Below, one piece after another: positions 1-64,000 of a stretch of DNA of 64,000 nucleotides; the first letter of the stretch is position 1; every line of letters begins with the position of its first letter. The translations under genes were made by a program, and so were the position numbers. Source of the DNA: Hyphococcus sp. (lineage in GTDB: Bacteria; Pseudomonadota; Alphaproteobacteria; Caulobacterales; Parvularculaceae); the NCBI GenBank assembly GCA_028284345.1, contig JANQRY010000010.1, positions 496,001 to 560,000 of the forward strand, read 5' to 3'. The notes beneath the pieces were generated by a model that saw nothing but the letters and a program-made list of their open reading frames with translations, was not told the DNA's origin and did not search any database.

Positions 1-853
1 CGTAAACTACCTCGAGCCGCGCGGCATACATCACGAAGTCTATGATCCGATGATCGGCGGTGAAATCGATGCGTTGATCGACGAAACCGTTAAACTCGTC
101 TGGATGGAATCGCCCGGCTCCACGACAATGGAGTTTCAAGACATTCCCGCCATCGTTGCCGCCGCGAAAGCCAAAGGCGTTCTGACCGGCTGCGACAACA
201 CGTGGGCGACGCCGCTTCTTTTCAAACCGATTGCGCATGGCGTTGATTTTTCCATGGAGGCGTTGACCAAATATGTGGGCGGCCATTCCGACATTCTTCT
301 CGGCTCCATCACCGTCAACGAGGTGAAACACCATCGCGCGCTGAAAGATACGACGCGGATGATTGGAATCGGCGTCTCGCCTGACGAATGTGCGCTCGCA
401 CTACGCGGCATCGAAACCATGGGCGTGCGGATAAAGCATATGGGCGAGGTTTCCACCGATTTCGCCCGGCGCATCAGAGAGTTCCCCGGCGTCAGAAAAG
501 TGCTCCATCCAACGCTTCCGGACTGTCCGGGTCATGAATACTGGGAGCGCGATTTCGCCGGCGCAAACGGCGTGTTCACCGTTGTCGCCGACCCCATCGA
601 CGAACATGTATTGGGCGACGCGCTTTCATCCATGAAGATTTTTTCGATTGGAGCGTCCTGGGGCGGCACGCATAGCCTGATCGTTCCGATGTCCATTAGC
701 CGAGAGTGTTCGGCCACGCCGGGCGGCGAGGACGGCGTATTGTTGCGTATCAGCGTCGGCCTCGAAGACAAGGATGAGCTCTGGGAAGACCTCGACACGC
801 TCTTTAAAACCCTGGCGGCCAAGCGAGGCGCTGGTTTGGCCGCGGCGCAGTAA
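1..853 (+). CDS. metC: Cystathionine beta-lyase, C-terminal part (5' end outside window)
   Basis: A PLP-dependent Cys/Met-metabolism enzyme that cleaves cystathionine to homocysteine, pyruvate and ammonia in the cytoplasm. The frame is open from the first bases of the window, so the start lies upstream. The segment matches the C-terminal two thirds of the family: the cofactor-binding Asp in the CDNTWATP motif, and the Schiff-base Lys in ALTKYVGGHSD near base 270. The C-terminal WGGTHSLIVP stretch is characteristic of MetC. The gene ends 18 bp before an amino-acid ABC transporter on the same strand. Cystathionine gamma-synthase or methionine gamma-lyase are less likely alternatives. Confidence 0.9.
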   Translation, partial: VNYLEPRGIHHEVYDPMIGGEIDALIDETVKLVWMESPGSTTMEFQDIPAIVAAAKAKGVLTGCDNTWATPLLFKPIAHGVDFSMEALTKYVGGHSDILLGSITVNEVKHHRALKDTTRMIGIGVSPDECALALRGIETMGVRIKHMGEVSTDFARRIREFPGVRKVLHPTLPDCPGHEYWERDFAGANGVFTVVADPIDEHVLGDALSSMKIFSIGASWGGTHSLIVPMSISRECSATPGGEDGVLLRISVGLEDKDELWEDLDTLFKTLAAKRGAGLAAAQ

Positions 854-871
854 CATCGCTTTGGACCAGCT

Positions 872-1954
872 ATGAAACGCAACATTTTTCATATTTCGAA
901 TTTCAGGGGCCTTGCGCTTGGCGCGGCTGCTGTTTTCATGAGCGCCTGCAGCGGCGCCGACCGCGACGAACCCGAAACGACGGCGGCGCCCGCCGCAGAC
1001 AGGGGATCTACACTCGCCGCAGTACAACAGCGCGGTCATATTCGCTGTGGCGCAAGTCAAGGCACTGTCGGTTTCGGCTCGCCCGACGTCAACGGCTATT
1101 GGCGCGGGATCGATGTCGATACATGCCGCGCCGTCGCCGCCGCTGTTCTCGGCGACCGCGACAAAGCGCGTTTCATCCCGCTGACAGGCCAGCAGCGTCT
1201 CACCGCTTTACAAACCGGTGAAATCGACCTGCTGCCGCGAACGACCACCTGGACGCTCTTGCGCGACGCCAACGGCGTCAATTTTACGACGCCGAATTTT
1301 TACGACTATACCGGTTTCATGCTGCGCAGGGACAAAAACGTCACCGAGCTGAAGGACATGAAAGGCGCGTCCATCTGCATACAGACCGGGTCAATGCCGG
1401 AAGTCATTTTCGCCGATATCTCGCACAAATATGAACTTGAAATGCGGCCTGTGATTTTCGACAGCGTCCAGGCGACGCGGCAGGCGTTCTTTTCCGGGCG
1501 TTGCGATGCGCTGATCACCGACGCATCGGCGCTGGCTTCCGTACGCGCGACGCTGGCGAAGAACCCCGACGATTTCATCATCATTCCCGCTAACGAAGAG
1601 ATAACCCCCCTCACCCCGGCGGTTCGTCACGGCGACGACCAGTGGTTCGATATTGTGCGCTTCTCGATCTTCGCCATGCTGATGGGCGAACAGCTTGGAA
1701 TCTCGCAGGAAAATGTCGACGAGATGCTCAAGTCAAAAGATCCGACCGTCCAGCGGTTCCTCGGACAGGAGGCGGGCAACGGAAAAGCGCTCGGCCTCAA
1801 TGAAGACTGGGCCTACAATATCATCAAACAAGTCGGCAATTACAGTGAAGTCTATGACCGCAATGTCGGCGTGGACAGTCCGCTGCAAATTGAACGCGGC
1901 CTAAACCGCTTGTATCGCGACGGCGGGCTCATGACGCCAGCGCCGTTTTATTGA
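872..1954 (+). CDS. aapJ: Amino-acid ABC transporter substrate-binding lipoprotein (AapJ-like)
   Basis: Periplasmic binding protein of about 360 residues for polar or general L-amino acids. The N-terminus has a hydrophobic segment ending in a lipobox-like FMSAC, suggesting a lipoprotein; many AapJ proteins are soluble instead. The family 3 solute-binding fold is recognisable from RGHIRCG, the GIDVDTCRAVAAAV segment and the DLLPRTTTWTLLRD stretch typical of AapJ. It is the first gene of a compact operon with two permeases and an ATPase. Assignment to Aap rather than Bzt transporters rests on overall resemblance; the two are close relatives. Confidence 0.9.
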   Translation: MKRNIFHISNFRGLALGAAAVFMSACSGADRDEPETTAAPAADRGSTLAAVQQRGHIRCGASQGTVGFGSPDVNGYWRGIDVDTCRAVAAAVLGDRDKARFIPLTGQQRLTALQTGEIDLLPRTTTWTLLRDANGVNFTTPNFYDYTGFMLRRDKNVTELKDMKGASICIQTGSMPEVIFADISHKYELEMRPVIFDSVQATRQAFFSGRCDALITDASALASVRATLAKNPDDFIIIPANEEITPLTPAVRHGDDQWFDIVRFSIFAMLMGEQLGISQENVDEMLKSKDPTVQRFLGQEAGNGKALGLNEDWAYNIIKQVGNYSEVYDRNVGVDSPLQIERGLNRLYRDGGLMTPAPFY

Positions 1955-1955
1955 T

Positions 1956-3128
1956 ATGACCAATGACGCGCCGCCCAAGCCGGTAAAGCCGCCAGTGAAT
2001 TGGCGACTGCTCGGCCTGCAACTCGCCGTTGTGGCGACCGTCCTGCTGATATTCGGCTGGATGCTGCACAATATGTTCAGCAATCTTGCAAAACGCGGGA
2101 TCATGGTCGGGTTCGATTATCTGGAACGAACCGCGCGTTTTCCAATCGCCGAGAGCGTGCTCGATTATACGCCCGCGGACAGCTTTGCCTGGGCGATCAC
2201 CGTCGGCGTTGCAAACACGCTGTTTATTTCGTTGATTGTGATTGTGCTATCGACGGTGCTCGGCGTGTTGCTAGGGCTGGCGCGCCGCTCCACCCACCCC
2301 CTCGCTTATGGCCTTGCCTCGGCCTTCACCGACGCCATTCGCAACACCCCGCTCGTGGTCCAGCTTTTGTTCTGGTACGGCTTTATCACCTACGGGCTGC
2401 CGGCCTCGGCGGAAGCTTTCAATCCGGCTCCCGGGGTGTTTTTCACCGATCGCGGCCTTTATTTTCCCTCGCTCCGCATTGACGGGGCCGCCTGGATCTT
2501 CTGGCTGACCATCATTATGGGCGGCGCGTTTTTTGTCTACGCCCAAAGACGCGCAGCGCGGGAAACACGCAAAACCGGCTTGAAAAGCGGGCGCCGAAAC
2601 CTCCTCATTGTACCGGCGACAATCGTCGCGGCGTTAATCGTCTGGGCGGTTTTCGGCCTTACGCTCGATGTCTCAACGCCGGTGCTTGGGCGCTTCAATT
2701 TCGGCGGCGGACTTTTACTGTCGCCTGAGTTCGTCGCGATCATTCTTGGCCTGGTGCTCTATACGACGGCGTTTATCGGCGAGATTGTTCGTTCCGGCAT
2801 CGGCGCTGTCGCCAAGGGCCAATGGGAAGCGGGCCGCGCAATCGGCCTTAGCGAGCGTCAGAATTTGCGGTTCGTGATTGCGCCGCAGGCCTTACGAATT
2901 ATCGTTCCGCCGCTCACCAGCCAGTACATCAACATTTTGAAAAACTCCACGCTGGGGCTCGTTGTCGGCTATCCCGAACTCAACTTCGTGATCGCAACGA
3001 CGATCAATCAGACAGGCCAGGCCATCGAAGGCGTCTTCATTCTCATGGTTGTCTTTCTTTCCATCAGCATCGCGGCGTCTTTGCTGATGAACTGGTACAA
3101 TAGCCGGATCGCGCTGACGACACGATGA
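1956..3128 (+). CDS. aapQ: Amino-acid ABC transporter permease (AapQ-like)
   Basis: Inner-membrane permease of 390 residues. An N-terminal transmembrane helix is followed, after a periplasmic-sized stretch, by the HisM/GlnP-type core. The EAA loop, which docks the ATPase, is visible near residues 285-310 (GQWEAGRAIGLSE, then IAPQALRIIVPPLTSQYINI). The long N-terminal region compared with ordinary GlnP-type permeases is typical of Aap/Bzt transporters. The gene starts 2 bp after the binding-protein stop codon and overlaps the next gene by 4 bp, so translation is probably coupled. Confidence 0.92.
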   Translation: MTNDAPPKPVKPPVNWRLLGLQLAVVATVLLIFGWMLHNMFSNLAKRGIMVGFDYLERTARFPIAESVLDYTPADSFAWAITVGVANTLFISLIVIVLSTVLGVLLGLARRSTHPLAYGLASAFTDAIRNTPLVVQLLFWYGFITYGLPASAEAFNPAPGVFFTDRGLYFPSLRIDGAAWIFWLTIIMGGAFFVYAQRRAARETRKTGLKSGRRNLLIVPATIVAALIVWAVFGLTLDVSTPVLGRFNFGGGLLLSPEFVAIILGLVLYTTAFIGEIVRSGIGAVAKGQWEAGRAIGLSERQNLRFVIAPQALRIIVPPLTSQYINILKNSTLGLVVGYPELNFVIATTINQTGQAIEGVFILMVVFLSISIAASLLMNWYNSRIALTTR

Positions 3129-4216
3129 CCGATATTACGTTCCACCGTACTACGCCTGAACTTGCCCGGCCTGCGCCGCCGCGGGAAAAGAAGTCTATGC
3201 GCGAGATCTTCTTCAGCGATCTCGCCAGCGCAATGACGACGCTCATTCTCGCTGTGGTTATCCTGACTGCGGTTCCGCAAATCCTGAGCTGGGCGATCTT
3301 CGACAGCGTCTGGACCGGCGACCCGGCCGCTTGCGTCGACGCCGGCGCTTGCTGGTCGTTTTTGGGCGAAAAACATCCGTTCATTCTTTTCGGCATTTAC
3401 CCGCCTGATGAACGCTGGCGCCCGCTTGTCGTCATCTTACTCCTCATCGCGCTCGCCTTGTGGACATTGCCGACGGCCCACTGGACGAGGCGGACTCTAT
3501 ATCTGTGGATCGCCGGCGTTTTCACCGCGCTGCTTTTAATGCGCGGCGGCGTGTTCGGCCTTCAGCATGTGCCGACCGCGGATTGGGGCGGACTGCCGGT
3601 GACGCTTCTGCTGACCGTTCTCTCCCTCGCCATCAGTTTTCCTTTCGCAATCGTTCTCGCCCTTGGGCGCCAGTCGAAGCTGAGGATTTTCAGCTGGGCG
3701 TCTATCGGCTTTATTGAAATCGTCCGCGGCCTGCCGTTGCTCAGCCTGCTCTTTATTACGTCGATCATGCTGCCGCTGATGCTGCCGGAAGGAATTACAA
3801 TCGACAATTTATTGCGGGCCCTGGCGGCGCTCACCATTTACGCAGCGGCCTTTCTTGCAGAGGTCATCCGCGGGGGGCTGCAAGGGGTCAACACCGGCCA
3901 GGCCGAAGCGGCGCGCGCGCTTGGCATGCGTTGGGTTCAGACAACCCGTCTGATCGTCCTGCCGCAGGCAATCCGAAAAGTGATCCCGCCGCTTACAAAC
4001 ACTGTTGTCGTTGTCGTCAAAAATACAAGTCTCGTGCTTGTCATCGGGTTGTTCGATCTTTTGAGCGCCGGTCGCGCGGCGCTGTCCGACCCGGACTGGC
4101 CGGCGCCTTATGCGGAAACCTATCTCTTTATCGCCGTCATCTATTTTGCGATCTGCTTCGGCATTTCACGATATTCGTTGTGGCTTGAAAAGAAGTTCGA
4201 ACAGGGAGTTCAATGA
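3125..4216 (+). CDS. aapM: Amino-acid ABC transporter permease (AapM-like)
   Basis: Second membrane subunit (363 residues) expected to pair with the preceding permease. It has several hydrophobic segments and an EAA loop ([13 protein letters not shown], then [26 protein letters not shown]). The N-terminal 130 residues carry extra helices before the conserved permease domain, as in AapM/BztC. The start ATGA overlaps the stop of the upstream permease, and its own stop overlaps the ATPase start by 4 bp. The four genes therefore form one transcriptional and translational unit. Confidence 0.92.
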
Positions 4217-4965
4217 TGTCGCAAACCTCCAATGCGCCCATCATAAGAATGAACAGCGTCCATAAGTGGTTTGATGAATATCACGCGCTGCGGAACATTG
4301 ACCTCAATGTTCGTGAAGGAGAAAAGCTCGTTATTTGCGGCCCTTCCGGGTCGGGCAAATCAACGCTAATCCGCTGCATCAACGCGCTTGAAAACCATGA
4401 TGAAGGCGACATAACCGTCAACGGCAACACGCTAACGCGAGATTTGAAAAGCATAAACGACATTCGCCGCGACATCGGCATGGTGTTTCAGAGTTTCAAT
4501 CTGTTCCCGCACCTGACCGTGCTCGAAAACTGCACGCTGGCGCCGGTGCAAGTCAAAAAAACGCCTCTCGGCAAGGCCGCCGAAACGGCGCGACATTATC
4601 TGGAGCGGGTGAAAATCCCTGAACAGGCGGACAAGTTTCCGGGCCAGCTCTCCGGTGGCCAGCAGCAACGTGTCGCCATCGCCCGCGCTTTATGCATGGA
4701 GCCGAAAATCATGCTGTTCGATGAACCAACATCGGCGCTGGACACGGAAATGGTGAAGGAGGTGCTCGACATCATGGTCAGCCTCGCCGGGGAAGGCATG
4801 ACGATGCTCTGCGTTACGCACGAAATGGGTTTCGCCCGCAAAGTGGCCGACCGCGTCATTTTCATGGATGAAGGCCAGATTATCGAAATCAACGACCCGA
4901 CATCGTTCTTCGACAATCCGCAACATGAGCGCACGCGCGCTTTCTTAAGTCAGATCATGCACTAA
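4213..4965 (+). CDS. aapP: Amino-acid ABC transporter ATP-binding protein (AapP-like)
   Basis: Cytoplasmic ATPase of the polar amino-acid transporter, 250 residues. Walker A is GPSGSGKST, the signature is [15 protein letters not shown], Walker B is [12 protein letters not shown], and the switch His lies in VTHEMGFA. The D-loop and the [19 protein letters not shown]-loop are as expected for the GlnQ/HisP/AapP group. The first two codons are both ATG; the first overlaps the AapM stop. Uptake of general L-amino acids next to metC is consistent with a sulfur or nitrogen amino-acid role, but the substrate cannot be read from sequence. Confidence 0.95.
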
Positions 4966-4980
4966 TACGGAGTATTTTTC

Positions 4981-5445
4981 TTGGCCCAAGCAAATAAACG
5001 TCTCGCAGATCTCGGTCTGGAAATTCCGTCGTTACCGCCAGTCGTCGCTAATTACGCTCCCTTTGTGGTGGATCGCGACGTCGTCTACATATCCGGCCAG
5101 CTTTCGGTCGACGCAAATGGCGGCGTCAAAGGCGCCGTCGGCGTCGATGTAGATGTCGAGATGGCGGAATATGCTGCAAAGCTATGCGGCCTTAATCTGT
5201 TGGCTCAATTTCAAGACGCCTGTGACGGCGATCTCGACCGGGTCGAACAAATCATCAAGCTCAATGGTTTCGTTCAGTCGGGCCCCGACTTTTCAGATAT
5301 TCCGAAAGTCATCAATGGCTGCTCAGACTTAATGGTCGACGTTTTCGGCGATAAAGGAAAACATGCGCGCGCTGCCGTCGGCGTTTATCGACTGCCTCTT
5401 GGGTTTTCCGTCGAGGTCGACGCAACAATCCGTATAAAGCAGTAA
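4981..5445 (+). CDS. RidA/YjgF family protein
   Basis: A 154-residue member of the RidA superfamily, whose best-known members hydrolyse reactive enamine/imine intermediates from PLP enzymes. The conserved C-terminal region has the catalytic-type Arg followed by AVGVYRLPLGFSVEVDA. It is longer than classical RidA (about 130 residues) and resembles the YjgF-like subgroup with an extra N-terminal segment. The start codon is TTG, supported by GGAG at 4969-4972, eight bases upstream. It lies 15 bp after the ABC transporter, probably in the same operon. With metC nearby, an enamine-quenching role is plausible but inferred. Confidence 0.88.
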   Translation: MAQANKRLADLGLEIPSLPPVVANYAPFVVDRDVVYISGQLSVDANGGVKGAVGVDVDVEMAEYAAKLCGLNLLAQFQDACDGDLDRVEQIIKLNGFVQSGPDFSDIPKVINGCSDLMVDVFGDKGKHARAAVGVYRLPLGFSVEVDATIRIKQ

Positions 5446-5459
5446 ATAACGAAAATATT

Positions 5460-6641
5460 ATGCGGCGCATCGTCGTCCAAATTCATCTCTGGCTTGGCCT
5501 GACGATCGGCCTGTTGTGGGCTTTTTTGGGGCTTACCGGCTCAATACTCGTATTTCATCGCGATCTGGATCGATTGGCGACGCCGCCGCCGACGCCCGGC
5601 CCTATAGCGTCTCTCGATCTGATTATTGAGAACGCGAGCGCCGCGGCGAATGGCGCTTCTATCATCAAGGTCGCGACATCAGATGAAAGACGAGACACAA
5701 TTTACGCGTACTATGTGAATCCTGACGATCCTGTCTTTGCCGGCGGCCAAAAACAGTACGCCGTCACCTTGGACGCCGCCACAGCCCGGCCGGTAGCAAA
5801 CCGCAATCTTTATCCGTATACGCCCTTCAACAGCTCCGTGACGCGATGGCTGCTGGTCACCCACTATTCCCTTTTAAGCGGCCAGAACGGAAGGACGATC
5901 ATCGGCGCGACGGGACTTTTTCTCTTAAGCGCACTAGTCGCCGGCTTGTGGCTCGGATGGCCGAAAAGGGGCGCATGGAAACTCGCTTTTTCGTTTGAAA
6001 AATGGAGAAAGCCGCAACAGCAACTCTACGGCTGGCATCGCGCGGTCGGTCTTGTCGCATGTTCTGTATTGATCATCTCCGCAACCAGCGGCGCTTACAT
6101 GAATTTCAAAGGCCCGATAAAATCATTTCTCTCCAAAACTGTTCCCTTTCATTCTGAATACAAACCCAAACCCGTAGAGACATTGCCGGCGGATATGATC
6201 TCTGCGCAGCAAGCCGTCGACATCGCGAAACAACACTTCCCAAGCTCAACATGGGTGCGTGTTTTTTTGCCGGTTCCCAATGCGCCGGTATACACAGTGC
6301 GCGTGCGGATGCCGGGAGAAGGACGCGCATGGCTGGGCGCGAGCCGTGTTAAAATCGATCCCGTTGCCGGATCAATCCTCGAAGTCTACGATTCAACTTC
6401 CGCCCCGGCCGCCAACAGGCTTTCAGATGCAATGTTCGCGCTTCATAATGGCGACTTTTTTCGTCTGCCTGGACGATTGTTGATGTTTTTGGCGGGGTTG
6501 ACGCTTCCCGCTCTATACATAACCGGTCTTATGGCGTGGCTGGGCAAACGCCGGCGAAAAGCCGCTCGCCGGCATAACGATCACCGTAATGGCAGGCCGG
6601 CCGCTTTCAGCCGCACAAGGCTATGGCGGTTTAAACGCTAA
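5460..6641 (+). CDS. PepSY-associated transmembrane domain protein
   Basis: Inner-membrane protein of 393 residues in the PepSY_TM family, found near TonB receptors and sometimes acting as ferric or flavin-linked reductases. An N-terminal helix (LWLGLTIGLLWAFLGLTGSI) with a nearby His is followed by a periplasmic domain, further helices around residues 135-165 and 195-215, a second PepSY-like domain and a last helix near residue 345. The basic C-terminus should be cytoplasmic. No clear Shine-Dalgarno is seen. It follows the RidA gene by 14 bp. Specific function is unknown. Confidence 0.8.
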   Translation: MRRIVVQIHLWLGLTIGLLWAFLGLTGSILVFHRDLDRLATPPPTPGPIASLDLIIENASAAANGASIIKVATSDERRDTIYAYYVNPDDPVFAGGQKQYAVTLDAATARPVANRNLYPYTPFNSSVTRWLLVTHYSLLSGQNGRTIIGATGLFLLSALVAGLWLGWPKRGAWKLAFSFEKWRKPQQQLYGWHRAVGLVACSVLIISATSGAYMNFKGPIKSFLSKTVPFHSEYKPKPVETLPADMISAQQAVDIAKQHFPSSTWVRVFLPVPNAPVYTVRVRMPGEGRAWLGASRVKIDPVAGSILEVYDSTSAPAANRLSDAMFALHNGDFFRLPGRLLMFLAGLTLPALYITGLMAWLGKRRRKAARRHNDHRNGRPAAFSRTRLWRFKR

Positions 6642-6759
6642 GCAATTCCCTTCAAGGCGCGAGACGAGACTTGCAGTCGCGCCAGATCGATCAAAGCTCA
6701 GCCGAGCTTATCAATTGCCGACATTGATTTTCTCCGCCCCGGCAGTGCGATCAAAAACC

Positions 6760-7212
6760 TCAACGGCCGCACACTTGATGACACGGGCCAAATGCTTCAA
6801 TCCGAACGTCGTCTACTGAAACCGACAACGGTGAAAAGAGGTTCGCGACTTGCTGCTCGTCAAGGGTGATTTCCTTGGCCTGCATGCATTCCTTGCAAAT
6901 CAGAAAAGCCCGCGCCTGGGCGGAACGGCCAGGGCGAATAGCGATAAATGCGTTGAGACTTTCAATCTTCCTGACGCGCCCCTTGGCGATCAAAGCGTCG
7001 AGCGCTCTATAAATCGTCATGGGCGCCCGCAAACCATGCTCTTGAAGCTTGTCCAGCAAGTTATAGGCTTTTTGCGGCGTTTTTGACTGGCAAAGCGCGT
7101 CATAAACAATGCGCTCATTGTGCGTGAGTTCGGCAAGTTTCTCGTCAGCAGCGGCCGCTCGACGCGCGCCGTCGCGCACGCCCCGAATTGGGGCGTCAAC
7201 TTGAATTCCCAT
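6760..7212 (-). CDS. zur: Fur-family transcriptional repressor, Zur-like (copy 1)
   Basis: A 150-residue Fur-family regulator. The winged-helix region contains LTHNERIVYDAL and MTIYRALDALIAKGRVRKIESLNAF; the IESLNAF segment is typical of Zur. A structural-zinc pair CKEC is followed by a final CHQVC near the C-terminus. A strong Shine-Dalgarno (GGAGAG) precedes the ATG. It lies downstream of a small Cys/His-rich gene, beyond which is a 24-bp palindrome that could be its own operator. It should repress zinc-acquisition genes when zinc is sufficient. Fur proper is less likely because the usual HHDH metal site is not evident. Confidence 0.85.
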   Translation of the reverse strand: MGIQVDAPIRGVRDGARRAAAADEKLAELTHNERIVYDALCQSKTPQKAYNLLDKLQEHGLRAPMTIYRALDALIAKGRVRKIESLNAFIAIRPGRSAQARAFLICKECMQAKEITLDEQQVANLFSPLSVSVDDVRIEAFGPCHQVCGR

Positions 7213-7256
7213 TTCTCTCTCCTATTGGTCGCGCTCAAAGAGCGCGTTTTTCGTCC

Positions 7257-7595
7257 CTACGAAGAAACGGAGAGAGGCGGGCCGCGCGCAGGATTAGGTT
7301 TGGCGTTGTCCGACACCAGGACCGACGCGTGATCAGGCAGCCGCGTTTCGAACCAAACTTCGTTTGGCGAAATGTCCGCTGGCGCTTCCGGCGACGCCTT
7401 AGCGGCGGAGGCGATTGTGCATACGCTGCACTCTTCATCGCCATGTTCGGACTCGTGGTCCTCATGGTCGTGCGCGGCGACATATATCGTGCTGGCGGCC
7501 ATAAAAATAGCCGCGACAAAGCACGCGGAGGCATGGATGGACCGAAATCTCAATGATTTCAAACCCGCGCCCACAATGGCTCGCCAAAGGACCAT
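7257..7595 (-). CDS. Small secreted or membrane-anchored Cys/His-rich protein
   Basis: A protein of about 100-112 residues with one hydrophobic segment (ACFVAAIFMAASTIYVAA) followed by an acidic His-rich patch (HDHEDHESEHGDEE) and a CSVC motif. These features suggest metal binding on the periplasmic side, and it resembles small DUF2946-like proteins. The ATG at 7595 directly abuts a palindrome and has no Shine-Dalgarno, so a TTG at 7562 or leaderless translation is possible. Only 44 bp separate it from the downstream zur gene, suggesting co-transcription. No enzymatic function can be assigned. Confidence 0.6.
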   Translation of the reverse strand: MVLWRAIVGAGLKSLRFRSIHASACFVAAIFMAASTIYVAAHDHEDHESEHGDEECSVCTIASAAKASPEAPADISPNEVWFETRLPDHASVLVSDNAKPNPARGPPLSVSS

Positions 7596-7619
7596 TTGCG
7601 GATGTTATCATATCCGCAA
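7596..7619. promoter_or_regulatory. Candidate Zur operator (perfect inverted repeat)
   Basis: An inverted repeat with 8-bp arms (TTGCGGAT and ATCCGCAA) around an 8-bp centre GTTATCAT. The inner part, GGATGTTATCATATCC, resembles Zur boxes of Proteobacteria. It sits immediately upstream of the Cys/His-rich gene and zur copy 1, where an autoregulatory site would be expected. Assignment to Zur is inferred. Confidence 0.55.
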
Positions 7620-7743
7620 CACAACCGTCATCCAAAATCAACGTCTTGGGGGCTCAGGACCGCGAGCGGCGCATAGTGACGCCGCCAGCGCCACAGGTGG
7701 CTGCTTTGCAACAATGACCGCGCCTGCCGCGGTCAATCGACGG

Positions 7744-9657
7744 TTAACCGCCAATAGTCCCGCCGCTCGCTTTTCGAATAGCGACAACGCTTGGACGCGG
7801 CGGCGTATTCTCCTTGAAGTCCGGCCAGCGGGTCGTCGGCCCCTCAAAGCTTGCATCGTCGCCGTCCCCCGGGTGCTGGACCGCCAAAAACAGCGTTTCA
7901 CCGTCCGGCGTGAATCGCGGCCCGCAAACTTCCGCGCCATTCGGCGCGCGAAAGAAAGCGCGGCCGGTCCCGCGTGCTTCGCCATCGGTCGAAAGCGCCC
8001 AAAGGCCGTCATTGGCCCCCGTCGCCTCATTGCCGTCCGTCGCAACCCACAAGCGGCCTTGCGGATCGATGGCGCAATTATCCGGCGAACCGAACCATCC
8101 GTTGTCACTGGTCGCCGGGTTCCACAGCGCGCCCGCTTGACTATCGGCAGGATCGCCGCAGCGCACCAGGATTTCCCATCGCGACTGCGTGGATGCAAAA
8201 TCGCCGTTCGGTTCGATGATTTCGATGATGTGTCCAAAAGCGTTGTTTGCGCGAGGGTTTGCCGCATCAATCTGCTCCGGCGTGCGACGGGTATTGTTTG
8301 TCAGCATCAAATAGACGCGCCCCGTTGCGGGATCCGGCTCTACGTCTTCCGGGCGATCCATCGGCGTTGCGCCCAAAAGATCCGCGGCGCGCCGCGTTTC
8401 GATTAACACGTCCGCTTGCGCATTAAATCCGTTCGCCGGCGTCAGCGGCCCTTCGCCAAAGATCAACGGCAGCCACTCGAGCCCGCCGTCTGCATCAAAT
8501 CTCGCGACGTATAGCGTTCCTTCATCGAGAAGATCGAAATTCGCCGCCCGATCTTCCGGGTCGAAGGCGCGCGCTGTGATGAACTTGTAGACGTAATCGA
8601 ACCGTTGATCATCACCCATATAGAACACCACGCGGCCATCGGGCGCGACAACGCTTTCCGCGCCTTCATGCTTGAAGCGCCCCATCGCCGTCCGTTTTTT
8701 GGGCGTCGAATTCGGGTCGAGAATATCCACCTCGACCATCCAGCCAAAGCGATTGGGTTCGTTAGGCGTTTTCGAAACATCGAAGCGATCGAAATAGCGA
8801 CCCCATTGATACCAGCCGCCGGGAACGCCATAGCGCTCATGATTTGCCGTTTCGGGATGGCCTGGCTCCAGTGCGCCAAGGAAATTGCCATTGAAATTTT
8901 CCTCGGCCAGTAAATAGGTGCCCCAGGGCGTAACACCCCCGGCGCAATTATTCACTGTACCGATGACTTCGCGTCCGGTCGGATCATCTTTGGTTTTCAG
9001 TCGATCGGAACCCGCCGCAGGGCCCGTGATTTCAATTGGCGTGGAGCCCGCCGTAATGCGGCGGTTGTATTGAGAAGCCAGCACCGGCCGCCAGACGCCT
9101 GCGCGGTCCTGCTCAATCTCAATGATCGTACCGCCATGGGCGGCCATCTCCACTTCGCATTCCTCCTGCGAAAGCATTCGCCCATCGGTCAATCCCGGGA
9201 ACATGAGTCGCGTCGAGGTATATTCGTGATTGACACACAGAAGACCATGTTGACCTTCGGCGCCGTCTGAACGGAGAGGATAAAAACCAATGAAGTCGTT
9301 ATTGTAACCGAACTGACGCTCCTGCGCCGCCGCCGTTTGCCGGTATGGGTCGAAGGTCGGCGCATCAGGGAAAACCGCGTCGCCCCATCGCAATACAAGG
9401 TCTGTCAGATACCCATCCGGTGCATGGTGGTCGCCATCGCCGCCGCGGGCTATTTCCGCAAACGCAAATTCGCGCGGCGCTTTCGCCAGCCTTGAGTGTT
9501 GAGGGCCAGTCGCGCACCCTAAACTCGTTGTCGCAGCCGCGGCGCCTGCGCCGGCAAGAAAACCGCGCCGCGATAGTCGCGCTTCGATGATGTCGCTGAT
9601 CGCTTTCGCGCCGGCCGCAATACGTGGATTTGAAGTCTGATTTTCGCTCTCGTCCAT
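7744..9657 (-). CDS. PhoX-family secreted phosphatase (DUF839)
   Basis: A 637-residue exported protein with a twin-arginine signal (LSRRGFLAGAGAAAATTS, then a Cys), typical of PhoX alkaline phosphatases, which use calcium and iron and not zinc. Family landmarks include the LLCVNHEYTSTRLMFPG segment, the NNCAGGVTPWGTYLLAEENFNG region, and the C-terminal DNCAIDPQGRLWVATDGNE and FTPDGETLFLAVQHPGD stretches. A good Shine-Dalgarno (AAGGGAAG) supports the start. It is transcribed divergently from the zinc ABC-transporter operon across a 114-bp region carrying a palindrome, so shared control is plausible. Confidence 0.9.
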   Translation of the reverse strand: MDESENQTSNPRIAAGAKAISDIIEARLSRRGFLAGAGAAAATTSLGCATGPQHSRLAKAPREFAFAEIARGGDGDHHAPDGYLTDLVLRWGDAVFPDAPTFDPYRQTAAAQERQFGYNNDFIGFYPLRSDGAEGQHGLLCVNHEYTSTRLMFPGLTDGRMLSQEECEVEMAAHGGTIIEIEQDRAGVWRPVLASQYNRRITAGSTPIEITGPAAGSDRLKTKDDPTGREVIGTVNNCAGGVTPWGTYLLAEENFNGNFLGALEPGHPETANHERYGVPGGWYQWGRYFDRFDVSKTPNEPNRFGWMVEVDILDPNSTPKKRTAMGRFKHEGAESVVAPDGRVVFYMGDDQRFDYVYKFITARAFDPEDRAANFDLLDEGTLYVARFDADGGLEWLPLIFGEGPLTPANGFNAQADVLIETRRAADLLGATPMDRPEDVEPDPATGRVYLMLTNNTRRTPEQIDAANPRANNAFGHIIEIIEPNGDFASTQSRWEILVRCGDPADSQAGALWNPATSDNGWFGSPDNCAIDPQGRLWVATDGNEATGANDGLWALSTDGEARGTGRAFFRAPNGAEVCGPRFTPDGETLFLAVQHPGDGDDASFEGPTTRWPDFKENTPPRPSVVAIRKASGGTIGG

Positions 9658-9720
9658 GCTACAACTTCCCTTTCGAAACCCGCTCGCGTAGTGCGAAGAT
9701 AGTTACAATGTGCGACAACT

Positions 9721-9737
9721 TTGTGATACAATCACAA
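9721..9737. promoter_or_regulatory. Palindromic operator between phoX-like gene and ABC operon
   Basis: The sequence TTGTGATACAATCACAA is a perfect inverted repeat (7-bp arms, 3-bp centre). A wider pair, ATGTGC and GCACAT, flanks it. The core GTGATACAATCAC matches the palindrome at 20576-20590 in all but one position. Its place in the divergent intergenic region and its similarity to the other sites suggest a regulator shared across the zinc island, most simply Zur. Confidence 0.5.
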
Positions 9738-9771
9738 CATAGCACATGTTAGGGATTTACGGGGCGGATTT

Positions 9772-10548
9772 GTGGAGTCATCAAGTTGCGCCGTGAGCAG
9801 TGAAGAAACGCCCTCTGTCTGCGTAGATATCCAAAATCTTGAATATTCGTGGCCGAATGGCGCCCATGCGCTGTCGGTCCGTCGCTTTTCCATTCAACGC
9901 AGCGAAAGACTGTTTCTCCAAGGCCCAAGCGGCAGCGGCAAGTCGACGCTTCTTGGCGTTATCGCCGGCGTCTTCGCGCCCTCCGCCGGCGAAGCCATGG
10001 TTCTGAACCAGCCCTTTCACAAAATGACCGCGGCAGCGCGCGATCGCACACGGGCGGACGCCATGGGCGTCATTTTTCAGCAATTCAATCTGGTGCCCTA
10101 CCTCACGCTCGTCGAGAATGTGCTTCTGCCCTGTCGTTTCTCACGTTCGCGCGCCGAAAGGGTCGGCGCGACGGAGGCGCAGCGGGCAGACAAAGCGCGA
10201 GAATTGCTGGAACGTCTCGGCCTTCAAGAAGAAGCGCGAGCAAATCGTCCGGCGTCTGAACTTTCGGTCGGCCAGCAACAGCGGGTCGCCGCAGCCCGCG
10301 CGCTCATCGGATCGCCATCGCTCGTGATTGCAGACGAGCCGACGTCAGCGCTCGACGCGAAAACGCGCAACACGTTCATCGATACGTTGCTTTCCGAAGC
10401 AAAAGACGCAGCGGTCCTCTTCGTCAGTCACGATGCTTCGCTCTCCAGTTATTTTGACCGACTTACGGCCATGGAGAACATTAACTTCACTCAAGATGAG
10501 CGCACAGTTCCCCTACGGGAAAGCACGCCAGCCCAGGCGGAGGCGTAA
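9772..10548 (+). CDS. ABC transporter ATP-binding protein of a ZrgABC-like zinc system
   Basis: LolD/MacB-type ATPase, 258 residues. Walker A is GPSGSGKST, Walker [13 protein letters not shown], switch His in FVSHDAS. The signature motif reads LSVGQ instead of LSGGQ. The start codon is GTG at 9772; the N-terminal residues are poorly conserved and a later start is possible. It forms one operon with an FtsX-type permease, a DUF3299 protein and a DUF2796 protein. This gene set matches the Zur-regulated zrg system known from Vibrio cholerae, so zinc-linked transport is inferred from context. Confidence 0.85.
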   Translation: MESSSCAVSSEETPSVCVDIQNLEYSWPNGAHALSVRRFSIQRSERLFLQGPSGSGKSTLLGVIAGVFAPSAGEAMVLNQPFHKMTAAARDRTRADAMGVIFQQFNLVPYLTLVENVLLPCRFSRSRAERVGATEAQRADKARELLERLGLQEEARANRPASELSVGQQQRVAAARALIGSPSLVIADEPTSALDAKTRNTFIDTLLSEAKDAAVLFVSHDASLSSYFDRLTAMENINFTQDERTVPLRESTPAQAEA

Positions 10549-11814
10549 ATGAATCTGGCTTTGCTCGCATGGAAAAGCGCTAAGGCCCGCGCCGCGACAA
10601 CCCTCCTGACGGTCCTTTCGATCGCGATTTCCACGGCGCTTCTTCTCGGCGTTGAAAAAATCAGGGATGGCGCGCGTTCAAGCTTCGAGCAAACGGTGTC
10701 CGGCACCGACCTCATCGTCGGCGCGCGATCAGGACCCATAAATCTGCTTTTGTATTCGGTCTTCAGAATTGGCGATCCGACGGCGAATGTGTCCTGGCGG
10801 TCTTATGAAGCCTTCGCCGCGAGGCCGGATGTCGCCTGGACCGTGCCGCTGTCGCTCGGCGACTCGCATAGCGGCTTCCGCGTGCTTGGGACGACGACAG
10901 ACTATTTTGACCACTATCGATACGGCGAAAAACGCGAGCTGTCTTTGGCGGAAGGCGACGCGTTCTCCGATGTCTTCGACGCCGTTCTCGGCGCCGAGGT
11001 CGCGCGCGAGCTCGGCTACGAACTTGGCGCTGAGTTCGATATATCGCACGGACTGAAGAGCGCGGGCTTTGCGGACCATAAGGACCGCCCGTTCAAAGTT
11101 GTCGGGATTTTGGCCCGTACGGGTACGCCGGTCGACCGAACCATCCATGTTAGCCTGGAAGGCATCGAGGCCGTCCATATCGGCTGGGACAACGGCGCGC
11201 CGCCTATCGGGCGCGCCGCGCAGTTAGCGATGAATGACCTCGACAAGAGTGAGCTCCAGCCCGAGTCAATCACCGCTTTTCTTGTGGGCCTGAAAAGCAA
11301 GAGCGCTGTCCTGCGCTATCAACGCGACGTAAACACGTTTCGAGCGGAAGCGTTGTCCGCCGTGATTCCGGGCGTCGCGCTTTCTCAACTATGGCGCGTC
11401 GTCGGCGCCGCCGAGCAAGCGCTGCGCGGCGTCGCCGTTTTTGTCATCGCGGCGGGACTTACAGGGCTCCTTACGACAATCCTGACCAGCCTCAACGAGC
11501 GCAGGCGCGAAATCGCTGTTCTTCGCTCCGTCGGCGCCAAGAGCCGCGACGTCTTTTTCCTGCTTGTCTGCGAGGCGACGATCGTCGCGGCGATCGGCGC
11601 GTTGCTTGGCGCTGCGGCAATCAATCTCGGTCTTGTTCTTTTCTCGCAGCAGATCGAAACGGCCGCTGGCTTTCCGCTCGGCGGATTTGGTTTGTCGCCA
11701 TATGATCTTTATATTGCGATCGGCGTCATCTTCATCGGGTTCGTACTTGGATTTCTGCCGGGATGGCTCGCCTATCGCCGATCGCTAAGCGACGGACTAA
11801 CGGTCCGGATATGA
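10549..11814 (+). CDS. FtsX/MacB-like ABC transporter permease
   Basis: Permease of 421 residues with the MacB/FtsX layout: one N-terminal helix (ATTLLTVLSIAISTALLLGV), a large periplasmic domain of about 240 residues, then three helices near residues 295, 350 and 395. A cytoplasmic loop contains NERRREIAVLRSVGA, the conserved FtsX motif. It begins directly after the stop of the ATPase gene. MacB-type transporters extract or move substrates from the periplasmic side, so the system may deliver or release metal together with the DUF2796 partner and not act as a classical importer. Confidence 0.85.
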   Translation: MNLALLAWKSAKARAATTLLTVLSIAISTALLLGVEKIRDGARSSFEQTVSGTDLIVGARSGPINLLLYSVFRIGDPTANVSWRSYEAFAARPDVAWTVPLSLGDSHSGFRVLGTTTDYFDHYRYGEKRELSLAEGDAFSDVFDAVLGAEVARELGYELGAEFDISHGLKSAGFADHKDRPFKVVGILARTGTPVDRTIHVSLEGIEAVHIGWDNGAPPIGRAAQLAMNDLDKSELQPESITAFLVGLKSKSAVLRYQRDVNTFRAEALSAVIPGVALSQLWRVVGAAEQALRGVAVFVIAAGLTGLLTTILTSLNERRREIAVLRSVGAKSRDVFFLLVCEATIVAAIGALLGAAAINLGLVLFSQQIETAAGFPLGGFGLSPYDLYIAIGVIFIGFVLGFLPGWLAYRRSLSDGLTVRI

Positions 11815-11822
11815 GGTCATTG

Positions 11823-12338
11823 ATGAAACACATCTTTCTTGTGCTCGCCCTCATCTTTTCGACTCCAGCCTTTGCTGACGAACCTAAAACGATTTACTGG
11901 GAGGAACTTCTCCCCGAAGGCGAGCTGGAACGCCTTGAAGAACTTTATGCGTCGCAGGGCGTAATGGCTTTCGGACATTCGGGTTATGACGACCCAACGA
12001 TGAGCGCCGCGCCGGTTCAGATCGGCACCTTCAATGTTGTAAACGAATTGGACGGGAAGCTGGTCCGCATTCCTGGCTTTGTTTTGCCGTTCGAATATTC
12101 CGCGTCAGGCAAAATTTCCGAATTCCTCCTCGTGCCGTATTTCGGGGCGTGCATCCACGTCCCGCCGCCGCCTCCTAACCAGTTGGTTTACGTCACGGCG
12201 GAAGAACCGAAAGACCTCGGACAACAATGGAACGCCATTTGGGCGATCGGCGTTCTGCGCACGCAAAAACACCTCAACAACTTAGGCGATGCGGCCTACA
12301 CGCTCGAGATCCAGCGATGGGAGGACTATGATGGTTAA
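11823..12338 (+). CDS. DUF3299 periplasmic protein (copy 1)
   Basis: A protein of 171 residues with a cleavable signal peptide (MKHIFLVLALIFSTPAFADE) and the DUF3299 core, including EFLLVPYFGACIH followed by PPPPPNQLVYV. The conserved Cys and His in GACIH might bind metal. I placed the start at 11823 because GAGG sits six bases upstream; an ATG at 11811 overlapping the permease stop is also in frame. Its end overlaps the following DUF2796 gene. A paralogue lies at 23874-24458. Function is unknown; association with zinc-regulated transport is conserved in the Vibrio zrg operon. Confidence 0.85.
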   Translation: MKHIFLVLALIFSTPAFADEPKTIYWEELLPEGELERLEELYASQGVMAFGHSGYDDPTMSAAPVQIGTFNVVNELDGKLVRIPGFVLPFEYSASGKISEFLLVPYFGACIHVPPPPPNQLVYVTAEEPKDLGQQWNAIWAIGVLRTQKHLNNLGDAAYTLEIQRWEDYDG

Positions 12339-12999
12339 TTTCCGCAGCATCATTATCTTGCTTTCTACGGCGACTGCGCTCGCGGTCGGGGCCGCCCGCG
12401 CAGAAGAGCCGCACGACCACCACGCGCATGAGCACCACACACACGAAGCCCATGTGCATGGCGCCTGGGAATTGTTTGCTGCGCTCGATGACAAGCAATT
12501 GTCGGTGACGGTGAAAGGTCCGCTCATCGACGTTCTTGGCTTTGAACGTCGCCCCGCCGATGAAAAAGAATACGCCGCCATCGAGGAGCTTAAAGCTCGT
12601 TTAGACCAGCCAGAATTACTTTTTGCCCTCGGCGGCGGCCCAGACTGCGCATTGTCAGAGCCCGTGCGCGTTTTGTTGCCGGAAGGCTTTTCTGTCGAGC
12701 ACGCCGAGCATGAAAGCGACGCGCATAAAGCTGATAAACATAAGGCTAGTCATGATCATGATCACGACCATGATGCCCATGACGGCGACGCCCATCACGC
12801 TGATCAAGATGTTCATACGAATGATCTGGAAGTCAGTTATGTTTTCCAATGCCAGTCGCCAGAGCGCCTTCGGGCGATAACCTCGACTGCGTTCGAATCC
12901 TTCCCGAGCATTGAGACGGTTGAGGCTGTTTTTCTCGGTGACGGCGCCCAAAAGGCGCTTCGATTGACGCCCGATGCAAATACACTGCGGATCGACTGA
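12331..12999 (+). CDS. DUF2796 zinc-binding periplasmic protein (ZrgA-like)
   Basis: Exported protein of about 222 residues, very rich in histidine. After the signal peptide it has HDHHAHEHHTHEAHVHG near residue 30, and a second long His/Asp-rich linker near residues 130-160. Both suggest a zinc sponge or chaperone. The GAWELFAALDDKQL and CQSPERL segments are typical of DUF2796. Overlapping ATG codons occur at 12328 and 12331; GGGAGGA at 12319-12325 favours the second. It is the last gene of the ABC operon and probably presents zinc to that system. Confidence 0.88.
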   Translation: MVNFRSIIILLSTATALAVGAARAEEPHDHHAHEHHTHEAHVHGAWELFAALDDKQLSVTVKGPLIDVLGFERRPADEKEYAAIEELKARLDQPELLFALGGGPDCALSEPVRVLLPEGFSVEHAEHESDAHKADKHKASHDHDHDHDAHDGDAHHADQDVHTNDLEVSYVFQCQSPERLRAITSTAFESFPSIETVEAVFLGDGAQKALRLTPDANTLRID

Positions 13000-13166
13000 C
13001 GACGATGAACCGCAAATAGCTCAATGCTTTGCGATCATTGGAAAGCAAGGGCCATGCGGCGCTCGGCCTAATCGACCTGAAGTAACGCGTCCGTCGCCGA
13101 CGCTCGCTGAGTTCCCCCTCGATCTACTGCAAATGGGGCCGCCGCCGGCTTTATTCCCGAATGCAG

Positions 13167-13185
13167 TGACGCCATAATGGCGTCA
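13167..13185. terminator. Short perfect hairpin upstream of M28 peptidase
   Basis: TGACGCCA, a TAA loop and TGGCGTCA form an 8-bp stem. It lies between the DUF2796 gene and the M28 peptidase. No T-run follows directly, so it could end the ABC operon weakly or act as an operator for the peptidase. Confidence 0.35.
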
Positions 13186-13234
13186 ATAAGCTTGTGAACT
13201 TTTTGAGTTTACCAAAGATCTCGCGAGGGAAAGC

Positions 13235-14944
13235 ATGAAAATACGCCACAACGTATTATTGCCGATTGTCTCCGTCTTTGTGCTAGCAGCCTGCGGCCAA
13301 CAATCCGATAAAGAAAACGACGCAATCGCCAGTACGGAGAAGGAAGCAAACGCCGACGCCCCCTTCCCCGTTGCAACAATCGACGAGACGGGTCTACGCG
13401 AACGAATCGCCATCCTGGCGGCTGACGAATTTGAAGGGCGCGCGCCTGCAACAAGCGGCGGTCAGAAAACGCGCCAATATCTGATCAAGGAGATGCAGAA
13501 AATTGGGCTTCAACCGGCAAATGGAGACAGCTACGAACAGTCCGTGCCGCTTGTCGAGCTAACAGCCGACCCGCAGCGCTCTGCATTCTCCGTAAACGGA
13601 TCGCAGCTCGCTTACGGCGACGAGGTTGTGTTCTGGACAAAGCGCGTCGAGGAAAGCGTGAGTTTTTCTGATAGCGACTTGGTTTTTGTCGGCTATGGCG
13701 TCGTCGCGCCGGAATATGGTTGGAATGATTATCAGGGGATCGATGTAACCGGCAAAACCGTCGTTATGCTTGTCAACGACCCCGGTTATGCGACAGAAAA
13801 TCCAGATCTCTTCAACGGCCTGTCCATGACCTATTACGGGCGTTGGACTTACAAATATGAGGAAGCCGCGCGACAAGGCGCCGCCGCGGCCATTATTGTC
13901 CATCAGACAGAACCGGCCTCCTACGGTTGGGGCGTTGTCGAGGGAAGCTGGAGCGGACCGCAACTTGATCTGAAGAGAGCAAATGGCGGCACAGATCGCG
14001 CGCCGCTGGAAGGCTGGATCCAGGAAAGCGTCGCACAGCGGCTGTTTGCCGAGGCGGGCCTCGACTTTGAAGAGCAGCTTTCCGCCGCCGCAACGCCCGG
14101 GTTTTCCCCCATACCGATGTCCGGACTTCGTGCGTCTGGAAACATAAAGAACATCATTCGCGAGAGTGAATCTGCGAATGTTGCGGGCCTCATACGCGGC
14201 GCTGAGCGTCCTGATGAATATGTTCTGTATATGGCCCATTGGGATCATCTTGGCCGAAATTTCTCAGCCGCTAACGACAGTATCGCCAATGGCGCGGTTG
14301 ATAATGCGTCGGGCACGGCGGGCATTCTGTCGATTGCAGACGCCTTCGCCAAAAACGAAACGCCGCCGGAACGCTCGCTTATGTTCGTGGCGGTCACCGC
14401 GGAGGAGTCCGGTCTGTTGGGGTCGGCTTACTTTGCAGAGGATCCTCTTGCGCCGCTGGCGAATATTGTGGGCGGCGTCAATGTTGATGCGCTTTTGCCG
14501 ACGCCGCCGGCGAAAGACCTCATTGTTATCGGCAACAATGCATCTGAACTGGAGGACCTGCTTCAGGACGGCGCCTCAAAACGGAACCTCTACCTTGGAC
14601 CAGACGCCAACCCGCAAGCCGGATACTTTTATCGATCTGACCACATCTCGTTGGCCAAAACCGGCGTGCCGATGCTGTACGCGAAGAACGGCGTCGACTT
14701 GATTGACGGCGGCAAAGACGCGGGGAAAGCGTTTGAAGCGGAGTACCGCGCCGAGCGCTATCACAAACCCGCCGATGAATATTATACGGACTGGGACATG
14801 CGCGCGATGGTGCAGACCTTTGAGGTCCTCTACGAAGTCGGCGCGGCGATGGCTTATTCCGACGAATGGCCAAACTGGTATGAGGGCAACGAATTTCGCG
14901 CCCTGCGCGATCGGCAACGCGCCGCGGCTCAAACGTCTGAATAG
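13235..14944 (+). CDS. M28-family zinc metallopeptidase, lipoprotein (copy 1)
   Basis: A 569-residue aminopeptidase-like protein with a lipobox (VLAAC). After an N-terminal region and an inserted PA-type domain (MTYYGRWTYKYEEAA and nearby), the peptidase domain carries the expected zinc ligands: His and Asp in AHWDHLG, Asp in NGAVDNASG, the Glu pair in TAEESGLLG, Asp in GGVNVDAL and the His in YRSDHISLAK. GAGGGAAAGC supports the start. A paralogue lies at 42109. It probably processes peptides in the periplasm or at the outer membrane. Its location in the zinc island is suggestive only. Confidence 0.9.
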   Translation: MKIRHNVLLPIVSVFVLAACGQQSDKENDAIASTEKEANADAPFPVATIDETGLRERIAILAADEFEGRAPATSGGQKTRQYLIKEMQKIGLQPANGDSYEQSVPLVELTADPQRSAFSVNGSQLAYGDEVVFWTKRVEESVSFSDSDLVFVGYGVVAPEYGWNDYQGIDVTGKTVVMLVNDPGYATENPDLFNGLSMTYYGRWTYKYEEAARQGAAAAIIVHQTEPASYGWGVVEGSWSGPQLDLKRANGGTDRAPLEGWIQESVAQRLFAEAGLDFEEQLSAAATPGFSPIPMSGLRASGNIKNIIRESESANVAGLIRGAERPDEYVLYMAHWDHLGRNFSAANDSIANGAVDNASGTAGILSIADAFAKNETPPERSLMFVAVTAEESGLLGSAYFAEDPLAPLANIVGGVNVDALLPTPPAKDLIVIGNNASELEDLLQDGASKRNLYLGPDANPQAGYFYRSDHISLAKTGVPMLYAKNGVDLIDGGKDAGKAFEAEYRAERYHKPADEYYTDWDMRAMVQTFEVLYEVGAAMAYSDEWPNWYEGNEFRALRDRQRAAAQTSE

Positions 14945-15062
14945 GCGCGAATATCCACTCTTGGCGCCGCTGGACGGACGTCGGCGCACGCGTTGCAATC
15001 GCCATCAGCGATTAGACTGATATACGCCCCTCTGCTACCGTGTATTGGCGCAAGAGGGGGAT

Positions 15063-15824
15063 ATGCAGGCACTCAATCAGGTCCTAGCCGAACCAGCATT
15101 CTTGGCGAGTCTGGTCGCGGCGCTCGTTGCAACGCTCGGCGTGTTCGCCGGCGCGCTCAACGCGGCATGGGCTGACCGCCAACGAAACACCGTGATCGCG
15201 TTCGCCTCAGGCGTCCTCATCGGCACGGCGGTCATGCACCTCATCCCTGAAGCGCTTGAGGTGTCTGAAAACGGAGCGCTCTTCGTTCTTTCAGGCTATT
15301 TTCTTTTCTATATATTTGACGCAACCGTTCGCTCTGCAACGCGCCGCAATCAACATACAGCTGGGGCTTTTCTGACGGCGCCGCTTGTGGGAATTGCTAT
15401 TCACTCCTTCGTTGACGGCCTTGAATACCCAGTTCTTTTCGCACACGACTTATTCACCGGCATGCTTGCCGCGTCGGGTCTGATCATTCACGAATTCGCT
15501 GAAGGCATCGTCGTCTTCGCCTTGATGCGGACGGCGGGCGTCAAAAATCTTCTCGCCGCTGCGACAGCATTGGCGCTGGCGGCGGCGACAACCCCCGCCG
15601 GCGCCTTTATGGCGCTTACCTTTACGCAATTGCTCAATGAAGCAACGCTCGGCTCGCTCATGGCCGCAACCGCCGGCGCTCTTTTGTTTGTCGGCGCGAC
15701 TCATCTGCCGCGTCAGGTCGACCCCTCGCATCCGGCTCGCGGTATCGCTTTCTTTTTCATCGGCCTGGCAATCGCCGGCGCCCTATCCCTCGCGCACAGC
15801 GCAGAAGGCGGACACATCCATTAA
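15063..15824 (+). CDS. ZIP-family metal transporter
   Basis: Membrane protein of about 253 residues with roughly eight hydrophobic segments. The ZIP metal-binding helices are visible as HSFVDGLEY and HEFAEGIVVFALM, with VMHLIPEAL in an earlier helix. It most likely imports zinc or another divalent cation. I chose the ATG at 15063 behind AGAGGGGG; a TTG at 15045 is an in-frame alternative. It lies alone between the M28 peptidase and a convergent DUF2891 gene. Location among zinc genes supports zinc as substrate. Confidence 0.88.
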   Translation: MQALNQVLAEPAFLASLVAALVATLGVFAGALNAAWADRQRNTVIAFASGVLIGTAVMHLIPEALEVSENGALFVLSGYFLFYIFDATVRSATRRNQHTAGAFLTAPLVGIAIHSFVDGLEYPVLFAHDLFTGMLAASGLIIHEFAEGIVVFALMRTAGVKNLLAAATALALAAATTPAGAFMALTFTQLLNEATLGSLMAATAGALLFVGATHLPRQVDPSHPARGIAFFFIGLAIAGALSLAHSAEGGHIH

Positions 15825-16097
15825 AGCGATACGCTGTTTCTAGCGCCGGCCATTAACAGAGCCGAGATCGGCGGTCATCGTAAGAGCTGCGAACGGGTCT
15901 GCGATCGTCATATTAGGGTATCGCCGTGGGGGCGTGAATGTGGGTTGGAAATGACCGAGTTTGTCGCCGCCGAACCAGTTTGGGCCCATCGTGCTGAAGC
16001 CGGCGGTGAGATCTTGTTCTATTGACTGCGTTTTCCTCAAACCGGAAGTTCGTGTGAGAAATGTTTCGGCTAAGCAACCAAGCCAGGGCCTAAGTAT

Positions 16098-17225
16098 TTA
16101 TTCGCTCCAACCTCGGTCGGTCATGAGGTAGGTCGCGAATGATGCAAGCCAGTGGCTGCCGGAATAGTGTTCGTCTGAAACAGCGGCGACGCCCGCGCTT
16201 GCGTGAATGTCCGCCGCCGCAACCAACGCCGTTTTCCGCCGGTCGCCTTCAGGCAAGGCTCGGGCGATATTGTAAAGATTCCAGGCGCGTGAAGAATTGA
16301 CGCCGTCCAGATGCACGAGCTTGCCGTCGCTGGCGTCTTTGACGATCCCTGGCGCGAGCCAATCGCCCGATCCATTCACAGGAATCTGCGGCAGGAAATC
16401 AGTGAGCCAAATTGAAAACTCTTCAGCCGGCAAAATCCGCCTCATGAGATCTGCTTCCATCAAGCAGGGCGACAGGAAGTCTTCTCCGCTCGGTTCGTAA
16501 TCCAGCGGACAATTGACATCCTCCATATGAAAGGTTCGAGAACGCTCAGTGATCAGCGCTTCCAGTTCGGCGTCGCCCGATACGCTCGCCCAGTCGAGCA
16601 TCAATCCAAACGCGAAAGCGCTTTGATTGTGCGTACCCAATCGGATTGGATAAACGAGATTCGGAAGCCAGTCTTTGAGGCTGACGACAATATCCGTTTC
16701 CAGGGGTTGCAGTATCGTCAGCCATTCCTTTGCTCTCGGGTCATCCCACTCGCGTAGCTCGGTCATCAATTGCAAATACCAGGCAAGACCGTATGGTCGT
16801 TCCCACGACCCCCGCGCCGGTCTGGCGAAGTTTGCAACTTCGCCCGCTAATTTTTCAGCGGTGAAACTCTGGTTTAGTTTCTCAATTGCCGCCTCTCTCC
16901 ATGGCGCATCTTGTGGACCAACGTGCAAGAGCCGCACCAGAAGCCAGTGTCCATGCACCGAACTGTGCCAATCAAAGCAACCATAGAATATTGGGAAGAT
17001 CTCTTTGGGCCGCCCAATTGCTTCGGCATTGTCAGTGGTGCGGGAAATTTTGTTCGGAAACTCTTGATGGACGCACGCCAATGCGAGGGCGGAAAAACGC
17101 TCGGCGAGTTCTGGCGAGATTGACTTCGGGTATTCGAGTTCTCGAGACGGCGCCGCCGTTTGTTCAGACCCGCACGCCCAAAGAAAAATCGGCGCCATCA
17201 GGGCGACCAAATTTCGTTTTCTCAT
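16098..17225 (-). CDS. DUF2891 family lipoprotein
   Basis: Protein of about 375 residues starting with a signal peptide that ends in a lipobox (FLWAC). The body matches DUF2891: ALACVHQEFPNKIS, the PIFYGCFDWHSSVHGHWLLVRLL segment, and YPIRLGTHNQSAFAFGLMLDWA. Conserved His, Trp and Asp residues suggest a helical toroid fold or glycan-related activity, but no function is established. An upstream ATG at 17324 is in frame; I prefer 17225 because the signal peptide begins there. It is divergent from a HupE-type gene. Confidence 0.85.
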   Translation of the reverse strand: MRKRNLVALMAPIFLWACGSEQTAAPSRELEYPKSISPELAERFSALALACVHQEFPNKISRTTDNAEAIGRPKEIFPIFYGCFDWHSSVHGHWLLVRLLHVGPQDAPWREAAIEKLNQSFTAEKLAGEVANFARPARGSWERPYGLAWYLQLMTELREWDDPRAKEWLTILQPLETDIVVSLKDWLPNLVYPIRLGTHNQSAFAFGLMLDWASVSGDAELEALITERSRTFHMEDVNCPLDYEPSGEDFLSPCLMEADLMRRILPAEEFSIWLTDFLPQIPVNGSGDWLAPGIVKDASDGKLVHLDGVNSSRAWNLYNIARALPEGDRRKTALVAAADIHASAGVAAVSDEHYSGSHWLASFATYLMTDRGWSE

Positions 17226-17393
17226 GCTCTTTCTTCTCACGAAATACAAATCAGTAATCCATACCGGGACTTGACCTACTTGCTTCGTCGCCTTCTTCAA
17301 AGCGGCGGCGCTGAATCTTGTCACAGAAACTCGTATACGGCGAGCGTGATTGCTTATGTTGAAATCCGACCGCTTTTCCGACAGGCTCTGAGC

Positions 17394-18209
17394 ATGCGCC
17401 TACTGAATTTGACCCAGCCTACAGGCAAAACCATTTTTCTACTGTGCCTCCTCCTCTTCGCATCGGTCCTGACATCGATGACGATTGGGGAAGCGCAGGC
17501 GCATCCGGAAGACGACTTCTGCGAGGCAGGTTCCGGGCTTGATCCCGCCTTGTGTCGGCAACTCGCAGAGGCGAACAGCGCGGATGCGCCAGCGGTGCGT
17601 CCATTGCTGGACGAACAAGGCAATGTCCGTTCGCCGCTCGATACGGCTGTTTTGTATATAAAAATCGGCGTGCAGCACATCTTGCCGGGCGGAACCGATC
17701 ACATATTGTTTGTGTTGGCGTTGTTCCTGGCGTCCGAACGCCTGCGCAGCCTTATCATTCAGATATCGGCTTTTACGGTCGCGCACACGGCAACGCTCGG
17801 TCTCGCCGCTGCTGGCGTTATCCAGCCGCCAGCGTCGATTGTGGAACCCCTAATCGCCCTTTCAATTGCTTTTGTCGCGATAGAAAACCTGTTCTTCCGG
17901 GATATTTCGAAGTGGCGCCCGTTGATCGTGTTTGGCTTTGGCCTGTTTCACGGATTAGGTTTCGCGGGCTTTATCCGCGAGGTCGGGCTGCCGCCAGGGC
18001 AGTTCTGGTCTTCGCTGATCGGCTTCAATCTCGGCGTTGAATTTGGTCAGCTTGCCGTAGTGCTGGCTGCGGCGTTGATCAGCATACCGGTTAAGGCCGC
18101 CCTGTCGCCGACCAACTATTCCTATCGGGCGATTGTTGTCATCCCGGCTTCCGTGTTGATCGCAGCGATCGGGTTGTGGTGGGCGGCGGCGCGCGTCTTT
18201 GGTCTTTAG
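17394..18209 (+). CDS. HupE/UreJ-type membrane protein
   Basis: Protein of 271 residues with a signal-like N-terminal helix, a short Cys-containing periplasmic region, then six or so transmembrane helices. The family signature is GVQHILPGGTDHILFVLALFLA, followed by AFTVAHTATLGLAA and FGFGLFHGLGFAGFI; the His residues in these helices fit metal passage. HupE/UreJ proteins have been linked to nickel or cobalt; related paralogues occur in zinc loci. The start at 17394 was chosen because the upstream extension is not conserved-looking. Substrate is unknown; the island suggests zinc or cobalt. Confidence 0.85.
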   Translation: MRLLNLTQPTGKTIFLLCLLLFASVLTSMTIGEAQAHPEDDFCEAGSGLDPALCRQLAEANSADAPAVRPLLDEQGNVRSPLDTAVLYIKIGVQHILPGGTDHILFVLALFLASERLRSLIIQISAFTVAHTATLGLAAAGVIQPPASIVEPLIALSIAFVAIENLFFRDISKWRPLIVFGFGLFHGLGFAGFIREVGLPPGQFWSSLIGFNLGVEFGQLAVVLAAALISIPVKAALSPTNYSYRAIVVIPASVLIAAIGLWWAAARVFGL

Positions 18210-18242
18210 ACGTCGCGCGTCACGGCCCACCATACCTGTCGG

Positions 18243-20438
18243 TTAACCGCCCGCGCTGTCGAGGCCGCGAACTCTTAACAGCGGTTCGATTTCCGGATCT
18301 TTGCCGCGGAAGTTTCGATAGAGCTCATCAGCTTCGCGCAGACCTCCGGCTTCATAGACCCAGGTCTTTAGTTTCTGCGAAAGCTCGGGGTCGAAGATAT
18401 CCCCGGCTTCCTGAAACGCCATAAATCCGTCCGCATCAAGAATTTCGGACCACATATAGGCATAGTAACCAGCCGAGTATCCGCCTGCGAAGATGTGCGC
18501 GAAATATTGCGAGCGATAGCGCGGTTCAATCTCTTCAGGCAGCCCATATCTTTCAAGGACTTCCCGCTCGAAAGCGCGCGCATCGGTGATTTCCGCCGCC
18601 TCTTCCGGCGTCAGGCGGTGCCAGGCAAGATCAAGCAGCGATGCGGCGATATACTCCGTCGTCTTAAAGCCCTGATTGAACGTCGATGCATTGCGCATCT
18701 TTTCAATCAAATCTCCCGGAATCACTTCGCCGGTTTCATGGTGTTGAGCGTAGTCGGCGAGCATCTGCTCCTGGCTAGCCCAATGCTCAAGAATTTGCGC
18801 CGGGAACTCGGTATAGTCGCGCGGCCCGTCCACGCCCGAGAAGTTCTCATACCGGATCTGCGTCATCAATCCATGCAGCCCGTGACCAAATTCGTGAAAC
18901 AGTGTCTCCACCTCGTCGAACCGCATGAGCGTCGGTTCGCCTTCCGGCGGCGTAATCAGATTCATATTGTTGGTCACAATCGGCCGGATGCGGTCGCCGC
19001 TGATATCGGAAGCGTCGCGATAGGTGCTCATCCAGGCGCCGCCCCGTTTGGATTCGCGGGCATACATATCCATCATGAAGAGGCCGAGATGGGCGCCGTT
19101 CTCGTCTTTTACGTCATAGGACGTTACGACCGGATTCCACACTGGCGTTTCAACTTCGTCGAAAGTCACGCCGAAGAGTTTGGTCGCCATGTCGAACGCC
19201 CCCTGACGAACGGCGTCTAATTCGAAATAGGGCGCAAGCGCTGCATCATCGAAGGCATACCGGTCCTGACGAACGCGTTCGGCGTAATGCCACCAATCAT
19301 GTCCCGCCGCCGTGAAACCCTCGCCGTCAGCGTTGATCAGCGACTGAATGTCCGCCAACTCTTCACGCGCGCGAGCCAAGCCGGGCCGCCAGACGCGCAG
19401 CAGGAATTCCTCCGCCGCCTCCGGGGTCTTCGCCATGCGCGTTTCCAGTTGATAATGCGCATGCGATTCGTACCCCATAAGCTGGGCGCGTTCCGCCCGT
19501 AATTGCGCAATCTTGATTGCGACCGGGCCGTTGTCATTTTCTCCTTCCGAAGCACGCAAGCGATAACCGTCGAAAAGTTGGCGGCGCAACTCCCGGTTCG
19601 TGGATTGCGTCATAAACGTTTCGAATGGCGAGCGATTGAGGCCGACAACCCACTTATCCTCGCCGTCGACCTTGATGGCTGCGGTGAAGCTTTCGCTCAA
19701 ACCCCCAAGCTCCGCCGGGTCGGTAATTTCCAGCTTAAATCCGGTCGTTGCTTTCAGCAGATTTTGGCCGAATGTCGTCGTAAGCGCTGAAATTTCTTCG
19801 TTGATTTCAGCAACACGGTCTTTGGTTTCCTTGTCAAGCGCTGCGCCGGCGCGAATGAAATCGCGATGGGTCAGCTCGAGCAATCGCGCATCTTGCTCAT
19901 CGAGTCCAAGCGCATCTTTTTGTGCGTACACAGATTTAACGCGGTCAAACAACGCTTCATTGAAGAGAATGGTGTTAAATTCCCGCGTCAGCATCGGATA
20001 GATTTCCGATTCCAGCGCCCGAAGCGTATCATTCGTGTCCGTGTTGGTGACGTTGCCGAAGGTGTTGGAGACTTTGGACAGCTGTTTGCCGGCCAGATCC
20101 AGCGCGACGATCGTATTTTCAAATGTCGCCTCATCAGCATCGTTGACGATGGCGTCGATTTCTGCGCGCAGTTCAAGAATCGCCGCCTTCGTCGCCGGCA
20201 TGTAGTGTTCGTCCGTGATTTCGGAGAATGGCGGCGCGCCATAAGGGGTATCCCAAGCGACCGTAAATGGATTGCCCTCAAGGTCGGCCTCGCTGACCGA
20301 GATGTCGTCGCTATCGCTGGTCATTGCGTCTTCGGCGATTGTCTCGGCGGGTTTTTCGTCCGTTCCCTGCTCGCCGCCGCAGGCGGTGAGCGCCGTAGCA
20401 AGCGCTGCAAGGGATACGACTGCGCCAAAATTCCTCAT
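18243..20438 (-). CDS. M3-family oligopeptidase (peptidyl-dipeptidase Dcp-like), lipoprotein
   Basis: A zinc metallopeptidase of 731 residues with the HExxH motif in LFHEFGHGLHGLM and downstream Glu-containing segments. It shows the usual M3 features KRGGAWMS and GYYAYMWSEILDAD. The start at 20438 is preceded by GGAG and begins a signal sequence ending in a lipobox (LTACGG), so the enzyme is probably membrane-anchored in the periplasm; most Dcp enzymes are cytoplasmic or soluble. A perfect palindrome lies about 140 bp upstream, similar to those near other zinc-island genes. Confidence 0.92.
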   Translation of the reverse strand: MRNFGAVVSLAALATALTACGGEQGTDEKPAETIAEDAMTSDSDDISVSEADLEGNPFTVAWDTPYGAPPFSEITDEHYMPATKAAILELRAEIDAIVNDADEATFENTIVALDLAGKQLSKVSNTFGNVTNTDTNDTLRALESEIYPMLTREFNTILFNEALFDRVKSVYAQKDALGLDEQDARLLELTHRDFIRAGAALDKETKDRVAEINEEISALTTTFGQNLLKATTGFKLEITDPAELGGLSESFTAAIKVDGEDKWVVGLNRSPFETFMTQSTNRELRRQLFDGYRLRASEGENDNGPVAIKIAQLRAERAQLMGYESHAHYQLETRMAKTPEAAEEFLLRVWRPGLARAREELADIQSLINADGEGFTAAGHDWWHYAERVRQDRYAFDDAALAPYFELDAVRQGAFDMATKLFGVTFDEVETPVWNPVVTSYDVKDENGAHLGLFMMDMYARESKRGGAWMSTYRDASDISGDRIRPIVTNNMNLITPPEGEPTLMRFDEVETLFHEFGHGLHGLMTQIRYENFSGVDGPRDYTEFPAQILEHWASQEQMLADYAQHHETGEVIPGDLIEKMRNASTFNQGFKTTEYIAASLLDLAWHRLTPEEAAEITDARAFEREVLERYGLPEEIEPRYRSQYFAHIFAGGYSAGYYAYMWSEILDADGFMAFQEAGDIFDPELSQKLKTWVYEAGGLREADELYRNFRGKDPEIEPLLRVRGLDSAGG

Positions 20439-20765
20439 CTTATTCTCCACAATTTCAACTCCGCACCCCCAGGAGCGCCGCGCCGCCGGATTTCCCAACC
20501 CTGCGCGGCCGCCCCGGGATCTCGTTTGTCAATCGGCCGTTTATGCTCCGCTGAAGAACAAACCTGCGATCCTCACGTGATACTATCACGGCCCAACGCC
20601 TTGTCGCGCCATATCGCACAGTGCAAAATTATCGCCTTGCGGCAAGCCTTATGCGCATATCGCAAGAGCGCACGCGGCGGACCGCATGTCGAGGACAGCG
20701 ACGCCTCTCCGGAAGGTTAGGAAGCCCATCTCGCGTCGCCGGCTTTACGCTAATCCGGCTTCAAT
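20439..20765. other. Intergenic region upstream of the M3 peptidase
   Basis: This 327-bp stretch between the M3 peptidase start and the end of the DUF1826 gene has no convincing gene. It holds the perfect palindrome described separately at 20576-20590. The rest shows nothing I can interpret. Confidence 0.6.
20576..20590. promoter_or_regulatory. Palindromic operator upstream of M3 peptidase
   Basis: CGTGATA, a single C, and TATCACG form a perfect 15-bp inverted repeat. Its core GTGATACTATCAC is nearly identical to the core at 9721-9737. The half-site spacing (TGA-N5-TCA) is one base shorter than a CRP box. I infer a common repressor, possibly Zur, for both sites. Confidence 0.5.
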
Positions 20766-21404
20766 TCACGCGCCCGCGCAATCAATGACTCCGACCAGGC
20801 GCGACGGAGCCCCCTGGGGCAGCGGCGGCGAACGGTGCAATGTCATGCTGGCGACATTGCTTTGTCGCCCGCGAAACAGGCCGGCGTCGCCGCCGCAGAT
20901 TTCTCCTATCGGGCCTTGGTATTCCATCTGTTGTGCATAGGCGTTCGCGGCAAACTCCGGCGGAACCCACTGCGTGCCCGGTCCTCGATACGTTATCACC
21001 ATGCGCATGGCGACATTGTCGAAATGGAAACGACGACAGCCGTCGTCGGCGATCGTTTCCAGCCGTATGCGGACAGGTGCCGCATTGCAGATGTCGGCAA
21101 AGAGTTTTGCAAGCCCAATAAGATCATCCGCTATTGGCGCGATTGACGCGCCCGCATCCCGTTTCAGGGCGCCTCGAAGGCGCTCAACTTCATTCTGATC
21201 AAAAGACTGCAAAGCGCTTCTATGTTCCAATGCGTTTTCACACACGGCGTCGGCGGCGCGCTGTAAAGTCTCGGGCAGCGAACGTCGCCAGATAGCGAGG
21301 GACGTCGAAGGGTCGAGAATGCGCGCAAGTACAGCGGCGTTGTCGCCCTCGACAACCTGCATGTTCTCTATCCTTGCCGCGGCCGTCACAACACGCGCTT
21401 CCAA
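20766..21404 (-). CDS. DUF1826 domain protein
   Basis: A cytoplasmic protein of 212 residues in the DUF1826 family, often found beside Zur and CobW-type zinc genes. Visible features are an acidic helical N-terminal half and a C-terminal part with CRRFHFDNVAMRMVITYRGPGT, WVPPEFA and SMTLHRSPPLP. The HxD-like arrangement and later conserved Arg suggest a cupin or iron/oxoglutarate-type fold, but that is inference. It is the last gene of an operon with zur copy 2 and a small membrane protein. Confidence 0.82.
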   Translation of the reverse strand: MEARVVTAAARIENMQVVEGDNAAVLARILDPSTSLAIWRRSLPETLQRAADAVCENALEHRSALQSFDQNEVERLRGALKRDAGASIAPIADDLIGLAKLFADICNAAPVRIRLETIADDGCRRFHFDNVAMRMVITYRGPGTQWVPPEFAANAYAQQMEYQGPIGEICGGDAGLFRGRQSNVASMTLHRSPPLPQGAPSRLVGVIDCAGA

Positions 21405-21429
21405 AACAGCAAGGCAATCGCTTTAAGGT

Positions 21430-21612
21430 CTAAAGACATGATCTAAGCGCTGGTTTCAGTCGGTTATCATTGCGGCGAATGCGCCCGCGAAGTTTGTCCC
21501 GCGTAACAACGCGTCCGCCGGTGAAATGGCGGCGCTTAAGACCAAGCGCCACGAATACCGCCTGCGCCAGAACGAGCAGAAATACGAGAAAGACACGCCT
21601 TGAAGACGTCAT
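21430..21612 (-). CDS. Small single-helix membrane protein between zur and DUF1826
   Basis: A 60-codon gene whose ATG overlaps the stop codon of zur copy 2 (ATGA overlap), indicating translational coupling. It encodes one hydrophobic helix (VFLVFLLVLAQAVFVALGL) followed by a strongly basic tail rich in Arg, which should remain in the cytoplasm. The next gene starts 25 bp downstream. I do not recognise a family. A partner or membrane tether for a zinc-response protein is possible. Confidence 0.55.
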   Translation of the reverse strand: MTSSRRVFLVFLLVLAQAVFVALGLKRRHFTGGRVVTRDKLRGRIRRNDNRLKPALRSCL

Positions 21613-22091
21613 GATGCTTGCTGACAAGGCGCGCACAAGCCTGACATCTCAACGACCTGGTGCTTAACAACAAAACCGAGGCGCTTTGCATCTTCGCTGA
21701 TCAGTTTCTCTACCTTTGGGTTTTCGATTTCCGTGGCGTCGCCGCAGGCCTCACAAACCAGAAAAACACAAGCGTGATCGCGCTCCGGATGGCCGCAAGC
21801 GACATAAGCGTTGAGACTCTCAATGCGCGTCGCGACGCCCTGTTCGCAGAGGAAATCGAGAATTCGATAAATACTCGGCGCCGGAATCTGACGATCAAAC
21901 GCCTTCTCAACCAGATCGCGCAAATCATAGGCGCCAAGCGGGCGATCCGCAGACCACAGCGCCTTCAAGACCCCTTGTCTCAACGGCGTCATTTGCGCGC
22001 CCCGCAAGCGACAAACATTGATGGCCGAGTTGAGCCCCCGGGAGGCCTCACGCGGCATGTCTGCGGATGGACTTTTTTTAGGGCGCGGCAT
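21609..22091 (-). CDS. zur: Fur-family transcriptional repressor, Zur-like (copy 2)
   Basis: A 160-residue Fur-family protein with a winged helix (MTPLRQGVLKALWSADRPLGAYDL, then APSIYRILDFLCEQGVATRIESLNAYVAC), the CEAC pair and a C-terminal CAPC pair for structural zinc. The IESLNAYVACGHPERDHACVFLVC region is characteristic of Zur. It is clearly distinct in sequence from copy 1. It is divergent from the CobW-type gene across a 102-bp promoter region with an imperfect palindrome, the usual arrangement for an autoregulated Zur with a low-zinc GTPase target. Confidence 0.9.
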   Translation of the reverse strand: MPRPKKSPSADMPREASRGLNSAINVCRLRGAQMTPLRQGVLKALWSADRPLGAYDLRDLVEKAFDRQIPAPSIYRILDFLCEQGVATRIESLNAYVACGHPERDHACVFLVCEACGDATEIENPKVEKLISEDAKRLGFVVKHQVVEMSGLCAPCQQAS

Positions 22092-22108
22092 GACAGGCCC
22101 GGATTATC

Positions 22109-22129
22109 GAATGATACATTGTTGCATTC
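22109..22129. promoter_or_regulatory. Candidate Zur operator in zur/cobW divergent promoter
   Basis: A 21-bp imperfect palindrome with GAATG and CATTC outer arms and an ATACATTGTTG centre. It is followed about ten bases later by a second TGATACAAAG element. Both share the TGATAC-like core seen at the other zinc-island palindromes. Position between zur copy 2 and the CobW gene is typical for a Zur box. Confidence 0.55.
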
Positions 22130-22193
22130 ACTGATACAAAGTACTAGTAGCCGGGTCAATCCTCTGCTCGCAGCTCCCTAAACGGAAAAATCT

Positions 22194-23429
22194 ATGACAA
22201 CCCTTTCGACAAGCTCGACTAGCGACAATCGACTGCCCGTTACTGTTCTTTCAGGCTTTCTTGGCGCGGGCAAAACGACATTGCTTAATCGTGTCCTGAA
22301 CAATCGCGATGGCCGACGCGTGGCGGTGATTGTCAACGACATGTCTGAAGTCAATATCGACGCCGACCTCGTGCGCGCTGGCTCGGAATTGAGCCGAACG
22401 GACGAAACCCTCGTTGAGATGTCAAACGGATGCATCTGCTGCACATTACGAGATGATCTGCTCGCTGAAGTGAGACGGCTCGCAGCCGAAGGCCGGTTCG
22501 ATTACCTGCTGATTGAATCGACAGGTATTTCCGAGCCCTTGCCGGTCGCCGCGACGTTTGATTTTCGCACCGAGGATGGGGAGAGCCTGTCCGATGTCGC
22601 GCGCATCGATACAATGGTGACAGTCGTTGACGCAGTGAATCTGCTCAAGGATTTTTCAAGCCATGACTTCCTGCGCGATCGCGGCGAAGTCATGGGCGAA
22701 GAAGACGAGCGCACGCTCGTTCACCTTCTCACCGACCAGATCGAGTTTTCGGATATCGTCATCCTCAACAAGGTCGACGACGCCAAGCCCGAACAGGTCG
22801 ACGCAGCCCGTAAAATTATCCGCAGCTTGAACGCAGATGTTCGCATTATTGAGACGAACTACTCAGACGTCGCTGCGGATGCGATCCTCGACACCGGTCT
22901 TTTCGATTTTGAAAAAGCCCACGAGCACCCCATGTGGGCGAAGGAACTCTATGGATTTGCCGACCATACGCCGGAAACGGAGGAATACGGCGTAACGTCC
23001 TACGTCTACCGCGCACGACGTCCGTTTCAACCCGAAGCGATCCATGCGCTGTTAAATGGCTCTTTGCCCGGGGTGATCCGCGCCAAGGGTCATTTCTGGA
23101 TTGCGACGCGCCCCAAATGGGTCGTGGAGTATTCGCTAGCGGGCGCGCTCTCGAGCGTTACCCCGCTCGGAACGTGGTGGGCGAGCGTGCACCGCGATCG
23201 CTGGCCAGAGGGCGAACAGATCGAAGCCTATATGCAAGACAATTGGCGAGAACCATTTGGCGATCGTCGCCAGGAACTCGTCTTTATCGGCGCCGGGATC
23301 GACTGGCCTGTGCTGAAGGCGCGTCTTGACGCTGCCTTGCTGCCTGAGAAAAACGAATATTCGCCGGATGCGCCGCCCGACTTGCCGGATCCGTTTCCGC
23401 TGTGGCGCCGGGCCGAGGCGGCTGCGTGA
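22194..23429 (+). CDS. CobW/COG0523 zinc-responsive GTPase
   Basis: G3E-family GTPase of 411 residues, in this context probably a zinc metallochaperone (ZigA/YjiA-like), not a cobalamin protein. It has the P-loop [10 protein letters not shown], the metal-binding NGCICCTLR (CxCC), the NKVD guanine-specificity motif, and a C-terminal CobW_C domain ([14 protein letters not shown] to the [13 protein letters not shown] segment). Divergence from zur copy 2 and the shared operator indicate induction under zinc limitation. The next gene, MerC-like, follows by 27 bp. The cobalamin genes lie 7 kb away, making CobW proper unlikely. Confidence 0.9.
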
Positions 23430-23456
23430 TTGCATGACGCCCATTCCAGGTAAAGC

Positions 23457-23825
23457 ATGATGAAAGCAAGCGCGCCGACCTTGGATGGATCAGCCATTGG
23501 ACTGTCGTTCATGTGTCTGATCCACTGTCTCGCCTTGCCGGTGTTGGGCGCTTTTCTGCCCCTCGCGGGCGTCATGGCGGAGGCGGAATGGATTCATCAA
23601 GTGTTGGCTCTGACCGCCCTTCCGATCACCGCGCTGGCCGCTTTGCGCCACCGAAAAAGCAAGGCTCGCATTTCCTTCATTATACCGGCGACGCTCGGGC
23701 TTGCCCTTTTACTCGCTGCGGGATTCGTCGAGGCGCTCCATGATTTCGAAACGCAGCTAACAATAGTCGGCGCTATACTCCTGGCCTCCGCTCATGCATG
23801 GCGCTGGGCGCGCCGGAGCGTATAA
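23457..23825 (+). CDS. MerC-domain membrane protein
   Basis: A 122-residue membrane protein with four likely transmembrane helices and the MerC-type Cys pair in the first helix (SFMCLIHCLALPVLG). MerC proteins of mercury operons carry mercuric ions, but stand-alone relatives occur downstream of CobW-type GTPases in low-zinc operons. No other mer genes are present, so mercury transport is unlikely. Two adjacent ATG codons (23457, 23460) compete as start. It probably belongs to the same transcript as the GTPase. Confidence 0.82.
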   Translation: MMKASAPTLDGSAIGLSFMCLIHCLALPVLGAFLPLAGVMAEAEWIHQVLALTALPITALAALRHRKSKARISFIIPATLGLALLLAAGFVEALHDFETQLTIVGAILLASAHAWRWARRSV

Positions 23826-23873
23826 TTGGCGTAAGGAACGCAGCGAAGGTGCGCGAGCGCCAGCAGTGGATTG

Positions 23874-24458
23874 TCATCCGTCGTAGGATTCCCACGACTC
23901 GATCTCCAATGTGTAAGCGGCGTCGCCAAGATTGTTCATCTTGCTTCTCGCTCGAAGAACGCCAACCGCCCAGATCGCGCCCCACAGGTCGCCGAACGCC
24001 ATCGGCGTCTCAGACGTCACATACACAATCTGGTTTGGCGGGGGCGGCGGCGTGTGAATGCACGCGCCGTAATAAGGGACCAGCAGAAATTCCGAGATTT
24101 CGCCAGATTCAGAAAATTCGAACGGAACGATATACCCGGGAAGCCGCACGCGCGCGCCGTCAAGCTCTTCGACGACATTGAACGTGCCGATTTGCGGCAT
24201 GAAGTCGAGCGCCGAGCCCTCAGGGATGTTTGCGTAGTCGCCAGTTTTTGCGGCATCGATCAGGCTTTGCGGCTGCTGCGACAGAAGCTTTTCGTCGAGT
24301 TTCGCGAAATACTCATTGAAAAGCCGATCGATTTCTTCAATCTCACCCTCAGGCAACAACGTTTCCCAATTGATCGTGCGCGGCTTTTCGACAACCGGCT
24401 CGGCAGGCCCCGAGCAAGCGGCGGCGAAAAGCGCCAGGAATGACAAAAGCATCCTCAT
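23874..24458 (-). CDS. DUF3299 lipoprotein (copy 2)
   Basis: A protein of 194 residues with a lipobox (LFAAACSG) and the same DUF3299 core as the gene at 11823: INWETLLPEGE, QIGTFNVVEELDG, EFLLVPYYGACIH followed by PPPPPNQIVYVT, and NNLGDAAYTLEIESWE. It has an extra 25-30 residue insertion after the first motif. Unlike copy 1 it is predicted to be lipid-anchored and stands alone, convergent with the MerC-like gene. I placed the start six codons inside the longest frame because the signal peptide begins there. Confidence 0.85.
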   Translation of the reverse strand: MRMLLSFLALFAAACSGPAEPVVEKPRTINWETLLPEGEIEEIDRLFNEYFAKLDEKLLSQQPQSLIDAAKTGDYANIPEGSALDFMPQIGTFNVVEELDGARVRLPGYIVPFEFSESGEISEFLLVPYYGACIHTPPPPPNQIVYVTSETPMAFGDLWGAIWAVGVLRARSKMNNLGDAAYTLEIESWESYDG

Positions 24459-24635
24459 AAGCGCCTCATATGCCAATCGACGGACCGGCGTTCAAGGATT
24501 GACAGGAACGCCGATCCAGCCCGGAGGGAAACCATTCGGAGAGCCGAGGAAAGTCACGGCGGCGACAACGAGGCATGCATCGCAGATCGAAAGTCCGGCG
24601 GGTTTGGCGTCGCGCTAACTGCGACCAATCACCCC

Positions 24636-25535
24636 TTATCCTGCACCGAGCTGTGTTTCGAAGAGGGCGAGCATACGGCTCCAGGCGCGTTCGGATTGTT
24701 CCGGATGATAGGCGCGCGAATCCGTCGGCACCCAGCCATGCATGGCGTCTTCATAGACCTCGATCTCAGCGGGAACGCCCGCAGCTTCGAAGGCCGCGAC
24801 CAACACGCCTTGAGCGTCGGGCTCGCGTTCGTGATCATTCTCGGCAATGGCAATCAGAACGCCGCCTGTGATCTTGTCCGCCAGCAAATGCGGACTGTCC
24901 GCCTCCTCGGTGACGAGACCGCCGCCGTGGAAAGAACACGGCGCCTTGATCCGGTCCGGCGCGGCCGCGGCGGCGCGCAACGTCCATGAGCCCGACATGC
25001 AAAAACCAACCGCGCCGACGCCGCGCGACGTATCGACGGCGGGCTGCTTGTCTAGCCATGCCGTGAGCGCCGTTGCGTCCGTTACAACGGTTTCGGGCGA
25101 CAGTGCGCCATAATGCGGCGCAACGCGTTCGCGGCCGTCGGGGTCGCGAATATTCTCACCGTCAAAGAAGAGCCGCCCCGTCATCGTGCGGTAATAGGGG
25201 TTCACGGCGAGAACGCTATATCCCGCACCGGCAAGCCGCCGCGCCATATCAAAAAAGGCGGGCCGCACCCCATGGATATCCGGCCAAAAGATGACGGCGG
25301 CATGGGCGCCTTCGCGAGGGTGAATGAATAGAGCGTCCGCCTCTCCATCGGGGGTTGGCACAGACACCTCAGTCTCGGTCAGGTTGTCTTTGTCATATCT
25401 CGGCGCGGCGCAAGCCGCTGACGCCAGGCCGCCGGCGGCGATGGCGGCGGAAGCGCCGACCGTAAAGCCGCGCCGTGTCAGAGCCTTTTCCTTCAGATAC
25501 GCATCCAGCTCTCGTTCGGTGGTTTCGTCACACAT
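24636..25535 (-). CDS. Dienelactone hydrolase family protein, Tat-exported
   Basis: An alpha/beta hydrolase of 299 residues. The N-terminus has a twin-arginine motif (LTRRGFTVG) followed by a hydrophobic stretch and AACAAP. The catalytic Cys, used by dienelactone hydrolases in place of Ser, appears in GAVGFCMSGSWT; the Asp is in AIAENDHEREPD and the His in DAMHGWVPTD. The substrate is unknown; export to the periplasm suggests ester or lactone hydrolysis outside the cytoplasm. The gene stands alone, facing the DUF3299 gene. Confidence 0.88.
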   Translation of the reverse strand: MCDETTERELDAYLKEKALTRRGFTVGASAAIAAGGLASAACAAPRYDKDNLTETEVSVPTPDGEADALFIHPREGAHAAVIFWPDIHGVRPAFFDMARRLAGAGYSVLAVNPYYRTMTGRLFFDGENIRDPDGRERVAPHYGALSPETVVTDATALTAWLDKQPAVDTSRGVGAVGFCMSGSWTLRAAAAAPDRIKAPCSFHGGGLVTEEADSPHLLADKITGGVLIAIAENDHEREPDAQGVLVAAFEAAGVPAEIEVYEDAMHGWVPTDSRAYHPEQSERAWSRMLALFETQLGAG

Positions 25536-25970
25536 AGTTTGCTCTTTCGCTTCGGTTTTCAGGGGAGTTCGGCTTACTCACTACGATTGTTGAACGACGC
25601 CCCTCAAGAAGCAATGCTATTCTTCGGGAATAGGGTTGGCGGACCAGAGGGGCCTAGATCGAAAACAGCCGCGCCGGCAACCAATTTCTCTTTGAAAATA
25701 TCTGGGTGCAACGCCGGTTTCGGCGTGCGCGCTGGTAAGGTAACGTAACCGGTCGCTTCAACAAATGCTGCAAATTGTTGATTGGCGTTACCCAGTGGAG
25801 CATACCAATTCCGCCACGGCCGAATTTTTTATTGCAACCATTGATAATATATATTTGCAGCAGGCGCTCAGATCAGCGCAAACTTCTTTGAACAATCGAC
25901 GTTCGCGAAAAATATTAGTTTCTAGCGCCACCTAGGACAGACAAACACGGCGTTGCGTCAAAATGTCGGC
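25536..25970. other. AT-richer intergenic region
   Basis: This 435-bp gap between the dienelactone hydrolase start and the end of the MucR gene contains no convincing ORF. Its right half is markedly AT-rich (TTTTTTATTG and AATATATATTTG near 25828-25858), which is the kind of DNA MucR proteins bind. It probably includes the hydrolase promoter. Confidence 0.5.
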
Positions 25971-26525
25971 TCAATGAGTCGCAAGGCTCGGTATGATACG
26001 TCGACCGGCCACACTCTTTGCAATCATCTCTTGCGGCGCTTTTTTAATAGTAGACTTTCGTTTGACCGATTTTTTGGCGGATCGCTTTTTTTTACTGGCG
26101 CGTTCCATAGTTTTGGTTTTACCGAGGCCAGTTGTTTTCGCAATCTTTGAACGTTTTCTGGCGTAACCAGGCGCAGACATTGGATAATCGTACGGGAGCC
26201 CCCATTTTTGTCGGTACTCCTCCGGCGATAAGTCGAAATGCGTTCGCAAATATCGCTTGAGCATACGGCATTTTTTACCGTCTTCTAGACAAATAAGATA
26301 TTTGTCGGTGATGGATTGATCGATCGGCACTGCGGGTTCGCTAGAGAGAACTCCACCCGCGCCGTCTGATTTCAACGCCGCCAAGCTCTTGACGATTTCC
26401 GTCAGAAACGGCGCAACGTCCTCTTTTCTCAGATTGTTGTTCGCCACATAGAAGGCAACGATATTCGCAGCGGCTTCAACGCATTCACTTACCTTCGAAT
26501 TATCCTTAGGCAATACTGGCTCCAT
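25971..26525 (-). CDS. MucR/Ros-family transcriptional regulator, divergent zinc-finger
   Basis: A 184-residue MucR-type DNA-binding protein. The N-terminal helical oligomerisation region is followed by the Ros/MucR finger near residues 77-110 (KYLICLEDGKKCRMLKRYLRTHFDL, given here in two parts: KYLICLEDGKK and CRMLKRYLRTHFDL) and EEYRQKWGLPYDYPM. Cys79 is kept, but the position of the first His ligand is Tyr92 and the second is Phe97, with an extra Cys86. A Lys/Arg-rich tail of about 55 residues follows, longer than in usual MucR. It probably acts as a global, H-NS-like silencer of AT-rich DNA. Confidence 0.82.
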   Translation of the reverse strand: MEPVLPKDNSKVSECVEAAANIVAFYVANNNLRKEDVAPFLTEIVKSLAALKSDGAGGVLSSEPAVPIDQSITDKYLICLEDGKKCRMLKRYLRTHFDLSPEEYRQKWGLPYDYPMSAPGYARKRSKIAKTTGLGKTKTMERASKKKRSAKKSVKRKSTIKKAPQEMIAKSVAGRRIIPSLATH

Positions 26526-26833
26526 TCCGCCAAAGCATAGCGGTCATTGCTAATCTGAAACTGTATTTGCCACAATTTTGCACAGCGAGGAATAGGCATG
26601 CCAAACTCAGAAGTACCCAATCCCCTATACTACTTTGGCGTATTGCGGGACTAGGCACACTCTTCGTGCTGACGGCGTCATTCGCCGGTCAAGTTCTATT
26701 AAAACTCGGAATAATATCGATACGAATACCGTCCAGTATTCTGGCGTCGGCATTTCACGCCGCACCATTCAAATGGCGAAAGAAGCGGTCGGAATATCGT
26801 ATTCGGGCTGCTTTAATCTTCCAGGGCGCGCCT
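26526..26833. other. Intergenic region upstream of mucR
   Basis: A 308-bp stretch between the mucR start and the 3' end of the next minus-strand gene. Overlapping short plus-strand frames here look unconvincing, without Shine-Dalgarno or recognisable protein. It is expected to carry the mucR promoter; I see no clear repeat. Confidence 0.45.
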
Positions 26834-27238
26834 TTAGTTCACAGCCAGTCGTGATTTTCCATTTGCGGACGAGGCCAGTTTTTTTACGTCAACCATGATC
26901 GAATAGGCCAGCAATTCTTCGCATGACGCATGATTGATGTCTTTTACAGTAGGCGGCGCCATCACGAGCCACGCCTCAATCTTATAGTTGATGTCTTCAA
27001 GGGTTGCAGCGCTGTTTAGGGCCATGGCGTCACTTAAGATCTCCGCATTGATGTTTGCCATGCTGTCATTATTTGCCTTTTTTGCAGCGCCATTCGCGCC
27101 GTGCGCGCATAGTTCTTGGATTTGACGCGCAGCGTCGGCGAAACTTAGCGCGCCCGTTGCTATTCTGTTTTGCTCTCTTTCAAGATCGAGGCTCGCCGAT
27201 TGTTGTCGCTTTTTGGAGACGCCGTTATAGGATTTCAT
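26834..27238 (-). CDS. Hypothetical protein
   Basis: A 134-residue acidic-to-neutral helical protein with no signal peptide and no recognised family. A strong Shine-Dalgarno (GAGGGGAAACAAA before ATG) supports it as a real gene. The N-terminal third is rich in Lys, Gln and Glu, and the centre contains an ALNSAATLEDINYKIEAWL segment. It lies just downstream of the phytanoyl dioxygenase gene (40 bp) on the same strand and could be the last gene of the quorum-sensing operon. No function can be assigned. Confidence 0.6.
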   Translation of the reverse strand: MKSYNGVSKKRQQSASLDLEREQNRIATGALSFADAARQIQELCAHGANGAAKKANNDSMANINAEILSDAMALNSAATLEDINYKIEAWLVMAPPTVKDINHASCEELLAYSIMVDVKKLASSANGKSRLAVN

Positions 27239-27278
27239 TTTGTTTCCCCTCGTTTTATGGGTCCGGTTTCATTCCGGG

Positions 27279-28313
27279 TTAAGCAGCGTGTGACGTTGTG
27301 TTGCTATTCATGGCTTCAGCACTCGGCTCGACGTTCGTGCGCAAGGGCAATAAATCGGCGAGCTTTAATTGCGGCCATGGGCGCGGCCAAACGACGGGAT
27401 GGTCGCGGGAACAAATGGCGTCGCCATCGGCGAGCGTGTCGACGTCATGAAGCCTCGGCGCAGCGCCCGCGCGGCTGAAGTAACGCGCGTCCTCGCCGCA
27501 ATAATGAAACGATATTGCCCGGCGCATATGACCGGTAAGGTTGCCGCCCGCCCCGTGAATCGTTCGGATATGATGCGCGATAACATCGCCCGGCTCCACA
27601 TCGTAGCAAATGATGTCGAAACTATCTTCATCGGCTTCGATATCCGGGCATTTCGGGGCGGTTGCGCCCGGCATAGTCGTTTGAGACAAAAAGAGATTGG
27701 GCGCGTAGACGCTCCCATCCTTATGGGATCGGCGAATATACTTCATGACGCCGGACGCTTCGGTCGCGGAATCCAGGGGCGTCCAGAACACGATGGCGTT
27801 GCGGCCGTCATAATTGTTATAGCCGAGATCTTGGTGGAAAGCGGTTTTCTGTTTGGTGAAGGGACCTTTGATAAAGGTCGTATCGTCCCAAAAGCTGACG
27901 ACGGGCGAATCTAGGAGTTCCGCCGCGAGCTTTGGCAGGCATGAATCGAGCGCAAAATCGCGAATGGCGCGGTGACGGCGCCATCCAGACGCTTCAAAGA
28001 GAAATGTTCCCCTACCACGATCGCTCAAGGCCTCGCGCAAAGGACGCGCGTTCTTATCGCCCTTAACAACAGCGCTTAAAGCGGCGACATCAAAGCGGTG
28101 CGCAACACTATCGGCTGCCTTTTTGCCCTCCCAGATTTCTGCAGCGATTTGCTCAAAATCATAGGCAGTCGGGGATTTGTTGGCGTTCGCCAACTGCATG
28201 TCGAGCGCTGCGCGCAAACGCGCTATTTCTTCAGCTTCGAAAACGTCTTTCAGGAGAACGACGCCGTCTTCATGAAATGCGCGCAATTGCGCTCTTGTCA
28301 GCCGTTTTTCCAT
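27279..28313 (-). CDS. Phytanoyl-CoA dioxygenase (PhyH) family protein
   Basis: A non-haem iron(II)/2-oxoglutarate oxygenase of 344 residues. The iron ligands fit the HxD...H pattern: KTAFHQDLGYNNYDGRNAIVFW, then DVIAHHIRTIHGAGGNL, with the downstream Arg (MRRAISFHY) for oxoglutarate binding. The start at 28313 lies just 5 bp after the luxI stop codon, so it is almost certainly co-transcribed with luxR and luxI. Its substrate is unknown; it may hydroxylate a lipid, an amino-acid derivative or a secondary metabolite under quorum control. Confidence 0.88.
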   Translation of the reverse strand: MEKRLTRAQLRAFHEDGVVLLKDVFEAEEIARLRAALDMQLANANKSPTAYDFEQIAAEIWEGKKAADSVAHRFDVAALSAVVKGDKNARPLREALSDRGRGTFLFEASGWRRHRAIRDFALDSCLPKLAAELLDSPVVSFWDDTTFIKGPFTKQKTAFHQDLGYNNYDGRNAIVFWTPLDSATEASGVMKYIRRSHKDGSVYAPNLFLSQTTMPGATAPKCPDIEADEDSFDIICYDVEPGDVIAHHIRTIHGAGGNLTGHMRRAISFHYCGEDARYFSRAGAAPRLHDVDTLADGDAICSRDHPVVWPRPWPQLKLADLLPLRTNVEPSAEAMNSNTTSHAA

Positions 28314-28318
28314 CACTG

Positions 28319-28978
28319 TTACGCCGCCCGACGTGGTAGATCCACCGAACTCAACAAAGGCGTTGTGACGAAGCACAGTTCCATTTCGGGATCGTGCAAA
28401 TTTTGGCGAATTTTCTGCAGCGACTCCTCGTCAACATTCGACAAAGCCGGCGTATAGAAGTCATCATCGGCGTTATTGTAGAGCGGGCGTCCGAGCGGGG
28501 TTACCTGCATTACCGAGCAAATGGCATTGTAGAAGGGCGGGCTCGTATACCAGGCAATTTGGTCGATGCCGAATTTCAGACAATATTCATTTATGCCAAC
28601 GCCAAGACGCCACATGATTTCCAGATATTCTTCTTTTGATTGAAGCGTGTCGGAGATGACAAAGCGCGAAGATTCCCAGATGCGCGGATCTTGGGGCGGC
28701 CCGGAGAGATCGCACTCTTCGGCATAGAGTTCGGAAAGCATGGTGGGTTTGGTTGTCGGGTTAAGGCGACAACAGCCTTGAACCTCATTTCGTTCGTCGT
28801 TGAGGTGTAAAATGTAGACCGTATGTTCTGCGTCAAATGGATCAATATCGTAACCCGGCCGCGCCGTCGGCACCTCCCAACCCCATTTTTCGATGACGAC
28901 GCGGTATCGCATGCGATGCATCAAATCGAGCTGGTCACGGTAAAGCTGGTGATTTTGCGGCGTTACGATTTCGATCAT
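28319..28978 (-). CDS. luxI: Acyl-homoserine-lactone synthase (LuxI family)
   Basis: A 219-residue autoinducer synthase. It makes N-acyl-homoserine lactone from S-adenosylmethionine and an acyl carrier. The family pattern is clear: MRYRVVIEKWGW, DPFDAEHTVYIL, GCCRLNPTTKPTML and WESSRFVIS, giving the conserved Arg, Trp, the two Asp, Arg, Glu and Arg. The Phe normally following RYRV is Val here, an uncommon change. AGGAGGGAGAT gives a very strong ribosome binding site. It is 77 bp downstream of luxR and followed at once by the phyH gene. Confidence 0.93.
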   Translation of the reverse strand: MIEIVTPQNHQLYRDQLDLMHRMRYRVVIEKWGWEVPTARPGYDIDPFDAEHTVYILHLNDERNEVQGCCRLNPTTKPTMLSELYAEECDLSGPPQDPRIWESSRFVISDTLQSKEEYLEIMWRLGVGINEYCLKFGIDQIAWYTSPPFYNAICSVMQVTPLGRPLYNNADDDFYTPALSNVDEESLQKIRQNLHDPEMELCFVTTPLLSSVDLPRRAA

Positions 28979-29055
28979 ATCTCCCTCCTGCGCCTGACGC
29001 GCGGAGAAGAGATGTTTTTGAGCTTACGCGAAACTACCCGTTCGAGGGCTTGACA

Positions 29056-29784
29056 TTAGGGAAGAATTAGGTCTCGGGCGATCGCTGTTGAAACGGCGTG
29101 CGTAATATTGACCGCATTAAGTTTGTTTCGCGCACGCTTTGCTGCGTCTTTTGCAGCCGCTTCGCTCACATTCATAATCTTTGACATTTCCCAAAGTGTT
29201 TTACCGGCGGCGGCGAACTGCAGCACGTCAATCTCGCGTGGCGTGAGGCTAACGGGTTCAGAGGATTGCTCTATGTTCATATGAAGGTCTTCTAGGCGAT
29301 AATAGCTATGAGCGCAGGCAAGTTGCATTTCTGCGATCTCATTTCGAGATATGTCCAATCTTTCGGCCGCCAAGGAAATGCCGCCGTCAGGACTGCCGGG
29401 ACGTCTCATCGGGAACATGAAGCCGTCATTCATTGAATAATCGCGCGCAGTATTTTGCATGGCCGAACCATAACGATTGTCATAGGCGTAGGCTTGCTCC
29501 CAACTGAATGGGTGGCGCGATCGAATGCCGTAACGCACGATCGGATCTTTATAGACGTTGCCTTTTTCAAAACGGTCTACAAGAATTTCTTCAGGCCAAT
29601 TTGTGTGTTGCATAATATGGCGACTGGCGTCGCTAAAGGGATTAATAAGCTGGCTAATCAGAAAGCGGTTAAACCCCAGGGGTTTTGCAAACGCCATTAA
29701 GGGCGCGATCGCACCGTCGACAGTTGTTGCATTGTCAATTTTTTTTAAAGTATCGAGGATAGGTTGCGCATCAAGCAAATTCAT
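29056..29784 (-). CDS. luxR: LuxR-family autoinducer-responsive regulator
   Basis: A 242-residue quorum-sensing regulator. The N-terminal autoinducer domain has the expected Trp in NWPEEI, the YKDPIVRYGIRSRHPFSW segment with Asp, Pro and Trp, and an aromatic GGISLAAERLDI region. The C-terminal helix-turn-helix starts at LTPREIDVLQFAAAGKTLWEMSKIMNVSEAAAKDAAKRARNKL; this is split here as LTPREIDVLQFAAAGKT and LWEMSKIMNVSEAAAKD. The recognition helix (SEAAAKDAAKRAR) departs from the usual SERTVKFHLxN. It probably senses the product of the adjacent synthase and controls the operon. Confidence 0.92.
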   Translation of the reverse strand: MNLLDAQPILDTLKKIDNATTVDGAIAPLMAFAKPLGFNRFLISQLINPFSDASRHIMQHTNWPEEILVDRFEKGNVYKDPIVRYGIRSRHPFSWEQAYAYDNRYGSAMQNTARDYSMNDGFMFPMRRPGSPDGGISLAAERLDISRNEIAEMQLACAHSYYRLEDLHMNIEQSSEPVSLTPREIDVLQFAAAGKTLWEMSKIMNVSEAAAKDAAKRARNKLNAVNITHAVSTAIARDLILP

Positions 29785-30249
29785 TTTGCAATCCGAACTT
29801 GGAAAGTAGGCACGTACTAATTGAGAACGGCGAGAGCCGCTCTACTTGCTGTTTCTTATCCGGATATGCTCAGACAATACTTTGCGAATTTCAAGAGGCG
29901 CAGAGATTCAGAGAATTCAATAGAGCTTTGATTTTCCTTGGATTTAAGCCTCGACTGGGAAACTAACCAGTTTCATTTTGACCGCAACATTTATTGAAGT
30001 TGTTTGATTTTGTTCACCCAAGAGAACAAGAGAATATGTATTCAGGACGGGCTGACGGTGGAAGCAACCGCGATCGAACGAGTCTCCAGGCGGAATTCGT
30101 ATCTGTGACGACCTATAACGTCGCTGCGATAGACGCCTTAGCCGCCTCGCCGGAGATCATCCAGAGGCAGCGGCGAGACGATGGGGCTGTTGAGTCGCGC
30201 AAAGAGCTTTCTTGCCAAATGCAGCCTCGCCGCGATAACTCATCGCCCG
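29785..30249. other. Divergent intergenic region luxR / cobT with a lux-box-like dyad
   Basis: About 400-465 bp without a convincing gene, between the start of luxR and cobT. At 29954-29971 an 18-bp dyad, ACTGG (8 bases) CCAGT, resembles lux boxes in size and arm sequence, about 170 bp upstream of luxR. I looked for a cobalamin riboswitch before cobT and saw no B12-box sequence. Parts near 29870-30000 are AT-rich and may hold promoters. Confidence 0.4.
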
Positions 30250-31263
30250 ATGAAAGAAATCAATAAAGAGTTCGAAAATCAAATCGCCGCAGCGATCGAC
30301 GGGAAGACAAAACCTGTCGGCGCCTTGGGGCGGATCGAAAGACTAGCTGCTCACATCGCGCGGATCCAAGGCTCGTTGGCGCCGCGCGCTGAAACCTGCG
30401 TGCTGATCATTTTCGCTGGCGATCACGGAATGGCGTCGGCGGGCGTGTCCGCCTATCCGCCTGCGGTTACGCGCCAGATGGTGTTGAATTTCCTCTCCGG
30501 CGGCGCGGCGGCCAATGTCTTCGCCCGCTCTGTCGGCGCCGATGTGCGCGTTGTTGATGCGGGCGTCGCCGGCGAACCGATCGATCATCCTGGTCTGATC
30601 AGCCGGCGGATCGCAGCCGGCACCGCCAACGCTCTTGAGATCGCGGCTATGACGCCTGCGCAACTGACGCGCGCGATTGACACCGGCGCCGCAATCGGAC
30701 GGGACGTTTCCGAAGATGTCGCCTGTTTCGGAGAAATGGGCATTGGCAACACATCCTCAGCAGCGCTCGTCGCCGCAAAGGTCCTGGGCCGCCCGGTCGG
30801 CAATCTTGTCGGGCGCGGCACGGGCCTCGACGATGAGGGCCTCGCGCGCAAGCGATCGCTTCTTGAACGCGCGGCGGCTCGAACGGGCGCAAAGCTCGAC
30901 GCCGAGACGGCTCTTAGCGAATATGGCGGTTTCGAGATCGCCATGATGACTGGCGCGATGATCGGCGCAGCAGAGGCAGGGCGCATCGTGATCGTCGACG
31001 GGTTCATTGCCGGAGCGGCGGCGCTTTGCGCGAGGGCCATGTCGCCGGCATGCGAGGCCAATCTCATCTTCGCGCACCGGTCGGCCGAAGCCGGCCATGG
31101 GATTATCCTCGATGCGCTTGGCGCGACGCCGCTTCTTGATCTCGATATGCGGCTCGGCGAAGGCACCGGCGCGCTTCTCGCGTTTCCGCTCGTCAAAGCG
31201 GCGGCGGCCATGCTGCGCGACATGGCCAGTTTCGAGAGCGCAAACGTTAGCGGCCCAACATGA
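30250..31263 (+). CDS. cobT: Nicotinate-nucleotide-dimethylbenzimidazole phosphoribosyltransferase
   Basis: Makes alpha-ribazole phosphate from dimethylbenzimidazole and nicotinate mononucleotide for the cobalamin lower ligand. The protein shows KPVGALGRIERL, FAGDHGMASAGVSAYP, GEMGIGNTSSAAL, and near the C-terminus RLGEGTGALLAFPLVKAA with the catalytic Glu. The start is uncertain: 30250 gives 337 residues, a usual length, but an ATG at 30181 is in frame and has a weak GAG upstream. It begins a four-gene cob cluster and is followed by cobS after 7 bp. Confidence 0.93.
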   Translation: MKEINKEFENQIAAAIDGKTKPVGALGRIERLAAHIARIQGSLAPRAETCVLIIFAGDHGMASAGVSAYPPAVTRQMVLNFLSGGAAANVFARSVGADVRVVDAGVAGEPIDHPGLISRRIAAGTANALEIAAMTPAQLTRAIDTGAAIGRDVSEDVACFGEMGIGNTSSAALVAAKVLGRPVGNLVGRGTGLDDEGLARKRSLLERAAARTGAKLDAETALSEYGGFEIAMMTGAMIGAAEAGRIVIVDGFIAGAAALCARAMSPACEANLIFAHRSAEAGHGIILDALGATPLLDLDMRLGEGTGALLAFPLVKAAAAMLRDMASFESANVSGPT

Positions 31264-31270
31264 GGCGCGT

Positions 31271-32029
31271 ATGAAGGATCAAGGCGCGTCTTTCTTGCTC
31301 GCCGTGCAGTTTCTGACACGATTGCCCGTGCCTGCGCGCGACATTTACAGTCCCCGGCGCATGGCGGCGTCTGTAGGCTATTATCCGATCGTCGGCATGC
31401 TTGTTGGCGGCGCTTCGGCAATCGTGTTCGCTGCGGCGGACACGTTTTTCCCGCAGCCCCTCGCCGTTGTAATCGCCATCGCCGCAGGGCTGTTGCTCAC
31501 CGGGGCGTTTCACGAGGACGGGCTCGCGGACACGTTCGACGGCGTCGGCGGCGGATCGACCCGCGATAAAGCCCTCGACATCATGCGCGATTCCCGACTG
31601 GGAACCTATGGAACGTTGGCCCTCATCATCGCTCTTGCCGTAAAGGCCGGCGCGCTCATCTCCTTGTCGCCAACGAACGTAATCGCAGCCCTTATCGCCG
31701 GACATGGACTGTCGCGGCTTTCCAGCGTTCTCGTGATCGCGACGAGCCGATACGTTCGCGACGAGGGCGCCGGGAAACCAGTGGCGGACGGCGTCTCGGC
31801 GTTTAGTCTGGCCGTTGCGCTGGGGACCGGCGCGCTGATACTTGCGGTCTGGTGCGTGTTGCATATCCCGATGGTGCTCGCATGGGCCGTCGCCGGCCTC
31901 GTCATCGGCCATGTCCTGATGCGGCTATTCTTCGAGCGCAAGCTCGGCGGCTATACCGGCGACACGCTGGGCGCCGTGCAGCAGGCGAGCGAGATCGGCT
32001 TTTATCTGGGACTTGCCGCATGCGCGTAA
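31271..32029 (+). CDS. cobS: Adenosylcobinamide-GDP ribazoletransferase (cobalamin synthase)
   Basis: Integral membrane enzyme of 252 residues joining GDP-cobinamide and alpha-ribazole (or its phosphate) to give cobalamin. Landmarks are AVQFLTRLPVP at the N-terminus, the metal-binding HEDGLADTFDGVGGG, DSRLGTYGTLALI, and GYTGDTLGAVQQASEIGF at the C-terminus. Several hydrophobic helices are present. The start at 31271, chosen on family length, lies just after cobT; the stop overlaps cobC by 10 bp. Confidence 0.94.
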   Translation: MKDQGASFLLAVQFLTRLPVPARDIYSPRRMAASVGYYPIVGMLVGGASAIVFAAADTFFPQPLAVVIAIAAGLLLTGAFHEDGLADTFDGVGGGSTRDKALDIMRDSRLGTYGTLALIIALAVKAGALISLSPTNVIAALIAGHGLSRLSSVLVIATSRYVRDEGAGKPVADGVSAFSLAVALGTGALILAVWCVLHIPMVLAWAVAGLVIGHVLMRLFFERKLGGYTGDTLGAVQQASEIGFYLGLAACA

Positions 32030-32541
32030 CGCTGCTTCGCCATACCGCGCCGGATGTGGCGCCGGGCGTCTGCTACGGCCGAACCGATCTCGACGTCGCG
32101 ACGAGTTTCCCTGCGGAGGCTGCCGCTGTCGCCACGACACTTCCAAAATATGCGCAGATCGTGACAAGCCCACTCATGCGCTGCCGCAAGCTTGCCGACT
32201 ATCTCGGGCAGGTCTCGGATTTGACCCCCGTCGAGGATCCGCGACTTTTCGAAATGGATTTCGGAAGCTGGGAAGGCCAGGCCTGGGCGGATATTCCGCG
32301 TGCTGAACTCGACGCCTGGACGGCTGACTTTCTCCATGCCCGGCCCCATGGCGGCGAGAGTGTAGCGATGTTGCGAAATCGCACGATGGAAGCCGTTGCC
32401 GAATGGCTGAGCGGCGGCGGTCACACTTTGATCGTCACCCATTCAGGCGTCATCCGATCGGTGCTTTCAACCGGCGACGCCGCTGAAGACTTTTCCGCAA
32501 ATATCGACTTTGGCGGTTTTCACAGCCTATCTTCCCTCTAA
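32020..32541 (+). CDS. cobC: Alpha-ribazole phosphatase (histidine phosphatase family)
   Basis: A 173-residue phosphoglycerate-mutase-like enzyme that dephosphorylates alpha-ribazole phosphate or cobalamin phosphate. The catalytic LRHTAPDV motif is at the N-terminus, TSPLMRCRKLADYL gives the second Arg, the FEMDFGSWEGQ segment the acid residue, and VTHSGVIRSVL the second catalytic His. The ATG at 32020 overlaps the end of cobS. The name follows enteric usage; in Pseudomonas nomenclature CobC is another enzyme. Confidence 0.88.
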   Translation: MRVTLLRHTAPDVAPGVCYGRTDLDVATSFPAEAAAVATTLPKYAQIVTSPLMRCRKLADYLGQVSDLTPVEDPRLFEMDFGSWEGQAWADIPRAELDAWTADFLHARPHGGESVAMLRNRTMEAVAEWLSGGGHTLIVTHSGVIRSVLSTGDAAEDFSANIDFGGFHSLSSL

Positions 32542-32552
32542 GGAGCGATGCG

Positions 32553-33152
32553 ATGAGCGACGCCGACGCCCATAAATCCGAGATGCGCAAGCTGCAAGCC
32601 GAGCAGAAACGGAAGACGTCCGAGGCGCGCGATCCCGGCCGCGGACTTGTTCTCGTTCACACGGGCGACGGCAAGGGCAAATCGAGTTCGGCTTTCGGCG
32701 TCATCGTCCGCGCGCTCGGTTGGGGCCAACGCGTCGGCGTCATTCAGTTCATCAAAGGCAAGTGGATCACCGGCGAGCGGCAGTTCTTCGACAAGCTCGG
32801 AACCGTCGATTGGCATACCATGGGCGAGGGCTTCACCTGGGATACGCAAGACCGCGACCGGGACATCGCCGCCGCTGAGGCGGCCTTTACGCAGGCGCGG
32901 GAGATGATGGCAAGCGGCGATTATGATCTTATCGTGCTCGACGAGATCAACATCGTGTTGCGCTATGACTATCTCCCGGTCGAGACGGTTCTTGAGGCCC
33001 TAAAATCGCGATCGGACCGCACAAGCGTGGTCCTTACGGGGCGAGACGCCAAGCCGGAACTTTGCGACTATGCCGATCTCGTCAGCGAGATGCGCGAGGT
33101 TAAACACCCGTTCAAGGCGGGCATCAAAGCCCGGCGCGGAATTGACTTCTGA
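32553..33152 (+). CDS. cobO: Cob(I)alamin/cob(I)yrinic acid adenosyltransferase
   Basis: A 199-residue CobA/CobO/BtuR-type adenosyltransferase that adds the adenosyl group to corrinoid. It has the P-loop-like HTGDGKGKSSSAFGVIVRALGWG, VIQFIKGKW, YDLIVLDEINIVLRYDYLP and a C-terminal YADLVSEMREVKHPFKAGIKARRGIDF region (shown in part: SEMREVKHPFKAGIKA). A strong AAGGAG precedes the ATG. It completes the cobT-cobS-cobC-cobO block, upstream of the riboswitch and on the same strand. Confidence 0.95.
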   Translation: MSDADAHKSEMRKLQAEQKRKTSEARDPGRGLVLVHTGDGKGKSSSAFGVIVRALGWGQRVGVIQFIKGKWITGERQFFDKLGTVDWHTMGEGFTWDTQDRDRDIAAAEAAFTQAREMMASGDYDLIVLDEINIVLRYDYLPVETVLEALKSRSDRTSVVLTGRDAKPELCDYADLVSEMREVKHPFKAGIKARRGIDF

Positions 33153-33204
33153 ATTGCGCTTGCGCGGCAGCCAACATTTGCAATTATTGACAATCCCTCG
33201 CGCC

Positions 33205-33400
33205 CACAGCAAAAGGCCTCTCAGATGGCGCCTCCCTAACCGGAGGCTAAGAGGGAAGCCGGTGCGAATCCGGCGCTGTACCCGCAACTGTCAGCCGGGA
33301 GCTGATGGCCATAAAGCCACTGGGGCTAACGCCCTGGGAAGGCGGCCAGAAGCGCTGATCGGCAAGCCAGGAGACCTGCCATCGCGTCGTTCGTCCGGAG
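33205..33400 (+). promoter_or_regulatory. Cobalamin riboswitch (leader of btuB operon)
   Basis: The leader contains the conserved elements of the AdoCbl aptamer in order: AGAGGGAAGCCGGTG near 33249-33264, GCGAATCCGGCGCTG, CCCGCAACTG, GCCACTG near 33316, GGGAAGGCGGCC, and the B12 box AGCCAGGAGACCTGCC at 33365-33380. A GC-rich hairpin of CCCGCG/CGCGGG type around 33487-33510 may be part of the expression platform. It should lower btuB operon expression when cobalamin is abundant. End coordinates are approximate. Confidence 0.95.
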
Positions 33401-33570
33401 GCCGGGAAGAGTTCTCTTGGGGCGGGAAAGGGCCGACGAAAGCGTCAGGCGCCTCTCCTTAGTAGCGACATCAATTGGTCCGTCCGCCCGCGCGGCGTTC
33501 GCCGCGGGACCTTGTTCGTCGTTACGAAAGGCGTTCCGCATCCGGGCGGCGGAACGCGAGGGGAACAGCC

Positions 33571-35442
33571 ATGCGCGTTCACAATCTGCTCTTGTCAACG
33601 GCGGTCGCCGCCGTAATCGCCTTTTCTTTTCGCCCGGCGCTCGCCCAGCTGCCGAACCCTGATCCCAACGGGTCGGTTAACGACGTCGACGGCGAGCCCG
33701 ACACGATCACCGTAACGGGCATGCGCCTGCCGACGCCGCTTGACCAGGTCGGCCGATCGGTCAACGTCCTGACGGGCGAGGAGATCCAGCTTCGTCAGCA
33801 GCGTTTTCTTTTCGACGCCCTCGCCGCCATTCCAGGGGTACAGGTTGTCCGTACAGGAAGCTTCGGTAGCGCCGCATCAGTCTCGATCCGCGGGCTCGAC
33901 AGCGACCAGACGCTTGTCGTCCAGGACGGCGTCGTCATCAACAACCCCGCCTCTTTTGGCAACGGCTTCAATTTCGCCAATTTCGACGCTGGCGACGTGG
34001 AACGAGTCGAGGTCATTCGCGGCGCTCAGTCCACTCTATATGGGTCGGACGCCATCGGCGGCGTTATCAACATTGTCACCAAGGACGGCCGCGAAGGCTT
34101 TGGCGGCGACGCCTTTTTCGAGGGCGGCTCGTTCGACACCATTCGCGGCGGGGCGAGCCTTTATGGCGGGAACGATACGGCCTCAGGCCGCATCTCCTTC
34201 AGCGGGGTGACGACCAACGGCTTTTCCTCGGCCGACGAAGCAAACGGAAACGTCGAGGACGACAGTTTCGACAATGTGACGCTATCGACGAAAGGCCGTT
34301 TCCAGCCGGTCGTCTCTCTCTTGTTTGAAGTCGTCGCGCGCTACCAGGACAGCGAGAACGAGTTCGACAGCTTCGCCGGCGGGCGGCCCGTTGACGGCGA
34401 TGAAATCGGACAGACCGAAGAGCTGACGGTCGCAGGGTTCGCGACGCATACGGCGCTTGAGGGCGCATTGCAAAATCGTTTCGCGATCACCTATCTGCGC
34501 AACGATCAGCTAAACGTTACAGACGGCGCGCCTTCTTTCGATGCGCTGGGCACGCGGATTTCCTATGAATATCAGGGCACGGTGAAACCCGTAGCTTGGG
34601 CCGCACTCGTCGCCGGCGCCGAATATGATGTACAGGAATCAGAAGTCACGGTCGGTTTCGGCGGCAATCAGCAAATAAAGACCACGAGCGGCTTCGGCCT
34701 TCTCCAGTTGACGCCGAAGGACAACATCGCCCTCAACGCCGGCGTCCGGCACGATTCGAGCGATGAGTTCGGATCGGAGACGACGTTCAGCGTGTCCGGC
34801 GCCTATACGCTTCCGCAAACCGGTACGATCCTGCGCGGCAGTTTTTCCGAAGGGTTCCGGGCGCCGACCGCCGGCGAACTCGGCTTCAATCCCGATCTCT
34901 TTCCCGAGTTCAGCAATGGCTGGGACATCGGCCTCGAACAGCCGATTTCCGACGGCCGTGCGCGCGTGACGGCGACCTATTTCGATCAGCAGATCGACGA
35001 TCTCATCGCCTTTGATCTTGCCGCATTCACCTTCGTCAACATCCAGGAATTCGAGAGCAAGGGCGTCGAAGTCGCCCTCGACGCTGATCTCTACGCATGG
35101 CTCAGCTTCCGCAGCGCCTATACCTATGTTGACGCGACGAATGTGACGACTACTAACGCTGCGCTGAACCAGCCCAAGCACCGCTTCAATGTCGAACTCG
35201 CCGCGCGGGCGACGGATCGCCTGACGCTATCGCTCGGCGTCAACTACAATGGAACCGAATTAGATGGCGGGAACACTCTTGATTCGTTCACGCTTGTCAG
35301 CGTGCGCGGTCAATATGCACTCAACGACACGCTCGAACTTTTCGCGCGCGTCGAAAACGCGACCGACATCGACTATCAGGACAACTTCGGTTACGGAACA
35401 GCGCCGATTTCAGCGTTCGGCGGGGTGCGTGCAAGGTTCTAA
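33571..35442 (+). CDS. btuB: TonB-dependent cobalamin receptor (BtuB)
   Basis: A 623-residue outer-membrane receptor. A signal peptide (LLSTAVAAVIAFSFRPALAQ) is followed by a TonB-box-like DTITVTGMRLP, the plug domain with VSIRGLDSDQTLVVQDGVVINNPAS (in part: SIRGLDSDQTLVV) and VIRGAQSTLYGSDAIGGVIN, and a beta-barrel ending in an aromatic residue (GGVRARF). The riboswitch and the downstream btuFCD genes identify the ligand as a corrinoid. The start follows GAGGGGAAC at 33557-33565. Its stop overlaps the btuF start (TAATG). Confidence 0.93.
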   Translation: MRVHNLLLSTAVAAVIAFSFRPALAQLPNPDPNGSVNDVDGEPDTITVTGMRLPTPLDQVGRSVNVLTGEEIQLRQQRFLFDALAAIPGVQVVRTGSFGSAASVSIRGLDSDQTLVVQDGVVINNPASFGNGFNFANFDAGDVERVEVIRGAQSTLYGSDAIGGVINIVTKDGREGFGGDAFFEGGSFDTIRGGASLYGGNDTASGRISFSGVTTNGFSSADEANGNVEDDSFDNVTLSTKGRFQPVVSLLFEVVARYQDSENEFDSFAGGRPVDGDEIGQTEELTVAGFATHTALEGALQNRFAITYLRNDQLNVTDGAPSFDALGTRISYEYQGTVKPVAWAALVAGAEYDVQESEVTVGFGGNQQIKTTSGFGLLQLTPKDNIALNAGVRHDSSDEFGSETTFSVSGAYTLPQTGTILRGSFSEGFRAPTAGELGFNPDLFPEFSNGWDIGLEQPISDGRARVTATYFDQQIDDLIAFDLAAFTFVNIQEFESKGVEVALDADLYAWLSFRSAYTYVDATNVTTTNAALNQPKHRFNVELAARATDRLTLSLGVNYNGTELDGGNTLDSFTLVSVRGQYALNDTLELFARVENATDIDYQDNFGYGTAPISAFGGVRARF

Positions 35443-36323
35443 TGGCGTCATCAATCGGAATCTCGAAGACGCTGGCGGCCGCGACAAGCTTTGCCGCCGG
35501 CGTGCTCGTTTCCGGTTGCAGCGGTGTTGCGCAAAACGATTCATCATCGGCGGAACTTGAAGGTGCGCCCCGACGCATCGTCAGCCTCGACTACTGTGCC
35601 GACCAATATGTGTTGAAACTGGCGGACAAAGATCAAATTCTCGCCATATCGCCCGATGCGGCGAAGGATTTTTCGTACATGCGAGCGTCCGCGGACGGCG
35701 TGCCGACCGTGCGCCCGATTGCGGAAGACGTGCTCACCCTGAAACCGGACCTTGTTGTCCGCGCCTATGGCGGTGGTCCTAACGCGGCGGCGTTTTTCGA
35801 ACGGGCCGGCGTGCCCGTACTGCAAGTTGGCTGGGCGTCGACTGTCGACGGCGAAGACATGGGATCTATCCCCGTCATCATCCAACATTTGGCGGATGGG
35901 CTCGGGCAATCCGCGCGCGGAGACGCACTCGTATCGGCGTTTCGTGAGCGCCTCAAACAAGTCCGTAAACGGAACACCAGCGAAACCGCGCTTTACATGA
36001 CGCCGGCGGGCGTCACGACAGGACCCGGTTCGCTTGTGCATGAGATGTTGCTGGCCGCAGGGCTGGAGAATTTTCAAAACCAGCCGGGTTGGCGGTCCCT
36101 GCCTTTGGAGCGCCTGGCTTATGAACAGCCTGACCTCGTTGCGGCGGCGTTCTTCGAGACGCTCACAAATCATCCCAATGCCTGGAGCCCATCGAACCAC
36201 CCGGTGGCGCGCGCGCAGCTTTCGGGCCCGGATACGGTGCCGCTACAGGGCGCTTGGACAGCCTGCGGCGGTTGGTTCATTCTCGATGCGATTGAAGCGC
36301 TGGCGCGGGAGGACGCGTCATGA
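35442..36323 (+). CDS. btuF: Corrinoid ABC transporter substrate-binding protein
   Basis: A 293-residue periplasmic binding protein, lipoprotein by its lipobox (LVSGCSG). The type III binding fold is indicated by APRRIVSLDYCADQYVLKLAD, VRPIAEDVLTLKPDLVVRAYGG and a C-terminal WTACGGWFILDAIEAL. It delivers corrinoid from the outer-membrane receptor to the BtuCD importer. It overlaps btuB by one base and the permease gene by 4 bp. It is somewhat longer than E. coli BtuF because of its N-terminus and mid-section. Confidence 0.9.
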   Translation: MASSIGISKTLAAATSFAAGVLVSGCSGVAQNDSSSAELEGAPRRIVSLDYCADQYVLKLADKDQILAISPDAAKDFSYMRASADGVPTVRPIAEDVLTLKPDLVVRAYGGGPNAAAFFERAGVPVLQVGWASTVDGEDMGSIPVIIQHLADGLGQSARGDALVSAFRERLKQVRKRNTSETALYMTPAGVTTGPGSLVHEMLLAAGLENFQNQPGWRSLPLERLAYEQPDLVAAAFFETLTNHPNAWSPSNHPVARAQLSGPDTVPLQGAWTACGGWFILDAIEALAREDAS

Positions 36324-37312
36324 TCGCTCGAGGTTGGCTAACGCCGGGGCTCGCGCTTGCAAGCGTTCTCGCCATATTCGCCGCTTGCCTGATCGGCTCG
36401 ACGCCCTTGCCGTTTGATCGCGTGATGGCCGCCTTTTTTGGCGGCGCAGAAGCAGGCGACCGGCTTGTCATTTGGTCGATCCGCCTGCCCCGCGCCCTGG
36501 CGGCGTTTATCGTTGGCGCGGCGCTCGGCCTAAGCGGCGCGGCGCTACAAGGCCTGCTTCGCAACCCCCTTGCCGAACCGGGCGTTCTCGGCGTTTCAGC
36601 CACAGCCACGCTCTTCGCCACCTTCTCTCTTTATTACGGGCTCGCTGTCGTCAGCCCGTGGATATTGCCCATCGCCGCGATTATCGGCGCGCTGGCCGCA
36701 ACCCTATTGTTGACGCTTGCCGCGGTGCGCACGCAGTCCGTGGTGACGCTCATCCTTATCGGGGTCGGTCTTTCAAGCTTCGCCGGGGCGGTCATGAGTC
36801 TTCTCATGAATCTCGCGCCGAACCCGTTTTCACTCTCGGACATGATCAATTGGATGCTGGGCTCTGTCGCCAATCGCAGCTTCAACGAAATTGCGTTCGC
36901 CGCGCCGTTTATGGTCGCCGGCGCCGGCGTTCTCCTGGCAACGCGGCGCGGGCTTTCGGCGCTCACGCTTGGCGAGGAAGCGGCGAGCGGCATCGGCCTC
37001 AATCTCCGAAACCAGAGGATTTACACGGTCGTCGGCGCCGGCATGGCGACGGGCGCGTCCGTGGCGCTCGCCGGCGCTATCGGCTTTGTGGGGATTGTCG
37101 CGCCGCATATTGTCAGGCCCTTTGTCGGCTATGACCCGGCGCGATCGCTTATCCCCTCAGCGCTGCTCGCCGGGTTAATCCTCGTCCTCGCTGATATCGG
37201 CGTGCGCATTCTGCCCACGGACAATGAACTGAAGCTCGGGGTTGTCGCCGCGTTGATCGGCGCGCCGGCGTTCGTCTGGATCGCGATGCGGAGGCGGGCC
37301 GTCAATGACTGA
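36320..37312 (+). CDS. btuC: Corrinoid ABC transporter permease
   Basis: FecCD/BtuC-type permease of 330 residues with about ten helices. Landmarks include the IRLPRALAAFIVGAALGLSGAALQG segment (in part: RLPRALAAFIVGAALG), RNPLAEPGVLGVS, MLGSVANRSFNE and the late cytoplasmic loop VALAGAIGFVGIVAPHIVRP that contacts the ATPase. The start overlaps btuF, and the end overlaps the ATPase gene by 8 bp. The other FecCD permeases would be for siderophores; the operon makes corrinoid the likely substrate. Confidence 0.93.
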   Translation: MIARGWLTPGLALASVLAIFAACLIGSTPLPFDRVMAAFFGGAEAGDRLVIWSIRLPRALAAFIVGAALGLSGAALQGLLRNPLAEPGVLGVSATATLFATFSLYYGLAVVSPWILPIAAIIGALAATLLLTLAAVRTQSVVTLILIGVGLSSFAGAVMSLLMNLAPNPFSLSDMINWMLGSVANRSFNEIAFAAPFMVAGAGVLLATRRGLSALTLGEEAASGIGLNLRNQRIYTVVGAGMATGASVALAGAIGFVGIVAPHIVRPFVGYDPARSLIPSALLAGLILVLADIGVRILPTDNELKLGVVAALIGAPAFVWIAMRRRAVND

Positions 37313-38066
37313 ACTCGTTGCAACCGGCCTCACCTTGAAGGCGAAAGACGCCGTTCTTGTCGATAATGCGAGCTTTACCCTCGCAAAGGGTGAATTAGTC
37401 GCACTGTTGGGCCCGAATGGGGCGGGCAAGACAAGTCTCATCCGATTAAGCCTCGGGCTAGAAACGCCGACCGCCGGAAAGGCGCGCCTCAACGACGTCG
37501 ATGTCGAAACGCTTGATCCGATCGCCCGCGCCCGCGCCGTTGCGTATCTCCCGCAGCAAAGACCGCTCGCATGGCCCGCGCGCGTGCGCGACGTTGTCGC
37601 GCTTGGCCGCTACAGCCATGGCGCTGCGGTGGGCCGGCTCCGGGGCGCCGACGCAGAGGCGGTCGACCGCGCGATCGCCGCTTGCGACCTCGTTCATCTC
37701 GCAAATCGCCCAGCCGATACGCTATCCGGCGGAGAACTGGCGCGCATGCATTGCGCGCGCGCCTTTGCCGCCGAGGCACCGCTCCTCGTGGCCGACGAGC
37801 CGACGGGCGCGCTCGATCCGCGCCATCAGTTTCGCATCATGGATCTCGTGAAGTCCTTCGTTGACAACGGAGGCGGCGCCCTTGTCGTGCTGCATGACAT
37901 CCAGCTTGCGGCGCGCTACGCCTCCCGACTGATCTGGATGCAGGCGGGCCGTATAATCGCAGACGGCTCGCCGGCGGAGACGCTGACCGCCAAACGGCTC
38001 GAAACCGTTTACGGCGTCCGCGCGCGTGTCGACGGGACGCGCATCGAGATGGACGGCGCCCTATGA
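37305..38066 (+). CDS. btuD: Corrinoid ABC transporter ATP-binding protein
   Basis: ATPase subunit of 253 residues: Walker [12 protein letters not shown]-loop [16 protein letters not shown], signature [16 protein letters not shown], Walker [13 protein letters not shown] and switch His in [10 protein letters not shown]. It should pair with the adjacent BtuC-type permease. The ATGs of this and the following gene both overlap their predecessors' ends, so btuB to cobD are likely one translationally coupled transcript under the riboswitch. Confidence 0.94.
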
Positions 38067-39547
38067 CGGCGAAGGTGCTGATGCTGCAGGGCGCAGGCTC
38101 CGATGTCGGAAAATCCCTGTTGACCGCAGCGCTCTGCCGGATTGCAAAGCGGCGCGGACTTAGCGTCGCCCCGTTCAAGCCGCAGAATATGTCGAACAAC
38201 GCCGCCGCCTGCGTCTCCGGGGGCGAGATCGGCCGGGCGCAAGCGCTTCAGGCGCTGGCGGCGGGCCTCGATCCGCATACGGATATGAATCCAGTGCTGC
38301 TGAAACCGCAAACCGATCGCACGGCGCAAGTTGTTGTGCATGGCAAAGCCGTCGAGGTCGTGGAGGCTGCCGACTATATGGCGCGCCGGGACCGCCTTAT
38401 GGGCGCCGTCATGGAGAGTTTCGACCGTCTCGCCGCGCGCCATGATCTCATCATCGTCGAAGGCGCCGGCAGTCCGGCGGAGATCAATCTGCGCGCCCGA
38501 GACATCGCCAATATGGGCTTTGCGAGGACCGCCGGAGTTCCTGTCTGCCTTATTGGCGACATCGAACGGGGCGGCGTCATCGCCAGTCTGGTCGGGACCA
38601 AAGCCGTGCTCGACCCCGCCGACGCCGCTATGATCCAGGGCTTTCTCGTCAATAAGTTTCGCGGAAACCCAAGACTTTTCGACGACGGCGTTTCAGCGAT
38701 CGAGGAGCGCACAGGCTGGCCTTGCTTCGGCGTCATCCCGTGGCTCGCCGCCGCGGCGCGTCTGCCGGCCGAGGACGCTGTCGTGCTCGATCGGCCGCAA
38801 ACCGAAAACGATGCGGAATTGAAAATCGCCGCGCCAATGCTATCGCGCATTGCAAACTTTGACGACGCCGATCCGCTCAAACAGGAACCGGACGTCAATT
38901 TCCAATGGGTTCCGCCGGAACAACCGATCCCGCGCGATGCTGACGTGATCATCATTTTCGGCACGAAATCGACGCTCGGCGATCTTGCGTTTTTGCGGGT
39001 GCAAGGGTGGGACCACGACATTATCGCCCATGCGCGCGCCGGCGGTCGGGTGCTCGGCCTTTGCGGCGGTTATCAGATGCTGGGACGCAGGATCGCTGAT
39101 CCTCAGGGCGTCGACGGCCTGCCGGGCGAAGCGGCGGGGCTGGGTCTCCTCAATGTCGATACCGTTATGGGAAAAACCAAACATGTGTCACCGGTTTCCG
39201 CGCTTTGCGCGGTCACGTCTACGCCCCTAACCGGATATGAAATCCATATGGGCCGCACTGACGGTCCGGATACGGCGCGCCCCTTCGCGACCGTCAATGG
39301 CGCGCCGGATGGCGCGCGCAGCGCAGACGGCCGGATTGAGGGCACGTATCTGCACGGCGTCTTCGCAAGCGATGCGTTTCGCCGCGCTTGGCTGGGAAGA
39401 GCCGGCACAGACGCTGCGGCGATGCTTTGCTATGAAGCGGCGGTTGAGAGCGCACTCGACGGGCTCGCCGATGGCGTGGAAGCCGCTGTTGATGTCGATG
39501 CTCTGTTGTCGCTTGCGAGACGTCCCGGATGGACACCGCAGCATTGA
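38063..39547 (+). CDS. cobQ: Cobyric acid synthase
   Basis: A 494-residue amidotransferase that uses glutamine to amidate adenosylcobyrinic acid a,c-diamide. N-terminal ATPase part: [20 protein letters not shown] and the [11 protein letters not shown] segment. C-terminal class I glutaminase-like part: [18 protein letters not shown], the nucleophile Cys in [11 protein letters not shown], and the His in [14 protein letters not shown]. Presence without the ring-building genes in this window suggests amidation of salvaged intermediates, or that upstream genes lie elsewhere. It overlaps cbiB by 19 bp. Confidence 0.95.
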
Positions 39548-40497
39548 CGGCGTCATTCACGGCATTTGGCGCGCTCATGCTTGGCGCATGGGCGATTGAG
39601 GCAGCCGTCGGCTGGCCGAATTGGCTCTTTGCCCGCATTCGTCACCCGGTTGTCTGGCTTGGGTGGTTGATCACCGCCTTCGAGCGCACGCTAAATCGCC
39701 GCCGCTGGCCGCATCGGGTTCGCTACGTCGCTGGCGTTGCTACAACCCTGACCACGCTGATCGTTGCTGTGGGCGCAGCGCTGCTGATCTCCGCTGCAAC
39801 ACCGAAAACGGTTCTTGGCTACGCAATTGACGCGCTCATTGCGTCAAGCCTCCTCGCCTCACGCAGCCTTTACGAGCACGTCGCCGCAGTCGCGAACGCA
39901 CTGAGCACGGGCGATCTTGCGAGCGCCCGGTCCGCCGTTTCGAAAGTTGTCGGGCGCGATCCCGCGCGTCTTGACGCGTCCGGCATTGCGCGCGCGAGCC
40001 TCGAAAGCCTTGCCGAGAACGCCTCTGACGGTGTCGTGGCGCCGCTGTTCTGGGGGGCGATTTTGGGCCTGCCCGGGATTGCCGTCTACAAAGCAATCAA
40101 TACGCTCGATTCCATGATCGGTCACAGAAATGAACACTATGCAGCGTTCGGCGGTTTCGCCGCGCGCTTGGACGACACCGCCAATCTCATTCCAGCGCGT
40201 CTGACGGGACTCTTGTTTGCGGCGGCGAGCCTGCAAGGGAACGCCTTTGCAATCATGTTTCGCGACGCACGGCGTCACCGTTCGCCCAATGCCGGCTGGC
40301 CCGAAGCCGCAATGGCGGGCGGTCTTGGCGTGCGTTTGTCGGGCCCGAGAGCCTACGGCGCTGAAATTACAAACGAGCCCTGGCTGAACGCCGGCGCAAG
40401 CGACCCTGACGCCGCGACGATGCACCGGGGACTGATGGTCTATGTCAGAGCGATGGTGATCTGTGCGGCTTTGCTCTTGTTGATAGTGTTTGCGTGA
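39529..40497 (+). CDS. cbiB: Adenosylcobinamide-phosphate synthase
   Basis: Membrane enzyme of 322 residues that attaches aminopropanol (phosphate) to cobyric acid. Signatures: [25 protein letters not shown] (in part: [18 protein letters not shown]), [21 protein letters not shown] and [35 protein letters not shown]-like [19 protein letters not shown], and [18 protein letters not shown]-like [17 protein letters not shown]. Called CobD in Pseudomonas denitrificans nomenclature. The 5' end overlaps cobQ; the stop overlaps the next start (TGATG). Confidence 0.94.
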
Positions 40498-41489
40498 TGA
40501 CGGACGACCTTCTTCACGGCGGCGCGCTCGATTTGATGCGGCGTCGCTTCCCGGATGCGAAAGGGCCATGGCTTGATCTATCAACCGGCGTCAGCCCTTT
40601 TGCTTATCCGGACGTGGCTGTAAGCGACGCAGCGCTGCGTAACTTGCCGACACGCGCGATGATGCATGATTGTCGGTCCGCCATGGCCGCGGCTATAGGG
40701 GCGCCGGATGAGAGCCTCCTTCTTGCGCCGGGCAGCGAGCTGTTGATCCGTCTGTTGCCAGACATGATCACTCCAAGGTCTGTCGCCATCCTGTCGCCGA
40801 GTTACGGCGATCATGCGCGGGTCTGGCGCGCGGCGGGCGCCGACGTGATCGAGACGCCCTCGCCCCTTGAACACGCTGAAAACGTCGACGCCATCGTGCT
40901 GTGCAATCCGAACAATCCCGACGGCAGCGTTTTTGCGCGACGCGATCTCGAAAGCGTTCGCGCGCAAATGGCCGCGCGCGGCGGCTGGCTGATTGTCGAT
41001 GAAGCCTATGCCGACCTAAATCCTGTGGTGAGCCTGGCGCCATTGGGCGGCGAGAACGGTCTCATCGTCTTTCGATCTTTCGGAAAATTCTACGGCCTTG
41101 CAGGCGTGCGGCTTGGCGCGCTGATCGCGCCGGGCCCTATCCGGAACTTGATGACTGATCGCCTCGGCGTCTGGCCGGTATCCGGCGCAGCACTGGAAAT
41201 CGGCGCGCGCGTTTACGCCGATAAGAAATGGGCGGAGGATACACGCGTGCGACTCGCCGCAGCCCGTGCGCGAGTTGATCGCATACTCGCGAAAGGAGGC
41301 GTCAACATTTGCGGCGGCACGGACCTTTTTCGGTTCGTCGAGGCGCAGGACGCTTATGCGTTATGGGAGCGGCTGGCGCGCAGCGGCGTCTATGTACGCC
41401 GCTTCGACTGGTCGCCGCGCCATCTGCGCATTGGCCTGCCGCCGGACGGACAAGCAGAAGAGCGTCTGCGTAAGGCGCTCACCCTTTAA
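40497..41489 (+). CDS. cobD: L-threonine-O-3-phosphate decarboxylase (cobalamin aminotransferase-like)
   Basis: A fold-type I PLP enzyme of 330 residues that makes aminopropanol phosphate for the nucleotide loop. It shows DLSTGVSPFAYP at the N-terminus, VLCNPNNPDGSVFARRDL, the PLP Asp in WLIVDEAYADLNP, the Schiff-base Lys in VFRSFGKFYGLAGVRLG, and the final HLRIGLPPD. A GTG at 40494 is in frame just upstream; the ATG at 40497 overlaps the cbiB stop. Its 3' end overlaps that of the convergent cobU by 11 bp. Called CobC in Pseudomonas denitrificans. Confidence 0.92.
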   Translation: MTDDLLHGGALDLMRRRFPDAKGPWLDLSTGVSPFAYPDVAVSDAALRNLPTRAMMHDCRSAMAAAIGAPDESLLLAPGSELLIRLLPDMITPRSVAILSPSYGDHARVWRAAGADVIETPSPLEHAENVDAIVLCNPNNPDGSVFARRDLESVRAQMAARGGWLIVDEAYADLNPVVSLAPLGGENGLIVFRSFGKFYGLAGVRLGALIAPGPIRNLMTDRLGVWPVSGAALEIGARVYADKKWAEDTRVRLAAARARVDRILAKGGVNICGGTDLFRFVEAQDAYALWERLARSGVYVRRFDWSPRHLRIGLPPDGQAEERLRKALTL

Positions 41490-41994
41490 GCGTCATCGGC
41501 AGCCCGGCGACGACGAATTCGACGCGGTCGCAGACCGCCGCAACATCCTGGTTCAGTCGTCCCTGCGCATCGCGGAAGCGCCGCCCGAGGGGCGTCTCCG
41601 GCACGAGCCCGAGGCCCACCTCGTTTGAGACGAGAATGACATGGCCGTCCGTATTCTGAAGGCTTTGGCATAGCGCGATTGCTTCCGCCTCGATGTCCCG
41701 ACCAGTATGCATGAGATTCGAGAGCCAGAGCGTCAGGCAATCGACAAGGCAGACCGTGTCCTCGCCGGCGCAGTCCAATATCGCTTCAGCGAGATCCAAG
41801 GGCGCCTCGATTGTCTCCCAATCGCCGCCCCGGTCGGCGCGATGGCGCGCAATACGCTCGGCCATTTCTTCGTCAAAAGCCTCAGCCGTAGCAATAAAAT
41901 GCATGCGCGCGGCGCCGGCCGCCTCAGCCACGGCAAGCGCCCGCTGGCTCTTACCGGATCGGGCGCCGCCCAAGATGAGTTGGTTTTTCGCCAT
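41479..41994 (-). CDS. cobU: Adenosylcobinamide kinase/guanylyltransferase
   Basis: A 171-residue bifunctional enzyme (CobP/CobU) that phosphorylates adenosylcobinamide and adds GMP. The P-loop is LILGGARSGKSQRAL, the acceptor His and neighbours are in ERIARHRADRGGDWETIEAPL, VCLVDCLTLWLSNL is the Walker B region, and VSNEVGLGLVPETPLGRRFRD is a family hallmark. It is the only gene of the locus on the minus strand and so is outside the riboswitch operon, yet needed for the same salvage pathway. Confidence 0.95.
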   Translation of the reverse strand: MAKNQLILGGARSGKSQRALAVAEAAGAARMHFIATAEAFDEEMAERIARHRADRGGDWETIEAPLDLAEAILDCAGEDTVCLVDCLTLWLSNLMHTGRDIEAEAIALCQSLQNTDGHVILVSNEVGLGLVPETPLGRRFRDAQGRLNQDVAAVCDRVEFVVAGLPMTLKG

Positions 41995-42108
41995 CGAAGT
42001 GCTTCCTTATGTGCGCCATCCGCTCGACAATATACCAAAAAGCACTAACGTTTTTCGACAGAGGCCCCGACCTATAGAGTCGCGGCGATCCATGTCCAGG
42101 AGACTTTT

Positions 42109-43755
42109 ATGACCCGCTTGCTTGCCGCCGCCAGCGCCATCGCACTTGTCGCCCCCCACCCCGCCGTCGCACAGGACTTTTCCGTTGAGCGCATCGACCA
42201 ACATATCCGAACACTGTCAGACGACTGGTTCGAAGGCCGCGCGCCGGGCACGCCGGGCGAGGACAAGACGGTCGCCTACCTGTCCGGCGCCTTCGCCAGC
42301 ATCGGGCTCCAGCCAGGCGGCGACTTGCGGCCCGACGGCTCGCGGGCCTGGACGCAGGACGTGATCCTCAATCGGTCGACCATGACCGAGGCTCCGCAAC
42401 TTTCCATCACCATAGACGGCGAACGCGTCGCCATAGTGCAGGACCGGGATCTCGCCGTGCGCTCGCCCGTCAACGGCATGGCGGAGGTCCGGCTTGACGA
42501 CGCACCGTTGCTATTCGTCGGATATGGAACCCACGCGCCCGAGCGCGACTGGTCCGATTTCAAGGATGTGGATGTCGCGGGCAAGGTGATCGTGGCCCTT
42601 GTTAACGACCCCGATTTCGAAGGCGGCGAAGGTGATTTTGGCGGCGAGGCCATGACCTATTATGGCCGCTGGACCTATAAATATGAGGAAGCCGCACGGC
42701 GCGGCGCGGCGGGCGTGCTGGTCATCCATGAGACCGAACCGGCCAGCTATCCCTGGGGCGTCATCGCCAGCGGCAACGATGTGACTTTGGATATCGTCCG
42801 CGAAGATCCCGCCGCGGCGCATACGGCGCTGCAGGGCTGGATGCATGTCGATATCGCCAGCCGGATCTTCGAGGCGGCGGGCACAAGCTATGAAGAGGCG
42901 AAGACCATGGCGCAGCGCCGCGATTTCCAGCCGATGGATCTCGGCGCAACCATCGACGCTGCGCTGCTTTCCCGCAGCGAACAGATCGCCGCGAAGAATG
43001 TGGTTGGTATCCTGCCCGGAACCAAGAGGCCCGACGAGCACATCATCTTCACCGGACACCATGACCATTTGGGGGTCGGCGAACCCGACGAAACGGGCGA
43101 CACGATTTACAACGGCGCGATCGACAACGCCACGGGACTGGCGCTGATGATCGAGATGGGCCGCGCTTTCGTAGAGGACGGGGGGACCAAGCGCAGCCTC
43201 GTCTTTCTCGCCGTCGGTGCGGAGGAAAGCGGGCTCTTGGGCGCGAAGTATTATGCCGCCAATCCACTCTATCCGTTAGAGACGACGGTCGGGGTCATAA
43301 ACACCGACGCGCCCGGCGTTCATGGCCCGACCCGGGATTTCTCGATCTCAGGCAGCGCCAAGCTCGGTCTCCTCGACATCATGACCGAAGAAGCGGCAAA
43401 GATGGGGCGGCGCTATTCGCCCGACCCCAACCCGGCGGCGGGCAGCTTCTTCCGTTCCGACCATTTCGCCTTCGCGCAGGTCGGCGTACCGGCCGTTAGC
43501 TTTCGCTCGGGCAGCAATCTCGTCGATGGCGGCGCCGAGCGGGCGGCGCAGATCGCAGAGGCTTACGCTGCGGAAGACTATCACCAGCAGAGTGACGAAT
43601 GGTCGCCCGATTGGGATCTGAGCGGCATCGTTCGCGACGCCCAGTTGATCCACGCGGTCGCCGAACGGCTCGGCAATAGCGGGGCGTGGCCGAACTGGGC
43701 GGAGGGCAGCGAATTCAAGGCGCTGCGCGACGCCAGTGCGGAGGCGCGCGACTAG
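42109..43755 (+). CDS. M28-family zinc metallopeptidase (copy 2)
   Basis: A 548-residue paralogue of the peptidase at 13235, with a cleavable signal peptide (MTRLLAAASAIALVAPHPAVAQ) in place of a lipobox. The zinc ligands are preserved: FTGHHDHLG, NGAIDNATG, GAEESGLLGAKYY, VINTDAPG and FFRSDHFAFAQVG. The PA-like insertion has the same MTYYGRWTYKYEEAARRGAA segment. Third codon positions are more often G or C than in neighbouring genes, suggesting separate origin. It is not part of the neighbouring cob operon. Confidence 0.9.
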   Translation: MTRLLAAASAIALVAPHPAVAQDFSVERIDQHIRTLSDDWFEGRAPGTPGEDKTVAYLSGAFASIGLQPGGDLRPDGSRAWTQDVILNRSTMTEAPQLSITIDGERVAIVQDRDLAVRSPVNGMAEVRLDDAPLLFVGYGTHAPERDWSDFKDVDVAGKVIVALVNDPDFEGGEGDFGGEAMTYYGRWTYKYEEAARRGAAGVLVIHETEPASYPWGVIASGNDVTLDIVREDPAAAHTALQGWMHVDIASRIFEAAGTSYEEAKTMAQRRDFQPMDLGATIDAALLSRSEQIAAKNVVGILPGTKRPDEHIIFTGHHDHLGVGEPDETGDTIYNGAIDNATGLALMIEMGRAFVEDGGTKRSLVFLAVGAEESGLLGAKYYAANPLYPLETTVGVINTDAPGVHGPTRDFSISGSAKLGLLDIMTEEAAKMGRRYSPDPNPAAGSFFRSDHFAFAQVGVPAVSFRSGSNLVDGGAERAAQIAEAYAAEDYHQQSDEWSPDWDLSGIVRDAQLIHAVAERLGNSGAWPNWAEGSEFKALRDASAEARD

Positions 43756-43914
43756 CGGGCAATAGAACTCGGAAGCTTGCTGCGATTTGAAGTTTCGTAT
43801 CCAGACCCGTCAGCGCAGGAGAAGCTCGCGTGCTGAAACCGGAGACTGGTTCGCTTTGGTCTAATAGCTCATCTAGGTAAGGATGTATCGAAAGGATCGG
43901 AAAGGGCGAGACGA

Positions 43915-45495
43915 ATGGGGGAATTCCTCTCATCGATGGGACCGGCGGCGAAAAACCAAGCCGCGCCTTGGCGCGTTGTGTTTCATTATTGGCGAATATT
44001 TGTCGTGGGGGCCGTCACGATAGCCCTCACGACGGTCCCGGTTCACAGTCGAGATTCTGGCAACCGAGATTCTGGCGAGGTTGACGCCCATCCGGACCTT
44101 GCCGGACTTCGATATGGGATCTCGGTGACCGACCTGGACGGCAACGTACTTGTGGCGCATCGGGCGGACGAACGGTTTGCGCCAGGCTCGAACGTCAAAT
44201 TGTTCGTAACGGCGGTGGCGCTTGCGGCGGAGGAAGCGTTGTCCGCTTTAGATCCTGCATTGCGGGTCGTATCGGAGCCGACAGATTCGGGGCCGCCGAC
44301 CCTCGCGCTGGTGGGGCGCGGCGACCCGACTATTGGGTTCGGTATGGATTGCGACGTGCGATGTATCGAAACCCTGGCGGCGGCGGTGGCGGGTTCAGGG
44401 ATCACCAAAGTTGGCGATATTGTAGGCGACGAACGATGGTTCGCCGACGAGCGGAAACCTCTGGGGTGGAGCTGGGACGATCTGAAATTCGGCCACGGGA
44501 CATCTATTTCAGCGATCGCTGTAAACGACAATGTCCTTCCGCTGAGAGTTTCGCCATCCAGCGCGCCTGGTACTAGCGTTCGGACTTCGTGGGTCGGCGC
44601 CGGACCGAATTATTTTAATCTCCTCAACGAGGCAAAGACCAGCGACGCAGAGGGGCCGAAGGCGCTACGGTTGGAGCGGCGCATCGGCCATCGCACGGCG
44701 CGTCTCTACGGGGAACTGCCCATCGGATCGAAGCCGGTAACGCTCGATCTGGGAGTCGACGACCCGGCGCATTTGGCCACGTGGTACTTCAAGAGGGCGC
44801 TGGAGGCTGAGGGCGTTTCGGTTGCGGGGCAGCTGCGGACCCGGCGTCGACCTCTCCAATATGCTGACGAACCGATACCAGTCGATCCGAACGACCCGAC
44901 CGCTCAATTGCGGTGCGCCCGCCGCGCTCAAACTGCGTCCAATGAAACCGTCGTCGCGTCACTCCAGCCCGCGCCGATCCGCGATATCGTGACCGAAATC
45001 AATCGCGAGAGTCAAAATCTGTATGCAGAGGTTCTGCTTCGTCAATTGGGCCGCGCTGCAGGGACGGGCTCTTCCTTTTGCGGATTGTTGCAGATCCAAG
45101 AATTCTTAGATGACGTCGGGGTTGCGCGCACGTCCTATGACTTTGCTGACGGTTCGGGCCTATCCAACTACAACCGCGTCACGCCCGCGACCGTAACGGC
45201 CCTGCTTCGCCACGCTGCCGCGGCGCCATGGGGTGAAGCCTACCGTGCGAGCTTGCCGATCGGCGGAGCCTCCGTTGGGACGCTGAAGCATAGATTCCGC
45301 GGGTCAGCGCTGGAGGGAAAAATCTTTGCAAAGACGGGAACATTGAACCACGTGGATGCATTGTCCGGCTACATGCAGGCCCGCAGCGGAGAAACTTTGG
45401 TTTTCTCCATTATTGTCAACGACCGGCCGCTGGAATCACCCTCCGCGACGTATCAGATTGATTCCACCCTCTTAAATATCGCGGAGAAGTACTAG
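43915..45495 (+). CDS. dacB: D-alanyl-D-alanine carboxypeptidase, PBP4/DacB type (S13)
   Basis: A 526-residue penicillin-binding protein acting on peptidoglycan in the periplasm. The three active-site motifs are visible: SxxK in FAPGSNVKLFVTAVAL, SxN in ADGSGLSNYNRVTP, and KTG in GKIFAKTGTLNHVDALSGY. The N-terminus has a hydrophobic segment (IFVVGAVTIALTTVPVHS) after about 27 mostly polar residues. Just behind it a tandem duplication yields RDSGN then RDSGE. The gene stands alone between the M28 peptidase and a convergent CNNM gene. Confidence 0.93.
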   Translation: MGEFLSSMGPAAKNQAAPWRVVFHYWRIFVVGAVTIALTTVPVHSRDSGNRDSGEVDAHPDLAGLRYGISVTDLDGNVLVAHRADERFAPGSNVKLFVTAVALAAEEALSALDPALRVVSEPTDSGPPTLALVGRGDPTIGFGMDCDVRCIETLAAAVAGSGITKVGDIVGDERWFADERKPLGWSWDDLKFGHGTSISAIAVNDNVLPLRVSPSSAPGTSVRTSWVGAGPNYFNLLNEAKTSDAEGPKALRLERRIGHRTARLYGELPIGSKPVTLDLGVDDPAHLATWYFKRALEAEGVSVAGQLRTRRRPLQYADEPIPVDPNDPTAQLRCARRAQTASNETVVASLQPAPIRDIVTEINRESQNLYAEVLLRQLGRAAGTGSSFCGLLQIQEFLDDVGVARTSYDFADGSGLSNYNRVTPATVTALLRHAAAAPWGEAYRASLPIGGASVGTLKHRFRGSALEGKIFAKTGTLNHVDALSGYMQARSGETLVFSIIVNDRPLESPSATYQIDSTLLNIAEKY

Positions 45496-45637
45496 GGTCC
45501 GGACTCATTACCAGTAGCTGGCGCAAATTATCGGGGGACCTTTCTGACGGAACAGGGAGCTATGTCGTCGATTCCCGTTTCCCGCAGGCACAGTTAATTA
45601 CAGACATCAGAACAACGCTCGATCAACGCAAGATGCA

Positions 45638-46711
45638 TTAAGTGGGCGCATTCCACTCCGCGCTGTCCGGATCGAAGCCCATCGCTATCATGCGCTCTCG
45701 CCAGCGTTTCTGCGCGAGCGCCTGCATATCCTCGACCTTGTCAAGCTCGTCCGTGATCTCAAAGCCAATCAGGGTTTCGAGAACATCTTCCAGGGTAACA
45801 ACGCCCTGCACAGTCCCATATTCATCAACCACGAGAGCAATATGGCTCTTGTCCTGCACCAACCGGTCGAATGCATCCGAGGCCGACACAACGTCGGGCA
45901 GCATTAGAAACTTTCTCTTGAAATCAGCAAGACGCGCGTCAAAGTCGTCCTTTGCTTGAGCGATAAGTAAGTCGGTTTTCAATACATAGCTGGAGATATC
46001 GTCAGCCGTACTGTCCTGAATCGGAATTCTTGAGAAAGGCTTGTCAGCATGAGCAGCGAAGAAATCTTTCACTTTCAGTTTTCCCGGCACAGAGAACACG
46101 ACCGGCCGGGGTGTCATGATATCCCGCACGGAAACGCGGGATAGCTTCATCAGATTGTTGATGATTTTATGTTCCCGTCTGTTCAGCCCGCCTTCACGCG
46201 ACCCGATCTCCGCCATGGCCTGCATCTCCTCGCGACTAAAGGCGCCTCCTTTAGGGCCAGTCCGGGAAAGCATGCGCGTCAGGCGTTCAGACAAGAACAC
46301 GATTGGATAAAGCGCGCGCGTCAGCCATAGGATAAGAACCCCGAATGTAGGGGCCAATTGTTGCCAGTAGGTTGCGCCCAGTGTTTTCGGTATGATTTCT
46401 GAAAGCACGAGAACGAGAAGGGTAAGGATTGCGGAGGCGACGCCGAGATATTCGTTTCCGAACACAACGGTCGTTTGGGCGCCCACACCTGCAGCGCCGA
46501 CCGTATGTGCAATCGTGTTGGCGGTGAGAATAGCGGCGAGCGGCCGGTCGAGATTCCCGCGAAGCTTTGCAAGCGTTTGCGCGCCGCGTTTTCCTTTTAG
46601 TTCAAGGGCAGTGACATATGACGGACGAACTGAAAGAAGCACGGCTTCAGCAATCGAGCAAAAAAAGGATACGCCGATTGCCAGCACAAGGAATATAGTG
46701 AGTAAGGTCAT
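45638..46711 (-). CDS. CNNM (DUF21) and CBS-pair membrane protein
   Basis: A 357-residue protein of the CorB/CNNM/TlyC group, linked to magnesium or cobalt homeostasis. The N-terminal DUF21 domain has helices at residues 1-25, 55-80, 90-110 and 120-145, with IAEAVLLS and SEIIPKTLGA. A tandem CBS pair follows (IMTPRPVVFSV, then HIALVVDEYGTVQGVVTLEDVLETLIG in part: VVDEYGTVQGVVTLEDVLE). The usual C-terminal CorC_HlyC domain is absent; the protein ends soon after the second CBS. Transport activity is inferred from the family. Confidence 0.9.
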   Translation of the reverse strand: MTLLTIFLVLAIGVSFFCSIAEAVLLSVRPSYVTALELKGKRGAQTLAKLRGNLDRPLAAILTANTIAHTVGAAGVGAQTTVVFGNEYLGVASAILTLLVLVLSEIIPKTLGATYWQQLAPTFGVLILWLTRALYPIVFLSERLTRMLSRTGPKGGAFSREEMQAMAEIGSREGGLNRREHKIINNLMKLSRVSVRDIMTPRPVVFSVPGKLKVKDFFAAHADKPFSRIPIQDSTADDISSYVLKTDLLIAQAKDDFDARLADFKRKFLMLPDVVSASDAFDRLVQDKSHIALVVDEYGTVQGVVTLEDVLETLIGFEITDELDKVEDMQALAQKRWRERMIAMGFDPDSAEWNAPT

Positions 46712-46806
46712 GCGGAAAATATATAGTATTCGATCGGCTGTTCAAAATCGGTGTTTTTGCTTTCTGCCGCAAGTCATCTTTGGCTAAGTCTGCCTTAGTC
46801 TCAGGC

Positions 46807-46998
46807 TTATTGTCTGAGATTTTGTGCATTGGAAAGCGCCCGTAAGCCAAATTCCAGAAGGCCCTGACTGTTGAATTTACGTCGCGCATGGATTGCAAGA
46901 CATTCCCGGGCGTATTCGTCGGGCACGCACAGCACGGGAAACGCCCGCTGCTGTGACCCTCGACTATCGACCAGCGTGATCCAGAGTCGGCGGCCCAA
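46807..46998 (-). pseudogene. Relic of an IS3-family transposase (OrfB internal fragment)
   Basis: A 63-codon open stretch whose centre, near 46840-46960, reads QRAFPVLCVPDEYARECLAI then HARRKFNSQGLLE. This corresponds to the DDE-domain segment of IS3-family OrfB, where a first catalytic Asp region is followed by DEYTRECLAI. Sequence on both sides no longer resembles transposase, so only a small internal piece survives. No inverted repeats or flanking duplications were found. It lies in the gap between the CNNM gene and the piuC-like gene. Confidence 0.65.
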
Positions 46999-47022
46999 TT
47001 TGAAGGCAGCAATGATAGCGCG

Positions 47023-47703
47023 TCATACGTCCGCCCATGCGCGCAACAGATTGTGATAGACGCCTGCAAGGTCTACCAGAGAGGCATGGCCAGGCATGTC
47101 GGCGGCGAGGTTCTGAATCGCCTTGTCCATCTCGAATAACATAATGCGCTTCGTCTCGTCGCGCACCATGCTTTGGATCCAGAAGAACGAAGCCAGTCGC
47201 TCGCCGCGTGTAACCGGATTAACGCGATGTACGCTGGTTGACGGATAAAGCACCATGTCGCCTGCGGGAAATTTGACTTCACGAGGCGTAAGGCCTTCCT
47301 CAATCCGCAATTCGCCCCCGTCGTAATCTTCCGGCGCGCTCAGAAACAGCGTCGCCGACAAATCGGTGCGCACACGGTGGACCGTTCCGGCCACCGGCCG
47401 GATAGCACCGTCAATGTGACGCCCATAAGACTCTCCGACCGAGTACCTGTTGAACTGCGGCGGAAGAATCTTCAGGGGCAATGCAGCCGACGTAAAAAGC
47501 GCATTGCGATCCAGCGCCAGCAAGATGAGTTCTCCGAGCTTCCGAGCGACCGGATCGCTGTCGGGGAGCTGCTGGTTGCGCTTGACCTGTTGCGATAGAT
47601 ATCCCGCGGATCCGCGGCCGTCCTCCCAAGCTGCTTTCAGCAGCATCTCGCGAGCCTGCTGCAGCGGATCTTGCGTGAGAACTTCGGGAACGTGAATCAG
47701 CAT
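47023..47703 (-). CDS. PiuC-type Fe(II)/2-oxoglutarate-dependent hydroxylase
   Basis: A 226-residue PKHD-type hydroxylase. Iron ligands are the HxD in YGRHIDGAIRP and the later His in YPSTSVHRVNPVTRGERL, with Arg for oxoglutarate. It also keeps FNRYSVGESYG and EDYDGGELRIEEG. Such genes commonly accompany TonB-dependent catecholate siderophore receptors (the Fiu/PiuA-PiuC pair) and are iron-regulated. Here the start lies only 16 bp after the receptor's stop, so both are one operon. Exact substrate is unknown. Confidence 0.9.
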   Translation of the reverse strand: MLIHVPEVLTQDPLQQAREMLLKAAWEDGRGSAGYLSQQVKRNQQLPDSDPVARKLGELILLALDRNALFTSAALPLKILPPQFNRYSVGESYGRHIDGAIRPVAGTVHRVRTDLSATLFLSAPEDYDGGELRIEEGLTPREVKFPAGDMVLYPSTSVHRVNPVTRGERLASFFWIQSMVRDETKRIMLFEMDKAIQNLAADMPGHASLVDLAGVYHNLLRAWADV

Positions 47704-47719
47704 GATGAAGTTTATAGCA

Positions 47720-49915
47720 TCAGTATTCTAGGTTGATTGCAAACATCGCGGTCGCGCCGGGCCCGGGCACGATGTGCCAGGGATGAATGCCGGCGTAGTA
47801 GAATTTGTCGGTTATATTGGTGAGATTCACCTTGAAACCGAGACGTTCGTTAATCCGATAACCGCCCATGAGATCGAAAGTCCAGTATGCTGGAACCATC
47901 TTTGCCGCAGTTGCGTTCCGGGCGCCGACATACCGCGCGCCTCCGCCAATCTGAAATCGGTCGTTGAGTTGATAGGCATTCCAGAACGTGAACGCATTTC
48001 GCGCCACATTCTGTAGCGGCGAACCTACTGCCGGGCCGCCTACGACTGTCTCGGTGACCTCTCCGTCCAGATACGTATAGCCGGACGACACCTGCCACTT
48101 CGGCGTAAGGTAGCCGACTGCGCTGACGGAAAGGCCATCCACCTGTTGGGTTCCGCCAAGCGTATTGAAGCCTGGATTGTCGGGATCGGGCACGCGCGCA
48201 TTGACCTTCGAAATGCGAAACAAAGCCACATTCAGCGCAAGAGCGTCATCAAGCAGGCTGAACTTGCCGCCGATTTCGTAGCTGCGGTTCTCTTCCGGTT
48301 CCAAGGCAGCGTTTCCAAGACCCAACCCCCGCCCGCTGGTTACGAAAGACAGTCCCTCCGCCGAGGGATTGAACGAGGTTCCAAAGCCGAAATAGAAGCT
48401 GGCGGCAGGATACGGCTTGAAGACGGCCGCCGCGCGGTAGCTAAACGCTTCATCGACTTGCTCGATCTCCTCGCTGCCGGTCATGACGTTGGGCGAGAGA
48501 AATGGCGTGGGATTGCCGACGGGCTCGAAGCGCTCAGCGCTGTAGTCGACCTTGAACCGATCCCAGCGGACGCCGCCGATGATCTGCAGCCAGTCGGCAA
48601 TTTCGAGCGTGTCGATCGCATAAACCCCCAGCGTATCGCCCGTCGTATCCACGACAAGAAGCGTTTCAATACTGGTTGCGGAAAAATCATCGCTGACGCC
48701 GGGATTGAGAAGGTCAACGCCGGGCACGCCGACGCCGAATCCGAACGACGGCGCGCTACGCTCGTGCGACGCCTCAATGCCGACGACCAAAACGTGGCCA
48801 ACGCCGCCCATATCGAATTTTGCTGTGAGATCAGCCTGCACGGCTAGCATGGACTCTTCGCTTTCGCCACGGAATACAAACCGATCAACGGTGACGTCTT
48901 CAAGCGGCGTCGTCGCCGGGATCGCCGGATCGATCAGTGGTTCGGTGATGCGTGTATCGCGGTCGTAATGAGCATAACGCGCCGTGACGCGCCCGGTCAT
49001 CGCGCTGTTGAAATCGCTTTCGACGCGGGCTGTCAAAATGTCGACGGACGTCTTGATGAAATCGCTGGCGAACCCGTAAAAATTTTCACGGGGAATATCG
49101 ACGGTGTTGTTGCCGAACCAGGGATGGCCGTAATCAGGCGTATCATTGTTTGTCTGGTGGAGATAGCTGAGGGAAAGGCGCGTCGCCGCGCCGAGGTCCA
49201 TTGCGAGGCTGGGCGCAATACCGAAACGCCGATATTCGGCCCCGTCCCTTCCCGCCACTTCGGACTGATGACCCATGGCGTTCAGACGAAAGGACGCGCC
49301 GCTTCCGAGCGCTGGCGCCGGCAGAGAAAGGTCGGTCGTGGCGCGGCGGGTGAGATCGGTCCCGAAATTCAGGTTGACCGCCGCAAACTTCTCCTGAAAC
49401 GGCGTTTTACTGACCTGATTGATGACGCCGCCGGTCGAGCCGCGTCCGAAAATCATGGATGAGGGCCCTTCCAGCACTTCAACCGCTTCCAGATTGAATG
49501 GGTCACGAAAATAGCTGCCATAGTCGCGCATGCCGTCGAGGAACATGTCGTTGCGCGACGAGAATCCGCGGATGGAGGGGTTGTTGCCTTGCCAGCTGAA
49601 CTCGCCTGCGCCGAGTGTAATGCCCGGCACATTTCGGAACGCTTCGTCCAGTGAAGTGACAGCCTGATCCTCAAGCAATGCTCGCGGAAGCGTGGTGATC
49701 GATTGCGGCGTATCTTGCAGGGGCGACGGCAATTTCTTTAGCGACAAATCTTCTTCTAGATAGTCAGAGCGACGCTTGCCGTAGACAAAAATTGAATCTG
49801 TCTGCTCAGAAGACTCATCTCGCGGTTGCGCCGCCACGGACTGCCCGGTCATTCCAAGCGCCGTCGTTGACAGGAGCGCCGTCAAAAACTTTGTGGGGCG
49901 GGGTTTAGCTAACAT
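47720..49915 (-). CDS. TonB-dependent siderophore receptor (Fiu/PiuA-like)
   Basis: A 731-residue outer-membrane receptor. After a signal peptide come a TonB-box region (DSIFVYGKRR), the plug with PQSITTLPRALLEDQAV, SIRGFSSRNDMFLDGMRDYGS (in part: RGFSSRNDMFLDGMRD) and EVLEGPSSMIFGRGSTGGVIN, then a beta-barrel ending in ATAMFAINLEY with aromatic end. The plug motif and operon partner PiuC favour catecholate-type ferric siderophores such as monomeric or dihydroxybenzoyl compounds. Iron regulation is expected; I did not find a confident Fur box. Confidence 0.92.
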   Translation of the reverse strand: MLAKPRPTKFLTALLSTTALGMTGQSVAAQPRDESSEQTDSIFVYGKRRSDYLEEDLSLKKLPSPLQDTPQSITTLPRALLEDQAVTSLDEAFRNVPGITLGAGEFSWQGNNPSIRGFSSRNDMFLDGMRDYGSYFRDPFNLEAVEVLEGPSSMIFGRGSTGGVINQVSKTPFQEKFAAVNLNFGTDLTRRATTDLSLPAPALGSGASFRLNAMGHQSEVAGRDGAEYRRFGIAPSLAMDLGAATRLSLSYLHQTNNDTPDYGHPWFGNNTVDIPRENFYGFASDFIKTSVDILTARVESDFNSAMTGRVTARYAHYDRDTRITEPLIDPAIPATTPLEDVTVDRFVFRGESEESMLAVQADLTAKFDMGGVGHVLVVGIEASHERSAPSFGFGVGVPGVDLLNPGVSDDFSATSIETLLVVDTTGDTLGVYAIDTLEIADWLQIIGGVRWDRFKVDYSAERFEPVGNPTPFLSPNVMTGSEEIEQVDEAFSYRAAAVFKPYPAASFYFGFGTSFNPSAEGLSFVTSGRGLGLGNAALEPEENRSYEIGGKFSLLDDALALNVALFRISKVNARVPDPDNPGFNTLGGTQQVDGLSVSAVGYLTPKWQVSSGYTYLDGEVTETVVGGPAVGSPLQNVARNAFTFWNAYQLNDRFQIGGGARYVGARNATAAKMVPAYWTFDLMGGYRINERLGFKVNLTNITDKFYYAGIHPWHIVPGPGATAMFAINLEY

Positions 49916-50067
49916 GTAAAACTCTACACTTGATCTGACGGACGTTTTGTCAGGCGGATTATTTGCCGTCAGACAAATCGGGTTTCACGGTTCTTGATCA
50001 CCGCCAACGAACAGCTTCAACAAGAGGCCGGCGAGAATTCCATTGACGCCTGATGAGTGCGTTCTTC

Positions 50068-50841
50068 TCACGTTCCGCGAAACTTTGGTTTTGCGCCCTC
50101 GCGAAATGCGTTCGAGGCTTCGGTCGCATCCTCGGTTTTGCGGAGAATCTCAAACATCGTCTGTTCCAATCTCAATCCTACGGCGCGGTCCATATCTCGC
50201 GATCTGATCGCCAGTTCCTTGGTTGCGCGCACAGCGAGGGGAGCGTTGCTGCAGATCAATCGAGCGACGCCAAACGCGGCCTCCATCAGATCTTCAGGCG
50301 GTACAATTCGATTAATCAGCCCCCACCGCTCTGCCCGCTCCGCACCCCACGCCTCGCCGGTAAGCAGCAACTCCATAGCAAGCGCATAGGGTATCTGCTC
50401 AATCAAGCGCTGGGTTCCGCCGTTCGCAGCGAATACCCCGCGCTTCACTTCAGCGAGTCCGAACGAGGCCGAAGGAACCGCAATCCGAATGTCGCACGAA
50501 AGCAGCAAAGTCATGCCGCCGCCAATGCAGGCGCCATTCACGGCCGCGATGACCGGTTTCCAGAGTTCGATACCGCGATTGAGCAGTTGCCCCTGTTGCG
50601 TTTGCCATAGATCTGCAACCGGCCGCTCGCCGGTAAGGAAGGTCTTGATGTCGGCGCCGGCGCAAAACGCCCGTTCTCCGGCGCCCGTCACGATCGCGGC
50701 GTTGATCTTTGGATCGTCCCGGATGTCGCACCAGACCCTCGACAGATCGCGATAGGCCTGATCGTCGAGCGCGTTCATCGCCTCAGGCCGATTAATCGTC
50801 ACCACCGCGATGTCGTCAACGACGTCAAAATCGATAGCCAT
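50068..50841 (-). CDS. Enoyl-CoA hydratase/isomerase family protein
   Basis: A crotonase-fold enzyme of 257 residues. The oxyanion-hole segments are AFCAGADIKTF and AAVNGACIGGGMTLLLSCDIRIA (in part: NGACIGGGMTLLL); the catalytic Glu positions of hydratases lie in FGLAEVKRGVFAANGGTQRL. It is the last gene of the large minus-strand cluster, 74 bp after the first propeller gene. It fits hydration or isomerisation of a CoA ester produced with the CoA-transferase of the same cluster. Confidence 0.9.
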   Translation of the reverse strand: MAIDFDVVDDIAVVTINRPEAMNALDDQAYRDLSRVWCDIRDDPKINAAIVTGAGERAFCAGADIKTFLTGERPVADLWQTQQGQLLNRGIELWKPVIAAVNGACIGGGMTLLLSCDIRIAVPSASFGLAEVKRGVFAANGGTQRLIEQIPYALAMELLLTGEAWGAERAERWGLINRIVPPEDLMEAAFGVARLICSNAPLAVRATKELAIRSRDMDRAVGLRLEQTMFEILRKTEDATEASNAFREGAKPKFRGT

Positions 50842-50915
50842 AGTTGTCTTTCAGATCACTTTAACGGCTCGATTCGCCGCGAACGCCATAACGGCGGCGA
50901 CCTCCTTGTCGGCGC

Positions 50916-52718
50916 TCATTCCCAGAGTTGCGGGAATTTCTCGATATCGGGATAGAGGACGCCGACCGCGGACGTCGCCGCCGACCTAGCGGCGTACCAG
51001 ATCGCTCCCTGCTGCGAGATATTCATTTTGGGAATATCGGAAAGCTGCGGCGTCGGATAGTACTGGAACTCGTGCGATTGCGGATCGTAGCTGACCAGCG
51101 CCCCTCCCATGGCGCCGTCGCTGATCCAAATTGTTCCGTCCGGCGCGCCCTGGACGTCATAAGGACTGGAAAAGCGATACGGCAGCCGAATTTCAGTTAT
51201 TTCTTCCGTGTCGGGATCGATTCTGCCAAGCTTGCCGGACGAGAAGACGCCGTACCATAACGTATTGTCTCGATCCACGCCCAGACGCCGGATGGCGCAA
51301 CGTTTATCGAGCGCGTGATATTCCGTGAAAGATTTCGATTTGGGAGAAAACTTGGCGACCTGGCAGGCGTAGTGCTGAGTGACCCAGATATTATCGTCCT
51401 TGTCGACGGCCATGCCGTATGACCGGCCCCAGGTCGAAGGATAGCGCCACACGCCGTCTATTTTGTTTTTCTTCGCATTCCATTTCAGGATTGAGTTCTC
51501 GCCGATATTGCTGAACCAGATATTTTGCCGCGAATCGACGACGGGCGTGTGAGCCCACCACGGTCCCTCAATCTCCCCGGCGGGATCGGATGGGTAGACG
51601 TGAAGGCTGTCGGTGATCTGATCCAGCTTTCCGATGTATCCGGCGTCGCGTTCGGCCCACCACACGTTGTTCTTGGCGTCGACGGCGATGCCATGAGGGT
51701 GAGCGCCCGGTTTTCCGAGCATATAGTCGGTAAAGGTTCCGGTTCGAGGATCCAATCGTCCGACGCGCGAGGGATAACTGTTGTCGGTATACCAGACATT
51801 ACCGTCCAGATCGACGTGCGGATCCTGCGCCTGGCGCCGTTTGTTGGTCGCATCCAGTTTTGGATCTAAAGGCAAATAATATTCGACATACATGGCGTTG
51901 GCGAGCGCGGCTTCGTCGAGTAAAAGCTCGTCCGCGGGGGTATGCACGCCCCGGGTTGGGCCCGGGCCGAAATTGTCGCTGAGATAATCGTGAAGGGTTG
52001 CCCAGTCGCTGTCGGAAAGTTCCGACTGCTTGATCAGCGGCTCGCCCCGCGGCGTGCCACCCATCAGCTGCTGTATCAGCGTCATGGGTTCGCCCGCGCG
52101 CGGCGTCGGCTTTTTGTGATTGTTCAGGACCTCAACCCAATCCTCGCGGGAACGCGGATTGGCCGGCAGATAGCTTTCACTGGTATGGCAGGCCTTGCAG
52201 GCGTTTTCGATCAGATCACGTCCGCGGCCGGCCGGAAACACCTCGTCATAGGTTCCGTACGAGTCGACATCATGCCAGCCCCATTTCGGATATTCCGCGC
52301 GGATCACGAATTTAGACGGGCCCCCGGCCGTCAGCGTAAAATCAACCTCAACGTCCTGCCCGAACGCGATTTCCATCGTCTTGGCGGCGCGGACGAACCC
52401 GTCCTTTTCGACGGTGATTTCGTAACGGCCGGGCAGTAAACCCGCCGCCCTGAAACGTCCCTCATGCGTGAACACCATATACATGATGCGCTTGTTGGTA
52501 TTGAAGGCGCGCACTTCGGCCGCTTCGACCGGAACGCTGGAGGTTACGGCGCCGGAGAGCGTCGCAGGCGTCCGTGTCTGCTCCCCGTCGGATGGGTTTT
52601 CCTGAGCCGTCGGCGTTGTTTGAGATTGCGTGACTGGCGCCGCGACCGCCGCCGCCGAAGCCGCAGCGGCGCCAACCGCCGTTGCAAGGATCGCCCGCAC
52701 GATTTTCTTTTTTAACAT
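50916..52718 (-). CDS. Exported mono-haem protein with regulatory-like and Vgb-like propeller domains (A)
   Basis: A 600-residue exported protein. After a signal peptide (to about residue 27) there is an Ig-like carboxypeptidase regulatory domain (residues 52-130; TLSGAVTS, GLLPGRYEITVEKDGF), a c-type haem site CKACH at 174-178, then a six-bladed virginiamycin-B-lyase-like propeller with repeated VDLDGNVWYTDN, AVDAKNNVWWAE and DKDDNIWVTQ blades. GGAGG supports the start. It lies 17 bp from a second protein of the same architecture. A periplasmic, electron-transferring binding or dehydrogenase-like role is inferred; no such activity is established. Confidence 0.82.
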   Translation of the reverse strand: MLKKKIVRAILATAVGAAAASAAAVAAPVTQSQTTPTAQENPSDGEQTRTPATLSGAVTSSVPVEAAEVRAFNTNKRIMYMVFTHEGRFRAAGLLPGRYEITVEKDGFVRAAKTMEIAFGQDVEVDFTLTAGGPSKFVIRAEYPKWGWHDVDSYGTYDEVFPAGRGRDLIENACKACHTSESYLPANPRSREDWVEVLNNHKKPTPRAGEPMTLIQQLMGGTPRGEPLIKQSELSDSDWATLHDYLSDNFGPGPTRGVHTPADELLLDEAALANAMYVEYYLPLDPKLDATNKRRQAQDPHVDLDGNVWYTDNSYPSRVGRLDPRTGTFTDYMLGKPGAHPHGIAVDAKNNVWWAERDAGYIGKLDQITDSLHVYPSDPAGEIEGPWWAHTPVVDSRQNIWFSNIGENSILKWNAKKNKIDGVWRYPSTWGRSYGMAVDKDDNIWVTQHYACQVAKFSPKSKSFTEYHALDKRCAIRRLGVDRDNTLWYGVFSSGKLGRIDPDTEEITEIRLPYRFSSPYDVQGAPDGTIWISDGAMGGALVSYDPQSHEFQYYPTPQLSDIPKMNISQQGAIWYAARSAATSAVGVLYPDIEKFPQLWE

Positions 52719-52735
52719 CCCGACCTCCGATAGAT

Positions 52736-54940
52736 TTATTTCGCGAGCGGATCCGGCCGAAGCTGGAAACGCATGACAAAAGGCTTGGAGTCCTCGCCGG
52801 TCTCCGAATGCCACAGCGCAAGCGAAGCCTGATTGGTCCAGATTCCTCGTCCCTTCCAACCAGCTTCCGGGTCGTCAATTCGGCCATCCATGCCGCGCGC
52901 CAGAAACCCAAGCGGGTAAGGAACCCGAAAGACGAGAAAGTCCTCGCTTTCCGGAGGCAGCACCAGAAGCGAATCCGAATTCGAGCCCGTAGCGAATTGC
53001 GTATTGCGCCCCAGTCCGAGGACGTCGAAGTTGTCCGACCAATTGAAATACAAGCGGTCCGCGCTGCGTTCGGTGTTCCCGATCGCCGGTCCCGGCGGCG
53101 GATAGAGCGTCCATCCTTCTCTGCAGCCTTGACCGGTTGGGTTAACGGATTGACACTTCCGGCGGTCGAAGCTTGCAAGGGCGCCGCTGTGCAACGTTAG
53201 CCATGCGACGCCGTTTGTATCGACATCGAGCCCCTTTGGCGCATATCCAAGCGCCGCGCCTGTCACGTCATTGCCAAACGGCGGTTCCCAGACCTCTGAG
53301 CGGCAGGACAATGGCGGCTCGTTTCCCCGTTCGAAGCGCACCAATTGTCCCGGGAGTCCGGGGGCGGCGTACCAGACCGAGCCGTCGAGCGGGCTCACGC
53401 CGATTCCGTATGACCGTGACCTGGGCCGTTTGCGTATCCCTTCGCGGCCCTTTCCTTGATCATCGACGTTGGAATAGACCGGGCACCAACCTTGTGCGGC
53501 CTGGCTGTCTCCAGTTTGGTCATAAACGCGGGTGTTGAGCCAGCCGACGAGCCCCTGATCGCCGCTGAAGTACAGCGTGTTGTCCGCGTCCCGGGCGAAC
53601 TGCAGGTGATGCGTCGAGAAACATGTGTCTATCGTCTCCCAGCCGTTCGACTTTGGATCATACATCGTTACTTGCCGCTCGCTCTCATGCAGCGGCGCCG
53701 CCTTCGAGTAGGGCGTTGAACCGTCGTGACAGAAATTTGGATTGTCGTGCATTCGCCTGACGCGCGACGTCAGCCAAACGCGACCTTTTTCATCAAACAT
53801 GGGGTTGTGAGGGATTGTTTTGCCTGTCCAAACCTCGCTTGATCCCCACATCGGCGACTCAACTTTAGCGTGATCCTTGTCCATGCCGACGAGCATCGCG
53901 TCGGTCAGTTGCTGCTCCGGTATCAACGCCGGCACTTTCAGGCTGGATGCGCTGTTCGTACGAGGGTCGAGGACTAGCAAGGAGCCGGTTCCCTGTCCTG
54001 CGCCGTATACCTTGCCGTTTGCGTTTACCCTCGGATTTCGCTTGTCGGTGGAAATAACGTCGTGAATCCAGTCATCCGGACCAGCGCCCCATCCCCACTG
54101 CGTGATAACGACATTCCTTTCGATTCCTTTGGGACGCGGCGGCGCGGGCGGGGCGGCGCCGGCCTCAATCCGCGCCGTCCACTTCGCGAACATTTCGATT
54201 CCCACCTGTCTGGGAAGCATCGAGAATATAATCGTCATGATCATTCCGTGGGGACCGGCGCGCACCCGATGATCCCACGCAGCTTTCTCGGTTGAAAAAT
54301 CCCCCATCGCTGGATTCAATTCCCGCGTTGCCTTGTTTCCAAGCTGGTGACACCCGGAGCAGACGGTAATTTGATGGAAAAATTCTGCTTGCGTGCCGGC
54401 GACGTCGGAAAGGCCGGCGCCGCTATGCTCCATTTCGGGCAAGCGTTTTACGCCAGGCTCGGGGAACGCATCCGCGGGCGGCGGCTCCAGGAGAGACATC
54501 CAATAGTTGGCCGGATAGATTTGCGCCGCAGTTTGCTCGTCAGGCGCAGGCTGAACTGTAAAATTGAGCGCCTCTCCCGGTTCGCCGTCAGCTTTTGCGG
54601 AATCAAGAAGGCCGTAACCACGGACCCAAACCTTGTACTTGCCCGCCGGAAGTTCCGGCAGAACAAAACGCCCCTCATCGTCGGTGACAACGATTTTTCT
54701 CAGCGCGACGTCCGGTTTGTCCGCCGATTCAGCGATAACCCAGACGCCGCCCTCGGAGCCGGCGGGACTGCGGACTACGCCTTCAATAAAATCCGCATCC
54801 TCGGGATGATCCGCAGTTTCGCTTTGGCCGCAACCGGACATCGCGGTTGCAGCCAAAGCGAGAGAAATCGCCAGATTTACGCGGGCCACGACCTTCGCAA
54901 ATTTAAATTGGCGGTTCAGGCTCATCTCAAGTTTCCTCAT
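52736..54940 (-). CDS. Exported mono-haem lipoprotein with regulatory-like and Vgb-like propeller domains (B)
   Basis: A 734-residue lipoprotein (lipobox AMSGC, Cys37) with the same order of parts as protein A: Ig-like domain (residues 50-130; IEGVVRSPAG, PELPAGKYKVWVRGYG), a c-type haem site CSGCH at 194-198, a Met-rich stretch (GMIMTIIFSML) that could give the axial ligand, and a Vgb-like propeller (RVNANGKVYGAG, DEKGRVWLTSRV). It is longer than A, mainly in the propeller. An ATG at 54925 is a possible start. Partner of A in the same operon; both appear to act in the periplasm. Confidence 0.8.
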   Translation of the reverse strand: MRKLEMSLNRQFKFAKVVARVNLAISLALAATAMSGCGQSETADHPEDADFIEGVVRSPAGSEGGVWVIAESADKPDVALRKIVVTDDEGRFVLPELPAGKYKVWVRGYGLLDSAKADGEPGEALNFTVQPAPDEQTAAQIYPANYWMSLLEPPPADAFPEPGVKRLPEMEHSGAGLSDVAGTQAEFFHQITVCSGCHQLGNKATRELNPAMGDFSTEKAAWDHRVRAGPHGMIMTIIFSMLPRQVGIEMFAKWTARIEAGAAPPAPPRPKGIERNVVITQWGWGAGPDDWIHDVISTDKRNPRVNANGKVYGAGQGTGSLLVLDPRTNSASSLKVPALIPEQQLTDAMLVGMDKDHAKVESPMWGSSEVWTGKTIPHNPMFDEKGRVWLTSRVRRMHDNPNFCHDGSTPYSKAAPLHESERQVTMYDPKSNGWETIDTCFSTHHLQFARDADNTLYFSGDQGLVGWLNTRVYDQTGDSQAAQGWCPVYSNVDDQGKGREGIRKRPRSRSYGIGVSPLDGSVWYAAPGLPGQLVRFERGNEPPLSCRSEVWEPPFGNDVTGAALGYAPKGLDVDTNGVAWLTLHSGALASFDRRKCQSVNPTGQGCREGWTLYPPPGPAIGNTERSADRLYFNWSDNFDVLGLGRNTQFATGSNSDSLLVLPPESEDFLVFRVPYPLGFLARGMDGRIDDPEAGWKGRGIWTNQASLALWHSETGEDSKPFVMRFQLRPDPLAK

Positions 54941-54988
54941 CGTCTTTTTGACAAATCGTCTGAAAATTCACCGCAATGCGGTCGCCAT

Positions 54989-57313
54989 TCAGAAGTCCGC
55001 CTTCAAGATGACGCCGTATGCTCTGGGTTCTGCAGGATGCGTAAGCGTGCCTTGCGGCCCCGGGTTAAAGCGCACGGAGCTCCAGTACTTTTCGCCAGTA
55101 ATGTTCCTCATCCAAAAGACGATCGAAGTCTTCGCGCCGATAGCTAAACTCTCCGGAAGATCATAGCGCACCGAACCGTTGGCGACGGTGAACGAAGGCT
55201 GGCGGAATATATTTGGCGCGTCCCAGTAGTATCCGTGATTATACGTTACATCGCCGGATATACTCAGCGCCGCGTCTCCCAGGGGAATGTCGTAGGTAAA
55301 CCCAAAGAGGCCGACGAACTTCGACGCCAGAATCAGTTGATTGCCCGTCGCGTTGGAGAGGCATTCGTCGGTATTGCCGCCGTTGCCCGGACGAATCCCT
55401 GTCGCGGGTGTTGAGCAACCCGGAACAAAGAGCGTCGGCACGCCGCTTACGTCGCGAGTTTCCAGAAATCCGCTCGGCGCAGTCGCCACCGCATTTGGAA
55501 AGCGCCGATATGTCGGGTCGAGAATCTGCGCGGACGCCCTCAGGGAAAGACCGTCGACGACATCATTTGCGACCGCCTCAATGTCAAACCCGCGCGAGCG
55601 AGCCTTGGCGGCGTTTGCGACGGTTACAAAGACTGAGCCGGTCATCGGATCCAGCGTTGCAGCGCTGACCTGGACGTTCTTGAGATCATTCCAAAAGGCC
55701 GCAACGTTGAAAAGGAACCTGTCGTTGTCCCAGGACATTTTAAGCCCCGCCTCATAGTTGATGTTGGTCTCGGGTTGGATGAGATTCGGAGGATCGAAAA
55801 AGGCGGAGGCAAAGAACCCGGCCTTGTACCCTGTGCTTACTGACGCATAGGCCATATGATCAGCAAACTTCTGATCGACCGCCACGCGCCAGGTTACTTT
55901 CTCGAAGCTGGTGCTGACGTCGTGCTCGGGGCCTTGGAACACCGCCAGGACTTCCGGATAGTTCGGGTCCTCCCTGTACGAGGTGAAGTCGATGCTCGGA
56001 TTCGACTTCACGCTGTCATGCGTATAGCGAACACCCGCGGTAATGCTGGTCCGGCTGGGAAATTCATACGTTGCCTGTGCATAGCCGGCGATCGATTCCA
56101 CGCTGTCGACCGTATCCAGCTGAAGTCCGTTTCCGGCTAGAGATGTTGAAAAGACGGCTGAAATGACGTCGATGGAGAAGTCGAGATAGTATACGCCCGC
56201 CTGCCATTGCAACGGCGAGTCGGGAAGCGACTGCAACTGCAATTCCTGGCTGAACGACTCCATGTCCGGCATCGAATTCACTGCGAATGAGTCGATATCA
56301 ACGCCGCCGTAGCGCGAGTTTTCTTTCGCAGACTGATACGCGGTGATGCTGATCAAATTCGCAAACGGAAGCTCGTGCTCAAGTCGAGCGTCGACGCCAT
56401 AGGCTTGCGATTCGCGAAACGGCGCGAGAAACGCCCGTCCGTCATAAAAGTCAGTTGGATTGGGGTATATGATGGGCGGCGTTGTATCCAACGTGGCGCC
56501 GACAGTCGCGCCCGGGAAACCGCCCCCGGTTGAAGACGCCGTTGCGCTCCACGCATCCACATAATGACCGCCAATCAGGAGCGACGTACGATCGGTAAGA
56601 TCGAAATTTATCTTGCCGCGACCGAGGAAATACCGGTCGCGATAGATGTCTTCGCCGGGCCTGAGAAGATTGTCGCCCCAGCCCTCCGCTTGATTTTTGT
56701 ATGTCACGGCGATTGAGGTCTGCACCGACTCGCCGATCGGAGTCGTCAGATAGGCGTTGGCGTCAAACGTATCGAAATTGCCGTACCCAATAGACATATT
56801 GCCGTCGAACTCATCCGCGGGCTTACGCGTAACGAGCTGAATTGCTCCAGCGGTCGAGTTTCGACCGAACAGCGTGCCTTGCGGTCCCTTCAAAACCTCC
56901 ACGCGCTCTATGTCATTGAGCCGCAACAGGGCGGAAAGAACCATCGGCTGATAAATACCATCTGTGTAGAGACCGACGCTGGACTCCAGTCCAACGATAT
57001 TGCCGACGCCGCGTATAAAAGTCTGGGCGCCGCGTGGCGGAATTTCCTGCGTAATGTTGACGCCGGGAACCGCTGTTAAGAATTGCTCCAGCGTTTGAAT
57101 ATTTGATTTTTCCAGAGCGGCAGCGCTAACCACTGCTACGCTCAGAGGAACTTCCTGCAGATTTTCCTCACGCCGTTGCGCCGTCACAATGATCGTTTCG
57201 CGGCCGCTTGCGCTCGCGTCTTCACTGGCTGAGACGTCGTCCTGAGCCAGTACAGGAAGAGCGAAAAGTGCAGCGGAAGTTGATAGTAAAGTACCTTTAG
57301 TTAAGCGCCTCAT
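54989..57313 (-). CDS. TonB-dependent receptor
   Basis: A 774-residue receptor. The signal peptide ends near ALPVLAQ, and the plug includes ETIIVTAQRREENLQEVPLSVAVV (in part: TIIVTAQRREENLQ), TFIRGVGNIVGLESSVGLYTDGIY (in part: FIRGVGNIVGLES) and EVLKGPQGTLFGRNSTAGAIQL. The barrel ends in AYGVILKADF with a C-terminal aromatic residue. A very strong Shine-Dalgarno (GGAGGGAGG) precedes the start. This type is common in sphingomonad-like bacteria with catabolic clusters. Here it likely takes up the compound degraded by the neighbouring enzymes. Confidence 0.92.
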   Translation of the reverse strand: MRRLTKGTLLSTSAALFALPVLAQDDVSASEDASASGRETIIVTAQRREENLQEVPLSVAVVSAAALEKSNIQTLEQFLTAVPGVNITQEIPPRGAQTFIRGVGNIVGLESSVGLYTDGIYQPMVLSALLRLNDIERVEVLKGPQGTLFGRNSTAGAIQLVTRKPADEFDGNMSIGYGNFDTFDANAYLTTPIGESVQTSIAVTYKNQAEGWGDNLLRPGEDIYRDRYFLGRGKINFDLTDRTSLLIGGHYVDAWSATASSTGGGFPGATVGATLDTTPPIIYPNPTDFYDGRAFLAPFRESQAYGVDARLEHELPFANLISITAYQSAKENSRYGGVDIDSFAVNSMPDMESFSQELQLQSLPDSPLQWQAGVYYLDFSIDVISAVFSTSLAGNGLQLDTVDSVESIAGYAQATYEFPSRTSITAGVRYTHDSVKSNPSIDFTSYREDPNYPEVLAVFQGPEHDVSTSFEKVTWRVAVDQKFADHMAYASVSTGYKAGFFASAFFDPPNLIQPETNINYEAGLKMSWDNDRFLFNVAAFWNDLKNVQVSAATLDPMTGSVFVTVANAAKARSRGFDIEAVANDVVDGLSLRASAQILDPTYRRFPNAVATAPSGFLETRDVSGVPTLFVPGCSTPATGIRPGNGGNTDECLSNATGNQLILASKFVGLFGFTYDIPLGDAALSISGDVTYNHGYYWDAPNIFRQPSFTVANGSVRYDLPESLAIGAKTSIVFWMRNITGEKYWSSVRFNPGPQGTLTHPAEPRAYGVILKADF

Positions 57314-57330
57314 GATAGTCCTCCCTCCGT

Positions 57331-58545
57331 TTATATTATTTTGGATTTTTTTAAGTGCGCGATTTCATGCTCGGGCACGCCGAGCATGTTCTTCAAGATT
57401 TCATCATTGTCGCATCCCGACACCCATTTTCCCGACCAGCGCACACGGCCGGGAGTCCGTGAAAATACGGGCGCAACGCCTTGCGCAATAAATGATCCGA
57501 TCAATTCATGATCATGCTCGACCAGCGCGTTCCTAGCCTCGAACTGACGGTCTTTAACGATTTCAGCAACGGAATAGACGGCGCCGCACGCAATGTCGTT
57601 GGCGTTTAGAATATCCGACAGGTCTTGTACGTTTTTCGTACGCGCCCAGGCGGCAATCAGCTCTTCGAGTTCACCTTGATGCCTCGCTCTTTCCCGATGG
57701 CTTGCAAACCGCGGGTCTCCGACAAGGTCCGGTCGCTCCATCGCGACAAGCAGGCGCTCAAACATCCGCTGCTCAGTGGCGGCTATAACGAACCAGTGGT
57801 CGTCCTGCGTCCGGAAAACGTTCGAGGGCACCACGCCCGGGATGCAAGTCCCCGCCGGGCGGCGCACCTTGCCTAAAGCGTCGTACTCTGCGATCGCGCT
57901 TTCCATTATGGCGAGACAAGATTCGGTCAACGCGACATCGATTACTTGGCCCAGTCCGCTTTTCTCACGCTCGACCATGGCGGCGAGGACGCCTTGCGCC
58001 GCGAACAATCCTGCGATGGTGTCTCCAAGCGACAGCCCCAGGCGAAGGGGCGGCCCTCCGGGCTCGCCGTTGATGAAACGCAACCCGCCAAGCGCCTCGG
58101 CGACCGCCGCGAAGCACGGCCTCATTCGATTTGGGCCCGTCTGACCAAATCCGGAAATGCGCGCCACGATTAATCCCGGATTGACTTCCGCGAGAACGTC
58201 CGGACCGAGATTCCATTTCTCTAACGTTCCTGGACGGAAGTTTTCGATGACGACATCGCTAGTCGCGCACAGTGACCGAAAGACGTCCTGTCCCGCCTCT
58301 TGACTGAGGTCTAGCGTGATGAGCTTCTTGTTGCGAGATTGAACAGACCACCACAAGCTGCGGCCTGCGATTGATCCTTGCCCCCATGTGCGCAGCGGAT
58401 CAGGTTTGTCAGGTCTCTCAACCTTAATGACCTCCGCACCCAGATCGGCCAGCAGTCGCGACGCAAAAGAGGCGGCGACAATAGAGCCGAGCTCTATAAC
58501 GCGAAGCCCTTCTAAGGGACCGTTTGTCTTAGATCGTTCATTCAT
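57331..58545 (-). CDS. Family III CoA-transferase (CaiB/BaiF)
   Basis: A 404-residue formyl-CoA transferase-like enzyme: LEGLRVIELGSIVAASFASRLLADLGAEVIKVERPD (in part: LRVIELGSIVAASFASRLLAD), SRNKKLITLDLSQEAG, DVVIENFRPGTLEKW with the catalytic-type Asp downstream, and ISGFGQTGPNR. It moves CoA between carboxylic acids. The start at 58545 was chosen because the longer frame would overlap ALDH; it overlaps the ALDH end by 8 bp. Probably activates an acid formed by the ALDH; the family also includes racemases. Confidence 0.93.
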   Translation of the reverse strand: MNERSKTNGPLEGLRVIELGSIVAASFASRLLADLGAEVIKVERPDKPDPLRTWGQGSIAGRSLWWSVQSRNKKLITLDLSQEAGQDVFRSLCATSDVVIENFRPGTLEKWNLGPDVLAEVNPGLIVARISGFGQTGPNRMRPCFAAVAEALGGLRFINGEPGGPPLRLGLSLGDTIAGLFAAQGVLAAMVEREKSGLGQVIDVALTESCLAIMESAIAEYDALGKVRRPAGTCIPGVVPSNVFRTQDDHWFVIAATEQRMFERLLVAMERPDLVGDPRFASHRERARHQGELEELIAAWARTKNVQDLSDILNANDIACGAVYSVAEIVKDRQFEARNALVEHDHELIGSFIAQGVAPVFSRTPGRVRWSGKWVSGCDNDEILKNMLGVPEHEIAHLKKSKII

Positions 58546-60106
58546 CCAGGTGGTCTCCGCGAGACGGGTTCGACTCGCGCGTCGTTGTGGATTCCGAAGA
58601 TTCACTTGAGGAAGAAGAGATCCTGTACGGATCTCTTTTGCCGCCCGAGACATCCATCCAGACAGATTTTGTTTCGAGATAGTCGTTTATGGCGTCCAAA
58701 CCATTCTCACGGCCGACGCCGCTGGTCTTCATGCCGCCGAAGGGAACGGCGGGGGACGCCACCCGATAACAATTGACCCAAACCGTGCCTGCTTTAATCC
58801 GATCAACCATCCGATGCGCCCGGTTCAGGTTCGAGGTCCACAATCCTGCGGCCAGGCCGTATGGGGTGTCGTTGGCCATTTCGATCGCATCGTCCTCGCG
58901 ATCAAAAGGCATGACGGCGACAACCGGGCCGAAAACCTCTTCGCGCACAATCTGCGCGTGCTGCTGAACGTTGGTGATGACCGTTGGTTCAAAGAAATAG
59001 CCCGAGCGCGGTGAAACTTTGCCGCCACAGAGTATCTTCGCGCCCGATCGAGCGCTTGCGCTGACAAGCTCTTCAATTTTGCGCAGCTGTGGCTCGGTGG
59101 AGATCGGACCAATATCCGTAAGCGGATCAGTCGGATCGCCGAGGCGCGCCTCACGCGCGCGCCGCACCAAGGCGTCTACGAACGCGTCGTGAATTGACTG
59201 CTCCACCAGGACCCGCGATCCCGCGTGACACATCTGCCCCGACGCCGCGAAGACGCCCGCCACGACGCCATTGACGGCGGCTTCGAGATCGGCGTCGGCG
59301 AATACGATCTGCGGCGATTTTCCCCCGAGTTCCAGCGTCACGCGTCCGACATGGTCGGAAGCCGCTTTGGAAACCGAGATTCCGGTCTGCGTCGATCCGG
59401 TGAACGCGATGCGGGAAACACGCGGATGCGCGGCGAGCGCTGCGCCCAACTCGCGCGATGATCCCGAAACGACATTGAACACGCCCGCCGGGAATCCGGC
59501 TTTGTGAACGTATTGGGCGAAAGCCAGAACCGACGCCGGGGTGAATTCAGACGGCTTGACGACCATCGTGCATCCAGCCGCCAGAGCCGGCGCCAGCTTG
59601 AATGCGAGCAAAAGCAAAGGAGCGTTCCAGGGAAGAATTGCTCCGACCACGCCGACCGGCTCGCGACGCGTATAAACGAAATACTCTGCTTGCGGTTCGG
59701 AGACGACGCGCCCTTCGATCTTGTCAGCGAGGCCGGCGAAATAGCGCAGCCACTTCGCGACCAGGGCGACTTGCGCCTCAGCATCGCGACGGACTTTCCC
59801 GTTGTCGCTCGTCTCAATAGCGGCAAGATGCGCAAGGTTTTGCTCCACGAGATCGGCAAGCCGGTGCATCAACTTTCCGCGGCCGGCGCCGCCCAGCGTC
59901 AGCCAATCCCCTTCGAGCGCCCTCAACGCCGCATCGACTGCAACGTCGAGATCTTCGACGCTGGCATCCGCGACCGTCGCCCAAGGCTCTTCCGTATATG
60001 GGTTTACGCTTTCGAATCTCGCGTTCTGGCTTGGCGGCTGGAATGTTCCATCGACATAGAGGTCGTACCGCTTGAGCGAGCCCGCTTCGACAACGCCGCG
60101 CGCCAT
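58538..60106 (-). CDS. NAD(P)-dependent aldehyde dehydrogenase
   Basis: A 522-residue class 3/1-like aldehyde dehydrogenase. The Rossmann and catalytic features are VGAILPWNAPLLLLAFKLAPAL (in part: GAILPWNAPLLLL), FTGSTQTGISVSK, the Glu in VTLELGGKSPQIVF, and the catalytic Cys in VFAASGQMCHAGSRVLV. A Ser/Glu-rich tail extends past the usual end. The ATG at 60106 overlaps the ThDP-enzyme stop (TGATG); a GTG one codon earlier is also possible. It should oxidise an aldehyde released by the ThDP enzyme. Confidence 0.93.
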   Translation of the reverse strand: MARGVVEAGSLKRYDLYVDGTFQPPSQNARFESVNPYTEEPWATVADASVEDLDVAVDAALRALEGDWLTLGGAGRGKLMHRLADLVEQNLAHLAAIETSDNGKVRRDAEAQVALVAKWLRYFAGLADKIEGRVVSEPQAEYFVYTRREPVGVVGAILPWNAPLLLLAFKLAPALAAGCTMVVKPSEFTPASVLAFAQYVHKAGFPAGVFNVVSGSSRELGAALAAHPRVSRIAFTGSTQTGISVSKAASDHVGRVTLELGGKSPQIVFADADLEAAVNGVVAGVFAASGQMCHAGSRVLVEQSIHDAFVDALVRRAREARLGDPTDPLTDIGPISTEPQLRKIEELVSASARSGAKILCGGKVSPRSGYFFEPTVITNVQQHAQIVREEVFGPVVAVMPFDREDDAIEMANDTPYGLAAGLWTSNLNRAHRMVDRIKAGTVWVNCYRVASPAVPFGGMKTSGVGRENGLDAINDYLETKSVWMDVSGGKRDPYRISSSSSESSESTTTRESNPSRGDHLDE

Positions 60107-61839
60107 CACTGATCTCGGGTCCCTTGACCCGTTGTGAGAGCCCCGGAGTTATCGGACGGTATGTCGCGGCCGTCGAGAACGAACAACGGGCCGCTGGCGT
60201 TATTGTTGAGAAACGCGCCTTCCCTCGAAAGAGGCACGTCTATGACATAGGCCGTTTGCGACTTCTTCGCCCGGAGGAGCGCCGGTCCAAGGTCTGCGAC
60301 GCTCTCGATTCTCTCGCCGTCCGCGCCATAGGACTTTGCGATTTGGACATAGTCCGGATTTGAAAACTCTGTCCAAGCGGCTTCTCCCCACTTGCCCTTC
60401 ATCATCATGTCGTTCGCGCCGTATCGACCGTCATTAAAAACGACAACGACCACCGGAGCATTGTGCTCCGCGGCGACGCGAAGTTCATTCAGGTGATATT
60501 GAGCGGCCCCGTCGCCGGTCGCCACAAAGACGGTTGCGTCCCTTTCGGCGAGTTTAGCCCCAATTCCCATCGGGATTGCGGAGCCTAACATCCCTTCGCC
60601 AAAGGACATTAATAGTCTTTTGGGTTCATCCAGATAGACGCCTTGGAGAACCCACCATGAATGATTGCCGATGTCTGATACAATGATGTCGTGGCTCGAT
60701 ATCGCCTTGCGCAGCTCGGCCATGACGCGCCACGGGTTCATGGGAAACTGATCGTCCTGTCCGGCCTCTTCGACCGCGGCAAGCCATTCGGTCTTTCGCG
60801 CCTGGTTGCGTGACCGGAATGCTTCCCATTTGCTAGGAAGGTCTTCGTTCGGCAAAATCTGCGCAGCCAGGGCCGACACGAACATCTTCACATCGGACAG
60901 GATCGAAATCTCCGGGCGGTAGAATTCTCCGAGCCTGGCGACATCGACATCGACCTGGATCGCCGGCGGCAGTTGAACGGTGAAGCCTTGAGAGATGCCC
61001 CAGTCGGCCAATCGCGAACCGAGAACGAGCACCAGATCAGCCTCCGCCAGGGCTTCATTGGCGCATTTCCAACCGGCCATCCCGGCCGAGCCCAGCGAAA
61101 GCGGATGGCTGTCTGGAATGACGCCCTGCGCCGTCGTGGTGGTTATGAAGGGCAGGCCCATGCGCTCAACGAGTTCACGGATTTCCGGCCCCGCGCCGCT
61201 GCGAACCGCTCCCCCGCCGATGAGCAGCAAGGGGCGCTTTGCGCTGCGAAGCATCTGAGCGGCTGCTCTTACATCTTCAGAGGACGGCGCCGGAAGCGAC
61301 GGCTCCTTCGGTTTTCCTTGCGGAATAACTGCTGCGCCGCGATTGAACGTAAGATCAAAGGGGATGTCGACGTAAGTCGCGCCGGCCGGCGCGCCCTCGG
61401 CCGTCTGGAATGCACGGTGCAAGAGTTCCGGAATCTTGTCGAGGCGTTCAGCGCGCGCGTTGAATCTCGTAACCGCGCCAAGCATTGACGATGTGACCTG
61501 TTGCAACCCGTCGCGCGCCGTCAGCTTGCTGTCGGAGTTAAAGCCAATGTTTACGGCGGGGATTCTTGACGAGGTGGCTTCCGCCAGTGCGCCGGGGATC
61601 AGGTAGGAGCCGACCGTATGCCATAGTCCGACGGCGGCGGGCGCGTTGCGGAGATAATTATACGCCACCATCATATAGGCGCCGCCCAGCTCGGTGGCCG
61701 GGTTAACCGTCTGAATGTCGCGCTCCGATGTAGCGCGCGCGATCGCATGGGTGCTGTGGCCAATGAAGCCAATCGCGAGTTCAACGCCATACCTTTTGAG
61801 CGTTTCCGCGATTGCTTCCGCGCCGGACATCATTGTCAT
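60106..61839 (-). CDS. Thiamine diphosphate-dependent enzyme (acetolactate synthase/decarboxylase family)
   Basis: A 577-residue POX-type enzyme. The catalytic Glu is E50 in VNPATELGGAYMMVAYNYL, and the cofactor site reads ATGDGAAQYHLNELRVAAEH, ending VVFNDGRYG. A central domain follows the usual FAD/NAD-like fold. The ligase-versus-decarboxylase activity cannot be decided from sequence: 2-oxoacid decarboxylase, acetolactate synthase-like or an acyl-CoA-using acetyltransferase are possible. GGAGG supports the start at 61839. First gene of the catabolic operon. Confidence 0.88.
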   Translation of the reverse strand: MTMMSGAEAIAETLKRYGVELAIGFIGHSTHAIARATSERDIQTVNPATELGGAYMMVAYNYLRNAPAAVGLWHTVGSYLIPGALAEATSSRIPAVNIGFNSDSKLTARDGLQQVTSSMLGAVTRFNARAERLDKIPELLHRAFQTAEGAPAGATYVDIPFDLTFNRGAAVIPQGKPKEPSLPAPSSEDVRAAAQMLRSAKRPLLLIGGGAVRSGAGPEIRELVERMGLPFITTTTAQGVIPDSHPLSLGSAGMAGWKCANEALAEADLVLVLGSRLADWGISQGFTVQLPPAIQVDVDVARLGEFYRPEISILSDVKMFVSALAAQILPNEDLPSKWEAFRSRNQARKTEWLAAVEEAGQDDQFPMNPWRVMAELRKAISSHDIIVSDIGNHSWWVLQGVYLDEPKRLLMSFGEGMLGSAIPMGIGAKLAERDATVFVATGDGAAQYHLNELRVAAEHNAPVVVVVFNDGRYGANDMMMKGKWGEAAWTEFSNPDYVQIAKSYGADGERIESVADLGPALLRAKKSQTAYVIDVPLSREGAFLNNNASGPLFVLDGRDIPSDNSGALTTGQGTRDQ

Positions 61840-61938
61840 TTTATCCTCCTCGCCGAGCGCCACTCTTTTGCTTCTGTGGCGCAGTGTGATCTTTGACGAT
61901 CTTTATGGCGGCTCTAAACGGCTAAAGGAGAAAAACTG

Positions 61939-61969
61939 ATTTGACAAATGCCTAGATCAAATATTTATA
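61939..61969 (+). promoter_or_regulatory. LysR promoter with overlapping dyad
   Basis: TTGACA at 61941-61946 and TTTATA at 61964-61969 with a 17-bp spacing look like a sigma-70-type promoter, expected to start transcription only a few bases before the LysR ATG. A dyad, ATTTGA (12 bases) TCAAAT, at 61939-61962 overlaps it and resembles a LysR box, fitting autoregulation and control of the divergent operon. Confidence 0.45.
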
Positions 61970-61981
61970 TGCAAGATACGC

Positions 61982-62905
61982 ATGAATTTAGATCTTAAAC
62001 TCCTGAACACCTTTTTGCAGATTGCGGACGCGGGAAGTTTTAGCGCTGCAGCGCGCCTGCACGGCCTCTCCCAGCCAACGCTTAGCCGACAGATCCAGCA
62101 GCTTGAGGATAAACTCGGGCATCGAATTTTTGATCGCGACACCCGAAATTTGAGTCTCACGCCGGTTGGCAACGAACTCTATGCGCTCGCCACGCGGCTG
62201 CTGGGCGATTTCAATCGCTCCTTCGAGCAGCTGGATGAGTTTGCGACCGGCCTCAAAGGACGGGTCGTGATCATCGCGATACCGACGATGGCGGCGACCC
62301 TTGTTCCGGCGGCAATTGCTACGTTTTCAAAAACGCGGCCGAACGTGATTGTAGAGCTTCGCGAAGACTTCACGAAACAAGTCGCCGACGTTGTTGCGAA
62401 TGGCGAAGCCGAACTGGGTCTTTCCATCACGCCGTCGCTCAACAAGGATCTCAGATTTACGCCGTTGATGAAGGACCGGTTTTTCGCCGCCGCGGCGGAT
62501 GGGGTATTTTCAGCCGGAGACGAAATCTCATGGTCCGATTTAGCGGAACAGCCCTTCATTGCGTTTGATCGACAAAGCAGCATCCGCATGATGGCCGACA
62601 GGGCTTTTTCTGAAGCAAACGCGGTTGTGCAAATTCAGCATGAGTGTCGGGAACTTGCGACAGTAGGCGGATTTTTAGCGGCGGGTTTGGGCGTTACAGC
62701 GCTTCCCGAATTGACCCTTCCTCATCTAGCGAGGCAAGTCGTGTGTAGAGAATTAATCGAGCCACGCATTTATCGAACACTGGGGCTTGTCACATCATTA
62801 AGGAGGGTGTTATCGCCTGCCGCGTTGGCGTTCGCCGAGTGTTTGAAAAAGGAGGCGCACAGCTCGCCCTGGCGTTATCAAACGAACTTACCGGATACAA
62901 ATTAA
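61982..62905 (+). CDS. LysR-family transcriptional regulator
   Basis: A 307-residue regulator. The N-terminal helix-turn-helix spans LKLLNTFLQIADAGSFSAAARLHGLSQPTLSRQI (in part: GSFSAAARLHGLSQPTLSRQ), followed by the linker and the effector domain with VIIAIPTMAATLVPAA and a late GGFLAAGLGVTALPEL. It is divergent from the ThDP/ALDH/CoA-transferase operon and separated by 142 bp, so control of that operon is likely. The effector is unknown, presumably the pathway substrate or an intermediate. Confidence 0.92.
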   Translation: MNLDLKLLNTFLQIADAGSFSAAARLHGLSQPTLSRQIQQLEDKLGHRIFDRDTRNLSLTPVGNELYALATRLLGDFNRSFEQLDEFATGLKGRVVIIAIPTMAATLVPAAIATFSKTRPNVIVELREDFTKQVADVVANGEAELGLSITPSLNKDLRFTPLMKDRFFAAAADGVFSAGDEISWSDLAEQPFIAFDRQSSIRMMADRAFSEANAVVQIQHECRELATVGGFLAAGLGVTALPELTLPHLARQVVCRELIEPRIYRTLGLVTSLRRVLSPAALAFAECLKKEAHSSPWRYQTNLPDTN

Positions 62906-63436
62906 GATCAATGAATCGATCTCGAATCCGACATCGATTCTATGAGCAAATTCAAAAGATCGGACTTTTGGCGCAAATGCACTAATGGCGGTGGAAGCGA
63001 TCCGGATCAAACGCGTCTCGCCGTGCATTCCCTGATCAATTGAAATTTACGGCAATGTCATCAATTCGCCGGCTGTCGGTTATTGCGGCACATAAATCGC
63101 ACGCTCACTTAGTGAATTGCATTAGTATTCCCCAATCAAATTATCAGGGAATACATGACTTCCTACCGGTGTGAAGAAGGGAAGTCGAAAAAGGTATCAG
63201 GGAGCTATAACCCGAAATCCAGTTTCTAAAGAAACTGGCCAATTCCTCCCGTCGATCACATCAAGTCGATGCCGATCCTACCGATATACGTGGCGAATAA
63301 GCCGGAACAACCTCGCCGACGGGGACGCTCCAACACCAAGCCAGACATCTTGCATTTCAGGCGATAACGCCATAAAGATACATAATAGGCATCGATATGT
63401 ATATTATATGCATAACCGGTATCGGCGCGGCGAGAA
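62906..63436. other. Intergenic region with two inverted repeats
   Basis: A 531-bp gap between two LysR genes. It holds a repeat GTATTCCC (14 bases) GGGAATAC at 63125-63154, and a tight hairpin CCAGTTTC-TAAA-GAAACTGG at 63219-63238, not followed by a T-run. A small open frame here (63171-63440) does not look like a gene. The last 60 bp before the next start are AT-rich (ATATGTATATTATATG) and probably promoter. Confidence 0.5.
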
Positions 63437-64000
63437 ATGAAACTTAACAATATCCGAGACGTCTTGGCGGTCGCCAAAGCCGGCAGCATTCGGGCGGCCA
63501 GCCGCGAACTCGGCATCACGCAGCCTTCAATGACCCGCAGCATTCGCGATACGGAAAACGAACTGGGTCTGCCCCTGTTCACACGCCATGCGCACGGCGT
63601 CACGCTCACTGACATGGGGCGCCTTTTTGTTCGGCGCGCCACAGCCATACAATCAGAGCTTCAGCACATATTTGAAGAAATTGACCAGTCTCAAGGTCGA
63701 TATATCGGCGAGGTTTCTGTCGCGATGTCGGCCGCGGCAAGCATCGCCCTCATGCCTACAATCCTGAATGATTTCCAGAAACGATATCCTCAAGCAACCC
63801 TCAAGTTCACCGAGGGTCTATTTCATCCAATCGAGGCTGATATTTTTTCGGGCGAAATCGATTTCTTTGTTGGTCCCCTTTTTGAGAAAGCCAATACAAC
63901 ATCGCTCCTTGTTGAAAAATTATTTGATAATATGCGTATCGTCATTGCACGGAAGGGCCACCCTCTTGCAGGCGCAACAAAACTTGAGGAATTAAGCGGC
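63437..64000 (+). CDS. LysR-family transcriptional regulator, N-terminal part (runs off window)
   Basis: Open from the ATG at 63437 to the window end (188 codons, no stop). The helix-turn-helix is IRDVLAVAKAGSIRAASREL, then GITQPSMTRSIRDTENELGL, followed by TRHAHGVTLTDMGRLFVRRA. The effector-domain start (GEVSVAMSAAASIALMPTIL) is present. It resembles the TsaR/PcaQ/CbbR branch rather than the preceding LysR gene. Its target is probably beyond the window end or the upstream catabolic cluster. Confidence 0.9.
   Translation, partial: MKLNNIRDVLAVAKAGSIRAASRELGITQPSMTRSIRDTENELGLPLFTRHAHGVTLTDMGRLFVRRATAIQSELQHIFEEIDQSQGRYIGEVSVAMSAAASIALMPTILNDFQKRYPQATLKFTEGLFHPIEADIFSGEIDFFVGPLFEKANTTSLLVEKLFDNMRIVIARKGHPLAGATKLEELSG

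Follow-up and report, generated by a model that had tools for sequence, protein, structure and literature searches.

Within a window of 64,000 nucleotides from Hyphococcus sp., we have identified a gene cluster (positions 50068-61839) that probably represents a new, divergent variant of the ring-cleavage operons of the cyclohexane-1,2-dione hydrolase (CDH) type, equipped with an unusual haem-protein module. Judged from its predicted proteins, the operon would serve to break down a compound with a saturated (alicyclic) ring through CDH-type cleavage of a cyclic 1,2-dione, a reading in which we have reasonable though far from complete confidence. To our knowledge, the opening of an unsubstituted alicyclic ring has been characterised for no ThDP enzyme other than CDH, which has been studied from one strain. 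A third, divergent sequence of this type with an operon of its own in an alphaproteobacterium makes the substrate range and the evolution of the ring-opening chemistry testable. If the haem proteins oxidise an alcohol, a function would also be at hand for an uncharacterised family of several alphaproteobacteria.

The cluster consists of a run of seven genes on the minus strand, one fewer than the preliminary description had counted, and all seven frames are open. In the order of transcription (61839 to 50068), they encode the ThDP enzyme (60106..61839), an aldehyde dehydrogenase (ALDH, 58538..60106) overlapping the ThDP gene, a CaiB-like protein of the class III CoA-transferase family (57331..58545), a TonB-dependent outer-membrane receptor (54989..57313), the putative haem proteins PROP2 (52736..54940) and PROP1 (50916..52718), and a crotonase-fold protein (50068..50841). 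The intergenic gaps in the same order are -1, -8, 17, 48, 17, and 74 bp, and a gene for a LysR-type regulator (61982..62905, plus strand; Pfam HTH_1 and LysR_substrate) diverges from the cluster; the tight spacing and the divergent regulator had been described before. Pfam also confirms the domain families previously proposed, namely the three-domain ThDP enzyme (TPP_enzyme_N/M/C), ALDH (Aldedh), CaiB (CoA_transf_3), the TonB receptor (Plug and TonB_dep_Rec_b-barrel), the CarboxypepD_reg and Vgb_lyase domains of PROP1, and the crotonase (ECH_1). The G+C content of the cluster is 58.5%, compared with 58.4% for positions 1-45000 of the window.

Four short repeat pairs were detected between the LysR and ThDP genes. 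One of them, ATTTGA-N12-TCAAAT (61939..61962, no strand), may be a LysR operator, with which it is compatible, even if its 6-bp arms are short enough to occur by chance; the LysR protein would then control the operon. The host genome comprises 3.4 Mb in ten contigs. The window covers contig bases 496001-560000, and the contig continues to 562488 with a second LysR gene and an FAD-monooxygenase-like gene, both named by eye. Siderophore uptake as the theme of the operon was considered and rejected, as the siderophore-type receptor and the PKHD dioxygenase encoded at 47023-49915 seem to form an iron-type pair of their own.

The ThDP enzyme is best read as a CDH-type enzyme, predicted to cleave a cyclic 1,2-dione hydrolytically. 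A phmmer search of PDB sequences gave 528.6 bits (E 2.4e-157) for CDH from Aromatoleum diolicum 22Lin (2pgn) and 198.9 bits for the next family, acetolactate synthase. We thus rejected an identity as acetolactate synthase (199 bits versus 529 for CDH), glyoxylate carboligase (at most 125 bits), or 2-hydroxyacyl-CoA lyase (161 bits for the best such chain), the last having been suggested by the combination of CaiB, ThDP enzyme, and ALDH known from 2-hydroxyisobutyrate breakdown. The protein is identical to 22Lin CDH at 260 of 569 aligned positions. Its identity to the CDH-like proteins of 22Lin and Rubrivivax sp. A210 is 45-47% (47% for Rubrivivax), so that the substrate of the Hyphococcus enzyme may differ. 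The start context of the gene was considered as part of this assignment.

We aligned these three proteins with four acetolactate-synthase-type proteins of related genomes. His28, His31, His76, and Asn484 are common to the Hyphococcus protein, the Rubrivivax CDH-like protein, and 22Lin CDH, whereas the four acetolactate-synthase-type proteins carry Gly, Leu, Ser, and Val at these positions; Glu52 and Gln116 are present in all seven. We take His31 and His76 to be important active-site positions of CDH. The residue following Asn484 varies, being Asp in Hyphococcus, Trp in 22Lin, and His in Rubrivivax. In the tree of the seven sequences, the three CDH-like proteins form one clade with a support of 1.000, within which the two betaproteobacterial enzymes group together (0.989). 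When H28 and N484 are exchanged jointly, CDH couples pyruvate to ketones as a carboligase (PMC12247030, PMC8541089). The top 25 of the 55 NCBIfam matches included no model of IolD, the dione hydrolase of the inositol pathway. A structural model of the ThDP enzyme calculated from three sequences had a pLDDT of 51, and its top four Foldseek matches were all CDH chains; with TM-scores of only 0.42 and an rmsd of 14, we give these matches little weight.

Genes of this type were seldom encountered in our searches. We scanned a contig collection of one genome per species (84,980 species, possibly not including the host's own genome) with two short peptide patterns derived from the alignment of the Hyphococcus and CDH proteins. 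Twenty-two stretches contained a pattern, two of which encode relatives, from A. diolicum 22Lin, the source of CDH, and from Rubrivivax sp. A210, although relatives may be missed with two short patterns only. The ThDP protein used as a query found its own genome as the sole match among 385 alphaproteobacterial genomes (E <= 1e-100), and Rubrivivax itself as the sole match among 300 genomes of the order of Rubrivivax. The best other match among 40 relatives, a set that includes the own genome and 23 genomes of the same genus and overlaps in part with the 385 genomes, scored 179 bits at 27% identity. Plasmid records gave no match at E 1e-80.

The ALDH contains the motifs LELGGK and GQMC. It is 56.5% identical to the ALDH adjoining the CDH-like gene in Rubrivivax A210, compared with 35% to the 22Lin ALDH and likewise 35% to the ALDH of an unrelated locus (L020), which places the Hyphococcus and Rubrivivax enzymes in one subfamily and the 22Lin enzyme in another. 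The CDH-ALDH gene pair in Rubrivivax supports the previously suggested oxidation of an aldehyde after C-C cleavage.

CoA transfer and hydration had also been proposed. The protein families are as stated, but the functions are weakened by missing active-site residues. The CaiB-like protein has the class III CoA-transferase fold family signature (CoA_transf_3, 398.8 bits) and carries Ala (GCG, 58110-58108) at a position that is Asp in both CaiB proteins of the other CDH loci and in five class III chains of the PDB, presumably the catalytic Asp169 of formyl-CoA transferase. Two base changes separate the codon GCG from GAC or GAT. The crotonase has Thr in place of the first hydratase glutamate, which is Glu in all five PDB chains aligned, and retains the second; we assume these to be E144 and E164 of rat enoyl-CoA hydratase. 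Loss of the first and retention of the second presumably resembles enoyl-CoA isomerases rather than hydratases. Since conserved residues are absent in both proteins, CoA transfer and hydration cannot be inferred from the family names, and neither the crotonase as a hydratase nor the CaiB-like protein as a CoA-transferase can safely be assigned. The CaiB-like protein is 33% (228 bits) and 29% (129 bits) identical to the CaiB proteins of the other CDH loci and scores 220 bits with E. coli YfdE. Being no closer to the former than to YfdE, its recurrence at three CDH loci may be coincidence. CaiB and ALDH are both common families.

PROP1 and PROP2 share an architecture: what looks by eye like a signal sequence at the N terminus is followed by a CarboxypepD_reg-like domain, one CxxCH motif, and a C-terminal part. 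They had been called twin mono-haem propeller proteins. The single CxxCH in each is confirmed, and export is presumed from signals recognised by eye. The two sequences are little alike despite the common architecture, the best blastp alignment having an E of 0.002 over the N-terminal 116 columns. The propeller is supported for PROP1 (Vgb_lyase, 98.1 bits; cut-off 50), whose CxxCH lies at residue 175 of a 601-residue frame, but PROP2 has no Pfam propeller match and no PDB relative outside its CarboxypepD part. The PROP2 propeller consequently rests on DxxGxxW repeats judged by eye; a Reg_prop match at E 0.047 occurs in one of ten aligned family members. PROP2, possibly a lipoprotein (by eye), matches CarboxypepD_reg with 23.6 bits, under the Pfam cut-off of 32.3. 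Haem binding of both proteins rests on the CxxCH motif, as cytochrome models barely register: none is among the Pfam matches of PROP1, and Cytochrome_CBB3 reaches E 0.1 in PROP2. The PQQ propeller domain PF01011, with matches elsewhere in the host genome, was found neither in PROP1 (at E 0.001 or E 1) nor in PROP2 (at E 0.001) or its family (at E 1). A single-sequence structure model of PROP2 had a pLDDT of 33.

The two proteins also differ in their distribution. Full-length PROP1 was found only in its own genome among 289 alphaproteobacterial genomes (E <= 1e-40), 398 genomes of the phylum (E <= 1e-35), and 39 relatives. One other genome of the phylum matched at residues 295-564 only, and 21 of the 39 relatives had matches that fell in the propeller (residues about 293-581), with G385 showing an additional weak match at residues 20-142. 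Plasmid records contained no match to PROP1 at E 1e-40, and viral contigs no relative of either protein. Homologues of PROP2 occur in eight of the 289 alphaproteobacterial genomes, its own included, and, at a cut-off of E 1e-5, in one plasmid record, from Microvirga ossetica. PROP2 was matched neither in the other 39 relatives, which include the 23 congeners, nor in the whole genomes of Rubrivivax A210 and 22Lin, an empty result that is weak by itself, even though the query does match its own genome. In an alignment of ten PROP2 sequences (Hyphococcus, Microvirga, and L020-L027, with two fragments from G099 excluded), the CxxCH motif at residue 194, His 293, 378, and 445, and Cys 404, 440, 596, and 606 are the same throughout. 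Such conservation would be in keeping with a metal or redox centre and with disulphides.

We read 11 PROP2 loci (L019-L029), of which five are under 14 kb and two of these are gene fragments, and none had a match to the ThDP enzyme, CaiB, crotonase, or PROP1 at E 1e-5. An ALDH (35%) is found in L020, and TonB-receptor matches in L025 and L029. Other neighbours were named in part, after selection by eye, and provide a lead rather than a count: PROP2 directly follows a PQQ dehydrogenase gene in L025, and lies near a molybdopterin oxidoreductase with an adjacent short-chain dehydrogenase in L026, a P450 and an alcohol dehydrogenase in L027, a penicillin amidase in L023, and molybdenum hydroxylases some 5-7 kb away in L020 and L024. 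In the Microvirga record, the neighbour of PROP2 is a gene of 63 codons that carries the annotation PQQ-dependent sugar dehydrogenase. The pairing of PROP proteins with the ThDP enzyme rests on one genome and was seen in none of the other genomes examined.

Taken together, our results lend good support to a single catabolic pathway, as postulated in the preliminary description, in which the substrate enters through TonB and the ThDP enzyme cleaves a C-C bond. The chemistry of this enzyme, left open before, can now be named as the CDH type. The TonB receptor would import the substrate, and a diol or hydroxyketone would be oxidised in the periplasm to the cyclic 1,2-dione, presumably via PROP1 and PROP2 with electrons passing through their c-haems. 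The ylide of the CDH-like enzyme would then add to one carbonyl, the C-C bond between the carbonyls would be broken, and an oxo-acid released, which for a plain cyclohexane ring would be 6-oxohexanoate. ALDH would oxidise the aldehyde end to a dicarboxylate of the adipate type, and the relatives of CaiB and crotonase may then have some part in processing the diacid or its CoA ester. Cyclohexane-1,2-dione is our guess for a default substrate; larger ring diones, such as terpenoid or steroid 2,3-diones, may be used instead. The host encodes a PQQ dehydrogenase and GMC proteins outside the cluster, which could also perform the oxidation. A bolder version, possible but doubtful in our judgement, would make PROP1 and PROP2 new cytochrome-linked dehydrogenases of the periplasm, combining a c-haem with a non-PQQ propeller. 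Through two successive oxidations, they would produce 1,2-diones from alicyclic diols or hydroxyketones, in place of the GMC and PQQ enzymes of the betaproteobacterial CDH loci. The pathway would then be a third, divergent one of the CDH type, and the compound imported by the TonB receptor possibly a large-ring substrate, for instance a terpenoid or steroid 2,3-diol.

Alternatively, the ThDP enzyme could have drifted from CDH to become an open-chain alpha-diketone hydrolase, a carboligase, or an alpha-hydroxyketone lyase, and no ring would be cleaved. The identity of 45-47% leaves room for such a drift, and each of the 25 highest-ranking NCBIfam matches (of 55) falls short of its cut-off (the top one, an acetolactate synthase model, with 270 of 509 bits). 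We nevertheless consider it unlikely, as the CDH-specific residues are conserved at each of the four positions examined and ALDH is paired with the CDH-like gene as in Rubrivivax. We would likewise not expect the haem proteins to be something other than dehydrogenases, with PROP1 a Vgb-like lyase or lactonase opening a periplasmic ester or lactone and the haem serving as a structural element, sensor, or electron exit. The Vgb_lyase match of PROP1 above the cut-off speaks for this, and a weak blade alignment (3-6 bits) places the His of a PHG sequence in PROP1 on a His of the Vgb chain 2z2n that is Ala in chain 2z2p. On the other hand, the matches are single blades in shifted register, PROP2 has no Vgb match, and we know of no haem in Vgb.

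A patchwork origin, in which CDH and ALDH were acquired together, the CaiB and crotonase genes are remnants or have been put to new use, and the haem proteins merely travel along as unrelated passengers, seems to us more improbable still. It would account for the conserved active-site residues absent in the CaiB-like protein and the crotonase and for a combination of parts seen in no other genome examined, but seven open frames, their tight spacing, and a G+C content equal to that of the surroundings argue against it. The CDH-type ring-cleavage operon remains our preferred interpretation.

Our literature searches yielded no paper on the haem-propeller architecture, and the portions of the dione-hydrolase literature consulted (PMC12247030, PMC3534367, PMC8541089, PMC12655727) contain nothing on the Hyphococcus cluster. 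Among known proteins, PROP1 resembles virginiamycin B lyase (Vgb) in its blade sequences, but the solved Vgb chains have about 300 residues, and in PROP1 the propeller is preceded by CarboxypepD and CxxCH segments; PROP1 scores 63.4 bits with the NCBIfam model of the streptogramin lyases Vgb(A)/Vgb(B), below the cut-off of 600. The PROP2 family of Alphaproteobacteria, the Microvirga plasmid included, is about 40-50% identical to PROP2, mostly over the whole length, and keeps CxxCH in all ten aligned sequences, but differs in the lack of ThDP, CaiB, crotonase, and PROP1 matches nearby at the loci read.

Conservation of the neighbourhood, raised as a question by the preliminary description, holds in part. 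CDH, ALDH, and CaiB genes lie within 10 kb at all three CDH-like loci, Hyphococcus included, whereas the haem proteins occur together with the ThDP enzyme in no other genome examined, the 23 congeners among them. PROP1, PROP2, the TonB receptor, and the crotonase had no tblastn counterpart in the DNA of the Rubrivivax or 22Lin (21.7 kb) CDH loci. The 22Lin locus (L046) encodes CaiB, ETF subunits and ETF-QO (by eye), a riboflavin-synthesis gene, and CDH, followed by a Gluconate_2-dh3-like gene (22.3 bits, just under the cut-off of 23.4), a GMC oxidoreductase, ALDH, and a porin, with part of another GMC sequence at the margin. It shares with Hyphococcus the CDH-type enzyme with the same special residues and nearby ALDH and CaiB genes, but differs in the GMC oxidoreductases with their partner gene, the ETF/ETF-QO genes, the porin, and an ALDH of another subfamily. 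The Rubrivivax A210 locus (L045; genome paper PMC8218464) contains a gene without Pfam match, a GMC oxidoreductase, a porin, the CDH-like gene, ALDH, a PQQ alcohol dehydrogenase, a solute-binding/cytochrome protein, and CaiB. Between 22Lin and Rubrivivax, identity is 70% for the GMC proteins and 53% for the genes preceding them. With GMC, and in Rubrivivax also PQQ enzymes, near CDH in these loci and PROP1 and PROP2 in Hyphococcus, we assign the haem proteins by analogy to a presumed periplasmic oxidation module. In Rubrivivax, the GMC protein with its partner gene, the PQQ alcohol dehydrogenase, the cytochrome protein, and the porin stand in place of PROP1, PROP2, and the TonB receptor, but the CDH-like gene is directly followed by an ALDH of the same subfamily, with CaiB within 8 kb.

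Alignments of the CaiB relative encoded in the operon (window 57331–58545) revealed the replacement of the conserved aspartate by alanine, and we infer that this protein may be a non-catalytic subunit in need of a partner.

The operon is adjoined by two minus-strand genes (window 47023–49915), which profile-model matches identify as a siderophore-type TonB receptor and a PKHD-type Fe(II) dioxygenase. The receptor exceeds the cut-off of TIGR01783 and also matches the Fiu model, at a score below that model's own cut-off, and the dioxygenase scores above the cut-off of NF003975. The two genes constitute an iron-type pair that probably lies outside the operon. Genes for cobalamin biosynthesis and B12 uptake were recognized solely by eye at window 30181–41489.

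At and just beyond the window end, close to the contig end, reside a second LysR gene (plus strand, 938–1876) and an FAD-monooxygenase-like gene (minus strand, 1876–3510; local coordinates of this stretch, L048), both named by eye, which may extend a catabolic island.

Elsewhere, a single genome (G246) holds three copies of PROP2, one at each of three loci (L025, L026, and L027), with different neighboring oxidoreductase genes. In Aromatoleum diolicum 22Lin, the surroundings of the cyclohexane-1,2-dione hydrolase gene (L046, 14–15910) comprise GMC oxidoreductases, ETF/ETF-QO (assigned by eye), and a riboflavin-synthesis gene, the GMC genes being candidates for the source of diol oxidation in this strain.
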